IMG/VR virus record: IMGVR_UViG_3300032397_000033 | Coordinates: 1 to 42,521 of that record | Length of the DNA stretch: 42,521 nt | Origin: a virus | Strand: one strand, 5' to 3' | In this document: positions 1 through 42,521 of the stretch, piece after piece | Layout of the letters: each line of letters starts with the position of its first letter | Position numbering within the stretch: the first letter of the stretch is position 1 | Position numbers and translations under genes: made by a program | The notes under the pieces: generated by a model | Seen by the model: only the letters and a program-made list of their open reading frames with translations | The model's database searches: none | Told to the model about the DNA's origin: nothing

Positions 1-125
1 ATTCGCTAAGGTTCCTAAGTTTACCCTCGCTGCTGCTGCATTGCTTAATCCTGCAAGATTGTTGTCCCTCCGAAGATAGTTTACACTGTCTGCGAATCTC
101 CAGTACGTTCCATTCGTGAAGGTCC
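1..125. repeat. 125-bp direct repeat of the window's right end (circular join)
   Basis: Bases 1-125 are identical to 42397-42521, and also match 42247-42371. An exact overlap at both ends of a contig usually marks a circular assembly or terminal redundancy. Here the overlap coincides with a tandem coding repeat, so the assembler probably stopped inside the repeat and copies may have been collapsed. Frame continuity across the join supports real adjacency of the two ends. Confidence 0.9.
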
Positions 126-486
126 GGTATGCTATATCTGCAGTATCACCGATCAATAGGTACGTTCCGGTATGATTGTGATTAGATGCTGCCTTTGCTG
201 CAAGTAAAGCTGCTTGACCGTTTACCGAATCCGGAGGATCACCCTTCCACTTGCCACTTACGACAGAATCAAAATATGCTTTGTTGAAATGAATTGAAGA
301 TGATCCTATGCTCGATCCATGATTTGTGTTTGGTAGAATGTCACCCAAGACTATCACTGTGTCTCTTAGGTGAATGTATCTAACACCGTTTTTGCTATAC
401 GTTACAATCGTATCATGCGCTGCGTTTCTTTGAGCATAGGCCATACCAGGTATCAACAAACAAAGTAATAGTAAAATCTTCTTCAT
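1..486 (-). CDS. Secreted tail-fibre-like protein, N-terminal part (continues across the contig join)
   Basis: This is the 5' 162 codons of a gene whose 3' part is at 41443-42521; both halves are in the same frame across the duplicated contig end, giving about 479 aa. ATG at 484-486 shares a base with the upstream stop (TAATG), which fixes the start. Residues 1-18 form a Sec signal peptide (MKKILLLLCLLIPGMAYA) followed by Gln. An Asn-His-Asn-His segment lies near residue 100, and the first 50-aa repeat containing NLAGLSNAAAARVNLGT follows. That motif is typical of tail-fibre and collar repeats in phages. I infer a receptor-binding or fibre component. A cleavable signal on a fibre protein is unusual. 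Confidence 0.75.
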   Translation of the reverse strand, partial: MKKILLLLCLLIPGMAYAQRNAAHDTIVTYSKNGVRYIHLRDTVIVLGDILPNTNHGSSIGSSSIHFNKAYFDSVVSGKWKGDPPDSVNGQAALLAAKAASNHNHTGTYLLIGDTADIAYRTFTNGTYWRFADSVNYLRRDNNLAGLSNAAAARVNLGTLAN

Positions 487-878
487 TATTGCTCCTTAAT
501 GGCCATGTAAGTAAGGTTTCCTGCGACTGGAGAATCCAAGTCAAAGCCGTCATTGTCAATATTTGATACCTGGCCGAGTACGTCGTATACTACTCCATCA
601 ACATCAACCACTTTTGCAAGCGTTACTATCGCACCTGTTAAAGCACTTGAGAAATTTACAGACTGACTTCCTGCGATAACGGCAACGGTTTTACATCTAT
701 GAATGTCAACACTTGAGTCAGCTACGAGATAATCTAATTCAGACCATTTTTTTACTCCATCACCAACCTTAACTTTATTAGTCGTTGTGTTGTATCCGAT
801 TTCACCGTCGTACAATACCGGATCTGCTGCTGCCCATTCTGCTGATGTTCCACGTCTAACTTGAATGGTTATTCTCAT
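486..878 (-). CDS. Mtd-N-like tail fibre / tail-tip protein
   Basis: A 130-aa protein. Residues 1-50 match the N-terminal module of phage tail fibres and the major tropism determinant family: RRGTSAEW near the start, then DPVLYDGEIGYNTTTNKVKV and GDG...W.ELDY. The module normally trimerizes and attaches the fibre. The remaining 80 residues are beta-rich and unrecognised. The start overlaps the upstream stop (TAATG at 876-880), and the stop overlaps the next start the same way, so the fibre genes are translationally coupled. It is much shorter than Mtd proteins (about 380 aa) and has no variable C-type-lectin domain, so it is probably an adaptor or short fibre. Confidence 0.75.
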   Translation of the reverse strand: MRITIQVRRGTSAEWAAADPVLYDGEIGYNTTTNKVKVGDGVKKWSELDYLVADSSVDIHRCKTVAVIAGSQSVNFSSALTGAIVTLAKVVDVDGVVYDVLGQVSNIDNDGFDLDSPVAGNLTYMAIKEQ

Positions 879-1279
879 TATGGTGCTCCCATATCAAAAG
901 TTATCATGGCGTTATCAAAATCTTCTACTTCACCTGCATCAAATGATAAATTATAAGAATGCGTATGATCTATTGGAGAATAAACACCTGAATGAGTATG
1001 GCCTGTCAAAGCATAACCACTATGAGTATGTGAACTTTGCGCAAAACCCGTGTGGCCTGCAGATGCATAAGATAAATTCGAGAGCAACGCGTGATTAGAA
1101 GTACCCCCATCTCCACCGCCATTGACCGCTACCGGAAGATCTCCGATTGTTCTTTCAATGTGTACGATCTCCGTGCCCAATCCATCGAATATCTCCTTCA
1201 GTCTGGAAATAAGTTCTTCGTGACTCAAATTATCGGTGATTAGCGATGCCAGCTTCTGAGTATTTATCATCTGTATCAT
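878..1279 (-). CDS. Tail fibre protein with repeated His-X-His motifs
   Basis: A 133-aa protein. Residues 1-50 are helical and probably coiled-coil. A glycine-rich hinge (GGGDGG) follows, then three HTH tripeptides (about residues 84-86, 94-96 and 105-107) within repeats of the form S/G-HTHSGxY. Repeated HxH motifs in trimeric phage fibres, such as the T4 long tail fibre tip, bind a line of metal ions; metal binding here is inferred. ATG at 1279 overlaps the stop of the 962-aa gene (ATGA). It lies between the nozzle-like gene and the Mtd-N-like protein, consistent with a fibre or attachment role. Confidence 0.65.
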   Translation of the reverse strand: MIQMINTQKLASLITDNLSHEELISRLKEIFDGLGTEIVHIERTIGDLPVAVNGGGDGGTSNHALLSNLSYASAGHTGFAQSSHTHSGYALTGHTHSGVYSPIDHTHSYNLSFDAGEVEDFDNAMITFDMGAP

Positions 1280-4164
1280 GGTTCGCTCAATATATCTCCT
1301 GATATTGGATTAAGCGTACACATCACAGCCAGCTTCTCAATCAATACGTTATAATCACTTGTCGATACAATGGTAGAAGCAGAGATTTTCAATCGGAACG
1401 ACTTCCCACGTGCATCATCACAAGGTTCAAAAATACCGTTTCTTTTCGTAGATGAAAATACAAAAGAATCACAAGCAGCAGCAGATCCGGCTACAAAAAC
1501 ATCTACCGTTATATCGACATCAGAAATATAATCTATCGATATCTTATCGACCTGTAGATCCATAAAATTACCTTCCGGTCCTACCGCGTCACTTGCATAG
1601 ATTTCATTAGTCTCATACTCCATGTTGAAATTTACAAGGTTGTGATAAGGATGAGATCTACCGATACTGAAGATCGCACTCTGTGTGAGAAAGTCTACCG
1701 TTCCGTTTATTTGACGGGAATAGGCAATCGGAACATCTGCAAAATCCTGAATCGACCATAGGGCAGTATCAAGATCAAAGATGTACTCCAACGAAGCTAA
1801 CGACACACGAAGTTGTCTCTCGAAGTCGTCTAAAACCGAGAATGAGGATTCCTTCACCGCATTTGCAATAGCTTTCCAATCCTCCAGCCACAATAGATTG
1901 AGTACCTCTTCACCTCTCATTGAATATCGAAGGATTGCACTGTAATCGTTACAGTAAAGATAATCCTCAAACACTTCCAACGATTTCACGCTACAAATTC
2001 CATTACCTTTAGAGATTATCTTTCTGTCATAACCACCGGAAGCATTTCGGTAGAGTACGATGATAGTGTTACTTTTGATTGCGACAATCTTATCATCCAG
2101 GTTAATGATCGCCTGCAGCTCATCACCATCGGAGTATTCAAGGTCAATTAAACATTCCGCTTTCAAAGGGAAGATATCATATTGAGTATTGCCATCACCA
2201 TGAACAGCAGAGATCATGATGGTATTTTTTAGATTCTGCGATGTGTAGACATTCACAGCATAAGCGATATCGCCCATCAGTGATACATGCGCCGGTCGGA
2301 TATAACCGACATCTGTTGTTGCACGGTCGATATTAGTTGATAGTTCAGGACCTGCTCCTACATTCCAATCAGCTTCTGTGATTTCCTTCTCGATGTAGAT
2401 CGTTCCGGTAACATCATCTTTTGTCCAGACATCTTCACCTGCTAATTCTATCAACAGAACGTGATTATACAATACATCATTGACACTCATATAAAAGTTG
2501 ATGTAACTTGCAGACTTCGGAATGACAGCCCGATCAAGCGTAAGAAGTATCTTTGGATTGCTTGGAGTCGTACTCCACGTGATACTGCTTGAAGCAAGAA
2601 CTGAAGATTCATTACCGTCATCATCTGAGAATGTGATCTTTCCGTAGTATGTACCAGGATTAAAATCAGAACCGTATTCGTTCCTGTCCATCGTAAAATC
2701 ATTGATAGGAAGAACCATCTTTGCAGATTCGCATACGATCTCATCCGTCTCATTTAGTGGAGACGTCCATCCCCATGTCTTTTCAGCAAGCATTGATTTT
2801 ATCAGTGAATCTGTGGAATCGCTACCAGTAGCAATGCGAATACCATCACTCACAGCGTAAAAGTGAGGATCAATATCATCTGTTAAATTTCCTTCACCGG
2901 CGTATTCCGGCATGTAAAACTTATAGAAATAAATCTTGTCATTGTCTGGAGGTAATCCTTCCGTTGGAAGACCTAAAGTTTTAATGTAGTAGGCATCATC
3001 AGGATAGTAATGGTGAGTCGTATCATAACCACATTCAGATATTACAAAGAAACGATCGACATCCGTAGAATCTTTGAAGTATGCGATATAACCTACAAAA
3101 GAGGAATCGTTAAATAACTCGCCGCTTGGATCTATGGTCTTAAAATCAAATGCAATACCATCGTCAATGTATATCTTGTCTGAATCCGGCATTGTGTAAT
3201 AACGTTTGAATAAGACGGCATCGATATATGCTGTATTATTGCTTCCGGCTAAATTTATTACTGATATGGCTACACCGAATTGATCACTATCGGTATCGTC
3301 CATCACTAATCCACCCCAATCATCCGAACTATCTCCATAGATTTTTTCTTCATCCGGAGTAAGAAGCCAATATATGTCTATTTTATCATCACCGAAAACA
3401 GCACCATCTTTTACAGCTCTTATGCTATTATCACCCATGCCTTGTATCGAAGCGTAACGAATGACTTTAACTTCCAATCCTACCAACGTACAACCTATAG
3501 GATGCGTATGATTCCATGTGACATTTTTAACCATCAGATACTTTGATACATCAAGATGTGTAAGCGCTACAGAAGCATAACTACCATCGTCTGCGGCAGC
3601 ATTACCAGGATTAGACCAGTCTATGGTCCCAACTGTGGCATCGTTCGTAAATGAAACGCCCGGGCAGAATCCATCCTCTACATCGAGAACCGTTTGTCTA
3701 AGGTGTGTAAATATGAAGAAATCGGTAAGGTCCTTCCATGAGTCTATCCATGCAGCACCAGACCAATATGGACGTACAAAAACGCAAAGACGATCTGTGG
3801 TAGGTGACGCGGTATAAAAGGCCGTCTTAGTGTATTTACCGACCAAGAATGTCAATTCCTTACCACCGTGCATCTTTGTATGGAAATTATAGTGACGGAT
3901 CCAGGTGATATCGCTTATCTTCCAGAGAGTCGGATTGATGTAGTTCGGTCCTTCTGCATTGGTGGATTGAGGGAGATTACCGTATTCAGCTTCACCATCA
4001 ATCCACTTTAGACCATAACCAGGTGCATTTTGGAGGGCGTTTTTCTTACGGTTCAGGACGAAGTTCTTTAAGCTCTTCGCAGATCCAACCGGAGGGGACG
4101 CGATCGATGTGATCAATCCCTTAAATTTATCGATCGGGATTGTGATTTTCTGCGGTTCAGACAA
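1276..4164 (-). CDS. Large tail nozzle / stabilization-like protein
   Basis: A 962-aa protein opening with IPIDKFKGL and then GSAKSLKNFVLNRKKNAL, the N-terminal style of podovirus tail tubular/stabilization proteins (P22 gp10-like, and the 'stabilization protein' of Bacteroidetes phages). The rest is beta-rich with a few repeated Tyr/Asp loops and no signal peptide. The only plausible start is TTG at 4162-4164, directly after the stop of the 327-aa gene, with a GAGGAAG ribosome site upstream. It follows the connector-like genes and precedes the fibre genes, which fits the distal tail. Assignment rests on order, size and the N-terminal motif; it could instead be another large tail protein. Confidence 0.55.
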   Translation of the reverse strand: MSEPQKITIPIDKFKGLITSIASPPVGSAKSLKNFVLNRKKNALQNAPGYGLKWIDGEAEYGNLPQSTNAEGPNYINPTLWKISDITWIRHYNFHTKMHGGKELTFLVGKYTKTAFYTASPTTDRLCVFVRPYWSGAAWIDSWKDLTDFFIFTHLRQTVLDVEDGFCPGVSFTNDATVGTIDWSNPGNAAADDGSYASVALTHLDVSKYLMVKNVTWNHTHPIGCTLVGLEVKVIRYASIQGMGDNSIRAVKDGAVFGDDKIDIYWLLTPDEEKIYGDSSDDWGGLVMDDTDSDQFGVAISVINLAGSNNTAYIDAVLFKRYYTMPDSDKIYIDDGIAFDFKTIDPSGELFNDSSFVGYIAYFKDSTDVDRFFVISECGYDTTHHYYPDDAYYIKTLGLPTEGLPPDNDKIYFYKFYMPEYAGEGNLTDDIDPHFYAVSDGIRIATGSDSTDSLIKSMLAEKTWGWTSPLNETDEIVCESAKMVLPINDFTMDRNEYGSDFNPGTYYGKITFSDDDGNESSVLASSSITWSTTPSNPKILLTLDRAVIPKSASYINFYMSVNDVLYNHVLLIELAGEDVWTKDDVTGTIYIEKEITEADWNVGAGPELSTNIDRATTDVGYIRPAHVSLMGDIAYAVNVYTSQNLKNTIMISAVHGDGNTQYDIFPLKAECLIDLEYSDGDELQAIINLDDKIVAIKSNTIIVLYRNASGGYDRKIISKGNGICSVKSLEVFEDYLYCNDYSAILRYSMRGEEVLNLLWLEDWKAIANAVKESSFSVLDDFERQLRVSLASLEYIFDLDTALWSIQDFADVPIAYSRQINGTVDFLTQSAIFSIGRSHPYHNLVNFNMEYETNEIYASDAVGPEGNFMDLQVDKISIDYISDVDITVDVFVAGSAAACDSFVFSSTKRNGIFEPCDDARGKSFRLKISASTIVSTSDYNVLIEKLAVMCTLNPISGDILSEP

Positions 4165-5148
4165 TTACTTGTTCTTCCTCTCAATCGCCTTCTGTTTGTT
4201 CGCTTCAGCAGCTTCATACATCTTTGCATGAGCAGTTAATCGAGCAGTGAGATCCTCTTTCGGTTTTTCACCCAAATGTTGCAGGAATTTCGCAGTAACT
4301 TCATCATTGATGATCTGATTATACTCCGGTGGTATCATGATGGTTGAATCTTCGGTATCGTCAGTGTAAATAGCGGGTTTACCACGATATTCCATCGTTG
4401 GAGTACCAATAGGATCGGCACTACTACCAACGTGAAACACAATCGTATCACCACGTTGGATGTAACCGACACGAGTTTGTTTTGACGGTATTCTTGGAAG
4501 GTCCCGGAATTTGTCGATGTCCACGAATTGATCAAATACCTTTTGATTTCCCCTGTCTACCTCGTCATAGATAGCAAAAATCTCTTTAACGTAGAGTCCG
4601 GATATGTCTGCCGTTAGAGCCGAAAGACTTTTAATGATGATTACACTTATGCAAGGTGGGGCGGGTAAACTCCAAGTTTCGATTTCTCCTGCAATTATTT
4701 CAGCAGTTACATCCGATCCGGAATCAATAACCCTTGCAACACAACTATATTTAATCTTCGCAGCACCAGGTGGATAATCGTCATCACCTATGTTGACACT
4801 TCTACAGACTGTTATGAAAAGTAGCGATCCGGCTTGGAACGTGCCGGACGATCTGGCTATATTAAGAGGGGCCGTTAAGTCTGTGTGTGAATATGATACG
4901 ATGTCATGCAGCCGTTCTCCCTCATTAATTTGATGGGTATCAGCTTGAAGTTCAATGTCCGATGCAATCGTAAGCAAAGATGTCATGTTATAGAATGGAT
5001 CAGCTAACCCATCAAGCATAGCGTAGATCTTCATCAGTGAATCGTTGATGTATTGCTTCCTTATAACGGCATCGATGTCGGCATCCGCTTTGCCGATTGC
5101 CTGTAAACATCCATAGTCCAATTCACGGAAGGTTAGATAATTTTTCAT
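4165..5148 (-). CDS. Virion protein, probable head-tail connector/tail component
   Basis: A 327-aa protein with no signal peptide or membrane segment. The N-terminal third is helical, the middle is beta-rich, and the C-terminus is a basic helical tail ending in a Lys/Arg/Asn cluster. ATG at 5148 has a good ribosome site (AAGGAG, 6 bases upstream). The stop abuts the TTG start of the 962-aa protein. I recognise no family. Its position in the connector-tail segment argues for a structural role. Confidence 0.5.
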   Translation of the reverse strand: MKNYLTFRELDYGCLQAIGKADADIDAVIRKQYINDSLMKIYAMLDGLADPFYNMTSLLTIASDIELQADTHQINEGERLHDIVSYSHTDLTAPLNIARSSGTFQAGSLLFITVCRSVNIGDDDYPPGAAKIKYSCVARVIDSGSDVTAEIIAGEIETWSLPAPPCISVIIIKSLSALTADISGLYVKEIFAIYDEVDRGNQKVFDQFVDIDKFRDLPRIPSKQTRVGYIQRGDTIVFHVGSSADPIGTPTMEYRGKPAIYTDDTEDSTIMIPPEYNQIINDEVTAKFLQHLGEKPKEDLTARLTAHAKMYEAAEANKQKAIERKNK

Positions 5149-5158
5149 TTATTACTCC

Positions 5159-6034
5159 TTATAGTGATAATTTTTTATCGTTGATCGCATTAGCGACCAT
5201 TATGTTCACAATATCATCGTCCCAAAACTTTGCCAGTTCGATGTCGGTAGTAGATCCACTGTACGATACCAAAAATTCATATACATCGAGTATCTCATCT
5301 GATGTCGGCAGACCGTCACCCGCAAGGATCACCTTCTTTGTACTCACAAACCTCTGGATGTACCCATTGTAAATCTTCGATGTAGCACCAGCCGGTTTCA
5401 ATCTCCCTCTCATCATGAATTTACGGTTGACATCATCAGAGGTGAACACGCTACTCATCGTAGCAGTTAATTCCTTTGTCGAATAAACAAACGCACCAGG
5501 AGCAGTCGAGAGATACTTTCCGGTATCTGCCACTCCTACACTCACCGTGATATCATCATGATTTTTCACGTAACGGATAGATACCGCAGTAGCTATTGCA
5601 CTCGGAAGAACATAGATCCGGTCTAAGTATTCATAGTAATAAGGGTTCGTTAGGGTAGGCAGGATCGTACCGTGTTTACCAGCGACTACATCTATCACTT
5701 GAGATGCCGGTACGCGGTGGAACTTGTACGATCCGTCAGTGAAATATACTTCGATGACGTGATTTAAGTCCGCAGGTTTTACAATGTATCCACCGGTAAT
5801 GGGTATATTATTATCCGATGTACGCAAGTATTCCGGTACAAGTTCCCCGAAACCACCGGCAAGCGTCTTGAAACATTGCTCAACGATGTTACGGATAGCA
5901 TTGTTCTGATGAAGGCTCAATCTTGCAGATGAGAACCTTCTATTTGTGTCGTCCGATGAATCGGCATAAGTTCTTGCATCACCTAAACGTCTTGCAGCTC
6001 TTAAAATGTTATCGTTGAATCTTTCTGTTGACAT
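5159..6034 (-). CDS. Virion protein in the connector region, unknown fold
   Basis: A 291-aa protein. Its first 50 residues are Arg/Ser/Asn-rich and helical; the rest alternates beta strands with aromatic loops (YYYEYLDRIYVLP, and ADTGKYLS further on). It has no transmembrane segment or signal peptide. It follows the 207-aa adaptor-like gene by one base and precedes the 327-aa gene by a short gap with a ribosome site. In this class such genes usually encode head completion or tail tube components. No catalytic motif is visible, so I assign only a structural role, by context. Confidence 0.5.
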   Translation of the reverse strand: MSTERFNDNILRAARRLGDARTYADSSDDTNRRFSSARLSLHQNNAIRNIVEQCFKTLAGGFGELVPEYLRTSDNNIPITGGYIVKPADLNHVIEVYFTDGSYKFHRVPASQVIDVVAGKHGTILPTLTNPYYYEYLDRIYVLPSAIATAVSIRYVKNHDDITVSVGVADTGKYLSTAPGAFVYSTKELTATMSSVFTSDDVNRKFMMRGRLKPAGATSKIYNGYIQRFVSTKKVILAGDGLPTSDEILDVYEFLVSYSGSTTDIELAKFWDDDIVNIMVANAINDKKLSL

Positions 6035-6035
6035 A

Positions 6036-6659
6036 TTAGTACCCTATGTTGTCTGAAGAATGTTTACGTCTTATCACACCTTTTGCAGTCTCATTCATCA
6101 TTGAATTCATTCTTGTTGATGCTAATGAATTAAATTTATCAAATGCTTCCGGTACAACTTCCGATACTACTCCCCACTCCAAAGCTTCATCCCATCCATC
6201 CTCGAGCTCGGGTTCCGTGTTAAGATCAATCTTTTTTGACGAGAGACCATAATAGAATAGATCGAGCTCATCACCAGTCACGGCAGGTGTAGGATGGAAG
6301 TATGCGTACTTATCCCATACGAACATTGCTACTGGATTACCGGAGAGGTATGGATTATTAGATATGAACTCGACCCAAGAGGATGATGTCACAATGATCT
6401 GCAATTCCTTCACAGACCAATTGATAGGCAATATGATCGCCGATATCTTGTGAAACCTACCAGACAAGGAATATGTATTTGTGCCAGCTTCGAGTATCAT
6501 CCTGGAATGTCTTTTAGCAGCGCAGTAATCCTGACATAGTTTGAATTCCACTTTATTAAGCAGTTCAAGTATACGGTCCGCATCTATGCCAGTTACTTTC
6601 AGCGTGGACAATCTCCACTCTATTGCGCTTACAAGGTTCTTCGTTCTATTGAATGACAT
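6036..6659 (-). CDS. Head-tail adaptor-like protein
   Basis: A 207-aa protein with helices flanking a beta core. Features typical of podovirus adaptor proteins are visible: an N-terminal helical segment (about 1-50), a central section with WDKYAYFHPTPAV, then the pattern LDLFYYG...ELEDGWDEALEWGVVSEV, close to the 'YYY.P..L......W..AL..Y...E' signature of connector adaptors. These proteins form the ring under the portal. The start ATG directly follows the stop of the 156-aa gene. Assignment is by motif pattern and gene order, with no catalytic residue to confirm it. Confidence 0.55.
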   Translation of the reverse strand: MSFNRTKNLVSAIEWRLSTLKVTGIDADRILELLNKVEFKLCQDYCAAKRHSRMILEAGTNTYSLSGRFHKISAIILPINWSVKELQIIVTSSSWVEFISNNPYLSGNPVAMFVWDKYAYFHPTPAVTGDELDLFYYGLSSKKIDLNTEPELEDGWDEALEWGVVSEVVPEAFDKFNSLASTRMNSMMNETAKGVIRRKHSSDNIGY

Positions 6660-7130
6660 TTAAGATAGTCCTAACTTCAATTTTTCTCTCACGATATCCT
6701 GTTCAAGATCAAACTTGATCCTTTGAGAATCCTCTTCAGCAAGTCTTTTTGTCGCAAGGTACACCAGGAGCGCTTTAGCCGGCTGCGGTACGTCCAGCTT
6801 ACTGTTTACTGCGACCGGATTGATGGAATTTCTTGTAAACTCGAATCCTATCCGACTTGCTTCAGTGTAGACAGCAACCTTGATGAAAACATAAAGGAAG
6901 TTTCCAGATTGAGAAAATGCAAATTCCGGAGCAGAAGTAGAAGAGAGATAACCGAAAAGTGTAGAGGATGGTACTGGTGATGTTGACGGTGCGCTCATCA
7001 TATCATCGTCCCACATTGTTACTTGCTTTACTTTGTGGATCAGGACAGACTTCAGATCGAATGCGAAGATCTTACCCTGTGTACCAGCAGCGATCTCAGT
7101 ACCATCGGATATTAAATTTCCAAATGCCAT
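6660..7130 (-). CDS. Small virion protein (possible head closure/decoration)
   Basis: A 156-aa protein. The first 110 residues are beta-rich with a Ser/Thr/Pro loop. The last 45 form a charged amphipathic helix (AKALLVYLATKRLAEEDSQR and onward) of the kind that packs against capsid or connector rings. It has no signal peptide, unlike its larger upstream neighbour. Start ATG at 7130 follows an AAGGTGAT ribosome site. I recognise no family. Placement between tailspike and adaptor genes suggests a small structural protein. Confidence 0.45.
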   Translation of the reverse strand: MAFGNLISDGTEIAAGTQGKIFAFDLKSVLIHKVKQVTMWDDDMMSAPSTSPVPSSTLFGYLSSTSAPEFAFSQSGNFLYVFIKVAVYTEASRIGFEFTRNSINPVAVNSKLDVPQPAKALLVYLATKRLAEEDSQRIKFDLEQDIVREKLKLGLS

Positions 7131-7152
7131 ATATCACCTTTTTATTTAATTA

Positions 7153-10100
7153 TTACCTTACCGGATAACCTACGCCACTGAGATACGTACCACCATTTTT
7201 AGTGAGATTATTCAGCGCATCGGTATCGTAGGCATTGTTTAGCCACTTCCAGTTTCCTCTTGATTGTCCTGCGGGAGGAGTACCGAGTATTCCCAAAGTC
7301 CAAATGTTTTTAACATCATCCTGAGTCATACCGTAACCGACTACGATCTGATATTGACCAATTTCACCTTTCCAGAATCCGGATGAAGTTAGGGAGTTCC
7401 GACCAACAAACAACTGACCAAGATTTTCTATTTTACCGTAATCGCATAGATTGAATCCTGCACCTGTTACGGATACCGTATCTTGATAGAATTTTGTGTT
7501 GGTGGCTATACCATGATTCATATTGTAAACTAACGTCAGTAAACGCCAGGTAGAATCATTTGCGTTAGCCGTAACACCATTCCATGTTTGATAGTAATCA
7601 TCAGTACCATCGGCTAATGTCCATGTGAAAATATTAGAAGTAGAACCGGCGTGGAGTCTAAAACCGGAAGTTGCGGGAGTCTTACTGCTATCTATGGTAG
7701 ATGCTATTACCTGCGGAGTCGAAATCGTCGTTGTTGAATGTCTAACCCAAGCATTGATTGTAAAAGGTCTGCGTTGATATAGACGAACACTATCAAGATA
7801 AATTGTTTCTACTCCACTGCCATTCGCTTTAACCCAAATTTTTGCACCGATGGTGGTAGATTTTCCTCTGAATATCATCTGCTTGTGATACCAGGTATTT
7901 ACTGTCATACCACCGAGTTGTTTAACGCTATCACCTACTCCCATTCTTGGATAATTAGAGCCGGATGTATGCCTAATCCTAAATTCAAATACGTACCAGT
8001 GATCCGTCAATATTTCACCAAAATTAACAGCCATGAGTTTGACAGTATCCGTTGAACTTGACGCATCAAACGACATACGCAAAGATTTTGAACTGCCTCC
8101 GAATGCGGTATCACCTTGTGCAATGGAAGATCCAACACCTGTGACGGCCCAGTTACCTGTACCTAATTCAAAATTCCTATCAGTGATAGAATTGATAAGC
8201 TCAGTGCTATCGAATGATAGATTAGAGGGCGGGGATGCACTTGTTAAATAATCAGGAGTTGACCCGCTTAATTTTATCGACCAGGCCGTAACAGCCGGAG
8301 GAGTCACTCCACCAGAAACACTATTACTGATCCTGCTCCAGTTTGTGCCGTCGCTTGCTTTGACAGCAAACCAATAATCCGATGCACCATTAAGGCCGGA
8401 TCCCATATAGAGTTGAATTGTTCCAGAAGTATCAGGTACTTTCACTTCTGAAAATGCAGTAGCCGTAAACCAATCAGCACTATCAACACTGTCGGTTAAT
8501 TGATAACGAATGCTGTAGGATGATGCTATACCTGTAATAGAATCGTCACCAACCGCAAACCATCTTAGATACGCTTTTGTTCTATCGGTGCTCATCGAGT
8601 CTAATGACAGTACGATTGGAGCAGGTCTTATGTTATCTACCGCTTCGGTAGTTTGTTCAAACGGGCCGATATCCGCAGATGCTCCTAATGGTATCGACAC
8701 TCCAATTATATCTGCGGTAATACTCATCCAGGAGGGACAAGTGTATCCGTTATTTATGGCTTGAGATCCTGTGAGAGGTTTGTAGTTGTTAATGATTGAC
8801 AATCTGTTTGGTGATATTGATGGATTATCGGATCTATTATTGGCAATTATATCACCTACGACTTCTGAGTTGAATGTTGCCACAGAAATTGGAGTACAGT
8901 TATCAGGTGATTCTCTGTAAACAACGGTATTTAATGTACTATCAGAAAAAATAATATTATTCCGGAAAGTACCTGCACCGATATTCGGTGTTATGACAAG
9001 TCCGGCAAATTTGCTTGACACAAGAACAGGAAAAGGATTTTTACTGCAATTCTGTAGTATGTTGTTTAAAACAAAACAATGAGTAACCGTGGGGCCGTTC
9101 TGCATTGATATTCCTGCGTCATCGGTATTGCCTATATAATTATTCGCAACTACTACACTATCGCAATATGCGCCTCCGTCTATGTAGGCAATCAATACTC
9201 CTTTGGCTTCTGCGTTGTTACCACCCACCCAATTCCATCCAGGATTTTTCTCATACACCGTATCAATAATGTTACCTACGAATATAGTTTTCTTACCTGC
9301 AATCTGAGATTGACAGGCCATGTTGTGTATGTAGTTATTCCTGATAATATTCAGTACGGCTGAAGTATCACGATAGGAATGTATGTCAAACGCTCTCCCA
9401 TAGTCTGTACCTCCTGTAAATTCATTGTGATCTATTAGCCAATATCTTGTTTGATAAGGATTAGCCGTCGCTGCCATGTTAAACGCTGAGTGATCGCATG
9501 ACTTAATTCTGTTGTAGGCGAATCGACCACTATCACCATCTACTATTTGAACTCCATCGAATATAGCGTAACCAACATCCGCAGTTTTAGGAGCTTCGTA
9601 TGTATGGTGAATCGTATCATTATAATCTAACAAGTTTGCTAATATTATAAATGAATCACATCCTACTCCCCTAATACCGGTAACGAAGTCTTTGATCGTA
9701 CACGAATCGACGAAAAATTTCCTACCGCCACTCAGTTTTAATGATGTTCCACCTTCAAGTTGTAAATTTCTGATTCTTATGTTACTTCTGGAAACACTAT
9801 TTATGGCGTATGAATAAACTGGTAATGTACCTGGAGATCTTCCACCTGGAGACTCTATTCCAGAATATATATCTGGAGGCTGGAGTGTTGTAGAGCCAGT
9901 CCATATATAAAGCAAACCGCCTGAAGTCCAATACCAACGCCATCTTGAATTGACTCCGGCTAATGTTGCAGCTTGGCCGTATTCTTTGCCGTCGAGCCAT
10001 ATCCGTAATGGATTTGCAGGACAAGAGAAAAACCAAACAGTGTCAGTTGGTGCGTTTCTATTAGTCCAACTACTTGCGGTTCCAGATCCAGTTATCGTAT

Positions 10101-11790
10101 CTTTTACAGATATTATCGGTTTTGCGCCTGAGCCGTAAGATGTAATCATTATATTGCTTGAAGGAATCGTTAAAGTCTCTTCCCACTTATCGCCACGCTT
10201 TAAGTGTATCGTATCATTGTTGTATGTTCTACCGTTAAACGCAAAAGCAAGTGTTTTCCAGGGATTGGAATAGTGTCCCCAATTCCCTCCATTAGAATCT
10301 TTACCTGTGCTATACGAAACATAAAATCCGGAAGTATCCCCTCCAACTGGACCTGGAGGTTGTTGGTATGGATAGTAGTTATCCGACATACCGTATACTT
10401 TTCCAAATATGCAATCGAACCTGTAAACTGTAGTCCATGGGGCTTCATCTTGAAGTCCGACTTTATTACTATCCCTCCAAAATATATCACTTGGGAATGT
10501 TACGGTAGGCAAACCTACTGCACTTGTTACATAAACGTCTATATGACCATATATTGAAGGTTTATTGCTGAAAGTATACGTCTTATTGGCAGCGATTGTA
10601 TCTGTGAATGATATGATGGGACTTTTTACAACTTGCCAGTCTATATCTGTATATCCTATTATGGAACGGTTTACATCACTATTCAATAATCTCGTATCCA
10701 TATCTCTTAAATCATCAAGTGTTAATGATTTGTCGAGAACCTTTGTCGTTGTGATCTTATTGGGGGCAATGAGAGGATTAGGGTATGAACTACCTTCAAG
10801 ATCTCCTCCGGCTGCTCCACCTGTGGCAGCTTTCTTCGCTGAATCTGCTAATGTAGCGAAAGGTGCTTTGAAGTTATCTGCTACATCACCTGTGGAAATT
10901 CCTTTTTGAGGTATCTTACTCGAATCTATTGAGTTGTTTCTGATATTGCTTGGAGATATGCTTAACGGTTTGAAGTTGTTGGAATCCGCTTTCGCTATTG
11001 TCCAAGATACTCCATTAGACATAATCAGGTTATAATCGGATCCTACACCTGGCGTTAGAAAAGTGACTGGACTTGTACCGTTTCCTATTATTATTGAATT
11101 GCTTGTTAAAGATGAATTGCCTGTACCTCCTCGACTCACTGAAAATATTCCGGAAGATATATCGGATGTAGTGAGTGTCCCCATATTTATGGTAACTGAA
11201 GGCCCAAGAGGATTGATGATTGATAACTTTCCGTCTGAATTCCCAATGCTTGTTATTCCTCCGGATCCTCCTCCGGCTGTGTCTATAGAAGTTACTTTTA
11301 TCGTATCACCAATGGTTGTGATTGAAGTACCTCCGTAGCCGATCATATATATCGTATCTTGAAGGCCGTTTATCATTTTAACGAGTACACCATCAGGAAC
11401 CGTAAAGCTCTTTGCGTAGTTTGCTGTATCTGATTTTAAAGCGTAAAGAGCTGTATCAGGTGTTCCACCAGTATTCTCGTCCGCACCAGGAGTCCAAACG
11501 CTACCGTTCCATTTTAATACCTGGCCTGACGTAGGAGTCGTGCCGAGTCTGAATCTCCATATATGAAATACTGATCCCACTTGTTGGCAAAAGAACAGAG
11601 TATCTCCATTCATCCAGGATTCATTGTCACCAGGAAGAATTGTTCTGGCGTAATTACCGTATTTAATAATTTTATTTATTTGAGCAGAATCAGTAATTAT
11701 CCTTAAAAAAGGAGGAGGTTTTAACGGATTGTACTGTGCAAATGTAGATGCACAGAATAATATGGAAAGTAGTACAATGAGCTTTTTCAT
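7153..11790 (-). CDS. Secreted-type tailspike: beta-helix, FnIII, and LamG with a nested carbohydrate-binding domain
   Basis: A 1545-aa protein. Residues 1-18 are a Sec signal peptide (ASTFA|Q). About 80-350 is fibre-like, with GGTG linkers and a 'SGQVLKWNGSVWTPG' module. About 485-1045 is a right-handed beta-helix of pectate-lyase type, starting SYSTGKDSNGG..PWKTL, with many N-N-x-I turns and ending DIGPFE. About 1055-1155 is fibronectin type III. From about 1175 a LamG/concanavalin fold begins (DYLTSASPPSNLSFDS), is interrupted by a CBM4/9-like unit (about 1205-1335, opening NFELGTGNW), and resumes at RPFTINAWVR to the end. Beta-helix spikes commonly cleave capsule or LPS; catalytic residues are not identifiable here. 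The start overlaps the previous stop (ATGA). Confidence 0.75.
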   Translation of the reverse strand: MKKLIVLLSILFCASTFAQYNPLKPPPFLRIITDSAQINKIIKYGNYARTILPGDNESWMNGDTLFFCQQVGSVFHIWRFRLGTTPTSGQVLKWNGSVWTPGADENTGGTPDTALYALKSDTANYAKSFTVPDGVLVKMINGLQDTIYMIGYGGTSITTIGDTIKVTSIDTAGGGSGGITSIGNSDGKLSIINPLGPSVTINMGTLTTSDISSGIFSVSRGGTGNSSLTSNSIIIGNGTSPVTFLTPGVGSDYNLIMSNGVSWTIAKADSNNFKPLSISPSNIRNNSIDSSKIPQKGISTGDVADNFKAPFATLADSAKKAATGGAAGGDLEGSSYPNPLIAPNKITTTKVLDKSLTLDDLRDMDTRLLNSDVNRSIIGYTDIDWQVVKSPIISFTDTIAANKTYTFSNKPSIYGHIDVYVTSAVGLPTVTFPSDIFWRDSNKVGLQDEAPWTTVYRFDCIFGKVYGMSDNYYPYQQPPGPVGGDTSGFYVSYSTGKDSNGGNWGHYSNPWKTLAFAFNGRTYNNDTIHLKRGDKWEETLTIPSSNIMITSYGSGAKPIISVKDTITGSGTASSWTNRNAPTDTVWFFSCPANPLRIWLDGKEYGQAATLAGVNSRWRWYWTSGGLLYIWTGSTTLQPPDIYSGIESPGGRSPGTLPVYSYAINSVSRSNIRIRNLQLEGGTSLKLSGGRKFFVDSCTIKDFVTGIRGVGCDSFIILANLLDYNDTIHHTYEAPKTADVGYAIFDGVQIVDGDSGRFAYNRIKSCDHSAFNMAATANPYQTRYWLIDHNEFTGGTDYGRAFDIHSYRDTSAVLNIIRNNYIHNMACQSQIAGKKTIFVGNIIDTVYEKNPGWNWVGGNNAEAKGVLIAYIDGGAYCDSVVVANNYIGNTDDAGISMQNGPTVTHCFVLNNILQNCSKNPFPVLVSSKFAGLVITPNIGAGTFRNNIIFSDSTLNTVVYRESPDNCTPISVATFNSEVVGDIIANNRSDNPSISPNRLSIINNYKPLTGSQAINNGYTCPSWMSITADIIGVSIPLGASADIGPFEQTTEAVDNIRPAPIVLSLDSMSTDRTKAYLRWFAVGDDSITGIASSYSIRYQLTDSVDSADWFTATAFSEVKVPDTSGTIQLYMGSGLNGASDYWFAVKASDGTNWSRISNSVSGGVTPPAVTAWSIKLSGSTPDYLTSASPPSNLSFDSTELINSITDRNFELGTGNWAVTGVGSSIAQGDTAFGGSSKSLRMSFDASSSTDTVKLMAVNFGEILTDHWYVFEFRIRHTSGSNYPRMGVGDSVKQLGGMTVNTWYHKQMIFRGKSTTIGAKIWVKANGSGVETIYLDSVRLYQRRPFTINAWVRHSTTTISTPQVIASTIDSSKTPATSGFRLHAGSTSNIFTWTLADGTDDYYQTWNGVTANANDSTWRLLTLVYNMNHGIATNTKFYQDTVSVTGAGFNLCDYGKIENLGQLFVGRNSLTSSGFWKGEIGQYQIVVGYGMTQDDVKNIWTLGILGTPPAGQSRGNWKWLNNAYDTDALNNLTKNGGTYLSGVGYPVR

Positions 11791-12242
11791 GTTGACTCCA
11801 TTGCGATATATGAGAACGGTATTCCATCTTCAGAAGCGAATGCAGTGAATCCGTAGATTGTCCGTGTGTCAGCAGCACTAAGGTCTATCATATCCGGATC
11901 GATGTACGACACACCAAGAGAAAGTTGAATCTCCGGTATCTTCGTAAGAGGAGAAGGAATACTACCTAACTCGAATGTAATCGGGGTACCGGCGATCGAC
12001 GCAGTACCTGATCCGGCTCTAATGCCGTATGCAGGACCTACAGCCGGCGACAAAGGATCTGTGTAGTTATTCAATAAATAATCCGACTTGCCTGCATCAT
12101 TGTTAAGATTACAGATGTCCTGCTGAATTAGTCCAATGAATTCTAATTTCTCAGCCTCAGATTTTTCACTGAATCCTTCGTAAGCATTCAGGATCGAAAT
12201 AATATCCGATACATCGATCACTGAAATGGGCGATAGTATCAT
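11787..12242 (-). CDS. Small structural protein upstream of the tailspike
   Basis: A 151-aa protein with a helical N-terminal half containing EKSEAEKLEFIGLIQQDI and a beta-rich C-terminal half with a Gly/Ser/Ala linker. No signal peptide. ATG at 12242 has an AAGGAG ribosome site 6 bases away, and the stop overlaps the tailspike start by ATGA, so the two are translationally coupled. That coupling suggests it assembles with, or helps fold, the tailspike. I recognise no family. Confidence 0.45.
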   Translation of the reverse strand: MILSPISVIDVSDIISILNAYEGFSEKSEAEKLEFIGLIQQDICNLNNDAGKSDYLLNNYTDPLSPAVGPAYGIRAGSGTASIAGTPITFELGSIPSPLTKIPEIQLSLGVSYIDPDMIDLSAADTRTIYGFTAFASEDGIPFSYIAMEST

Positions 12243-12251
12243 ACCAGCTCC

Positions 12252-12599
12252 TTATCTTAAATAATAATAGCGTACACGTCTTAGGCAAGTCGTAGATGCT
12301 GATTTTGTACGGATGAAATTCACACCCTGTATCGTCTTATAGATGAATAACTCATCCGACTTGATCGAGATGTACTGTCCGGCTGACGTGTCATTCATGA
12401 ATGCAAGGTACAGATCTACAGAACCATCGTTGATCACCTCCAGACACTTCCTCAAGATCTGCGGCCCGATGTACACGCTGTCCCATGCTGTCGTTGATGT
12501 ATCCGCATCCTGACGCATTGCAGCAACAGGAATATCCTGACCGCAGCATAAGACTGAAACGACCAGGATAAGTAGTAACGTAAATATGATATTTTTCAT
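12252..12599 (-). CDS. Small exported protein with Q-rule signal peptide
   Basis: A 115-aa protein whose first 20 residues (MKNIIFTLLLILVVSVLCCG) form a strong Sec signal peptide followed by Gln-Asp. Two adjacent Cys at the end of the hydrophobic core could also be read as a lipobox-like site, so lipoprotein processing is an alternative. The mature 95 residues look like one small beta sandwich (VYIGPQILRKCLEVINDGSV and further strands) with two to three Cys. ATG at 12599 has AAGGAGAT about 8 bases upstream. Function unknown; it sits between capsid-adjacent and tailspike genes. Confidence 0.55.
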   Translation of the reverse strand: MKNIIFTLLLILVVSVLCCGQDIPVAAMRQDADTSTTAWDSVYIGPQILRKCLEVINDGSVDLYLAFMNDTSAGQYISIKSDELFIYKTIQGVNFIRTKSASTTCLRRVRYYYLR

Positions 12600-12627
12600 G
12601 ATTAAACTTATCTCCTTTTACGAACTA

Positions 12628-13026
12628 TTATTTCTTTTTCTCTGCATCCAGCATCTTGCCGATGAACCGAACGACTTCCGTTTTTTGTTTATCCGTGAGA
12701 GAGAGAACCATCTTGGACAATTCAGTCTCTTGGAACTTTTTACGGAATTTGTAAAGTTTCATATCCGGCTTGTCGACGGCTATCTCAAATGAAGAACTGT
12801 TGTTCTTCAAAAGAGCATTTCCGAAATCTAACGGTACGACTTCATCCGGATCGAATATATACTGCTTACCTTTATAGGTAAGGATGTGCGGAAGCTCAAT
12901 GAGTGGAAGGACGCGAAGGTTGAGTTCCGTAAGAGCCTTCTTCTTTTCCGTTGTAGGTGGAGCATTTCCATCCGGTGGTTTATCCGGTGGGGTTGTTTTG
13001 TTCTTATCTTCGTCTGACTGACCCAT
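12628..13026 (-). CDS. Pro-rich capsid-adjacent protein
   Basis: A 132-aa protein. Residues 1-30 are a hydrophilic Pro/Lys/Thr-rich arm; 35-75 hold short strands (LPHILTYKGKQYIFDPDEVV); the last 55 form a basic helix ending in Lys-Lys-Lys. ATG at 13026 has AAGGAG 7 bases upstream. It follows the 84-aa gene after a stem-loop. Small proteins in this position are often head-completion or minor virion proteins; that is inference from order only. Confidence 0.45.
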   Translation of the reverse strand: MGQSDEDKNKTTPPDKPPDGNAPPTTEKKKALTELNLRVLPLIELPHILTYKGKQYIFDPDEVVPLDFGNALLKNNSSSFEIAVDKPDMKLYKFRKKFQETELSKMVLSLTDKQKTEVVRFIGKMLDAEKKK

Positions 13027-13076
13027 GATGAAACTCCTTAAAGTTATATTGATAAATAGTTAATTGACTGTAATGA

Positions 13077-13102
13077 AAGGTGGACCTGTTAAGATCCACC
13101 TT
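13077..13102 (-). terminator. Stem-loop after the capsid gene cluster, possible weak terminator
   Basis: AAGGTGGA at 13077-13084 pairs perfectly with TCCACCTT at 13095-13102 around a 10-base loop. On the minus strand it is followed by an imperfect T-run (TTTCATT), so it may be a leaky terminator or an mRNA-stabilising 3' end that raises capsid message over downstream genes. Confidence 0.45.
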
Positions 13103-13123
13103 CCGATTTTATCATCCTGCTTT

Positions 13124-13378
13124 TTATGGACTTGCCTTTGTCCAAGTTGCAGCAGCTGTCTTGATGTACCAATCTCCATTTGTGGTATCGACACAAATAG
13201 ATCCGTTTGGTGCATTGTTAAACAGTGCCGCAGGATCGGCTGTGTACTGTATGAGGTGCATGCCATTTCCGGATACGCCACCATTAAAAACAGCTACGTT
13301 TGCCGTTGCCGGATAACCGAACTGAGTGACAGGATCAATCACAGGATCGGTAGGCGTTAGAATTTGATTGTTACCCAC
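13124..13378 (-). CDS. Small fibre/decoration-like protein
   Basis: An 84-aa protein. The C-terminal half carries NAPNGSICVDTTNGDWYIKT then ATWTK, matching the common fibre module 'GsiyvdTtnG..YvKt...tW' seen in head fibres and tail fibres. It starts with GTG at 13376-13378 behind AAAGGAG; no ATG is available nearby. Its place just downstream of the capsid gene suggests a head fibre or decoration protein. Confidence 0.55.
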   Translation of the reverse strand: MGNNQILTPTDPVIDPVTQFGYPATANVAVFNGGVSGNGMHLIQYTADPAALFNNAPNGSICVDTTNGDWYIKTAAATWTKASP

Positions 13379-13410
13379 TGGGTTTTACTCCTTTCTTTCT
13401 TTTTTCTTTG

Positions 13411-13875
13411 TTATGGTAGTTTGAACCAGCGTTCGAATCTGATCCAAAGTTTTGAATTACCGTTACCTGATGAAGCTGCGATTAACCGAAGCGTAATATT
13501 ATCTGCGTTTGTAAATTGCGCTCTCGTCAAAGTAACGAAACTCAATTCATCATCTTTAACAGAATCGATCAGAGTATAGGATTGTACCGGATTCCCTGAA
13601 AAGCTTGTTGTAAAATAGACTTTTACATCATTAGAGTCTCCAGGCGCAATAGCTTCCCAAGATATTCTGATCGAGTCAGGAATACAGTTTATGATTCCTG
13701 TCATTGAGCCGTTCGTATAGGCAATCGGTTGTGCTGTGCTGGTGTATGTCGTTCCATTTACGATGGTTTTGTTGGCCCATAAATTTGTACCTACGACAAC
13801 AACTTGACCGAAGCACAAACTGTTAATAAGCACAAGAAAAACCATCATAATCGATATAAGGGCTAATCTTTTCAT
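13411..13875 (-). CDS. Exported beta-sandwich protein with Q-rule signal peptide
   Basis: A 154-aa protein. Residues 1-23 form a Sec signal peptide (MKRLALISIMMVFLVLINSL then CFG) followed by Gln. The mature part is beta-rich, of jelly-roll or Ig-like character, with Ser/Thr/Asn-rich strands and no recognised motif. The ribosome site GGAGGTG precedes ATG at 13875. It sits directly downstream of the major capsid gene, where decoration or head-fibre proteins usually lie, so an export signal here is unexpected. Confidence 0.6.
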   Translation of the reverse strand: MKRLALISIMMVFLVLINSLCFGQVVVVGTNLWANKTIVNGTTYTSTAQPIAYTNGSMTGIINCIPDSIRISWEAIAPGDSNDVKVYFTTSFSGNPVQSYTLIDSVKDDELSFVTLTRAQFTNADNITLRLIAASSGNGNSKLWIRFERWFKLP

Positions 13876-13887
13876 CTTTCACCTCCA

Positions 13888-15207
13888 CTATGAGTAACTG
13901 AGTGCATGAGGTGAATAGGTGACACCGAGAATGCTGGAAGTATTCTCGTAGAAATCACCTGCCGTTAGGCCCATCAATCCGAGCTTGTCGTAAATCTCGT
14001 TACGCACGACACTCTTGATGAAATCAAGGCCGTAGCCCTTCGTGTTTTCGTAATCTTCGACATTAGACTTTACTTCTACTTCCTCACCGGTAGCAACGGT
14101 CAGAGCCGAAGCACCTAAGAGGATGCAGCAAGCATTATCGCCTGTGTCGAGATCCGTGATCGTGTTACCGATGCAATGACCTTGCGCCCTTTGAGCCGCC
14201 GTAGGTCGTGGACCATACTCGACTGTGCCAGCCGTGACTAACGCATTATCGGCATGTGTGTAGGCGCACCACAGCTTGAGGTCTGTGATTATGATAGCGC
14301 CATCGATCACCGCTACACCAAGATGTGCAAGCGGGTGATCTTCCATCTTCGCGACTGCAAGAGACTGTGCAAATGCTTTATACTCAGTATCTTGACGAAA
14401 TTGGTTGAACGCTGCATCCTTCATAAATATTGGATATAGCGGATAACCCGACTTGCTTACTATGGGCTGTATCTTGCAGCGTGGAGCTTCCTGGACGAGA
14501 TTACGGATGAATGCGACACTCATCGTTTGTCCAGCGGCTCCGGTCAAAGCATCAATCGCAGCTTCACACGCAGCTTCATACGCTGCAGTACCAGGTCTGC
14601 TGGCCCACGTTACACGACCACTTCCGGCTACGATCATATTCGGGTGACTTACCGAAGTCATTGCCCGACCACCAAATGCAGCACCGGAAATCAGATCACG
14701 TGAGTAGCCATAGTGCATTGCAGCGAGTAGATTGGATGGGAAATAATCCTGGAACCACATCCGAAGCATAGGCTCCGCGGAATTGATGAGCCAGGACTTC
14801 CACTGTTTAACCTGCTGTGCCTGCATACCTGTGGGAGGAGACACGGCATGTCGTGTCCTATTGATGTATACCTCACGGAAGGCATACTTCACATCTTCCT
14901 CTTTGCCCATTAACGGCATATCACCAAAGGCAGCAGGTAGACCGGTTAAACGTGAGACATGCGGAATGAGCATGTCTGTTCGACCTTCTTGTATGAATCC
15001 GTTCACCGTCTCAATGGGTGCGCCGACAAAGCGAGTAAGACCACCAGGCCCTAACGCTTTTACCTCTTCCTCACGGCCCATCTGTGTGAGGAAGTTCGCA
15101 CCGATCAGTTCGGCAAACTTACTACCGTAATACATCATCCTCCGCATTTTTTCGGAGAGTAACGTACGAAGTTCAGGGTAGAGTGATAGATCAATTATTG
15201 AACGCAT
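13888..15207 (-). CDS. Major capsid protein, N4-gp56-like family
   Basis: A 439-aa protein with the layout of N4-gp56/DUF4043-type capsid proteins: an N-terminal segment with Met/Arg-rich helices, then LTGLPAAFGDMPLMGKEEDV, VYINRTRHAV, and a C-terminal region with CCILLGASALTVATGEE followed by VEDYENTKGYGLDF. These match the 'L.G.EE.l', 'v.q.RHAV' and 'LGa.AltvA.G....E...DY....G' landmarks of that family. It follows the scaffold-like gene. ATG at 15207 has AAAGGA upstream. Length is close to the usual 380-420 aa. Confidence 0.85.
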   Translation of the reverse strand: MRSIIDLSLYPELRTLLSEKMRRMMYYGSKFAELIGANFLTQMGREEEVKALGPGGLTRFVGAPIETVNGFIQEGRTDMLIPHVSRLTGLPAAFGDMPLMGKEEDVKYAFREVYINRTRHAVSPPTGMQAQQVKQWKSWLINSAEPMLRMWFQDYFPSNLLAAMHYGYSRDLISGAAFGGRAMTSVSHPNMIVAGSGRVTWASRPGTAAYEAACEAAIDALTGAAGQTMSVAFIRNLVQEAPRCKIQPIVSKSGYPLYPIFMKDAAFNQFRQDTEYKAFAQSLAVAKMEDHPLAHLGVAVIDGAIIITDLKLWCAYTHADNALVTAGTVEYGPRPTAAQRAQGHCIGNTITDLDTGDNACCILLGASALTVATGEEVEVKSNVEDYENTKGYGLDFIKSVVRNEIYDKLGLMGLTAGDFYENTSSILGVTYSPHALSYS

Positions 15208-15226
15208 TTAAAAATTTCCTTTCGTT

Positions 15227-16372
15227 TTAAGGCTCAGATTCGATCTCTCGAATAGCCTCTTCAAGTTGTTGCGTTGATAAACCTTTTACGACTTTCTTAT
15301 CTGTGAGATCCGGTTTGCCGGTATCGGCTACTTGGACAGTTTTCTTCTTGGATGAAGTGGATGCTGTCTCAATAACCTGATCCTGGAGAGTTTTGAGGTC
15401 CTTGGCTTGCTGGAGTCGGCCTGTTGTTTCGGCGTTCTCGATAGCAAGATCAAACATCTCCGGTAGGATTTCGGTAAGAAAGTACCTTCTGAATGAATTT
15501 TCCTTCGGAACCTTTATACCATGTGTTATCTCGAAGTTTTTCTCATCGGCTAATGCACGATCGACAAATCCCGATATTTGCTCTTCCGTGAGTTTGAGAT
15601 TCATCTTTTCGTTCAACTTACCGATGTACTCCGCAGCATCCTTCTTGTTTTTGTCGATGACGGAATCGTAATTCTCCTCAAGATCGCTACGTTCCTTCAC
15701 CCACGTATCGAGTTCAGTTCGGATCCGGTTTGCTATATTCAAATACTGCATGTAGAGAACCGGATCAGTTTGGCGTAGTTCCCTTAAATCTTCTTCTTTG
15801 ACCACAGGGAACGAGATGCCAAGCTTCTCGATTTCCTTTTTGATGGTAGGATGACTATCAAGCTGCCGTAGAGTTTCCTCCGACTTCCACTCATTGAGCT
15901 GCTTATCGTATTCGGCCTTCTCTTCAGCCGTTTCGACAACTTCACTCTCTTCCGACTTTCGCTTTGTGAATTCAGCTTCGAGAGACTTGTAGAGTTTCTC
16001 TACCGGCTTCCAGTCACCGGATTTTTTAGCTGCTTCAATGTGATCGCTGATGATATCGCCAGGTATCTTCAATTCCTTGACAATTGAATTGACACCCTTC
16101 TCGAGATCCTCTGCGGTCTTGTACTTTCCAGCGAATTTCAGTTCATCGGCTTTTTCGGCTGGCTTGATTTCAGAACCAGGAACAGTATCGTCTTTCGTCT
16201 TTGCTACCTGCTCTGGGGTGCCTTCAGATCCTACCTTTGCAGGTGGAGTGCCATCGGGTCCAGCGGCAGCCGGAGTGACTTCGGTAGAAGATCCGGCTTC
16301 GGGAGCATCAATTTGAGATTCGATCTGCTTATTTAATTCCTGATCGGTTACTTGAGATAAATCTTTACCCAT
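15227..16372 (-). CDS. Capsid scaffolding-like protein
   Basis: A 381-aa, very acidic and Lys/Glu-rich protein between the portal and capsid genes. Residues 1-75 are low-complexity Pro/Ala/Gly/Thr. Near 78 comes LKFAGKYKTAEDLEKGV, a short motif frequent in podovirus scaffolds. Long coiled coils (about 100-350) and a basic C-terminal end follow. Scaffolds guide capsid assembly and are then lost or cleaved. No protease motif is visible. Assignment rests on composition, motif and position. Confidence 0.75.
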   Translation of the reverse strand: MGKDLSQVTDQELNKQIESQIDAPEAGSSTEVTPAAAGPDGTPPAKVGSEGTPEQVAKTKDDTVPGSEIKPAEKADELKFAGKYKTAEDLEKGVNSIVKELKIPGDIISDHIEAAKKSGDWKPVEKLYKSLEAEFTKRKSEESEVVETAEEKAEYDKQLNEWKSEETLRQLDSHPTIKKEIEKLGISFPVVKEEDLRELRQTDPVLYMQYLNIANRIRTELDTWVKERSDLEENYDSVIDKNKKDAAEYIGKLNEKMNLKLTEEQISGFVDRALADEKNFEITHGIKVPKENSFRRYFLTEILPEMFDLAIENAETTGRLQQAKDLKTLQDQVIETASTSSKKKTVQVADTGKPDLTDKKVVKGLSTQQLEEAIREIESEP

Positions 16373-16405
16373 GATTAGGTTCCTTAGATTTTATGATATT
16401 GTTGA

Positions 16406-16675
16406 TTACTTTTTCTTCTTCTTCTTTTTCTTCCGGCTCAATCCGGCTTCGGAGTATGATATCGCTACTGCTTGCATAGGGTCTGTGACTATCTTACCAG
16501 ATCCACCGCTATGCAATGTTCCTTTTTCAAACTCCTTCATCACGACTTCACGCTTTTCCTTGCCACCGTGAAGATGCTTACGTCTGGCAGCCGCGCCGGC
16601 GCCGAGCTTGTTGGAATGCTTCATTGCCTTGCGCATGCGTGCGTACTTCGATTCACCTTCTTTAGAGACTTTCAT
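16406..16675 (-). CDS. Small basic DUF6496-like protein
   Basis: An 89-aa, strongly basic protein. Residues 45-82 match the DUF6496 pattern 'VM.EF..G.LhSG.gg.kV.dp.QAvAI.ySEAG.Srk': EFEKGTLHSG, then DPMQAVAIS and SEAGLSR. It ends in eight Lys. This family is widespread in phages near capsid assembly genes; its function is not established. ATG at 16675 lies just after the stop of the upstream 116-aa gene. Confidence 0.65.
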   Translation of the reverse strand: MKVSKEGESKYARMRKAMKHSNKLGAGAAARRKHLHGGKEKREVVMKEFEKGTLHSGGSGKIVTDPMQAVAISYSEAGLSRKKKKKKKK

Positions 16676-16678
16676 CTT

Positions 16679-17029
16679 TTATTCCTTCTCACGTTCCTCT
16701 TCAATGCTTTCATTCAATTCGGTCTCACTCATGTCGGCAGCCTTCTTCTTAGTGTCACGGAATCCGGCCTGTAGGATGTCAAGCTCGAAATCGACTGAAT
16801 TCGGAGTACCATCCTTGTGATCGGTGACACTATACCTTTTCAGCTTGACCTCAGCTATCATCACAGCCTTATCACCGACCTTCAATCCCTTCGGTACATC
16901 CATGCCGGTATTCCAAGATTGAATACGTGGATACTCTATCGATGATTGTTCGTTAGATGGTGTTGCAATTTCTCCCTTGTTTTCTCTCTTCTTACCGACT
17001 TTTTGAAGTTCTACATTCGCAATTTTCAT
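16679..17029 (-). CDS. Small protein between portal and scaffold genes
   Basis: A 116-aa protein. Residues 45-90 contain GLKVGDKAVMIAEVKLK and then SVDFELDILQAGF, a small beta-barrel-like segment seen in hypothetical proteins next to phage portals. The C-terminal 25 residues are an acidic helix (ESIEEEREKE). Its ATG overlaps the portal stop (ATGA). I assign no function. Confidence 0.55.
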   Translation of the reverse strand: MKIANVELQKVGKKRENKGEIATPSNEQSSIEYPRIQSWNTGMDVPKGLKVGDKAVMIAEVKLKRYSVTDHKDGTPNSVDFELDILQAGFRDTKKKAADMSETELNESIEEEREKE

Positions 17030-18945
17030 ACTTTCTCCAATGGATGTTTTTCTTTTCCGTTACCCGGGCCTTGTGAGAGCAATTTCATCTGTTCTGCCAA
17101 AGAAATGTTCTGAGCAAAATCACCCCTAACACGATTCTGCATCTCCGTGTTCATGGCTATACCCAAACGCTGATCTATAAACTTGGATATTTCCTTACCA
17201 TCTGGTATATCAAGATTCTTAAATATCTTACCGGCTACGAACATTGAAGTGATAGGATCTACCTGTACTAATTTTGAAGTATCAGCCATGATAGCAAGAT
17301 TCTCATGCTTTGTCGTTTGACCGGTCACGGAACTATCCGGAATGAAATCGTATTCACCTTGAGTAATGTCAAATTTCACACCGTATAAATTCTGAATGTT
17401 CACCGGCAACCAGTAAGGATTATCTTCCTCATCTAAAAGTCTTATCATTCGGGGGAGTATCATGAATTTTTGAAGAGTACGGTTACAGTAACAGAAGATA
17501 TCCTTAGTCGTTGCAGATACATTCATTAGGAATTCCGTGACCATTATTTCTGTCTGTGCGGACCGGAGACGGAATAACCTGCCACTTTCACCGGCTGATT
17601 CTTGATAGCCACGAGCATTCGGACTGATACCAGATATCCACTCCATCAAGTCACGACCTTCTTCTGCCAACGTCCTAAGCATCTGGAATGCTTCACCGCC
17701 AGGAGGTTTACGTTCCGGCTTTGCTCCACCGACTACAGCCTTATAGAATCTGATAATTCCTCTTTCCTTCGATTGCCAGCCCTCTAAGTGTTCAGGAGGT
17801 ATGGAATCAACTGGTGCTTCGACAGGAGGATTTACAGCGTCCATAGCGCATTCAAGTGAAGTCATCATGCGCTGATTGTAGAAGTCTGCGGGAGCCACTA
17901 ACCGGTCCATTAGTGATTGTGTTTTTGTAATGTCTGGATGCCATTTCCGGAAGTAAATCGGTTTTAATGCGAAACCCCTTTGCTGCACGTTGTACGGTTT
18001 TTCCATGATGATCTCATCCGGTAGTAATGCCGGACAAATAACCGTGACGTACATCTTATGAGAATTCACATTCATGAATGTTTCTTCAAATGGGTTGATC
18101 TCCGACTTGAAATCTTCAACTTCTCTGTTTGCCCGGGTCCGTGCATTGTAAACCACCTTGCTTGATCCCATCCGCTTGTCATGCCATTCTACCACACGAT
18201 AAAGACCTTTTTTAGCATCTTTGAAACTATCAAAATAACTGATCTCTTCTGAACGACTTATTAAGGATTTTACGGTAGATAAGAATTTATCATACCAGGA
18301 TTTGGGTAGAGATTGCTTGCGGTATGCACCTTCCCATTGATCGGCCGATTGCTTTATTTTCTCGACTTGCTCTGGAGTAAGATACTTTTTATATGCTTCT
18401 AAGATATCTTCAGCACTCATGAAGGGAGAGTAGCATAAATAGTTCGTGTCTGATTGATCGATGTGACGAGCTTCCGGATCTCCCATCACCAGAAATGGAT
18501 CTACAGATTCACATACAAATTCACCTTCAACATTATCCCTGTAACTCCAATACTCGTTTATGTAGCCGACCTTACCTATCGCAGCATCAATCGCTGCCAT
18601 AGCAATTTCTCTGTAACCTCTTTCACCGATCGCCCAATTGGTAAGCAGCGAATGAGCTTTCGCCTTATCCTCATCACCTTCATTGTAAGGAATTGCCTTC
18701 ATGCGGTTGCCTTCTTTTCGAAGCATGCCGGCAAGGTACTCCATCGGTTGGCTTGCGATCTGGAATTCAAAGATGGGTCTATTACTATCCTTCAATTTTT
18801 TGCGAGTCTCATCATCGACCATCTGACCTATCACATAGTCGTAGTTTCTCTTCTGCTCGATACGGAATTGCCTGTATATCCGGTTCAAGTCTAAGAATGA
18901 ATTGACAATGTTCGAGTATTTTAATCCAATAGTAGTATTGTCCAT
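17026..18945 (-). CDS. Portal protein
   Basis: 639 aa from ATG at 18945, which overlaps the TerL stop as TAATG. An upstream TTG at 18966 would add 7 residues but lacks that coupling. The N-terminal region has the podovirus portal pattern: RP.FEFQI, then a helix with GMLRKEGNRM, a wing with INEYWSYRDNV, VDPFLVMGDPEARHIDQSD, a crown/stem section with ARGYQESAGESG, and a helical clip region. Portals form the 12-subunit DNA channel at one capsid vertex. Gene order TerS-TerL-portal supports the call. It resembles the large P22/N4-type portals more than the short siphovirus type. Confidence 0.85.
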   Translation of the reverse strand: MDNTTIGLKYSNIVNSFLDLNRIYRQFRIEQKRNYDYVIGQMVDDETRKKLKDSNRPIFEFQIASQPMEYLAGMLRKEGNRMKAIPYNEGDEDKAKAHSLLTNWAIGERGYREIAMAAIDAAIGKVGYINEYWSYRDNVEGEFVCESVDPFLVMGDPEARHIDQSDTNYLCYSPFMSAEDILEAYKKYLTPEQVEKIKQSADQWEGAYRKQSLPKSWYDKFLSTVKSLISRSEEISYFDSFKDAKKGLYRVVEWHDKRMGSSKVVYNARTRANREVEDFKSEINPFEETFMNVNSHKMYVTVICPALLPDEIIMEKPYNVQQRGFALKPIYFRKWHPDITKTQSLMDRLVAPADFYNQRMMTSLECAMDAVNPPVEAPVDSIPPEHLEGWQSKERGIIRFYKAVVGGAKPERKPPGGEAFQMLRTLAEEGRDLMEWISGISPNARGYQESAGESGRLFRLRSAQTEIMVTEFLMNVSATTKDIFCYCNRTLQKFMILPRMIRLLDEEDNPYWLPVNIQNLYGVKFDITQGEYDFIPDSSVTGQTTKHENLAIMADTSKLVQVDPITSMFVAGKIFKNLDIPDGKEISKFIDQRLGIAMNTEMQNRVRGDFAQNISLAEQMKLLSQGPGNGKEKHPLEKV

Positions 18946-20480
18946 TAACCTGCTCCGACTTTCCAACCGGCCTTTTTCGATCTCATCATTTCATCGAACC
19001 ATCCAGGAACCGGCGGTTTTTTGATTTCTTTCTTTTTGTAGGTTTCTAATACGGCAAATTTCAATCCGTCAAATCCGTGATCCTCTCCAATCTTTTCATC
19101 GAAGTCAAGTCCTTCGGGAGCGTTCTTGTCATACTGTAGTTCAGGGAGTGTCTCGATGATGTATTTACAATTCTCACAAAACCGTAATCTTGGAGGGCGT
19201 TTCATTTTACCATCTTCGATTATGTAATGGAGCAGGTCCTTGATCGCTTCATTAGAGACAGCACGGTAGCCACGCTTATCGGTTGTGGTTTTCGATACGA
19301 CTCTCAGCATAGGGGCTTTATCACCCATCCTTTGCTTTAAGATATCCTGTATGATCTCGAATGGGGTATGCTCCATGCCGGTATAGTTAGACATGTCGAT
19401 CACCATGTCCGTATCGCACATGATGTCAAAGTTGAAAAGCTTGTGCTCGATCAACGTATCTGCTATCGAATTTCCACGCTCATACGGAGAGCAACCCCTT
19501 GTGACATTCTCAGCAATAACAGAAATGAAGTTCTCTTTGTCCTGTAGTATGACTTCTAAAGCAGTAGTATCACCGTAATCTAATCCACCGATCAGCTTGT
19601 AACTTCCTGGTATAGGGGGAAGATCCGTGAATCTTGGAAGGAGATGATACTTCCGGTTCCACATGTGAAAGAACTGACCTTCGTAGACATCCCAATCACC
19701 TAATAGTTGCGCTTTACGATCCTTCTCCGGCAGCTCACTAAGCTTTTTACCGTAACTCGATTTATGGATGAAGTAATCGAAACGCTTCTCATCAGACCAG
19801 GAGTAGTATTCTGCTACTGTGATGCGATCATCAATGAGTGACTTCCTTACCCATTCTACATTGTCCCATCCGTAGGCTTGAATGAAATAGTAATCATCCG
19901 GATTTTCGTTTTCCCTGTAATCCTTCGTGATGAATATGCGCTTGATGTAAGCATGACCGACTCGGCCCGGGTTCATCGACATAAACATCTTGGGAACAAT
20001 GGAAAGATTAGTGGTACACCGGTTGCAGGTCGATAGAAATTCAATCTGATCCTGCTCCAAGTCCGTAGCTTCATCGATAAAGATATCAGCGTACTCTTTA
20101 CCAAAGAATGCGTAGATATCATCATGATGTTCAGCGTACCGGAAGAATATCTTTGAGTTGTGCGGCAGAGACAGGATCTTCTCCGACTTATTGTAGAACT
20201 TCCGGAGTTTCGGGTATTCCATAAACAAAGGGAGGATGTGGTTTTCGTATAGGTCGATATAAGTTTTACGAAAGACCATTCCGTTAGTGTTATGATAATT
20301 GAACCGGCGTGATAGCATTGCAAGTCTACCACCGTGAGACTTGGCGCCACCTCGGGACCCACCGTAACCGATCTTCGTGAAGGGGGAATTCTCTATCGTG
20401 TCCATGAGAAGACTCTGCTTCGGTTGGAAGGACAGTTTTATATTTGTTATGAGGGCGCTATCAGCTTGCTTTACGAGCAT
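18945..20480 (-). CDS. terL: Terminase large subunit
   Basis: A 511-aa packaging motor. Walker A is GGSRGGAKS (about 40-48) and Walker B plus catalytic Glu is IFIDEAT (133-139). A coupling segment follows (SMNPGRVGHAYIK, 168-180). The RNase-H-like nuclease domain shows acidic sites at GGLDYGDTT (Asp about 301), CDTDMVID (356-361) and EDHGFDGLKF near the C-terminus. It uses ATP to translocate DNA and cuts concatemers. ATG at 20480 lies inside the 3' end of terS (20-bp overlap). The length matches the family. Confidence 0.92.
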   Translation of the reverse strand: MLVKQADSALITNIKLSFQPKQSLLMDTIENSPFTKIGYGGSRGGAKSHGGRLAMLSRRFNYHNTNGMVFRKTYIDLYENHILPLFMEYPKLRKFYNKSEKILSLPHNSKIFFRYAEHHDDIYAFFGKEYADIFIDEATDLEQDQIEFLSTCNRCTTNLSIVPKMFMSMNPGRVGHAYIKRIFITKDYRENENPDDYYFIQAYGWDNVEWVRKSLIDDRITVAEYYSWSDEKRFDYFIHKSSYGKKLSELPEKDRKAQLLGDWDVYEGQFFHMWNRKYHLLPRFTDLPPIPGSYKLIGGLDYGDTTALEVILQDKENFISVIAENVTRGCSPYERGNSIADTLIEHKLFNFDIMCDTDMVIDMSNYTGMEHTPFEIIQDILKQRMGDKAPMLRVVSKTTTDKRGYRAVSNEAIKDLLHYIIEDGKMKRPPRLRFCENCKYIIETLPELQYDKNAPEGLDFDEKIGEDHGFDGLKFAVLETYKKKEIKKPPVPGWFDEMMRSKKAGWKVGAG

Positions 20481-21009
20481 CGACCATCGTTACATGTATT
20501 TCGGTTTCACCGGATTCACGTGCTTTCCACATTGAGAGGTATTCACCTAATTTTATGAGTGCATCGGCTTTGTCGTACAACTCTAATGCAATAATTATTC
20601 TGCCGGTTCTTGATGTGGATTTTTTAACACTTTTGATTGCGGAGGTTTTTAGATTGTCCAGATCAGTGATCTTGAATAGTTTTACTTTCCGATCGTCATA
20701 GTACAGATAATCACGTATGTTCGAGAATGCTACTGTTTTTAATTCTGTGAGAATCTTATCCTGCGTTACTTCGTACTTCTTGATGATCTCGGAACGATAA
20801 CTTTGCACAAGTTCCTGGATGCTATCATTTGCTATCAATCGACAAGCATTTGCACGAGCAGATTTTCTGGTAGTTGCGTATCCGGCATCGATGTATGATT
20901 GTGTCGCATTGCCAGATTTAGCATATAATTGGGCAAATAACACCATCCGGTCATTCAGTTCACCGGACTTTTTTAATCGCCTGATTTTGTTTTTTTGTTT
21001 TTTCTTCAT
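20461..21009 (-). CDS. terS: Terminase small subunit
   Basis: A 182-aa protein with the Terminase_2 N-terminal HTH signature: MVLFAQLYAKSGNATQSYI then DAGYATTRKSARANACRLI, followed by a helical oligomerization core and beta segments. It recognises the packaging start site. The N-terminal 20 residues are highly basic. The odd point is the start: ATG at 21007-21009 directly follows seven T's of an intrinsic terminator and has no clean Shine-Dalgarno. An internal Met at residue 22 is an alternative start, but would cut into the start of the conserved domain. Confidence 0.85.
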   Translation of the reverse strand: MKKKQKNKIRRLKKSGELNDRMVLFAQLYAKSGNATQSYIDAGYATTRKSARANACRLIANDSIQELVQSYRSEIIKKYEVTQDKILTELKTVAFSNIRDYLYYDDRKVKLFKITDLDNLKTSAIKSVKKSTSRTGRIIIALELYDKADALIKLGEYLSMWKARESGETEIHVTMVDARKAS

Positions 21010-21046
21010 AAAAAAAGATGGCTATCCGATTTCTCAGATAGCCATC
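21010..21046 (-). terminator. Intrinsic terminator directly before terS
   Basis: GATGGCTATC (21017-21026) pairs perfectly over 10 bp with GATAGCCATC (21037-21046), loop of 10. On the minus strand the stem is followed by seven T's (21016-21010), and the terS ATG starts on the next base. It would end transcription coming from the early block, or act as an attenuator for the late operon. Confidence 0.85.
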
Positions 21047-21188
21047 ACCACTTTAATCACCGAACCACGGATCCATTGTGACTCCTTATGTTGTTTTTTA
21101 GTAGGAAAAAGACCTACATCAAGCAACAGAAATCTCCGTATATTTTGGTGATTATGTCAAGGAAAAAAGGCTTAACTACAGTTGGAAA
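21042..21188 (-). promoter_or_regulatory. Region before terS: leader, small hairpin, unpaired -35-like site
   Basis: This 147-bp gap holds the MDPWFGD ORF, a GTAGG/CCTAC hairpin with a T-rich loop, and a perfect TTGACA on the minus strand (TGTCAA at 21155-21160) without a good -10 at the right distance. The late promoter may lie here or be phage-specific; I cannot place it firmly. Confidence 0.3.
21053..21076 (-). CDS. Seven-codon leader-like ORF before the terminator
   Basis: ATG at 21076 encodes MDPWFGD and stops at TAA (21053-21055), 6 bases before the terminator stem. It has a textbook ribosome site, AAGGAG five bases upstream of ATG, better than that of terS. A tiny ORF just ahead of an intrinsic terminator is the arrangement of attenuators controlled by translation of a leader peptide. 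That role is inferred; chance occurrence is possible. Confidence 0.4.
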   Translation of the reverse strand: MDPWFGD

Positions 21189-21341
21189 TTACTTCTCCCG
21201 AAGCTTTTCTTTGATAATTCTTATTGAATCTCTAATATTTTGAAGTGTTTTAGCCGATATGATCACGTTTTTGGAAGATAAAGGTTTTTTGCCTTCCACT
21301 TCGTAATAAGGGATATGAATGACTTTCCTCACCGGTTTCAT
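21189..21341 (-). CDS. 50-aa basic protein coupled to the HNH/HTH locus
   Basis: ATG at 21341 overlaps the stop of the upstream ORF (ATGA), the coupling used throughout this genome. The protein begins MKPVRKVIHIPYYEVEGKKP and ends in a basic amphipathic helix (IRIIKEKLREK). It is the last gene before the terminator at 21010-21046. I recognise no family; the coupling and codon use make it likely real. Confidence 0.55.
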   Translation of the reverse strand: MKPVRKVIHIPYYEVEGKKPLSSKNVIISAKTLQNIRDSIRIIKEKLREK

Positions 21342-21925
21342 AGATTATCACCCCTTAAACGAAGACATCTCTCATTATCCGGAGTGAGGAAATATTCATA
21401 CTTACCATTGATGGGATTAGTCTCACGATTCAGATATCTCCGGACGGTGTTTTGACTTATATTCAATTCCTTCGATGTAGCATTAACAAAATCTTCTACT
21501 ACCATCACAGTGAACTTCCTCATTAGTAATTCTAAGAACTTCTCAAACTTTGGCACACATATAATACTCTTCTTCATCTCACCTGACATCTTAATTCCAT
21601 CCGTCTCCTCATACGCTCTCTCTCTTCCGCCCTCACGCTCCCCCCCCCCCTCTCTTACATAATGTATTTTGTGACGTACACGACATCCTCTCTTACTTTG
21701 ACCTCTTGGGTGAAGGGTGTTATTGCAACTGCGACAGATGAGCATCCAGTTAGAACCGTCAGCTGGATTGTTCTTGCTGTCGTTGTCAACATGATGTAGG
21801 ATCGCTACAGAATTTACGTACTTCTCTTTTTCTGCATCGGTCTTTATTGATTTCAATGTGGCAACAACGTGGCAACAGAGACGAGAGAGACTTAGGCATA
21901 GAGCTTTTCTGCTATCGATGGTCAT
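21338..21925 (-). CDS. HNH endonuclease fused in frame to an HTH protein through a poly-G tract
   Basis: As read, 195 aa. The N-terminal part (to about residue 90) is an HNH nuclease: LHHVDNDSKNNPADGSNW, then LICRSCNNTLHPRG, giving the His/Asn/Cys landmarks. The C-terminal 79 residues carry a helix-turn-helix (VNATSKELNISQNTVRRYLN). They are joined by a run of 11 G (coding strand) encoding GGG. With 10 G the HNH frame would instead end at a TGA overlapping an ATG (21575-21577) that opens the HTH protein, the ATGA coupling seen elsewhere. So this is probably two coupled genes with an indel, or a switchable fusion. ATG at 21925 follows AAAGGAAA. HNH genes beside terS often assist packaging cleavage. 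Confidence 0.65.
   Translation of the reverse strand: MTIDSRKALCLSLSRLCCHVVATLKSIKTDAEKEKYVNSVAILHHVDNDSKNNPADGSNWMLICRSCNNTLHPRGQSKRGCRVRHKIHYVREGGGEREGGRERAYEETDGIKMSGEMKKSIICVPKFEKFLELLMRKFTVMVVEDFVNATSKELNISQNTVRRYLNRETNPINGKYEYFLTPDNERCLRLRGDNL
21640..21650. repeat. Homopolymer of 11 C (11 G on the coding strand)
   Basis: The run sits between the HNH and HTH parts of the 195-aa ORF and is flanked by GA-dinucleotide repeats. Such tracts are prone to slippage in vivo and to sequencing or assembly length errors. Losing or gaining one G changes the product as described for the host gene. Confidence 0.95.
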
Positions 21926-21956
21926 GCGGATTTCCTTTGGCTGAACCGGATTTTAT

Positions 21957-22220
21957 TCATTTCCCTTCCTTCCGATGAAGTTCGTAGGTTTCAAACCTAT
22001 CTTTAATCACTTGAATTGCATCATTAAAACCATGAACATATTCATTACATATATTATCTGTTGTAATACCGTCAAGATATTTCCTAAACTCATCCTCCCC
22101 TCCCCCGACCTTGCGGTATTCGACACAATCACTAAACTTATTAAATTCGTATCCATCGAAATATTGCGTGTTCTGATTAAATACTACATATAATGGGTTT
22201 GGGTATTCATTCTTTTCCAT
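21957..22220 (-). CDS. 87-aa hypothetical protein, paralog-like to the small gene upstream
   Basis: The start chosen is ATG at 22220 (MEKNEYPNPLYVVFNQNTQY), with AGGA about 9 bases upstream; a GTG at 22277 would add 19 unlike residues without a ribosome site. The protein is acidic and aromatic, ending in a helix (DAIQVIKDRFETYELHRKEG). Its opening EKNE.P....V.N resembles the opening of the 37-aa ORF at 22292-22405, suggesting a partial duplication. No family recognised. Confidence 0.5.
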   Translation of the reverse strand: MEKNEYPNPLYVVFNQNTQYFDGYEFNKFSDCVEYRKVGGGEDEFRKYLDGITTDNICNEYVHGFNDAIQVIKDRFETYELHRKEGK

Positions 22221-22291
22221 TTGGGTTATCCTGTTTCTCTGAGATTCTTTTGAATGCTTCAAACACCCTCTTACCACAAAAAATTACGTTG

Positions 22292-22405
22292 TCAGGTAAA
22301 TACGGGGATAGGAAAACCGACATTAACGTCTACCATGCAATTAAGTTCAGCATTATAAACTAATTTTACTGTTTGGGGTAATTCATTCTTTTCTATCTTA
22401 CACAT
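22292..22405 (-). CDS. 37-aa small protein
   Basis: ATG at 22405 has AAGGAG about 8 bases upstream and overlaps the stop of the 152-aa gene by 8 bases. The product starts MCKIEKNELPQTVKLVYNAE. The EKNE-x-P start and following V/YN residues parallel the next gene downstream, so it may be a truncated paralog. It is short, but the strong ribosome site argues for translation. Confidence 0.45.
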   Translation of the reverse strand: MCKIEKNELPQTVKLVYNAELNCMVDVNVGFPIPVFT

Positions 22406-22856
22406 GCGCTATCTCCTTACATTCAAATTCATCGATCAGTTTTTGTATCGTTTCCTTGTCGTCATGAAACATATCCAATTGAGTATCCTTTATGGTAGGT
22501 ATTACCGGCTGTATCTCGGCACCTAATCGGAAATCGAAATTAATCATCCTCTCACCGTGCCAATCGTTTACATACTTCTTGTTAAGCAGGATATTTATCG
22601 GAGTGAAGTTATAAAATGTTCCGGCGATAGCCATGATGATATTTATTCCACCTTCTCGCGCTTGGTTTACGAGCTTTAGATTCACCGATACGATATTATT
22701 GCTCATGTTCCTCTTAGCAACGAAGAAGTACCTCTTGCCGGATGGACCGTAGACTACGAGAGCGTGTACACCGTACCGATCTCGAAGTACACCGGTATCT
22801 TTACACTTCGGGAATGCTTTCTGTAGCAGATTAAACTGATCTTGTAGATAACTCAT
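22398..22856 (-). CDS. 152-aa hypothetical protein of the early block
   Basis: An alpha/beta protein. Visible segments are LRDRYGVHALVVYGPSGKRY, FFVAKRNMSNN, and a strand-rich middle (INIIMAIAGTFYNFTPINIL), with an acidic helical tail. The strand-turn-strand with alternating charged residues could be a divergent nuclease core, but I see no clear PD-(D/E)XK or other catalytic set. ATG at 22856 lies 26 bases inside the 3' end of the previous gene. Likely early, function unknown. Confidence 0.5.
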   Translation of the reverse strand: MSYLQDQFNLLQKAFPKCKDTGVLRDRYGVHALVVYGPSGKRYFFVAKRNMSNNIVSVNLKLVNQAREGGINIIMAIAGTFYNFTPINILLNKKYVNDWHGERMINFDFRLGAEIQPVIPTIKDTQLDMFHDDKETIQKLIDEFECKEIAHV

Positions 22857-23067
22857 TATTTCTCTTAAACTCCAAAACCTTCATTTTGTTTAAATGTTGG
22901 ACGCGTGTGAATGCGCTGCCAGCACCGCCATAGTGGTAATCATAAAACCAATTTGCAGGATGCTTGCCTGGAACATCGTAAAAATAATCTCCGCCAGGTT
23001 CGAGGTAGATCCAAAAGTTACATTTTGCTTCCGTGTCCCAACGGCTTTTTCTAACTGTGTACTTCAC
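22831..23067 (-). CDS. 78-aa aromatic-rich hypothetical protein
   Basis: It begins with GTG at 23065-23067, sharing a base with the preceding stop (TAGTG), so translation is coupled. The protein is Tyr/Trp-rich (FWIYLEPGGDYFYDVPG, then HPANWFYDYHYGG), pointing to a small beta fold. There is no membrane segment. I recognise no family. Confidence 0.45.
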   Translation of the reverse strand: MKYTVRKSRWDTEAKCNFWIYLEPGGDYFYDVPGKHPANWFYDYHYGGAGSAFTRVQHLNKMKVLEFKRNNELSTRSV

Positions 23068-23321
23068 TAAAGAATCCTTTGCAGGTTAGACTTTTTTCGG
23101 ATCTCTATACCGAGTCGTTGTATTTCTGCGATTAACATATTCACTTTTTCTGGCCATGATGCTTCAACGTCATACGAAAAATGTGAGTGACCCAGTCGTA
23201 CATATTCCCTCTTATCCAATACGGTTTTAATACCCGGGCGATACTGCAAACATACGCCTCCAACTTGTAAAGATAATTCGGGTTGCAAGGAATCGGCTTT
23301 GTGTAATCCCAAATATCCCAC
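23067..23321 (-). CDS. 84-codon frame overlapping the 85-aa ORF, probably the second part of one gene
   Basis: Opens at GTG 23319-23321 and overlaps the 23141-23398 ORF by 181 bp in another frame. Its stop is coupled to the next gene (TAGTG), which argues that its end is translated. Its last 25 codons extend beyond the other ORF (VNMLIAEIQRLGIEIRKKS). One extra A in the AAAAA run at the end of the 85-aa ORF, or a -1 slip there, would join the two into a protein of about 110 aa. As an independent gene it is doubtful. Confidence 0.35.
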   Translation of the reverse strand: MGYLGLHKADSLQPELSLQVGGVCLQYRPGIKTVLDKREYVRLGHSHFSYDVEASWPEKVNMLIAEIQRLGIEIRKKSNLQRIL

Positions 23322-23398
23322 ATGTTGTACAAATGACGTATCTCATCCACCCTGCGGATCCATTCATCCATTAGATTCTTATAACCTCGGATCATCAT
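23141..23398 (-). CDS. 85-aa hypothetical protein, possibly extended by a -1 shift
   Basis: ATG at 23398 overlaps the stop of the 75-aa gene (ATGA). The product is Trp/Tyr-rich and basic (DEWIRRVDEIRHLYNMWDIW), with a C-terminal end reading GQKK then stop inside CAGAAAAAGTGA. The A-run directly before the stop could allow slippage into the downstream frame. No recognised domain. Confidence 0.5.
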   Translation of the reverse strand: MMIRGYKNLMDEWIRRVDEIRHLYNMWDIWDYTKPIPCNPNYLYKLEAYVCSIARVLKPYWIRGNMYDWVTHIFRMTLKHHGQKK

Positions 23399-23622
23399 TT
23401 CTCTTTCCCTTTCGATGCAGCTTTCTTTGATACCTTCTCGCTGTCATCATTGAATGCAAGTGATGGATTCCTTGCCTCTTGTATTGCTTCATGTAGTTTC
23501 ATTACTGCTTGATCCAGTTCCTCCCTCGCAATTTTGACCTTTCCCTTTGCCTGGTCAAGGTTGTCCTGCATTTGCACGACAACATTGTCACAATCGAATA
23601 TCCTATTGAGTTCACTGTTCAT
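23395..23622 (-). CDS. 75-aa coiled-coil protein
   Basis: A helical, heptad-like protein (about residues 15-55: QDNLDQAKGKVKIAREELDQ, then VMKLHEAIQEA) with a basic Lys-rich tail ending GKEK. ATG at 23622 has AAGGAG upstream. The 98 bases before it hold a long stem-loop. It starts a run of coupled small genes. Function unknown; such small coiled coils may be adaptors or anti-host proteins. Confidence 0.55.
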   Translation of the reverse strand: MNSELNRIFDCDNVVVQMQDNLDQAKGKVKIAREELDQAVMKLHEAIQEARNPSLAFNDDSEKVSKKAASKGKEK

Positions 23623-23645
23623 GATCTTTTACTCCTTAAATAATA

Positions 23646-23710
23646 GTGACCGGTACATGCGCTCTCCGACATAGGGGATGCGGAGAGAGGGATCTTGCAT
23701 GTCCGGCCAC
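23646..23710 (-). ncRNA. Long structured stem-loop in the leader of the 75-aa gene
   Basis: GTGACCGGTACATGC (23646-23660) pairs with GCATGTCCGGCCAC (23697-23710), 14 pairs with one G-U and one bulged base. Inside, CTCTCCG (23662-23668) pairs with CGGAGAG (23681-23687). A purine/pyrimidine bulge sits on one side only. It lies between two genes and has no T-run, so it is not a classical terminator. It may be a regulatory 5'-UTR element, processing site or DNA-level signal. Confidence 0.5.
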
Positions 23711-23720
23711 GTGTGAGGTG

Positions 23721-23897
23721 TTAGGATAATGATACAAACCAACATAATTCCATCATCACTCCGATAAGACAGAATGCAACCGAATTCTCAGTGCAATCCT
23801 TCTTCCCCCTCGGATTGTTACCGATGTAAAGTGCCATGTTGAGCATGGACACACAATAACAGAATACGAATGCAAGTGAAAATAAAGTCGGTTCCAT
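23721..23897 (-). CDS. 58-aa two-helix membrane protein
   Basis: ATG at 23897 has AAAGGA about 9 bases upstream and starts one base after the previous stop. Two hydrophobic segments, about residues 5-26 (LFSLAFVFCYCVSMLNMALY) and 41-58, flank a short charged loop (NNPRGKKDCTEN). It is Cys-rich. A small early-block membrane protein could interfere with host functions or superinfection; this is inferred only. Confidence 0.5.
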   Translation of the reverse strand: MEPTLFSLAFVFCYCVSMLNMALYIGNNPRGKKDCTENSVAFCLIGVMMELCWFVSLS

Positions 23898-23898
23898 A

Positions 23899-24156
23899 TT
23901 ACTTTTCCTTTGCCCTCATTTCTTGACAAAGTTGAGATAGATAATTTTTTGTGTACAGGGAGTCATTGAACAATCCCCACTCCAGATTATCTTCCTCAAC
24001 ACGGCGTTTGATCTCCTTCAGGACATCACGCGCAATACAGCAACAGTCTCCGTCGTAATATGTAATGCTTATCTTCCCGTCTGTGAGTTCGTATACATTG
24101 GGACCGAGCCAGCCGTGATGAGTTTTTAGTGTTAGACTATCTCGATAAGTTTTCAT
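23899..24156 (-). CDS. 85-aa hypothetical protein with Cys cluster
   Basis: The N-terminal half is beta-like (THHGWLGPNVYELTDGKISI) and contains Cys-Cys-Cys at about residue 40; the C-terminal half is a charged helix. ATG at 24156 overlaps the nuclease stop and has GGAG upstream. Co-expression with the recombination pair is likely from spacing. No family recognised. Confidence 0.5.
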   Translation of the reverse strand: MKTYRDSLTLKTHHGWLGPNVYELTDGKISITYYDGDCCCIARDVLKEIKRRVEEDNLEWGLFNDSLYTKNYLSQLCQEMRAKEK

Positions 24157-24157
24157 A

Positions 24158-25243
24158 TCACTTCTCCTTCGTAAACGGCTTGATCGTCACTGTGGTTTTC
24201 GATCCATCAGCCAATTTGTATTTACTCTTAACATTCTCAGGAATGTCATACTTCGCGAATGGAGCTTTTGCCACCTTCACCGTGAAATCACCGAGAACGA
24301 AGAGATCCATTCCCTTCTTCTTGCACAGTTCCTTCACAGCTTCATCAACCTCTTCGTATGCTTTGAATACTGGCTTTAATTCCTCTCTCTTCTCGATCTG
24401 CTCCAGCAGCTCTTGATCGTCGATCAGTGTAGCATTACGGTCCACATCCGGTAAGCAGATATGCCGATATGTACATCCACCGCATGTGAATTCATCGTAC
24501 TCCATACGATCATCCAGATATTTATCAGCCTTCTCTGGAGACTCCTCGATCTTCGCTACGACTTCGTTGATCCTCTCAGCATTTTTCAATAATTGCTCAA
24601 CGGTGTCATAATCGATAACAATTGGAATGAGTTTCAGCTTGCCGGAGACTTTGTTTTTTAATACAAAGGCTCCTGTATCTTTATTCATTTGATAAAGATA
24701 CATCATGAGCTGGGCCGGATACATTCTCACGTAATATCTCTTGTGATGAATCATATCCGACAGATTGTTGATCGACTCGAATGTGCGTGGCTCCAGTCCT
24801 TTTATTTCGGCAGTTATCCATACATTCTCACCGAATTTTGGGTGATGGATCTCGGTATCTAACCGGCCCGAAATGCCATAACGTAACTTCTTACCATTCC
24901 GCTTGACTGTCTCAAACAGTGGCTGTTGAGACCGTCTCATCTCGAATCCGTGTTTCATCAACTTCTTCGTGATGATCTCTTCCTGGTAATTACCTTCGTC
25001 AAATATCTCCTGCAGGTCCACGGAGACAGGGAGTTGATCCTGCCACCTGGTAAGAGCGTACTCATTCCTTCTAAGGCAAGGATGTCCTACCTGTGAGGCC
25101 CAAATGGAATTCTGAGGATAGATCTTTATATGTTGCGCTATCGAATCTCGTATGATGTCTACGAATAATTCAGACAGCGAAAGATCAGTGTTCACGGCTG
25201 GCGCCGGCGCCGGCACCCGTGTTTTATCTATTGCGATTGTCAT
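24158..25243 (-). CDS. Cas4/AddB-like PD-(D/E)XK nuclease with Fe-S cysteines
   Basis: A 361-aa protein. Catalytic motifs are visible: GRLDTEI (Asp about 129) and ITAEIKG (Glu 146, Lys 148), then a QLMMYLY helix (Gln 178) as in RecB-family exonucleases. Four Cys are placed as in Cas4 and AddB iron-sulfur nucleases: one N-terminal (HPC, 56) and three C-terminal (C254, C257, C263 in FTCGGCTYRHIC). Such enzymes resect DNA ends. The partner gene upstream (349 aa) suggests an exonuclease-annealase recombination pair. ATG at 25243 follows AGGGGAT. The N-terminal 20 residues (APAPAP) look unstructured. Confidence 0.8.
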   Translation of the reverse strand: MTIAIDKTRVPAPAPAVNTDLSLSELFVDIIRDSIAQHIKIYPQNSIWASQVGHPCLRRNEYALTRWQDQLPVSVDLQEIFDEGNYQEEIITKKLMKHGFEMRRSQQPLFETVKRNGKKLRYGISGRLDTEIHHPKFGENVWITAEIKGLEPRTFESINNLSDMIHHKRYYVRMYPAQLMMYLYQMNKDTGAFVLKNKVSGKLKLIPIVIDYDTVEQLLKNAERINEVVAKIEESPEKADKYLDDRMEYDEFTCGGCTYRHICLPDVDRNATLIDDQELLEQIEKREELKPVFKAYEEVDEAVKELCKKKGMDLFVLGDFTVKVAKAPFAKYDIPENVKSKYKLADGSKTTVTIKPFTKEK

Positions 25244-25260
25244 TGTAATAATCCCCTATG

Positions 25261-26310
25261 TTATTTAGATGGTTTTTTAATTGTGTCGATGTACTTCTTC
25301 AGCCTGAGTAGAAACACACCCCGGGCGCTCGGGTCCAGTAATGAGACATCTGTTACCTTTTCTTGTTGCAGGAATTTCTGATAATCTTCCTTCGATATCG
25401 CCTTTATCATTGCATCCAGATTTGCCAGAAACATCTTAGTGACATTATCAGACGGTGAGGAATTGACTTCTGTACTGTTACCGAATTTTGCATTGTATTC
25501 CTTCTCAACCTTCGGGAGGATCCATTCCATCTGCTTTTCGGTAAGTTGTGACGGACGGCGCTTGCCTGCGTACTTTTCGCTGGTTGTGGTTTTCAGTAAA
25601 GCATCTTCGGCTTTGATCTGATCACCATCGTTCAGCTTGAGCAGCATATCCCAAAGCTTCTTCGCTTGTTCGGTATCAGCCTTCGGTGTCGATACACGAT
25701 TGACCTGCTTTACATCGGAGAGTTTGATACCAGCCTTCTCGAGATCATCGATAGTGAGATTTTCAAGTCCTGTGATCTTCCGGATTGCTCTACCTCTGAA
25801 ATTCGCTTTAGCTTTCTGATAATAGAAGAGTAGATCCGTCTTGCTTTTGAATCCATCTTCAAGACTTGTACCACCGTCGATGTGCATATCAAACCCTAAC
25901 AGCTTGGAACCTATTACTCCGGAGAAGAAGAAGAAGCGGATGTCGCCTTCAAACATATTCTTCTCCGATAGTTCACGCTTTTGACCGTTAGCATCGATTG
26001 AGAAGGATGTTAATTCTTTCTCGTAAATCCCGAACGGACCGGCAAAACGATTGCAGCCCGCTTCACAGAAATATGGATTTCCGTTCTGTAACATCCAGTC
26101 GTTTGGTCTGGAGTTTCTCAAAACGAAATCGCGGAGTTTACTAACGAAGTGAATCGCTTGTTGCGCCAGTACAAGCTTCTGATCAAGTGAAGCTTCGTCC
26201 GGAAGTTTAATGAGATAAAAGGAATCGTCACCGGTTTCCCTTATCTCCGGAACGTGTAGGTCTCCTACAATCGGACTTTCTTCCGATGTGAGAATTGTTG
26301 GTGTTGTCAT
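25261..26310 (-). CDS. Putative recombination-associated protein (annealase-like by context)
   Basis: A 349-aa protein. Residues 45-100 contain LRNSRPNDWMLQNGNPYFCE then AGCNRFAGPFGIYEKE, a 'DW...g.PYl.aaG...ia.pfGi' pattern found in phage proteins encoded beside PD-(D/E)XK nucleases and often treated as single-strand annealing or recombination functions. A helical, Lys-rich C-terminal region follows. It directly precedes the Cas4-like nuclease with the same style of AGGGGA ribosome site. Without a structure or search I cannot show it is a RecT/Erf-type annealase. Confidence 0.45.
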   Translation of the reverse strand: MTTPTILTSEESPIVGDLHVPEIRETGDDSFYLIKLPDEASLDQKLVLAQQAIHFVSKLRDFVLRNSRPNDWMLQNGNPYFCEAGCNRFAGPFGIYEKELTSFSIDANGQKRELSEKNMFEGDIRFFFFSGVIGSKLLGFDMHIDGGTSLEDGFKSKTDLLFYYQKAKANFRGRAIRKITGLENLTIDDLEKAGIKLSDVKQVNRVSTPKADTEQAKKLWDMLLKLNDGDQIKAEDALLKTTTSEKYAGKRRPSQLTEKQMEWILPKVEKEYNAKFGNSTEVNSSPSDNVTKMFLANLDAMIKAISKEDYQKFLQQEKVTDVSLLDPSARGVFLLRLKKYIDTIKKPSK

Positions 26311-26409
26311 TGCGGTTTCCCCTATGTTGTAGTTTTTTTAATTGTTGGTTATGGTATATCTTTAAAAAATGCTTTCTTGCCGATTCTGCGGATCTAAAAA
26401 ATATCCTTT

Positions 26410-26547
26410 TCATTGTATCACGATTATGAAATTGTCAAAGCAGCACCAGCAGTTTTTATCCGATTGCCTTTTCAGTGCAGTCATGACGACAGGATTAGTG
26501 ATCATCCTGCGTAACTCCTTTTTATTCTGAATAATGAAAACTTTCAT
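26410..26547 (-). CDS. 45-aa small ORF
   Basis: ATG at 26547 follows a GAGGTAG ribosome site. The product starts MKVFIIQNKKELRRMI and contains a Cys/Trp cluster (NCWCCFDNF) before a hydrophobic end. It occupies the middle of the 329-bp gap between the HTH gene and the 349-aa gene. No family recognised; real translation is plausible but unproven. Confidence 0.4.
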   Translation of the reverse strand: MKVFIIQNKKELRRMITNPVVMTALKRQSDKNCWCCFDNFIIVIQ

Positions 26548-26585
26548 TTTCTACCTCAAATATGTTTTTATAATTTCCCCAGCAT

Positions 26586-26603
26586 CCCCCGCGATCACGG
26601 GGG
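26586..26603. promoter_or_regulatory. GC-rich stem-loop between the HTH gene and the 45-aa ORF
   Basis: CCCCCG (26586-26591) pairs with CGGGGG (26598-26603). A second GCGGGGG at 26622-26628 could pair with the same CCCCCGC. No T-run follows on either strand, so it is not a simple terminator. It may be an mRNA processing or regulatory element. Confidence 0.4.
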
Positions 26604-26639
26604 TTGTCGTAAAAATGACCAGCGGGGGAAGTGAGGAAA

Positions 26640-26933
26640 TCATTTTATTAAATCCCTGCTTGCACAAACCGCCAACATAAAGTATCCGTCACGGACATAT
26701 TCACATTGTTTTAATATTCTTTCAAAATCCCGTGACGTTAATGGCTGTAAATCTCTAATTGCACGTTCGAGTTTTTTACGGCTGACACCAGCTTCGAGCG
26801 CAACGGTATAGATCGGTGTTTGTTGTGGATGTCTGGAATGGAAATGATTTATCGCTTCAGCAAGTATTCTACCGTGAGTTAAATCACGATGAGTATTTAA
26901 TAGATTTGACAACTTTTTGTCCCCGTTTTTCAT
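26640..26933 (-). CDS. 97-aa HTH-like regulatory protein
   Basis: A helical, basic protein. Residues 44-70 read as a helix-turn-helix: TPIYTVALEAGVSRKKLERA with Ala-Gly-Val-Ser at the turn. It is the first gene of the leftward early block, about 80 bases downstream of the terminator at 27014-27050. That position and size suit an early regulator. ATG at 26933 has only a weak purine-rich site. No repressor-type dimerization domain is visible. Confidence 0.5.
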   Translation of the reverse strand: MKNGDKKLSNLLNTHRDLTHGRILAEAINHFHSRHPQQTPIYTVALEAGVSRKKLERAIRDLQPLTSRDFERILKQCEYVRDGYFMLAVCASRDLIK

Positions 26934-27013
26934 TGACTCTCTAAATGTCTATCGATAAATTGCGAAGAGTTAAATAATGATTACTAAGACCTTCACAACA
27001 TCGGACGGGAAAT

Positions 27014-27050
27014 AAAAAACCCCGTCTACTTTCGTCAGTAGGACGGGGTT
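27014..27050 (-). terminator. Intrinsic terminator of the control region
   Basis: AACCCCGTC (27018-27026) pairs with GACGGGGTT (27042-27050), plus a TAC/GTA extension, loop of 8. On the minus strand six T's follow (27019-27014). It terminates the small RNA and could also stop late transcription arriving from the right. Confidence 0.85.
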
Positions 27051-27142
27051 GTAATCTTAAGAAACTTTTTTCGATTTTACATGGCTGCTTTACCTTCTAT
27101 AGATTATTAGTAATTCTGTAAAGTAGCCAACCCCGTCGAACT
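27014..27142 (-). ncRNA. Candidate structured RNA with two mutually exclusive folds (~128 nt)
   Basis: It starts about 7 bases after the -10 of the minus-strand promoter and ends at the terminator T-run. Near the 5' end GACGGGGTTG (27137-27128) can pair perfectly with CAACCCCGTC (27051-27042). Nested inside, GGCTACTTTAC (27128-27118) pairs with GTAAAGCAGCC (27092-27082) except for one A-C mismatch. The CAACCCCGTC arm is also the upstream arm of the terminator, so pairing with the 5' arm would prevent terminator formation. This is an antiterminator/terminator layout. It may be a leader attenuator for the early genes or an independent small RNA. I recognise no known RNA family. Confidence 0.6.
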
Positions 27143-27148
27143 GTTTAG

Positions 27149-27177
27149 AAGTTAATGAGATGTTTTGCCAATGTCAA
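27149..27177 (-). promoter_or_regulatory. Sigma70-type promoter, leftward
   Basis: On the minus strand TTGACA (27177-27172), 17-bp spacer, TAACTT (27154-27149). The -35 is perfect and the -10 partial. Predicted start near 27142, immediately upstream of the structured RNA. Confidence 0.65.
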
Positions 27178-27178
27178 G

Positions 27179-27199
27179 AGAAATCGAAAATAAATTTCT
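27179..27199. promoter_or_regulatory. Possible operator between divergent promoters
   Basis: AGAAAT (27179-27184) and ATTTCT (27194-27199) form an inverted repeat abutting the -35 of the leftward promoter and 29 bp from that of the rightward one. AT-rich composition makes chance likely; no cognate repressor is identified beyond the HTH gene nearby. Confidence 0.25.
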
Positions 27200-27228
27200 A
27201 AATCGAGTAAATATGTGATGAAAATCAT

Positions 27229-27257
27229 TTGACATGAATCTCAGTAATGACTATATT
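27229..27257 (+). promoter_or_regulatory. Sigma70-type promoter, rightward
   Basis: TTGACA (27229-27234), 17-bp spacer, TATATT (27252-27257). Predicted start near 27264, leading into the only plus-strand gene. A G-rich ribosome site (GGGGGAAAA) precedes an ATG at 27299. Confidence 0.75.
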
Positions 27258-27298
27258 TCGCAAACCTTTCCATTAAATACGATAACATCGGGGGAAAA

Positions 27299-27381
27299 AT
27301 GAGCATCTACATAGCCGGCAATTTCATCAAAGTAAACGAAATGCTCAGTCCGGTTCTGTCTATTGTTGGCAGCACAAACCG
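27299..27381 (+). pseudogene. Degenerate or frame-shifted upstream half of the DUF5763-like gene
   Basis: The ATG at 27299 has a strong ribosome site, but its frame (MSIYIAGNFIKVNE) does not continue into the zinc-binding protein. In the frame of the downstream gene this stretch reads SKRNAQSGSVYCWQHKP, a near copy of the RRAESGSNYCWQHRR found at the C-terminus, but without a start codon. One indel between the ATG and the YCWQH segment would give a two-repeat protein. Confidence 0.4.
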
Positions 27382-27579
27382 ATGTATGAAAAGGAATCAG
27401 CGAAGAAACAGTCCGCGCCCGTCGATAGCAGCAAGACTAAGGTTAAACAAAACACTCAGTCCGAGAAAGTTAAATCTGAATCAGCATACCGGCAGTGCCA
27501 GGCCACAACTAAGAAGGGTAAGCAATGTTCACGGAGAGCAGAATCAGGTTCAAATTACTGTTGGCAGCATCGTCGATAA
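27382..27579 (+). CDS. DUF5763-like small zinc-binding protein
   Basis: 65 aa from ATG at 27382. The C-terminal 25 residues are CQATTKKGKQCSRRAESGS then NYCWQHRR, the conserved Cys-Cys-Cys-His set of the DUF5763 family, probably a zinc knuckle. The N-terminal 40 residues are a Lys/Ser/Gln-rich linker. It is the only convincing plus-strand gene, driven by its own promoter, so it is expressed apart from the early and late blocks. The family is common in bacteria and phages, function unknown. The true start may lie upstream at 27299 if the frame is repaired. Confidence 0.65.
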   Translation: MYEKESAKKQSAPVDSSKTKVKQNTQSEKVKSESAYRQCQATTKKGKQCSRRAESGSNYCWQHRR

Positions 27580-27591
27580 ATCCAATGAGTT

Positions 27592-27605
27592 CCATCAGCT
27601 GATGG
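27592..27605. terminator. Palindrome between convergent genes
   Basis: CCATCAGCTGATGG is a perfect 14-bp palindrome in the 54-bp gap between the plus-strand gene and the end of the late block. Two further small hairpins follow. There is no clear T-run, so a weak bidirectional terminator is only possible. Confidence 0.3.
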
Positions 27606-27633
27606 GCGTGATATTCATCACAATTCTACGATC

Positions 27634-28227
27634 TTAGAAGTAAATAATGAATCTTAGTACCGTTGCCGGCGCCTGCTTGTGGATGAAGATCCGGCCAATG
27701 CCTATAGTCTTGTATCCAATGACCGTAGATAATCCAGCTCTCTTATCGTGAAAATAGATTGCATCTGTGGCAATCCAGAAATGTTTCTGAGGAAGTGCAT
27801 AGGGCATGGGTACGTATTTGGTTTCAGTGATGGTAGTAAAAGGTTGCCGGCTCTCTCCAATAATATCATAAACGAAAGATCTCTCGATAGGATATGCAGT
27901 GATCGGCATTGATAAGTCGTTGTTTATTTTGATCGTAGTCTCGAATGGAGTCGTGTATCTCGAGCATGGATCGGTTGCCGCTGTATCACCTGAGTCCGGC
28001 GCCACCGGATGTCCCTGTGCTACTCCGGAGGTGTCTATCTTGATGATGATGGTATCGTATACGGTATCTTTAACCGATTGCGCAGCATAGAGTTTCGCCA
28101 GCCAGATCTTCTCAGTGTCGATCACTCCTTTACCATACCACACTGATTTTGTTGCGAAGTAATTTGCAAAATTAGTTATAAGTAGGGTCCCAATGACTAT
28201 GAGGATGTAGGTCAGTTCTTTTTTCAT
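27634..28227 (-). CDS. Membrane-anchored periplasmic protein at the end of the lysis cassette
   Basis: A 197-aa protein. Residues 5-25 are a single N-terminal transmembrane helix (LTYILIVIGTLLITNFANYF); the rest is predicted outside the cytoplasm. A Thr/Asp-rich linker (about 55-90) is followed by a beta-rich domain with Tyr/Phe pairs to the C-terminus. The layout resembles phage proteins of Bacteroidetes often placed near lysis genes (DUF6808-like), but I cannot confirm the family. A spanin-like role in outer membrane disruption is possible. Last gene of the leftward late block. Confidence 0.5.
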   Translation of the reverse strand: MKKELTYILIVIGTLLITNFANYFATKSVWYGKGVIDTEKIWLAKLYAAQSVKDTVYDTIIIKIDTSGVAQGHPVAPDSGDTAATDPCSRYTTPFETTIKINNDLSMPITAYPIERSFVYDIIGESRQPFTTITETKYVPMPYALPQKHFWIATDAIYFHDKRAGLSTVIGYKTIGIGRIFIHKQAPATVLRFIIYF

Positions 28228-28280
28228 ACCTTTACTTTTTATTTAATAAGTAATATGCAATTGGGAGTAGGAGGATAAAA

Positions 28281-28907
28281 TCACTGGTACGAAGGGGTAT
28301 TCTTCCACTTCTCATGAGCATCCAGTATTCCGCGTCCCCAGACAGCAACAACAACGACACCAAATACAGGCTTAACAAGAAGAGAAATTGTAAGCAATAA
28401 CGGGAATGAAGATAGTAACGTAAGAAAGGGATACACGTTACCGAAATCCAGCGACCAGTACAATGCTTTGATACCAATGATTGCAAATATCCAGCCATAC
28501 TTTCTCCTACATAATTTTAATACTAATAAGGTGTAACAAAAAACCAAAAATGAATAATGATAAACAGACGTCTCTTGAAACGTCCCAAACCATGTCCACG
28601 GAGTCCAAAGGTAATGAGTAATTGAAGGATAAATGATTCTGTTTTTATGATCGAGCCATTCAATGTTTGTGAATATCTCTGTTTTAAGATTTCCTCTTCC
28701 TGCCTCATAGTAAAGATAGTAATCAGACATCCAACTCTGCTCGCCGAATCTTGATGTGTGTCTCGGAACTGCTATATTCCAATGCCAAAATGCAGCAACA
28801 ACTATAATTGTGACAACAAACACGCGGAGCCATTTCTCTCTTTTGGGCAATCTGTAACCGATGATTGTAGCAATCACACATAGTCCTAATAGTCCAAGTG
28901 TTAACAT
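28281..28907 (-). CDS. Polytopic membrane protein resembling a short GT87-type glycosyltransferase
   Basis: A 208-aa protein with about six hydrophobic segments. The first outer loop contains DYYLYYEAGRGN and later IIYPSITHYLWTPWTWFG; a later segment reads LDFGNVYPFLTLL with ISLLVKPVFGVVV. Those are the positions of the DF..Y..a, Y..PP and GN...L..L....K.p landmarks of GT87 (DUF2029) polyprenol-dependent mannosyltransferases, which are usually about 400 aa. So it is either a truncated relative or convergent. If active it might modify host surface glycans. It follows the 35-aa membrane gene by 5 bases. Confidence 0.4.
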   Translation of the reverse strand: MLTLGLLGLCVIATIIGYRLPKREKWLRVFVVTIIVVAAFWHWNIAVPRHTSRFGEQSWMSDYYLYYEAGRGNLKTEIFTNIEWLDHKNRIIYPSITHYLWTPWTWFGTFQETSVYHYSFLVFCYTLLVLKLCRRKYGWIFAIIGIKALYWSLDFGNVYPFLTLLSSFPLLLTISLLVKPVFGVVVVAVWGRGILDAHEKWKNTPSYQ

Positions 28908-28912
28908 GTTTT

Positions 28913-29020
28913 CTATGTGAGTTTTGGATTATCGTTCTCGTGGAGGATCGAAAGAACAAACAAAATAAATCCTACGGTTGCAATAACGAATCCTGTAAGT
29001 ATGCCGATGATTAATGTCAT
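28913..29020 (-). CDS. 35-aa single-span membrane protein
   Basis: ATG at 29020 overlaps the stop of the M15-like gene (TAATG). The product is almost all one transmembrane helix (LIIGILTGFVIATVGFILF) with a short charged tail (HENDNPKLT). Position after the putative peptidase and before other membrane genes suits a small holin, antiholin or pinholin-like protein, but nothing proves that. Confidence 0.5.
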   Translation of the reverse strand: MTLIIGILTGFVIATVGFILFVLSILHENDNPKLT

Positions 29021-29379
29021 TAGAATAATTGAATATGGATGTGTGCGTTATCCGTTAAAAGAGCTTCCGGATATATCTTGAGATCTACCTTCTCTCGAAG
29101 CATGATCACGGTCCAGAAGATGTGGCAAATGTGAATCGCCTTGTGCTGTTCCACATCCTTAATCCGGATGTCGAATGCTTCACCGGATCCGGATGGGCAA
29201 TTTCTGATGTAATGTTTGGAATCCGCCAAATGCTTGGAGATCATTTCGTGTCCGGAGGTTATATTCAATCCATCTTCGTCATTAGGGTAGATAATAGGCC
29301 ACAGTGCGTCAAGGATCGTCAGAGACCGTTTTAATACCGGATGCAATCTCGTTATATCAACTTCGGGCTTTTGTGTCAT
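29020..29379 (-). CDS. M15-like peptidase, candidate endolysin
   Basis: A 119-aa protein. It has ITSGHEMISKH, then SKHY, GSGEAFDIRI and a C-terminal HIHIQLF. These match the zinc-ligand layout of VanY/M15 D-Ala-D-Ala carboxypeptidases and phage lysins (S.H..G.A.D ... H.H), with presumed ligands His56, Asp70 and His113 or His115. The spacing between the first His and the Asp is 14 residues rather than the usual 7, from an inserted RNCPSGS loop. No signal peptide, so a holin would be needed. Neighbouring small membrane genes fit a lysis cassette. Confidence 0.55.
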   Translation of the reverse strand: MTQKPEVDITRLHPVLKRSLTILDALWPIIYPNDEDGLNITSGHEMISKHLADSKHYIRNCPSGSGEAFDIRIKDVEQHKAIHICHIFWTVIMLREKVDLKIYPEALLTDNAHIHIQLF

Positions 29380-29409
29380 TCTGATCTCAATTTCGGCGCG
29401 AAATGTAAA

Positions 29410-29616
29410 TTATTCGTTCACGGCTATCGAAGCATTTGCCGTCATAACAGCTTCACGTACCTTTCGGATGGCTGCTGTGCGATCGGCAGAGTCCGGACAA
29501 CATGCCACGATCGTTTGAGCAAATTCCTTCGCGGATTCTCGTAATCTCTTGTACCTGGGTATCTGATCATCCTTCGGGGAATGATAGGTGAATAAACTTT
29601 CAATATCGAATTCCAT
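29410..29616 (-). CDS. Acb2/Tad1-hairpin-domain protein, candidate cyclic-nucleotide sponge
   Basis: A 68-aa protein. It matches the small phage family of the form F.YH.PK.DQ..RY..lRE.AKEFA..I...CP.SADR..AIRKVREAVMTANASIA; visible here are FTYHSPKDDQIPRY, AKEFAQTIVACCPDSADRT and VREAVMTANASIA. The family is assigned to the Acb2/Tad1 hairpin, whose characterised members bind cyclic nucleotide signals and block CBASS or Thoeris immunity. Whether this member does so is inferred. ATG at 29616 has an AGAGGT site. Late-operon placement is unusual for an anti-immune protein. Confidence 0.65.
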   Translation of the reverse strand: MEFDIESLFTYHSPKDDQIPRYKRLRESAKEFAQTIVACCPDSADRTAAIRKVREAVMTANASIAVNE

Positions 29617-29640
29617 TGTTTACCTCTTATAATCTTTAGT

Positions 29641-29790
29641 TTAAAAAATTCTCAGGTTGTACGTGCAATATCCTTTTTTGATCGTGATTTCTTTATCGCC
29701 AAGTATTATGAACGCACGTGCATATTCGGTGGAATTCCCATGTACACTTAGCCAGAAATAACATCCAGACCTGAGAAGAGAATTATTCAA
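29641..29790 (-). CDS. Open frame filling the gap after the 152-aa membrane gene
   Basis: The 179-bp gap holds a 49-aa frame from TTG at 29790. The product reads LNNSLLRSGCYFWLSVHGNS, then AFIILGDKEITIKKGYC, ending LRIF, which looks like a small beta protein. No ATG and no clear ribosome site, so translation is uncertain. Confidence 0.25.
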   Translation of the reverse strand: MNNSLLRSGCYFWLSVHGNSTEYARAFIILGDKEITIKKGYCTYNLRIF

Positions 29791-29795
29791 GTAAG

Positions 29796-30254
29796 TTACT
29801 TGATTGGTCCTGATCGAGCTGTACCACTCACTCCGGTTACAGGTTCAGTTCTATTTATAGAATCGGCTCCGAATCCTACCCAAAATACTGCAATGCAAGA
29901 TCCAATTGTTATAGGGTATAATCCACCATAGTTGTTGGATGCCCACATTATAAAAACAGATCCGAGACCGACTACGAATGCAGTTACCGACCATATTATA
30001 TTTTTAAATAGCCATGCTCCGAATGTCACATTCATACCGTCAAGTTGATATTTTTTAAACCAGTGGAGGAATGCTCCAAGTAGGTATGGTATTAGCAACA
30101 AAATCGGAAATCCGATAGTCATCACCGGTCCGGCGGTTGGATCATCTCCGGGTGTCGTTTGTGTGAATGCGTAGGCTATGCCGTAGCCATATCCCATTGC
30201 TATAACCATTCCAAGAAGTATAACCAGGAATGTGAGTATGATGCGTGATTTCAT
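29796..30254 (-). CDS. Four-helix membrane protein, possible holin
   Basis: 152 aa with four hydrophobic segments at about 7-30, 46-64, 84-104 and 112-130, and a Ser/Thr/Gly tail. A GAGGAG ribosome site precedes ATG at 30254, which lies just after the giant gene's stop. Gene order (ejection proteins, this membrane protein, then M15-like peptidase) suits a holin, but it is longer than most holins. It has no recognised signature, and another membrane function is possible. Confidence 0.45.
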   Translation of the reverse strand: MKSRIILTFLVILLGMVIAMGYGYGIAYAFTQTTPGDDPTAGPVMTIGFPILLLIPYLLGAFLHWFKKYQLDGMNVTFGAWLFKNIIWSVTAFVVGLGSVFIMWASNNYGGLYPITIGSCIAVFWVGFGADSINRTEPVTGVSGTARSGPIK

Positions 30255-30259
30255 TTGTG

Positions 30260-33200
30260 TTACTCCTCTATTGTTTGTGCTTGTGGATTTTTGTACTTCT
30301 GTTTGAACCTTCTGATATCAAGTTTTTCCTGCTTCTCCTCCTTTTTATGTTTTAGTCTGATATTTGATAATGCGGATCCAACAGTGAAACTATGTCCGGC
30401 TTTGTAACTTTCATCAAACCTCTGACCGATGCCGGTTAAAGTCCAATCCATACCCCTTGCTTTGTCGAATCTATCTTCATCACCTTTTCTGATCATCTCG
30501 ATCTGCAAGTCCCGAACACCTCTAATGAGATCTTTGAACCGGTTTATTTCCTTCTGATTTTTGATGTAGTACCGGTAATCAGTTTCATGTCCCTTCATGT
30601 ACTGATTTAACTCACTCCCCTTCTCATCACGGATCATCTTATTGACCGTGTTATTGATCGTCTCAAGATCGTCCAGCTTACGGTAGAAGGATTGTATACT
30701 TTCCGATCTAACTCCAATGTAGGTACGGCCTACGAATGCTCTTGTGATCGGCATCCTACTTAACTTATCGAATGTATCTTCGGGTTTCCGATCGACTATT
30801 CCGAGTGTCTGCAATATCTCATCTGTTACATACAATGTGTTACGACCGGCGCCAGCAGTGTAACCTGTGATAAATGCTTCCATCCTGGCTGGACTCACAC
30901 CGATCATTTTACCTATCTCTTTTATGAATTCCGGAGTGAGATCAGTGTACTGTTCTTCGGGAGCGATCTTCTCGTTTCCTGGCACGATAGCACGGTCAGT
31001 GTATGCGATCTTATTAGCGAACTGTTCAGCGATCGGTCTTGCAAATGTGGGAACTGCATCCATGATATCTGACATAGGACTGAATTCCTGGAATAATGCA
31101 CGTGGGAAATCTTTCCCTTGTTTCATCTCCTCATTAAAAACCATCTCCATCACCGCTTCCGGTATGGAGCCAAATAGTACTCCGTAATATCCTTTAGGAA
31201 CCGGTAGGAAATTATCCGTACCAGGTATAGGTATGTTGAAGAATTGACTCTTTCTCCATAGGGGTAATTCCCGATATAGTTTCCTTCGTTCCGGATCCAG
31301 GTTGTTCGAAAGCCATAGCAGCACCGAAGGCGCTACTATCCATGTTACACCCTTGCCTAATGTACCGGCTACCCTTTTAACACCGAATGTCCGGAGGGTA
31401 TTTTCATCATGACGCATACGAGCATTCAGGAAGGCGTAGAGAGGACTGATGTTCTTCATTGTTGCACCTTGAATACTGTAATCACCGCCAATGTTACGAG
31501 CTTCCTCCATAGCGGACCAGACGTTGCCTGTCTTTAGGTAGGCATTACGGAATGCACCGACACGAGTGCCAAGTTCTGTAGCACGGTTGAAGTCCTTAGC
31601 AAGATTGATTATACCGGCTTTGTGCATGTATCTCTTCCACAGTGATTCGAGATGTGATGCCGACTTCAAACGACTTTGTGAGAAATCTACTGCTTTATCG
31701 AGTGTAGCAAGGAAAGATAGATCAGCTCCCGAAGCCAGAAACTTCTGATAATACTCTGTCTTATTGATTGCGCTAAAAATACCTTTAAAGAAGTGATACG
31801 GATTGTAACCGTACTTGGAATAGAATGTACCTGAGATCTGATCTCTTGGAATATTGCGGAATCCGAATGTTGGATCATATACAACGGCGCCGGCACGTAA
31901 CCAGTTGGTAGGCATTGCCAGCTTCCGCAGTGCCTTCGAGTACGGTTCGTAGACTGAGAAGAATGAATCGTAGTATTCCTTTGGGATTTGATAGTAATGC
32001 GGTTTCCCATCACTCCAAACAGTGACTATCTCGGCATTCTGAGGTTTCTTAAATTCAAGAGCGAACTTCAATTCAATGTTACCGTTCTCGAGGACCTTAA
32101 CAGGAGTAACCACCCTTCCTGGAATCTCTTGTACCAGGTGAGGATCGATTTTATTTAAGCCATCAACGATAGATTTTAATGCGTCATTCCGATCAGCAGC
32201 AACAATCAAGTCATAGGTGTTTTTTACCAGCGATTCAATAGGTGAATGGATCTCCCGAACACTTTTACGGATAACCTTCACCGGCGAAGGACTTGAATCT
32301 GATATCTTCTTACCCAAGTTTATAGTACCACCGGATGATTCATATTCATCGAAGAAACGCTTGTATGGTACATACACATTGTAAATCTCCTTCATCTGAT
32401 CTGCGGTTTTCTTCGAGATTTTACCCGATGATTGGTAATAATCTATCACAGAATCGTTGTATTTCTTCAGGTCACGTACCAGGTTATCTGCATATTCATC
32501 ACCATTAGATTGCCTGAAAAGCTTTATAGTCTCTTCAGCGATCTGCTTAGGCATTAGTGCAGCGCCACCCTTACCGGCTTCGTACAGGTCCAGATCTCTC
32601 ATTGCATCCAGGAATCCTTCATGGCTACGGAGAGTGTTATCTTCGACCATCTTTCTTAATATCTCAAGCAACGGAGGAATGTCGTACCGGATATTGATAT
32701 CCTCTCCGGTTTTTATGAATGGGTGATTTTCCAGAAATTGTTTTTGTTTACCTTCAGAACCAAATACCGTCAATACCTTAGCGTAGGGATTCTCACTCGG
32801 AGGACTATTAGGATCGTACTCTTTCAGCTTTTCACCTAAGTCACGAATAGGACCAAGGGAATTGACGATGTTGTAATACAATCCTTTCTTACCGAATAGC
32901 TTTGTGATACCTGCCAGCCAATTATTCCCATCATCCGATTTCCGGACAACCTTTGATTCATACAATTGACGTGGATCCTGAGATTTGTACTCTTTGAACT
33001 GCTCACGTGCGGAATGCAGTGCGCTCTTTAATGGTTCATTGTTGAATAGAAGGTTCTCGAAGAAGGAGTGGAATAGCGGAGCATCCTTCAAAGCTCTCGC
33101 CGGATCCACAACGTAGAATTTTACAAACTGAGCAACTCCTTCAGTGATTTTATCGCTTGGATAGTCTTTTAGAATATTCTTCTTCAATTCCTGACGCATC

Positions 33201-36200
33201 TGAAAACGGTGATCGATACCGTCAACTATATCTCTACCGTACTTTTTGTAAAGCGTATCCATCAACTTCGCTTTTTTCACAGGATCTGTCTTAAACCGGC
33301 CCAAGTGCATTATCAATGCTTTTTCAATCTGATCAGCTTTGTCGAATTTTATCTTACCGGTGTAATCGAATATCTCCATATCGATCTGATGTCCAACCTC
33401 ATGAGCAAATACATCCAATTCGTTTATGTTTCTCAACCTGATCAATCCGGAGTCTCCAAAGTATAAACCGACTGCTCTTCTGAATCTCTTTATAAGACCG
33501 AACCGGACATCCTTGCCAGGTACTTTATTGAGATTATTGGCGAAGTTCTTTCCTATCTGCCGGAGTGTGAGAACTTCATTCAAGTCACTTTCACCAAAAT
33601 CCGCTTTGACCTGTGGAGTAAGCAGAGCATCCAAACTTGACATCGATGAAGCCTGTACACCTCTCGGTACTTCATCCAGGATACGATTGTCTGGATTATA
33701 ACGGTATAACTCTCCACGACTTCTGATCTCGCGGTAGAAGAGATTCCTATCATCGATCTTCATATCACTGAATGCTTTATTCGACAGCAACATGTCATTG
33801 ACTATCTTATGAACATAGTCACTGAAGTCACTTGCTGCCAGCTTGCCTTGCCGGATGAGCATTGTAGCTTCGTACTTTGCCTTCTCGAATATCGGCTCAA
33901 GAATGTATGCGACCTTCTCCCCTGTTGCGAGATTGCCCTTCGGGTATTTCGATATATCGACAGTGGCCATACCAGGAGAGATCCCACCGGTCTCATTGAA
34001 TCTCTTGACCGACTCCCCTATTACATTATTCCATGATTCAATTTTGACTGCTTTCGTTTCCGGTACTGACAGTAATTTCTTAAACTTCTCATCGAACAAC
34101 TTATTAAACCTATCACTGTTTACCGGTATAGGTATTCCATTCTCATCGATAATATTCGATTTGTCGATCGACTTACTGAACTCCGGATCGTTTAAAACAT
34201 AACATTCCTTCCAGTATGCGATCGACCTTTTGAATATTTCTTCTACTCGACCGGATAATCTATCGAAGAAGGGACCGAATTCCATTTTCATTTTTGTCCG
34301 AAATTCATCCAGTTTCTGGACTCCGCTTTCGATATGGTATGCACCGATCTTGATTATATCTGCGATTGATTCCGGATCTCCGAAGAAAAAGCCGGAGAGA
34401 TTACCTATGAGTTTATCGTCAAGTCTCTTTTTCGCATCCAGATATGTACTATCTTTTAATACCCTCTTTTTCGTTTTTCCTGCTTTGCCAGGAATTGTAT
34501 TAGCCGGAGCTTCTTCAGGTGGAGTGCCTTCAGGTGCGGTGTCGACAATTCTGCCTTCCTCGACTCCCTTGATGTCCGGTTCTGAGTATTCTTCATCTTT
34601 CATCCTCTCTTCAATTTTATTGATGTCGTCAAATAGACTCAATTCTGTGTCCGCTAATTCCTGAAGTACTTTTTCTTTGTTATCCTTCAGGTACATAAAA
34701 TCACGTTTAGCAATGATAACAGCTTCACGATAAGGCGTTAATGCCTTGTCTACCACTGCCGGATCATCCCTACGTGCAATGAATTCTTTTTCTTTATTTG
34801 CTAATACCTCTTCAGCAACCTTTATATCCAGCTTTGCATCTTCAATCTTCTGGAGGTATTCCCGTGCAGTTTTGTCTCTCGGAATGAAGGTGTCCAGGTT
34901 TAACTTCTTCGAGTAATCGAATCCTTCTTTTACGTTCGTTACTCTCTCGATGGTATCTACAAACTGGACTCGATTTTTAATCCCTACACCACGATCTTTG
35001 TAGTTAGTTTTCAGCCAATCGAACATTTCCGATTCATGGATGTCGGTAAGTTCAGGTGTCATTCTCCGGATATATCCGATCCATTCAGTGATATCACGCA
35101 TCTCACGTGCCGTCTCACCTTCTTCACCGATCATACGTATCGCTTCGACAGTTCTACCTTTTGGATTTAGGTAGGATAGATTTAATAATCCTTGATGAGC
35201 TTTACCATCGTATATCTTCGCTTCAGCTTCGACTTCCTTTTCGGACTTCCCCTGCTCACGTAGATCACGGTAGTATTTTGCTTTCTCAATAGGCAATTCG
35301 TTTGTGTGTCTCTTATTTGATGTTTTTGCTATTTTTATCGCTTCTTCTTTCGACTTACCTTCTATGATCTGAGCCGGTATTTCACTGTACTCTCCCATGC
35401 GTGACATAGACTCATTCGCTCGGGTAAATGCTTCTACACGGCTGTGACCGGCCAATATGTACAATTCACCATCATCCGGATTCTTCCATAAAATTATTGG
35501 ATCATATTTGTAGTATTTGAACGTACCTTTATCAATATCATCCATTATCTTATTGACGGTTTCTTCACTGTATTCTGTGTAACGGTTCTGAAAAGCATCG
35601 ACATCTTTCTTGATCATCGATAACGGTACATCGTATACTTTCAGCCTTTCAGAATCTTTGGGTCCCGCAGGTTCCTTAACTATTTTTATTTCCGTAGGTT
35701 CGGTACCGGCTATCTCCTCCGGCTCTTTGAATTCTGGTACGGTTGGAGCAGCAGGTTTGGGAATGACAGTTTTCTTCACTTCTTTATCGATGTACTCATC
35801 AATAACTTGAGAAACCTTCTTATCCTTGAATGCAGGGTTTTCAATCCATTCAAATACTTTTTCGATGTGAGATGAGTGAGATTCATCATCCAGTTCGGGT
35901 GCTTTTTCTTCCAGTTTCTTACTTATGGTTTCACCAATTTGTTGATCCATAACCCCTTTTTGTTTCATTATTTCTGCCCTTCTTTTCATCAGGACATCTA
36001 TTTGCTTTTTCAAAGGTTCTTCGGATCCTTCACCACCGACTATCTTCATCGATCTGGCTTTGTTTATATCATCTGTAAGTTTCTTTATCTTATCCCATGC
36101 AGTTTCGTATTCTGTATCGATATCGGTAGATCTCTTTTGATATTCCTCTACATTAGATTCTACAATATTCTCCGGCTCTTTTACGGTAGTTTTCTTACCC

Positions 36201-38683
36201 TTTTTAGTCGGGGGCGCTTGGATGGGTTCGGTTATTTTAACTTCTTCAGGTTTGGTCTTAAAGTATTTCTCTTCAGCCCATTGTAATGCTTCTTCTGGTG
36301 TTTTAAAAGTACCCAATGTTTTCTTCAATTTTGAGTCTTTTACATCCCATCGTTTATCAAAATCTCTGAATATTACATACCTTGCATCGTTACCTTCGCC
36401 TTTCTTGAAAAATCTTTTTCCTTCTCCAAAGGCCGGAACTTCTTGCCAACCTTCAACTTCTTTGACTTCCGCTTTGGCAGGTGTGGTTTTTTTACCCTGT
36501 AATTCACTATTAGCATCAAGCAAAATAATAGATTCAAATTTTGAAGTCGTAATCCAACTGGGATCTTTAAGTTTGTCATATCTGTCGACAATTTCGTGAA
36601 CTTTTTCAATGCGTACGTTTGGGTCAGGTATTTTTTCCGCTTCCGTCAATTCTTTATTTTTTGCTACTCTCCAATCGTAAAGATCGCTCAAATCTGGGGG
36701 TTTCACCTCTCCTGGAGTAACTTCAGCCTTCGGGACTTCTACAGTAGGTTTCTCACGACCTACTTCCTCTTTTCTACCGGTGAGATATACTTGAGCATAT
36801 TTTAGAGCTTCTTCTGGAGTTTTAAAGTTACCAAGTTTCTTTTCTGTGTTTCTATGTATTGTTCTACCTTGAACGAAATCCCATGTTTTATCGTAATGCT
36901 GAAATTGTACATAATAATTCGGGCCACTTTCGCCACCTTCATAAACAAAATATCTTTTCCCTTCATCTGCTGCCGGTCTTTCTTGCCAACCTTTTGGTAT
37001 GATGGGAATATCGAGTTTAGGTTTCTCTGGAGGTTTAACTATGGTAAAATCTTCATTGAGCATCTTTGCCGATACACCAATACGGTCGATGTCACTTCCA
37101 ACGATATCTTTTAATCTGATTTTTTTTCCGTTCTCATCGACTGGAATAAGAGTAGCACGTGCTCCGGCATTTGTGACCTTAAATCTGTATTTACCTTCGG
37201 GTAGATTATATGAGTAGGATGCTCCCATCTCATCTACTTTCTTTTTCGATTCAAGTTCTACAATTGTTCCTTCGATACGCTTACCAAGTTCAACTACTTT
37301 TTCCTCAGTCGTTTTTGCCTTTTCACCTTTAATCGGAGGTGGTTGAATAACTTCCTTTACAATCGGTCCTGCAGGACCTTCTTCTGGAGTTTTGGGGAGG
37401 TTCTTTACAGCTTCTTCTAAAGGTGATACAGCTTTCAGGACTTCTACTGGAGGAGTTACGGGCGCAACTGGTACTTCCGCTTTTTTCGGTTTCTCGATAT
37501 CTTTGGATCCCTGACGACCACCGGAAGCATAGTAGATCCTCTGTTGTGATGATAACCGTGCGATCTGATCATCACTATATAACCTTTGACCTTTATCGTC
37601 TGTTATACCTTGTAATAGTTCGAGAGCTTCATCATCAGTCACCGGAGTCTCTTTTGTGGTAGGTATCTGCCTGCGCATCATCTTCCGTGTGAATGAATCG
37701 ACTACATTCTTTTCACCTGGAGTGAGAGGGATATTCCCTTTTAGTTTTGCCTGTATGCTCTTATATAGGTTGGGAAATTGCTTCTCAAATTGTACCGACC
37801 ATTCAACGACATCCTTCTGATAGTCACCGATCTCCGATGCAGCTCCTTCCGGTCTTGCCCTCTCAAATTTCGGCTGTGCTTCGATGAAGGCCAGTTCCTG
37901 TTTTGTCTTACCAGCTTCAGATACTCTTTTATGGGTTTTCGTGAACATGTAGATCTGACCAAACAGATCTCCTATGTCTTTCGCTACTCCGGTAATGCCA
38001 CCAAGTTCTTCTCTTGATGGAGGTATACCCATCATCTCTCCAAGTACTTCTGCTGTGGTACTAACGGGTGAAAGTGCTTTCTGTATCATTGGTCCGGCTT
38101 CGGGTACAGCCTCTACAGCAGCTTCTTGAGTTCCTAAGAATGCTAATCCAGAGGGAGACGTTCCCATCATCGTACCGAACATACCATGAGTGGCACCTAA
38201 CACGGTTCGTAGTACCGCTTCAGGTACACCTTCGATACCTTTTTCTTCCAGGAGTTTGTATGCCTTTTCGAGTTCTCCTGCACCAGCCTTTACTCCACCC
38301 ATGATCGATCTTGGTCCAATGTCAAGTGCCTTACCTATTCCTCTACCGACTTCACGCAAGAGAGGTTCAGGTATCTTCTTAGCCAGCGATTCAAATACTC
38401 TTGGGGGTTCTTCGGGAGGTTGGGGTTTAGCTACGGGATATGCGGTTTCAATATCCTCTAATGCCTGGACAAGTCTTTCATCCGGTAACTCTTCTTCCTC
38501 TTCAAGTCCAGGTTGTGATACTGCCGTAGATACAGGTGCAACGGTTTGAGGTTGGAATTGACGACCCTGCTTTACAAATTCGTTTATATTGAAGATCTCA
38601 TCTATTTCCTTCAACGATGCTTTTTTCTCATCACCAAAAAGCTCATCGATGTCGGATAACGAGACTTTAGGGAGTGATTTCAT
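30260..38683 (-). CDS. Giant polyvalent ejection protein: ParB-like, zincin and LPD38-like domains
   Basis: A 2807-aa protein, about 20% of the genome. It opens with two copies of a short motif, SLSDIDELFG and SLKEIDEIFN. Two homologous modules (about 566-635 and 745-808) share GWQE.PA..EGKR.F and NFKTPEEALKYA / TFKTPEEALQWA. About 1010-1150 is a ParB/sulfiredoxin-like domain (YILAGHSRVEAF). A coiled coil spans about 1270-1360. About 1740-1860 is a zinc metallopeptidase core (FAHEVGHQIDM, with ITEGVAQF as third ligand). About 2370-2460 matches the LPD38 region (SAMEEARNIGGDYSIQG, PLYAFLNARM). The C-terminus is basic. Such polyvalent proteins are packaged and injected with DNA and counter host defences; individual activities here are inferred. 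Confidence 0.75.
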   Translation of the reverse strand: MKSLPKVSLSDIDELFGDEKKASLKEIDEIFNINEFVKQGRQFQPQTVAPVSTAVSQPGLEEEEELPDERLVQALEDIETAYPVAKPQPPEEPPRVFESLAKKIPEPLLREVGRGIGKALDIGPRSIMGGVKAGAGELEKAYKLLEEKGIEGVPEAVLRTVLGATHGMFGTMMGTSPSGLAFLGTQEAAVEAVPEAGPMIQKALSPVSTTAEVLGEMMGIPPSREELGGITGVAKDIGDLFGQIYMFTKTHKRVSEAGKTKQELAFIEAQPKFERARPEGAASEIGDYQKDVVEWSVQFEKQFPNLYKSIQAKLKGNIPLTPGEKNVVDSFTRKMMRRQIPTTKETPVTDDEALELLQGITDDKGQRLYSDDQIARLSSQQRIYYASGGRQGSKDIEKPKKAEVPVAPVTPPVEVLKAVSPLEEAVKNLPKTPEEGPAGPIVKEVIQPPPIKGEKAKTTEEKVVELGKRIEGTIVELESKKKVDEMGASYSYNLPEGKYRFKVTNAGARATLIPVDENGKKIRLKDIVGSDIDRIGVSAKMLNEDFTIVKPPEKPKLDIPIIPKGWQERPAADEGKRYFVYEGGESGPNYYVQFQHYDKTWDFVQGRTIHRNTEKKLGNFKTPEEALKYAQVYLTGRKEEVGREKPTVEVPKAEVTPGEVKPPDLSDLYDWRVAKNKELTEAEKIPDPNVRIEKVHEIVDRYDKLKDPSWITTSKFESIILLDANSELQGKKTTPAKAEVKEVEGWQEVPAFGEGKRFFKKGEGNDARYVIFRDFDKRWDVKDSKLKKTLGTFKTPEEALQWAEEKYFKTKPEEVKITEPIQAPPTKKGKKTTVKEPENIVESNVEEYQKRSTDIDTEYETAWDKIKKLTDDINKARSMKIVGGEGSEEPLKKQIDVLMKRRAEIMKQKGVMDQQIGETISKKLEEKAPELDDESHSSHIEKVFEWIENPAFKDKKVSQVIDEYIDKEVKKTVIPKPAAPTVPEFKEPEEIAGTEPTEIKIVKEPAGPKDSERLKVYDVPLSMIKKDVDAFQNRYTEYSEETVNKIMDDIDKGTFKYYKYDPIILWKNPDDGELYILAGHSRVEAFTRANESMSRMGEYSEIPAQIIEGKSKEEAIKIAKTSNKRHTNELPIEKAKYYRDLREQGKSEKEVEAEAKIYDGKAHQGLLNLSYLNPKGRTVEAIRMIGEEGETAREMRDITEWIGYIRRMTPELTDIHESEMFDWLKTNYKDRGVGIKNRVQFVDTIERVTNVKEGFDYSKKLNLDTFIPRDKTAREYLQKIEDAKLDIKVAEEVLANKEKEFIARRDDPAVVDKALTPYREAVIIAKRDFMYLKDNKEKVLQELADTELSLFDDINKIEERMKDEEYSEPDIKGVEEGRIVDTAPEGTPPEEAPANTIPGKAGKTKKRVLKDSTYLDAKKRLDDKLIGNLSGFFFGDPESIADIIKIGAYHIESGVQKLDEFRTKMKMEFGPFFDRLSGRVEEIFKRSIAYWKECYVLNDPEFSKSIDKSNIIDENGIPIPVNSDRFNKLFDEKFKKLLSVPETKAVKIESWNNVIGESVKRFNETGGISPGMATVDISKYPKGNLATGEKVAYILEPIFEKAKYEATMLIRQGKLAASDFSDYVHKIVNDMLLSNKAFSDMKIDDRNLFYREIRSRGELYRYNPDNRILDEVPRGVQASSMSSLDALLTPQVKADFGESDLNEVLTLRQIGKNFANNLNKVPGKDVRFGLIKRFRRAVGLYFGDSGLIRLRNINELDVFAHEVGHQIDMEIFDYTGKIKFDKADQIEKALIMHLGRFKTDPVKKAKLMDTLYKKYGRDIVDGIDHRFQMRQELKKNILKDYPSDKITEGVAQFVKFYVVDPARALKDAPLFHSFFENLLFNNEPLKSALHSAREQFKEYKSQDPRQLYESKVVRKSDDGNNWLAGITKLFGKKGLYYNIVNSLGPIRDLGEKLKEYDPNSPPSENPYAKVLTVFGSEGKQKQFLENHPFIKTGEDINIRYDIPPLLEILRKMVEDNTLRSHEGFLDAMRDLDLYEAGKGGAALMPKQIAEETIKLFRQSNGDEYADNLVRDLKKYNDSVIDYYQSSGKISKKTADQMKEIYNVYVPYKRFFDEYESSGGTINLGKKISDSSPSPVKVIRKSVREIHSPIESLVKNTYDLIVAADRNDALKSIVDGLNKIDPHLVQEIPGRVVTPVKVLENGNIELKFALEFKKPQNAEIVTVWSDGKPHYYQIPKEYYDSFFSVYEPYSKALRKLAMPTNWLRAGAVVYDPTFGFRNIPRDQISGTFYSKYGYNPYHFFKGIFSAINKTEYYQKFLASGADLSFLATLDKAVDFSQSRLKSASHLESLWKRYMHKAGIINLAKDFNRATELGTRVGAFRNAYLKTGNVWSAMEEARNIGGDYSIQGATMKNISPLYAFLNARMRHDENTLRTFGVKRVAGTLGKGVTWIVAPSVLLWLSNNLDPERRKLYRELPLWRKSQFFNIPIPGTDNFLPVPKGYYGVLFGSIPEAVMEMVFNEEMKQGKDFPRALFQEFSPMSDIMDAVPTFARPIAEQFANKIAYTDRAIVPGNEKIAPEEQYTDLTPEFIKEIGKMIGVSPARMEAFITGYTAGAGRNTLYVTDEILQTLGIVDRKPEDTFDKLSRMPITRAFVGRTYIGVRSESIQSFYRKLDDLETINNTVNKMIRDEKGSELNQYMKGHETDYRYYIKNQKEINRFKDLIRGVRDLQIEMIRKGDEDRFDKARGMDWTLTGIGQRFDESYKAGHSFTVGSALSNIRLKHKKEEKQEKLDIRRFKQKYKNPQAQTIEE

Positions 38684-39767
38684 ATCCCGACTGTTTTAAT
38701 CTTTTAATGTAGGCTTCTTTTGTTTCACCTGGATTAACCGGAGGTAGATTCTTTTTAACCTTTCCCTGATCAGTTGTAGGAGTAATAGGTTTCGGTTCAC
38801 CAGCACCAAGTCCATCAAGCAATGATTTCAACTCCGTGTACTCGTATGCGTAGGCCTGTGCTGTGTCGTCATTCTGAATATCCTCGAAGGACATTTCACC
38901 GGATTTAAACTTCGACCAATTATCCTTCGACTTAGGATGCTTCGACAAGAGTGAATCTATCGCTGCTAATCGTTGCGTAACACTGTTTTTGACTTGCTTA
39001 CGAGTACCTTTGTAAACCTTAGATTCGGTCGTACCATCCTGCTTTGTGAATGTAGCGTAGTAACTATCCTCTTCTTCCTTTCCTTCTTTGCCAGCTTTTT
39101 CAGGAGCTTGCACATTGGACTTTCTCCATTCAGTTTTGCCGGTATCTTGATCCTCTACGACATCATAATAAAATCCATTCTTGCCTACCACCTGCGACAC
39201 TGTACGTTTGCCCTTCTTCTCAGTTTTAGCCCATTCCTTCTCCGGAGCAAGTACGTTAGATTTTTCCCATGTCGTTTTCCCTGTCTCCGGATCCTCAAGC
39301 ACATCATAGTAGAATCCATCAATACCTACCACACGATCGATTGACTTCTTTGTGGGCTTTACAGCTTTCTTCTTCTGTAGAGAGGTTTGAATGAGTTGCT
39401 CGGTAATCTCCTCCGGCTTTTTCTTCGCAGCTTTTCCCATCTCGATAATGAATGCGGGATTTGTTGGATCAAATTCCGCTTGTTCTTCTTTCGTCTCAGT
39501 ACGACCAGGAGTTTCAGAGAAGAACTTTTCACCGGTTAATGGATCGGTCTGATCGGGTCCTACATCCAACGGCCCTTTGGGAGTGCGAACAGGAGGAGTA
39601 TAAACCTGTTTTTGAACCTTCTCCGGATTGAGGAATTTCCCAATAATCATATTGAACCGTGCAGCCTTCGCCTCTTCCTCTTTACGCTTCCTCTCATCCG
39701 CAAGAGACTTTGCAAGGCTGTCTATCGGAGAACCCCTGATTGCTTTAGCTATTCCTAAGCTACCCAT
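38667..39767 (-). CDS. Internal virion/ejection protein with a repeated GFYYDV module
   Basis: A 366-aa, Lys/Glu-rich protein. Two copies of a roughly 30-residue unit are visible at about 146-176 and 193-224: VVGIDGFYYDVLEDPETGKT and VVGKNGFYYDVVEDQDTGKT, each followed by W.KSNV.APEK. The N- and C-terminal parts are charged coil and disordered. It is encoded directly before the giant protein (17-bp overlap), as T7 gp15/16 and P22 gp20/16 type ejection proteins cluster, so an internal core role is inferred. ATG at 39767 follows AAGGAAT. Confidence 0.55.
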   Translation of the reverse strand: MGSLGIAKAIRGSPIDSLAKSLADERKRKEEEAKAARFNMIIGKFLNPEKVQKQVYTPPVRTPKGPLDVGPDQTDPLTGEKFFSETPGRTETKEEQAEFDPTNPAFIIEMGKAAKKKPEEITEQLIQTSLQKKKAVKPTKKSIDRVVGIDGFYYDVLEDPETGKTTWEKSNVLAPEKEWAKTEKKGKRTVSQVVGKNGFYYDVVEDQDTGKTEWRKSNVQAPEKAGKEGKEEEDSYYATFTKQDGTTESKVYKGTRKQVKNSVTQRLAAIDSLLSKHPKSKDNWSKFKSGEMSFEDIQNDDTAQAYAYEYTELKSLLDGLGAGEPKPITPTTDQGKVKKNLPPVNPGETKEAYIKRLKQSGYEITP

Positions 39768-39778
39768 AATTTTATTCC

Positions 39779-40393
39779 TTATGCAGGTTTTGTCAATTTT
39801 TTGTAAGCATCAATAACTGATGTAATGTCACCAAGCAATGTATCGTCATTCATACTGCCTACAACATTACCGACACCTTCTTGTCTCATACCTTCACCGG
39901 CCATAAGAGCGCCTTGTTTCCACTTCGTGAACGCGTCTGATTGACCGATCACATTCGATAGGAATCCGGCAATATCCATTGTGTACTTCTGCTCCTTATC
40001 GAAGGATTCTGTCATTGCTCCAGCTTCCTGTGTGCCCAAATCACCGTATGCACCTGCGTACTGCGATTCGACATTGCTGAATAGCGACTCCGGCTGAGCT
40101 TCAGATCCAGACATCCTACGCTTCAAAGAGGACCGTCCACGAGCAAGAGACGTTGCAAGGTTTCTGCGTTGCGATCCGTACACATCCTTCAAACTACGTG
40201 TGTATTTTTGCCTTGAGAATGGGGACACGCCGAATCTTTTCTCAAGTCCACCCACGTCACTGATGCCACCAAAACCGGACTCTGTACCGCCTATCCGGCC
40301 CATCATCTGATTGATGCGCTCCAGCTCCTCACGTTGCATCTTTGGAGCTTCTACATCCTTCTCGCTTTTAAATAAAAAATCTGTTATTGCCAT
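39779..40393 (-). CDS. Small internal virion protein (ejection set)
   Basis: A 204-aa, Gly/Ser/Met-rich helical protein. N-terminal coiled segment (QREELERINQMMGRIGG), a basic middle (SLARGRSSLKRRMSGS) and a moderately hydrophobic segment with MDIAGFLSNVIGQSD. Position and composition parallel the smallest of the three podovirus ejection proteins (P22 gp7, T7 gp14). AGAGGT precedes ATG at 40393. No recognised motif, so context carries the call. Confidence 0.45.
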   Translation of the reverse strand: MAITDFLFKSEKDVEAPKMQREELERINQMMGRIGGTESGFGGISDVGGLEKRFGVSPFSRQKYTRSLKDVYGSQRRNLATSLARGRSSLKRRMSGSEAQPESLFSNVESQYAGAYGDLGTQEAGAMTESFDKEQKYTMDIAGFLSNVIGQSDAFTKWKQGALMAGEGMRQEGVGNVVGSMNDDTLLGDITSVIDAYKKLTKPA

Positions 40394-40401
40394 ATTAACC
40401 T

Positions 40402-40728
40402 CTACTCAATTTTGAGTTTTTTCTTTACAACTGATACGTCTTTTTTAATATCTTTCTGATCGTAACGGATATCCATTAACGTGCTATCTATAGTCTTAAA
40501 GAAGGCTCTTAATTCCTTCATATCCAGTTCTCTTTTTGCTTCGTTTGTATCTACTGTTTTTTTCAGTTCTGGTATAGTAGACTTTTCAAGTGTATCAACC
40601 TTTTCCGTGTACTTGCCGGTTTGTTGACCGACCGTGTACATAATAACAACGAATGTCAATAACGAACCAATAAGCGGAATAATTACAGTTAATAATTTTC
40701 CATTCGCGAAATTACTGATCTTAACCAT
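40402..40728 (-). CDS. Membrane-anchored coiled-coil protein
   Basis: 108 aa from ATG at 40728, 6 bases after AAGGAAG; a GTG at 40734 would add two residues. Residues 12-32 are a transmembrane helix (LLTVIIPLIGSLLTFVVIMY), then a long heptad coiled coil to the end (EKVDTLEKSTIPELKKTVDT). An inner-membrane spanin or a small ejection-pore protein are both possible. It is encoded among virion genes and not in the lysis cassette. Confidence 0.5.
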   Translation of the reverse strand: MVKISNFANGKLLTVIIPLIGSLLTFVVIMYTVGQQTGKYTEKVDTLEKSTIPELKKTVDTNEAKRELDMKELRAFFKTIDSTLMDIRYDQKDIKKDVSVVKKKLKIE

Positions 40729-40738
40729 GATCACTTCC

Positions 40739-41446
40739 TTAAAATATTAATGGTATCGCTCCAATAACAGCATTTCCGTTGTTACTCCAAGTCCAAGTCA
40801 TTGTCGGATTAGCGGTTGATACAACATACTGGCAAGCACCATGCCATGTAGAACCATTTGCCTGCGCCTCCATCAATCCTGTATAGTTTGGTGTCAAAGT
40901 ATAATTAGAACCACCATGACAGACAGCGACAACCGCGTCGGCGGTAGTACAGGTCATAATAGCACTTATAGTTTTTTTACTTGATGCTGCTGAACCAACA
41001 GCAGTACCAGTTGGAGTAGTTTGATTAACATTCTTCCAACTTGACGCACAAACCATTAGTAATTTACCCGCATTTAAATCAACAACTATATCGTGTGTTC
41101 CCGTATTGCTTGGAATTTTCTTACCAAACAACCATAATTTAATTGATGTACCGCTTATATAATGACAAAGCGAGTCCATTGCAGTACCGTTCCAAGTTAC
41201 TCCTCCGTTAATCCATCCAGTTGAACTATTCATACATACTGCAACAGTTAAATAATTTGCATCTGCACCAGCAGTATAAGAGAATGTTTGAGGATCTGAT
41301 GTACTTCCAGTATTGTAAGCCGTAGCATTATCATAAACTACTGCAGTAGGACCACCGGCAACGACAGGAGCTTGATAGTAATAAGGAACAACAAACTGTG
41401 CCTGAAGCATTATTGGAAATAGCAATACGCTGATTAGCCATTTCAT
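40739..41446 (-). CDS. Exported beta-sandwich protein, possible lectin-like fibre subunit
   Basis: A 235-aa protein. Residues 1-16 are a short Sec signal peptide (MKWLISVLLFPIMLQA) followed by Gln. The mature protein is almost all beta, with Trp/Asn/Gly-rich loops (GGVTWNGTAMDSLCHYI, then SSWKNVNQTTPTG), as in phage and bacterial carbohydrate-binding sandwiches. ATG at 41446 overlaps the fibre gene stop (ATGA) behind AAGGGA. Translational coupling to the fibre gene suggests it is part of, or assembles with, the fibre. Function inferred. Confidence 0.55.
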   Translation of the reverse strand: MKWLISVLLFPIMLQAQFVVPYYYQAPVVAGGPTAVVYDNATAYNTGSTSDPQTFSYTAGADANYLTVAVCMNSSTGWINGGVTWNGTAMDSLCHYISGTSIKLWLFGKKIPSNTGTHDIVVDLNAGKLLMVCASSWKNVNQTTPTGTAVGSAASSKKTISAIMTCTTADAVVAVCHGGSNYTLTPNYTGLMEAQANGSTWHGACQYVVSTANPTMTWTWSNNGNAVIGAIPLIF

Positions 41447-42521
41447 ATTCTATGTCCCTTTACTACTACCAGTGTTCTCCATGGTTTTGGGCTGGCTGCC
41501 GAGAATGTAAGCCAAATAATTTTGCCGTTATCAACCGTTGTGTTTTGGAGAGCTGCTCCTGTAATTGCATTGATAGTGTTAATCGTTGTGATAGCTGCAG
41601 GAGTTACGATATGAGTAAGAGCAGAGGCCAAACTAACTCCAGATGATACTTGTATTGTTATCGAAGGACTATTAGCTCCATTGATTACTACTTGAATTGT
41701 ATCTATTATGTACCCTCCGGAAATATTCATTGGATATACACCTGTAATTGACATTGCAGATGAATCCATACTTACTCCAGATAGAGCTTCAATCCGAGAT
41801 AACGGAGTTGCTCCAAGATTTGTTAGAGCAGCAGCAGCCGAACTCGCACCTGTACCACCATCGGTAAGAGGTACATCAGTGCCGGTTGCTCGATAAATAT
41901 ATTGCGTTCCGATTGTGACGGTAGTTGGTATATCCGCTCCCCAAGCGGGAAGTGCGCCAGTACCGCCACCGACAAGAATCTGAGTTGTAAGACCGGCAGC
42001 GAGCGTTTGTTGCGCTCCAGTGGCCGTAGTTCCGGCAGCGATTAAACCATAAGCTGTTGCGCCTGTTTGTCTACCTGTGCCACCTGCAGTTATAGATAAA
42101 GTTCCATCTGCAAGATCATCAAGGTCAGCATCTTTTAATTGATACGTCGCTCCTGTGAAGGTCCTCGAAGCTTTATCTGTACTGTCTGCGTTCTTCAAGT
42201 ATGTCGCATTTGTGAAGGTTCGCCTGGCTATGTCATTCGTATCCGCATTCGCTAAGGTTCCTAAGTTTACCCTCGCTGCTGCTGCATTGCTTAATCCTGC
42301 AAGATTGTTGTCCCTCCGAAGATAGTTTACACTGTCTGCGAATCTCCAGTACGTTCCATTCGTGAAGGTCCTCCTGGCTATGTCATTCGTATCTGCATTC
42401 GCTAAGGTTCCTAAGTTTACCCTCGCTGCTGCTGCATTGCTTAATCCTGCAAGATTGTTGTCCCTCCGAAGATAGTTTACACTGTCTGCGAATCTCCAGT
42501 ACGTTCCATTCGTGAAGGTCC
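41443..42521 (-). CDS. Secreted tail-fibre-like protein, repeat and C-terminal part (5' partial at window edge)
   Basis: This frame has no start near 42198 other than an internal TTG and stays open to the window end, joining 1-486 across the circular junction for about 479 aa in total. From the edge inward come two 50-aa repeats (RRTFTNGTYWRFADSVNYLR, then NLAGLSNAAAARVNLGT), a shorter decayed repeat (RTFTNATY / RTFTGATY), GGTG linkers (SITAGGTGRQTG), another NLGATPL unit and a beta-rich C-terminal domain of about 120 residues ending VVVKGHRI. This is fibre architecture with a receptor-binding C-terminal end. The number of repeats may be underestimated. Confidence 0.7.
   Translation of the reverse strand, partial: TFTNGTYWRFADSVNYLRRDNNLAGLSNAAAARVNLGTLANADTNDIARRTFTNGTYWRFADSVNYLRRDNNLAGLSNAAAARVNLGTLANADTNDIARRTFTNATYLKNADSTDKASRTFTGATYQLKDADLDDLADGTLSITAGGTGRQTGATAYGLIAAGTTATGAQQTLAAGLTTQILVGGGTGALPAWGADIPTTVTIGTQYIYRATGTDVPLTDGGTGASSAAAALTNLGATPLSRIEALSGVSMDSSAMSITGVYPMNISGGYIIDTIQVVINGANSPSITIQVSSGVSLASALTHIVTPAAITTINTINAITGAALQNTTVDNGKIIWLTFSAASPKPWRTLVVVKGHRI
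42247..42521 (-). repeat. 150-bp tandem repeat inside the fibre gene
   Basis: Two units start at 42247 and 42397, period 150 bp (50 codons), nearly identical at the base level. The second copy is the one shared with bases 1-125. Near-perfect nucleotide identity points to recent expansion or gene conversion, as is common in adhesin and fibre repeats, and it makes assembly copy number unreliable. Confidence 0.9.

Follow-up and report, generated by a model that had tools for sequence, protein, structure and literature searches.

Signal peptides followed by glutamine on fibre-, tailspike- and capsid-adjacent-type proteins of a phage lineage, and a possible periplasmic step in virion assembly

Tailed phages are taught to assemble entirely in the cytoplasm. 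Five genes in the virus record analysed here (42,521 bp, taken at its full length and called the window) begin with cleavable Sec signal peptides that would expose Gln at +1, as had been proposed in a preliminary description of this DNA, and both the sequences and the shuffled controls described below agree with that proposal. All five lie within the virion operon, and the earlier placement of these genes as fibre, spike and capsid-adjacent also holds, where "virion" is a designation taken from operon position and domain types. Our reading, which we hold with about even confidence, has two parts: the five proteins would be genuine substrates of Sec and signal peptidase I, expressed from the late operon of the phage, and the receptor-binding, fibre and decoration proteins among such products would be exported, stay soluble in the periplasm and attach to finished virions at lysis.

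The five genes, all on the minus strand, start at the positions given by the preliminary description, and their N-termini are MKKILLLLCLLIPGMAYA↓QRN (start at 486), MKKLIVLLSILFCASTFA↓QYN (11790), MKNIIFTLLLILVVSVLCCG↓QDI (12599), MKRLALISIMMVFLVLINSLCFG↓QVV (13875) and MKWLISVLLFPIMLQA↓QFV (41446). A positive n-region, a hydrophobic core, small residues at −3 and −1, and Gln at +1 are present in 5/5. The cleavage motifs described earlier as CG↓Q, FG↓Q and QA↓Q stand, while the first two had been swapped (YA↓Q belongs to the gene at 486 and FA↓Q to that at 11790), and the span of 1-13875 assigned to the set leaves out the gene at 41446. Signal peptides were called by a rule-based predictor, and as a null model residues 1-44 of 32 window genes were shuffled 2000 times. 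The shuffled genomes contained a mean of 0.046 genes with a signal peptide followed by Gln (hereafter SP-Gln genes) and never more than 2, which rules out chance as the origin of the five N-termini. The same rule applied to the real window returned 6 SP-Gln genes, namely these five and a single-TM protein at 40728 (40402-40734), which we discounted as a sixth signal peptide and counted as a membrane protein; given the hydrophobic N-termini, the chance of finding Gln at an allowed +1 position in 6/6 is ~1.4e-7. Wrongly assigned start codons were also ruled out, since a Shine-Dalgarno-like site precedes each of the five starts and two of the starts overlap the stop codon of the preceding gene. 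The proteins are not lipoproteins, because +1 is Gln rather than the lipobox Cys in 5/5, and a Pfam scan detected no T9SS C-terminal secretion domain in window proteins.

The gene that begins at 486 is interrupted by the start of the contig (5' part, 1-486, minus strand) and resumes at 42521-41443 (3' part, minus strand), giving 479 aa as joined. Its signal peptide of 18 aa (433-486; AYA↓Q; Shine-Dalgarno sequence AAGGAG) is followed by a mature protein with 0 Cys as joined, and the 3' part, which matches tail fibre phrog_2282, carries 150-bp tandem repeats and GGTG-type shaft repeats. The 125 bp common to both ends of the window sit within this tandem repeat, inside the fibre gene (42181-42521 and 1-125). 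A circular or circularly permuted genome is probable, and the repeat number has probably been collapsed in the contig; with the copy number uncertain, the length of the fibre is uncertain too. Directly upstream, and joined by a stop/start overlap (TAATG), is a gene for a 130-aa protein with an Mtd_N virion-adaptor domain and no signal peptide (486-878, minus strand; PF18454, E 4.8e-16), and a 133-aa short fibre-like protein with HTH-rich repeats, likewise free of a signal peptide, is encoded at 878-1279 (minus strand). It is tempting to suppose that the Mtd_N adaptor is made in the cytoplasm and the fibre in the periplasm.

The largest of the five genes encodes a tailspike-like protein of 1545 aa (7153-11790, minus strand) with a signal peptide of 18 aa (11737-11790; TFA↓Q), in which shaft repeats, a beta-helix-like middle and a LamG-like end can be recognised by eye; it has no relatives in Pfam, PHROG, PDB sequences or viral contigs. 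The stop codon of the adjacent gene (11787-12242), whose small product lacks a signal peptide and looks receptor-binding-like by eye, overlaps the start of the 1545-aa gene (ATGA). A 115-aa protein to which no fold was assigned is encoded at 12252-12599 (minus strand; signal peptide of 20 aa, 12540-12599, CCG↓Q), and a 235-aa protein with 6 Cys in its mature part at 40739-41446 (minus strand; signal peptide of 16 aa, 41399-41446, LQA↓Q). The fifth gene (13411-13875, minus strand; 154 aa; signal peptide of 23 aa, 13807-13875, CFG↓Q) directly follows the major capsid gene, a position at which the three phages of the closest clade (L002, L035 and L036) also have an SP-Gln gene. The counterpart in L002 keeps the hydrophobicity and FG↓Q although 7 of the 23 codons carry non-synonymous changes. 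The AlphaFold model of the 154-aa protein is all-beta and of low confidence (pLDDT 60), for which reason its matches to phage jelly-roll and fibre folds were not relied on.

The window also encodes small and large terminase subunits, a P22-type portal (17026-18966, minus strand; phrog_156, E 1.7e-36) and a major capsid protein (13888-15207, minus strand; phrog_334, E 1.2e-21), the last two having no signal peptide, together with a giant protein of 2807 aa; the phage is probably short-tailed. The giant protein (30260-38683), which contains LPD38 (PF18857) and a ParB-like stretch (phrog_1033), is possibly an ejected internal virion protein. A 119-aa protein at 29020-29379 shows an M15-peptidase-like pattern by eye, making it a candidate endolysin; Pfam and PHROG gave no match to it. 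A search for a close cultured relative of the window phage found none.

Relatives were collected with the terminase large subunit of the window (TerL; 18945-20480, minus strand; phrog_979) as query, a scan of viral contigs giving 24 and a wider scan 80. Across eight genomes, SP-Gln genes made up 21 of the 111 genes inside the virion module versus 0/106 outside it. L036 carries further SP-Gln genes besides the one after the capsid gene, among them one for a beta-helix tailspike-type protein (L036:10703-12457; PF13229), and proteins of the same type with signal peptides are encoded at L046:1912-4617, L047:4610-6607 and L038:3-1097 (PF12708). The SP-Gln genes of some relatives encode pectate-lyase-type tailspikes and fibre-shaft repeats. 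PHROG matches of the virion-module proteins without signal peptides, in three genomes, comprised portal, head and other structural families as well as fibre-family stretches, with no match to a tailspike family. The trait does not belong to all phages with this terminase, since SP-like genes numbered only 2/378 in Clostridia prophages with a related TerL. Nor does it belong to all phages of such hosts, or of Bacteroidota, since signal peptides were found in none of the structural proteins of crAss001 and Cellulophaga phage phi14:2, and according to the phi14:2 record most of the structural proteins of that phage have been seen by mass spectrometry. SP-Gln virion-module genes are a lineage trait; tblastn with three family members gave no match to a cultured phage.

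In more distant relatives an SP-Gln family, which we call c2, adjoins the terminase gene and occupies the gap between terminase and portal where the contig shows both. The signal peptide is kept in 18/18 members of its alignment (A2), with a nearly invariant Gln at +1 and two invariant Cys, and a second SP-Gln family of these phages has conserved cysteine pairs. The c2 proteins combine a common N-terminal domain with one of two C-terminal modules unrelated to each other, an architecture to be expected if a receptor-binding protein is anchored. The predicted model (pLDDT 80) ends in a jelly-roll, and this C-terminal part is similar in fold to cement and fibre proteins of phages, among them virion proteins of Cellulophaga phages phi14:2, phi4:1 and phi17:2, with weak scores and E-values that are not significant for the PDB fold matches. 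One of these likenesses, the phi14:2 tail protein, has an Mtd_N-like start and no signal peptide. Homologs that lack the hydrophobic segment and keep the rest, which the preliminary description would have counted against export, thus appear only in part, at the level of a tip-fold likeness in a distant phage, and not within the lineage.

Cellular genomes give some indication of the hosts. TerL relatives occur in two Granulicella isolates, a Bryobacterales MAG, Ignavibacteria MAGs and many Clostridia, and the matches of TerL and c2 in Granulicella and Bryobacterales suggest an Acidobacteriota host for those viral contigs that we call the Acidobacteriota type. The prophage of the soil isolate Granulicella sp. 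S156 (L063) has a gene for an 814-aa fibre-like SP-Gln protein (L063:11938-14382) just after the terminase, while c2 was present in 1/396 Acidobacteriota genomes, in a MAG contig beside a terminase. A search for the host of the window with the capsid profile returned nothing in 296 genomes of the phylum of the Ignavibacteriaceae MAG. On the host contig of Granulicella sp. S156 (L203-L214), a blind rule placed Gln at +1 in 6/24 signal peptides, and more were seen by eye. The Q-rule may extend beyond Bacteroidota; the paper that described it does not mention Acidobacteria.

Cysteines tend to be paired in proteins whose folding takes place in an oxidising compartment. In loci of the Acidobacteriota type, all 43 distinct mature SP-Gln proteins contain Cys, and the number is even in 41/43, compared with 160/336 (48%) for the remaining genes in these loci. 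With each homology cluster represented by a single protein, the number of Cys is even in 18/18 SP-Gln proteins versus 110/222 others. This parity argues for disulfide folding in an oxidising compartment, the periplasm, and export looks real in the Acidobacteriota-type relatives. The signal is absent from the window's own clade, where the SP-Gln proteins are Cys-poor and it is the signal peptides that point to export. Among 46 mature SP-Gln proteins, 45 have no second membrane helix and none has a lipobox, so the mature proteins should be soluble in the periplasm.

We propose that SP-Gln proteins of the receptor-binding, fibre or decoration type cross the inner membrane via Sec, and that the signal peptide is then removed so that Gln, probably cyclised, becomes the new N-terminus, both cleavage and cyclisation being presumed for this host. 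The mature proteins would fold in what we take to be the periplasm, with disulfides in the Acidobacteriota-type relatives, and would remain soluble there until holin/endolysin lysis mixes the compartments, at which point they would attach to finished virions that lack fibres. Such virions would be built in two compartments, the head and tail stub in the cytoplasm and the receptor-binding and decoration proteins, passed through Sec, in the periplasm, with joining only at lysis; we give this a little under an even chance, and if true it would constitute a separate assembly route for tail fibres. Joining at lysis fits the operon position, the number of SP-Gln genes, the capsid-adjacent member, and the c2 N-terminal domain with its exchangeable C-terminal modules. 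The preliminary description had left the purpose of export open between surface adhesins, assembly after export or lysis, and some other role. Soluble storage in the periplasm is favoured here over surface adhesins because the proteins lack a lipobox, a further membrane helix and any surface-secretion domain that could be recognised, and incorporation into the virion stays a prediction. Several observations weigh against the proposal. The window's clade lacks the cysteine-parity signal, and the structural proteins of crAss001 and phi14:2 have no signal peptides. The small fibre- and adaptor-type proteins without signal peptides (486-878, 878-1279 and 11787-12242) imply that the virion may have receptor-binding proteins that are not exported. 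For periplasmic fibres to find virions in the brief burst would be costly, and we know of no precedent in a tailed phage.

The same signal peptides, solubility and disulfides in relatives would fit equally well if the exported proteins acted on the envelope of the infected cell, their receptor-binding domains binding receptors or glycans in the periplasm or outer membrane, which could block superinfection and keep progeny from re-adsorbing to debris, or trim surface glycan before release. T5 Llp is comparable to such a role, and the small fibre/adaptor-type proteins without signal peptides would leave the virion with candidates of its own. T4 Spackle is an example of a phage protein whose signal peptide takes it to the periplasm and is cleaved (PMC7650644). 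No homology to superinfection-exclusion proteins of the Spackle or Llp type was seen. Yet there are up to five different proteins with signal peptides per genome, encoded among the virion genes and absent elsewhere, and in four phages one of them directly follows the capsid gene; moreover, nothing that might hold them at the surface was found, be it a lipobox, a second membrane helix or a T9SS C-terminal domain of Pfam. We regard action on the envelope as less likely than joining at lysis, and as its main rival.

That the genes are morons, host-derived exported adhesins that the phage acquired and that have nothing to do with the virion, is improbable. Phages do carry exported morons, an example being the OmpA-domain SP-Gln protein of phi14:2 (L055:283-1278), which is encoded outside the virion module, but the genes considered here occupy the same position in many divergent phages, overlap virion genes by their start and stop codons, and specify tailspike and fibre folds. 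The single Acidobacteriota genome with c2, where it adjoins a terminase, also speaks against such an origin, and no host homologues of the same architecture were found outside prophages. Still less probable is that the N-terminal helices are predictor artefacts, or hydrophobic segments that the virion retains, for instance to penetrate a membrane. The prediction is rule-based only and some virion proteins do have membrane-active segments, but this would leave unaccounted for a cleavage-site pattern with Gln at +1 (~1e-7 by chance) and the even-cysteine fingerprint of oxidative folding in relatives, which are conserved across families. Intracellular removal of the signal-like segments by a prohead protease of the phage has been suggested for SP-like major capsid proteins of Porphyromonas gingivalis phages (PMC10367356), and the 154-aa gene does adjoin the capsid gene; this we consider the least probable of all, because proheads do not contain fibre- or tailspike-type proteins, and neither Gln at +1 nor the disulfide parity would be explained. 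Export followed by joining at lysis remains the reading that we prefer.

Exported, partly disulfide-bonded proteins of the fibre, tailspike and decoration type would mean either a periplasmic assembly step or a large exported class of receptor-binding proteins acting on the infected cell, and either outcome bears on host recognition by phages that infect abundant but little-studied bacteria, Acidobacteriota among them. The literature searched, most subscription papers lying outside its scope, yielded no report of tail fibres that are exported. Several known systems share features with the window. Substrates of the Bacteroidetes Q-rule are likewise cleaved by signal peptidase I before Gln (PMC5837995, PMC10653852), but the rule is known for cellular proteins, and relatives of the window phage occur in Acidobacteriota. 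The crAss001 proteins gp22 and gp23 and the pectate-lyase tail protein of phi14:2 have a similar beta-helix/jelly-roll receptor-binding architecture, encoded in a virion operon that also specifies a P22-like portal; unlike the window proteins they have no signal peptide, and the Mtd_N-like stretch at the start of the phi14:2 protein corresponds in the window to a separate protein without one. T4 Spackle (gp61.3) also reaches the periplasm with its signal peptide cleaved (PMC7650644), but is a small lysozyme inhibitor, the product of an early gene and one per phage, and is neither of fibre type nor encoded in the virion operon. Lys44 of phage fOg44 and other exported endolysins are similarly passed through Sec before lysis and act at lysis (PMC6116005), although they are enzymes of cell-wall breakdown and not receptor-binding proteins. 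The Porphyromonas gingivalis phages (Nixviridae), like the window, have five genes with phage-encoded signal peptides predicted to expose Gln, and their Q-rule genes, of unassigned function, were read as modifiers of the outer membrane (PMC10367356). In contrast to those, the SP-Gln genes of the window are of fibre, tailspike and capsid-adjacent type, lie in the virion operon and recur throughout a lineage whose members include relatives with the cysteine fingerprint.
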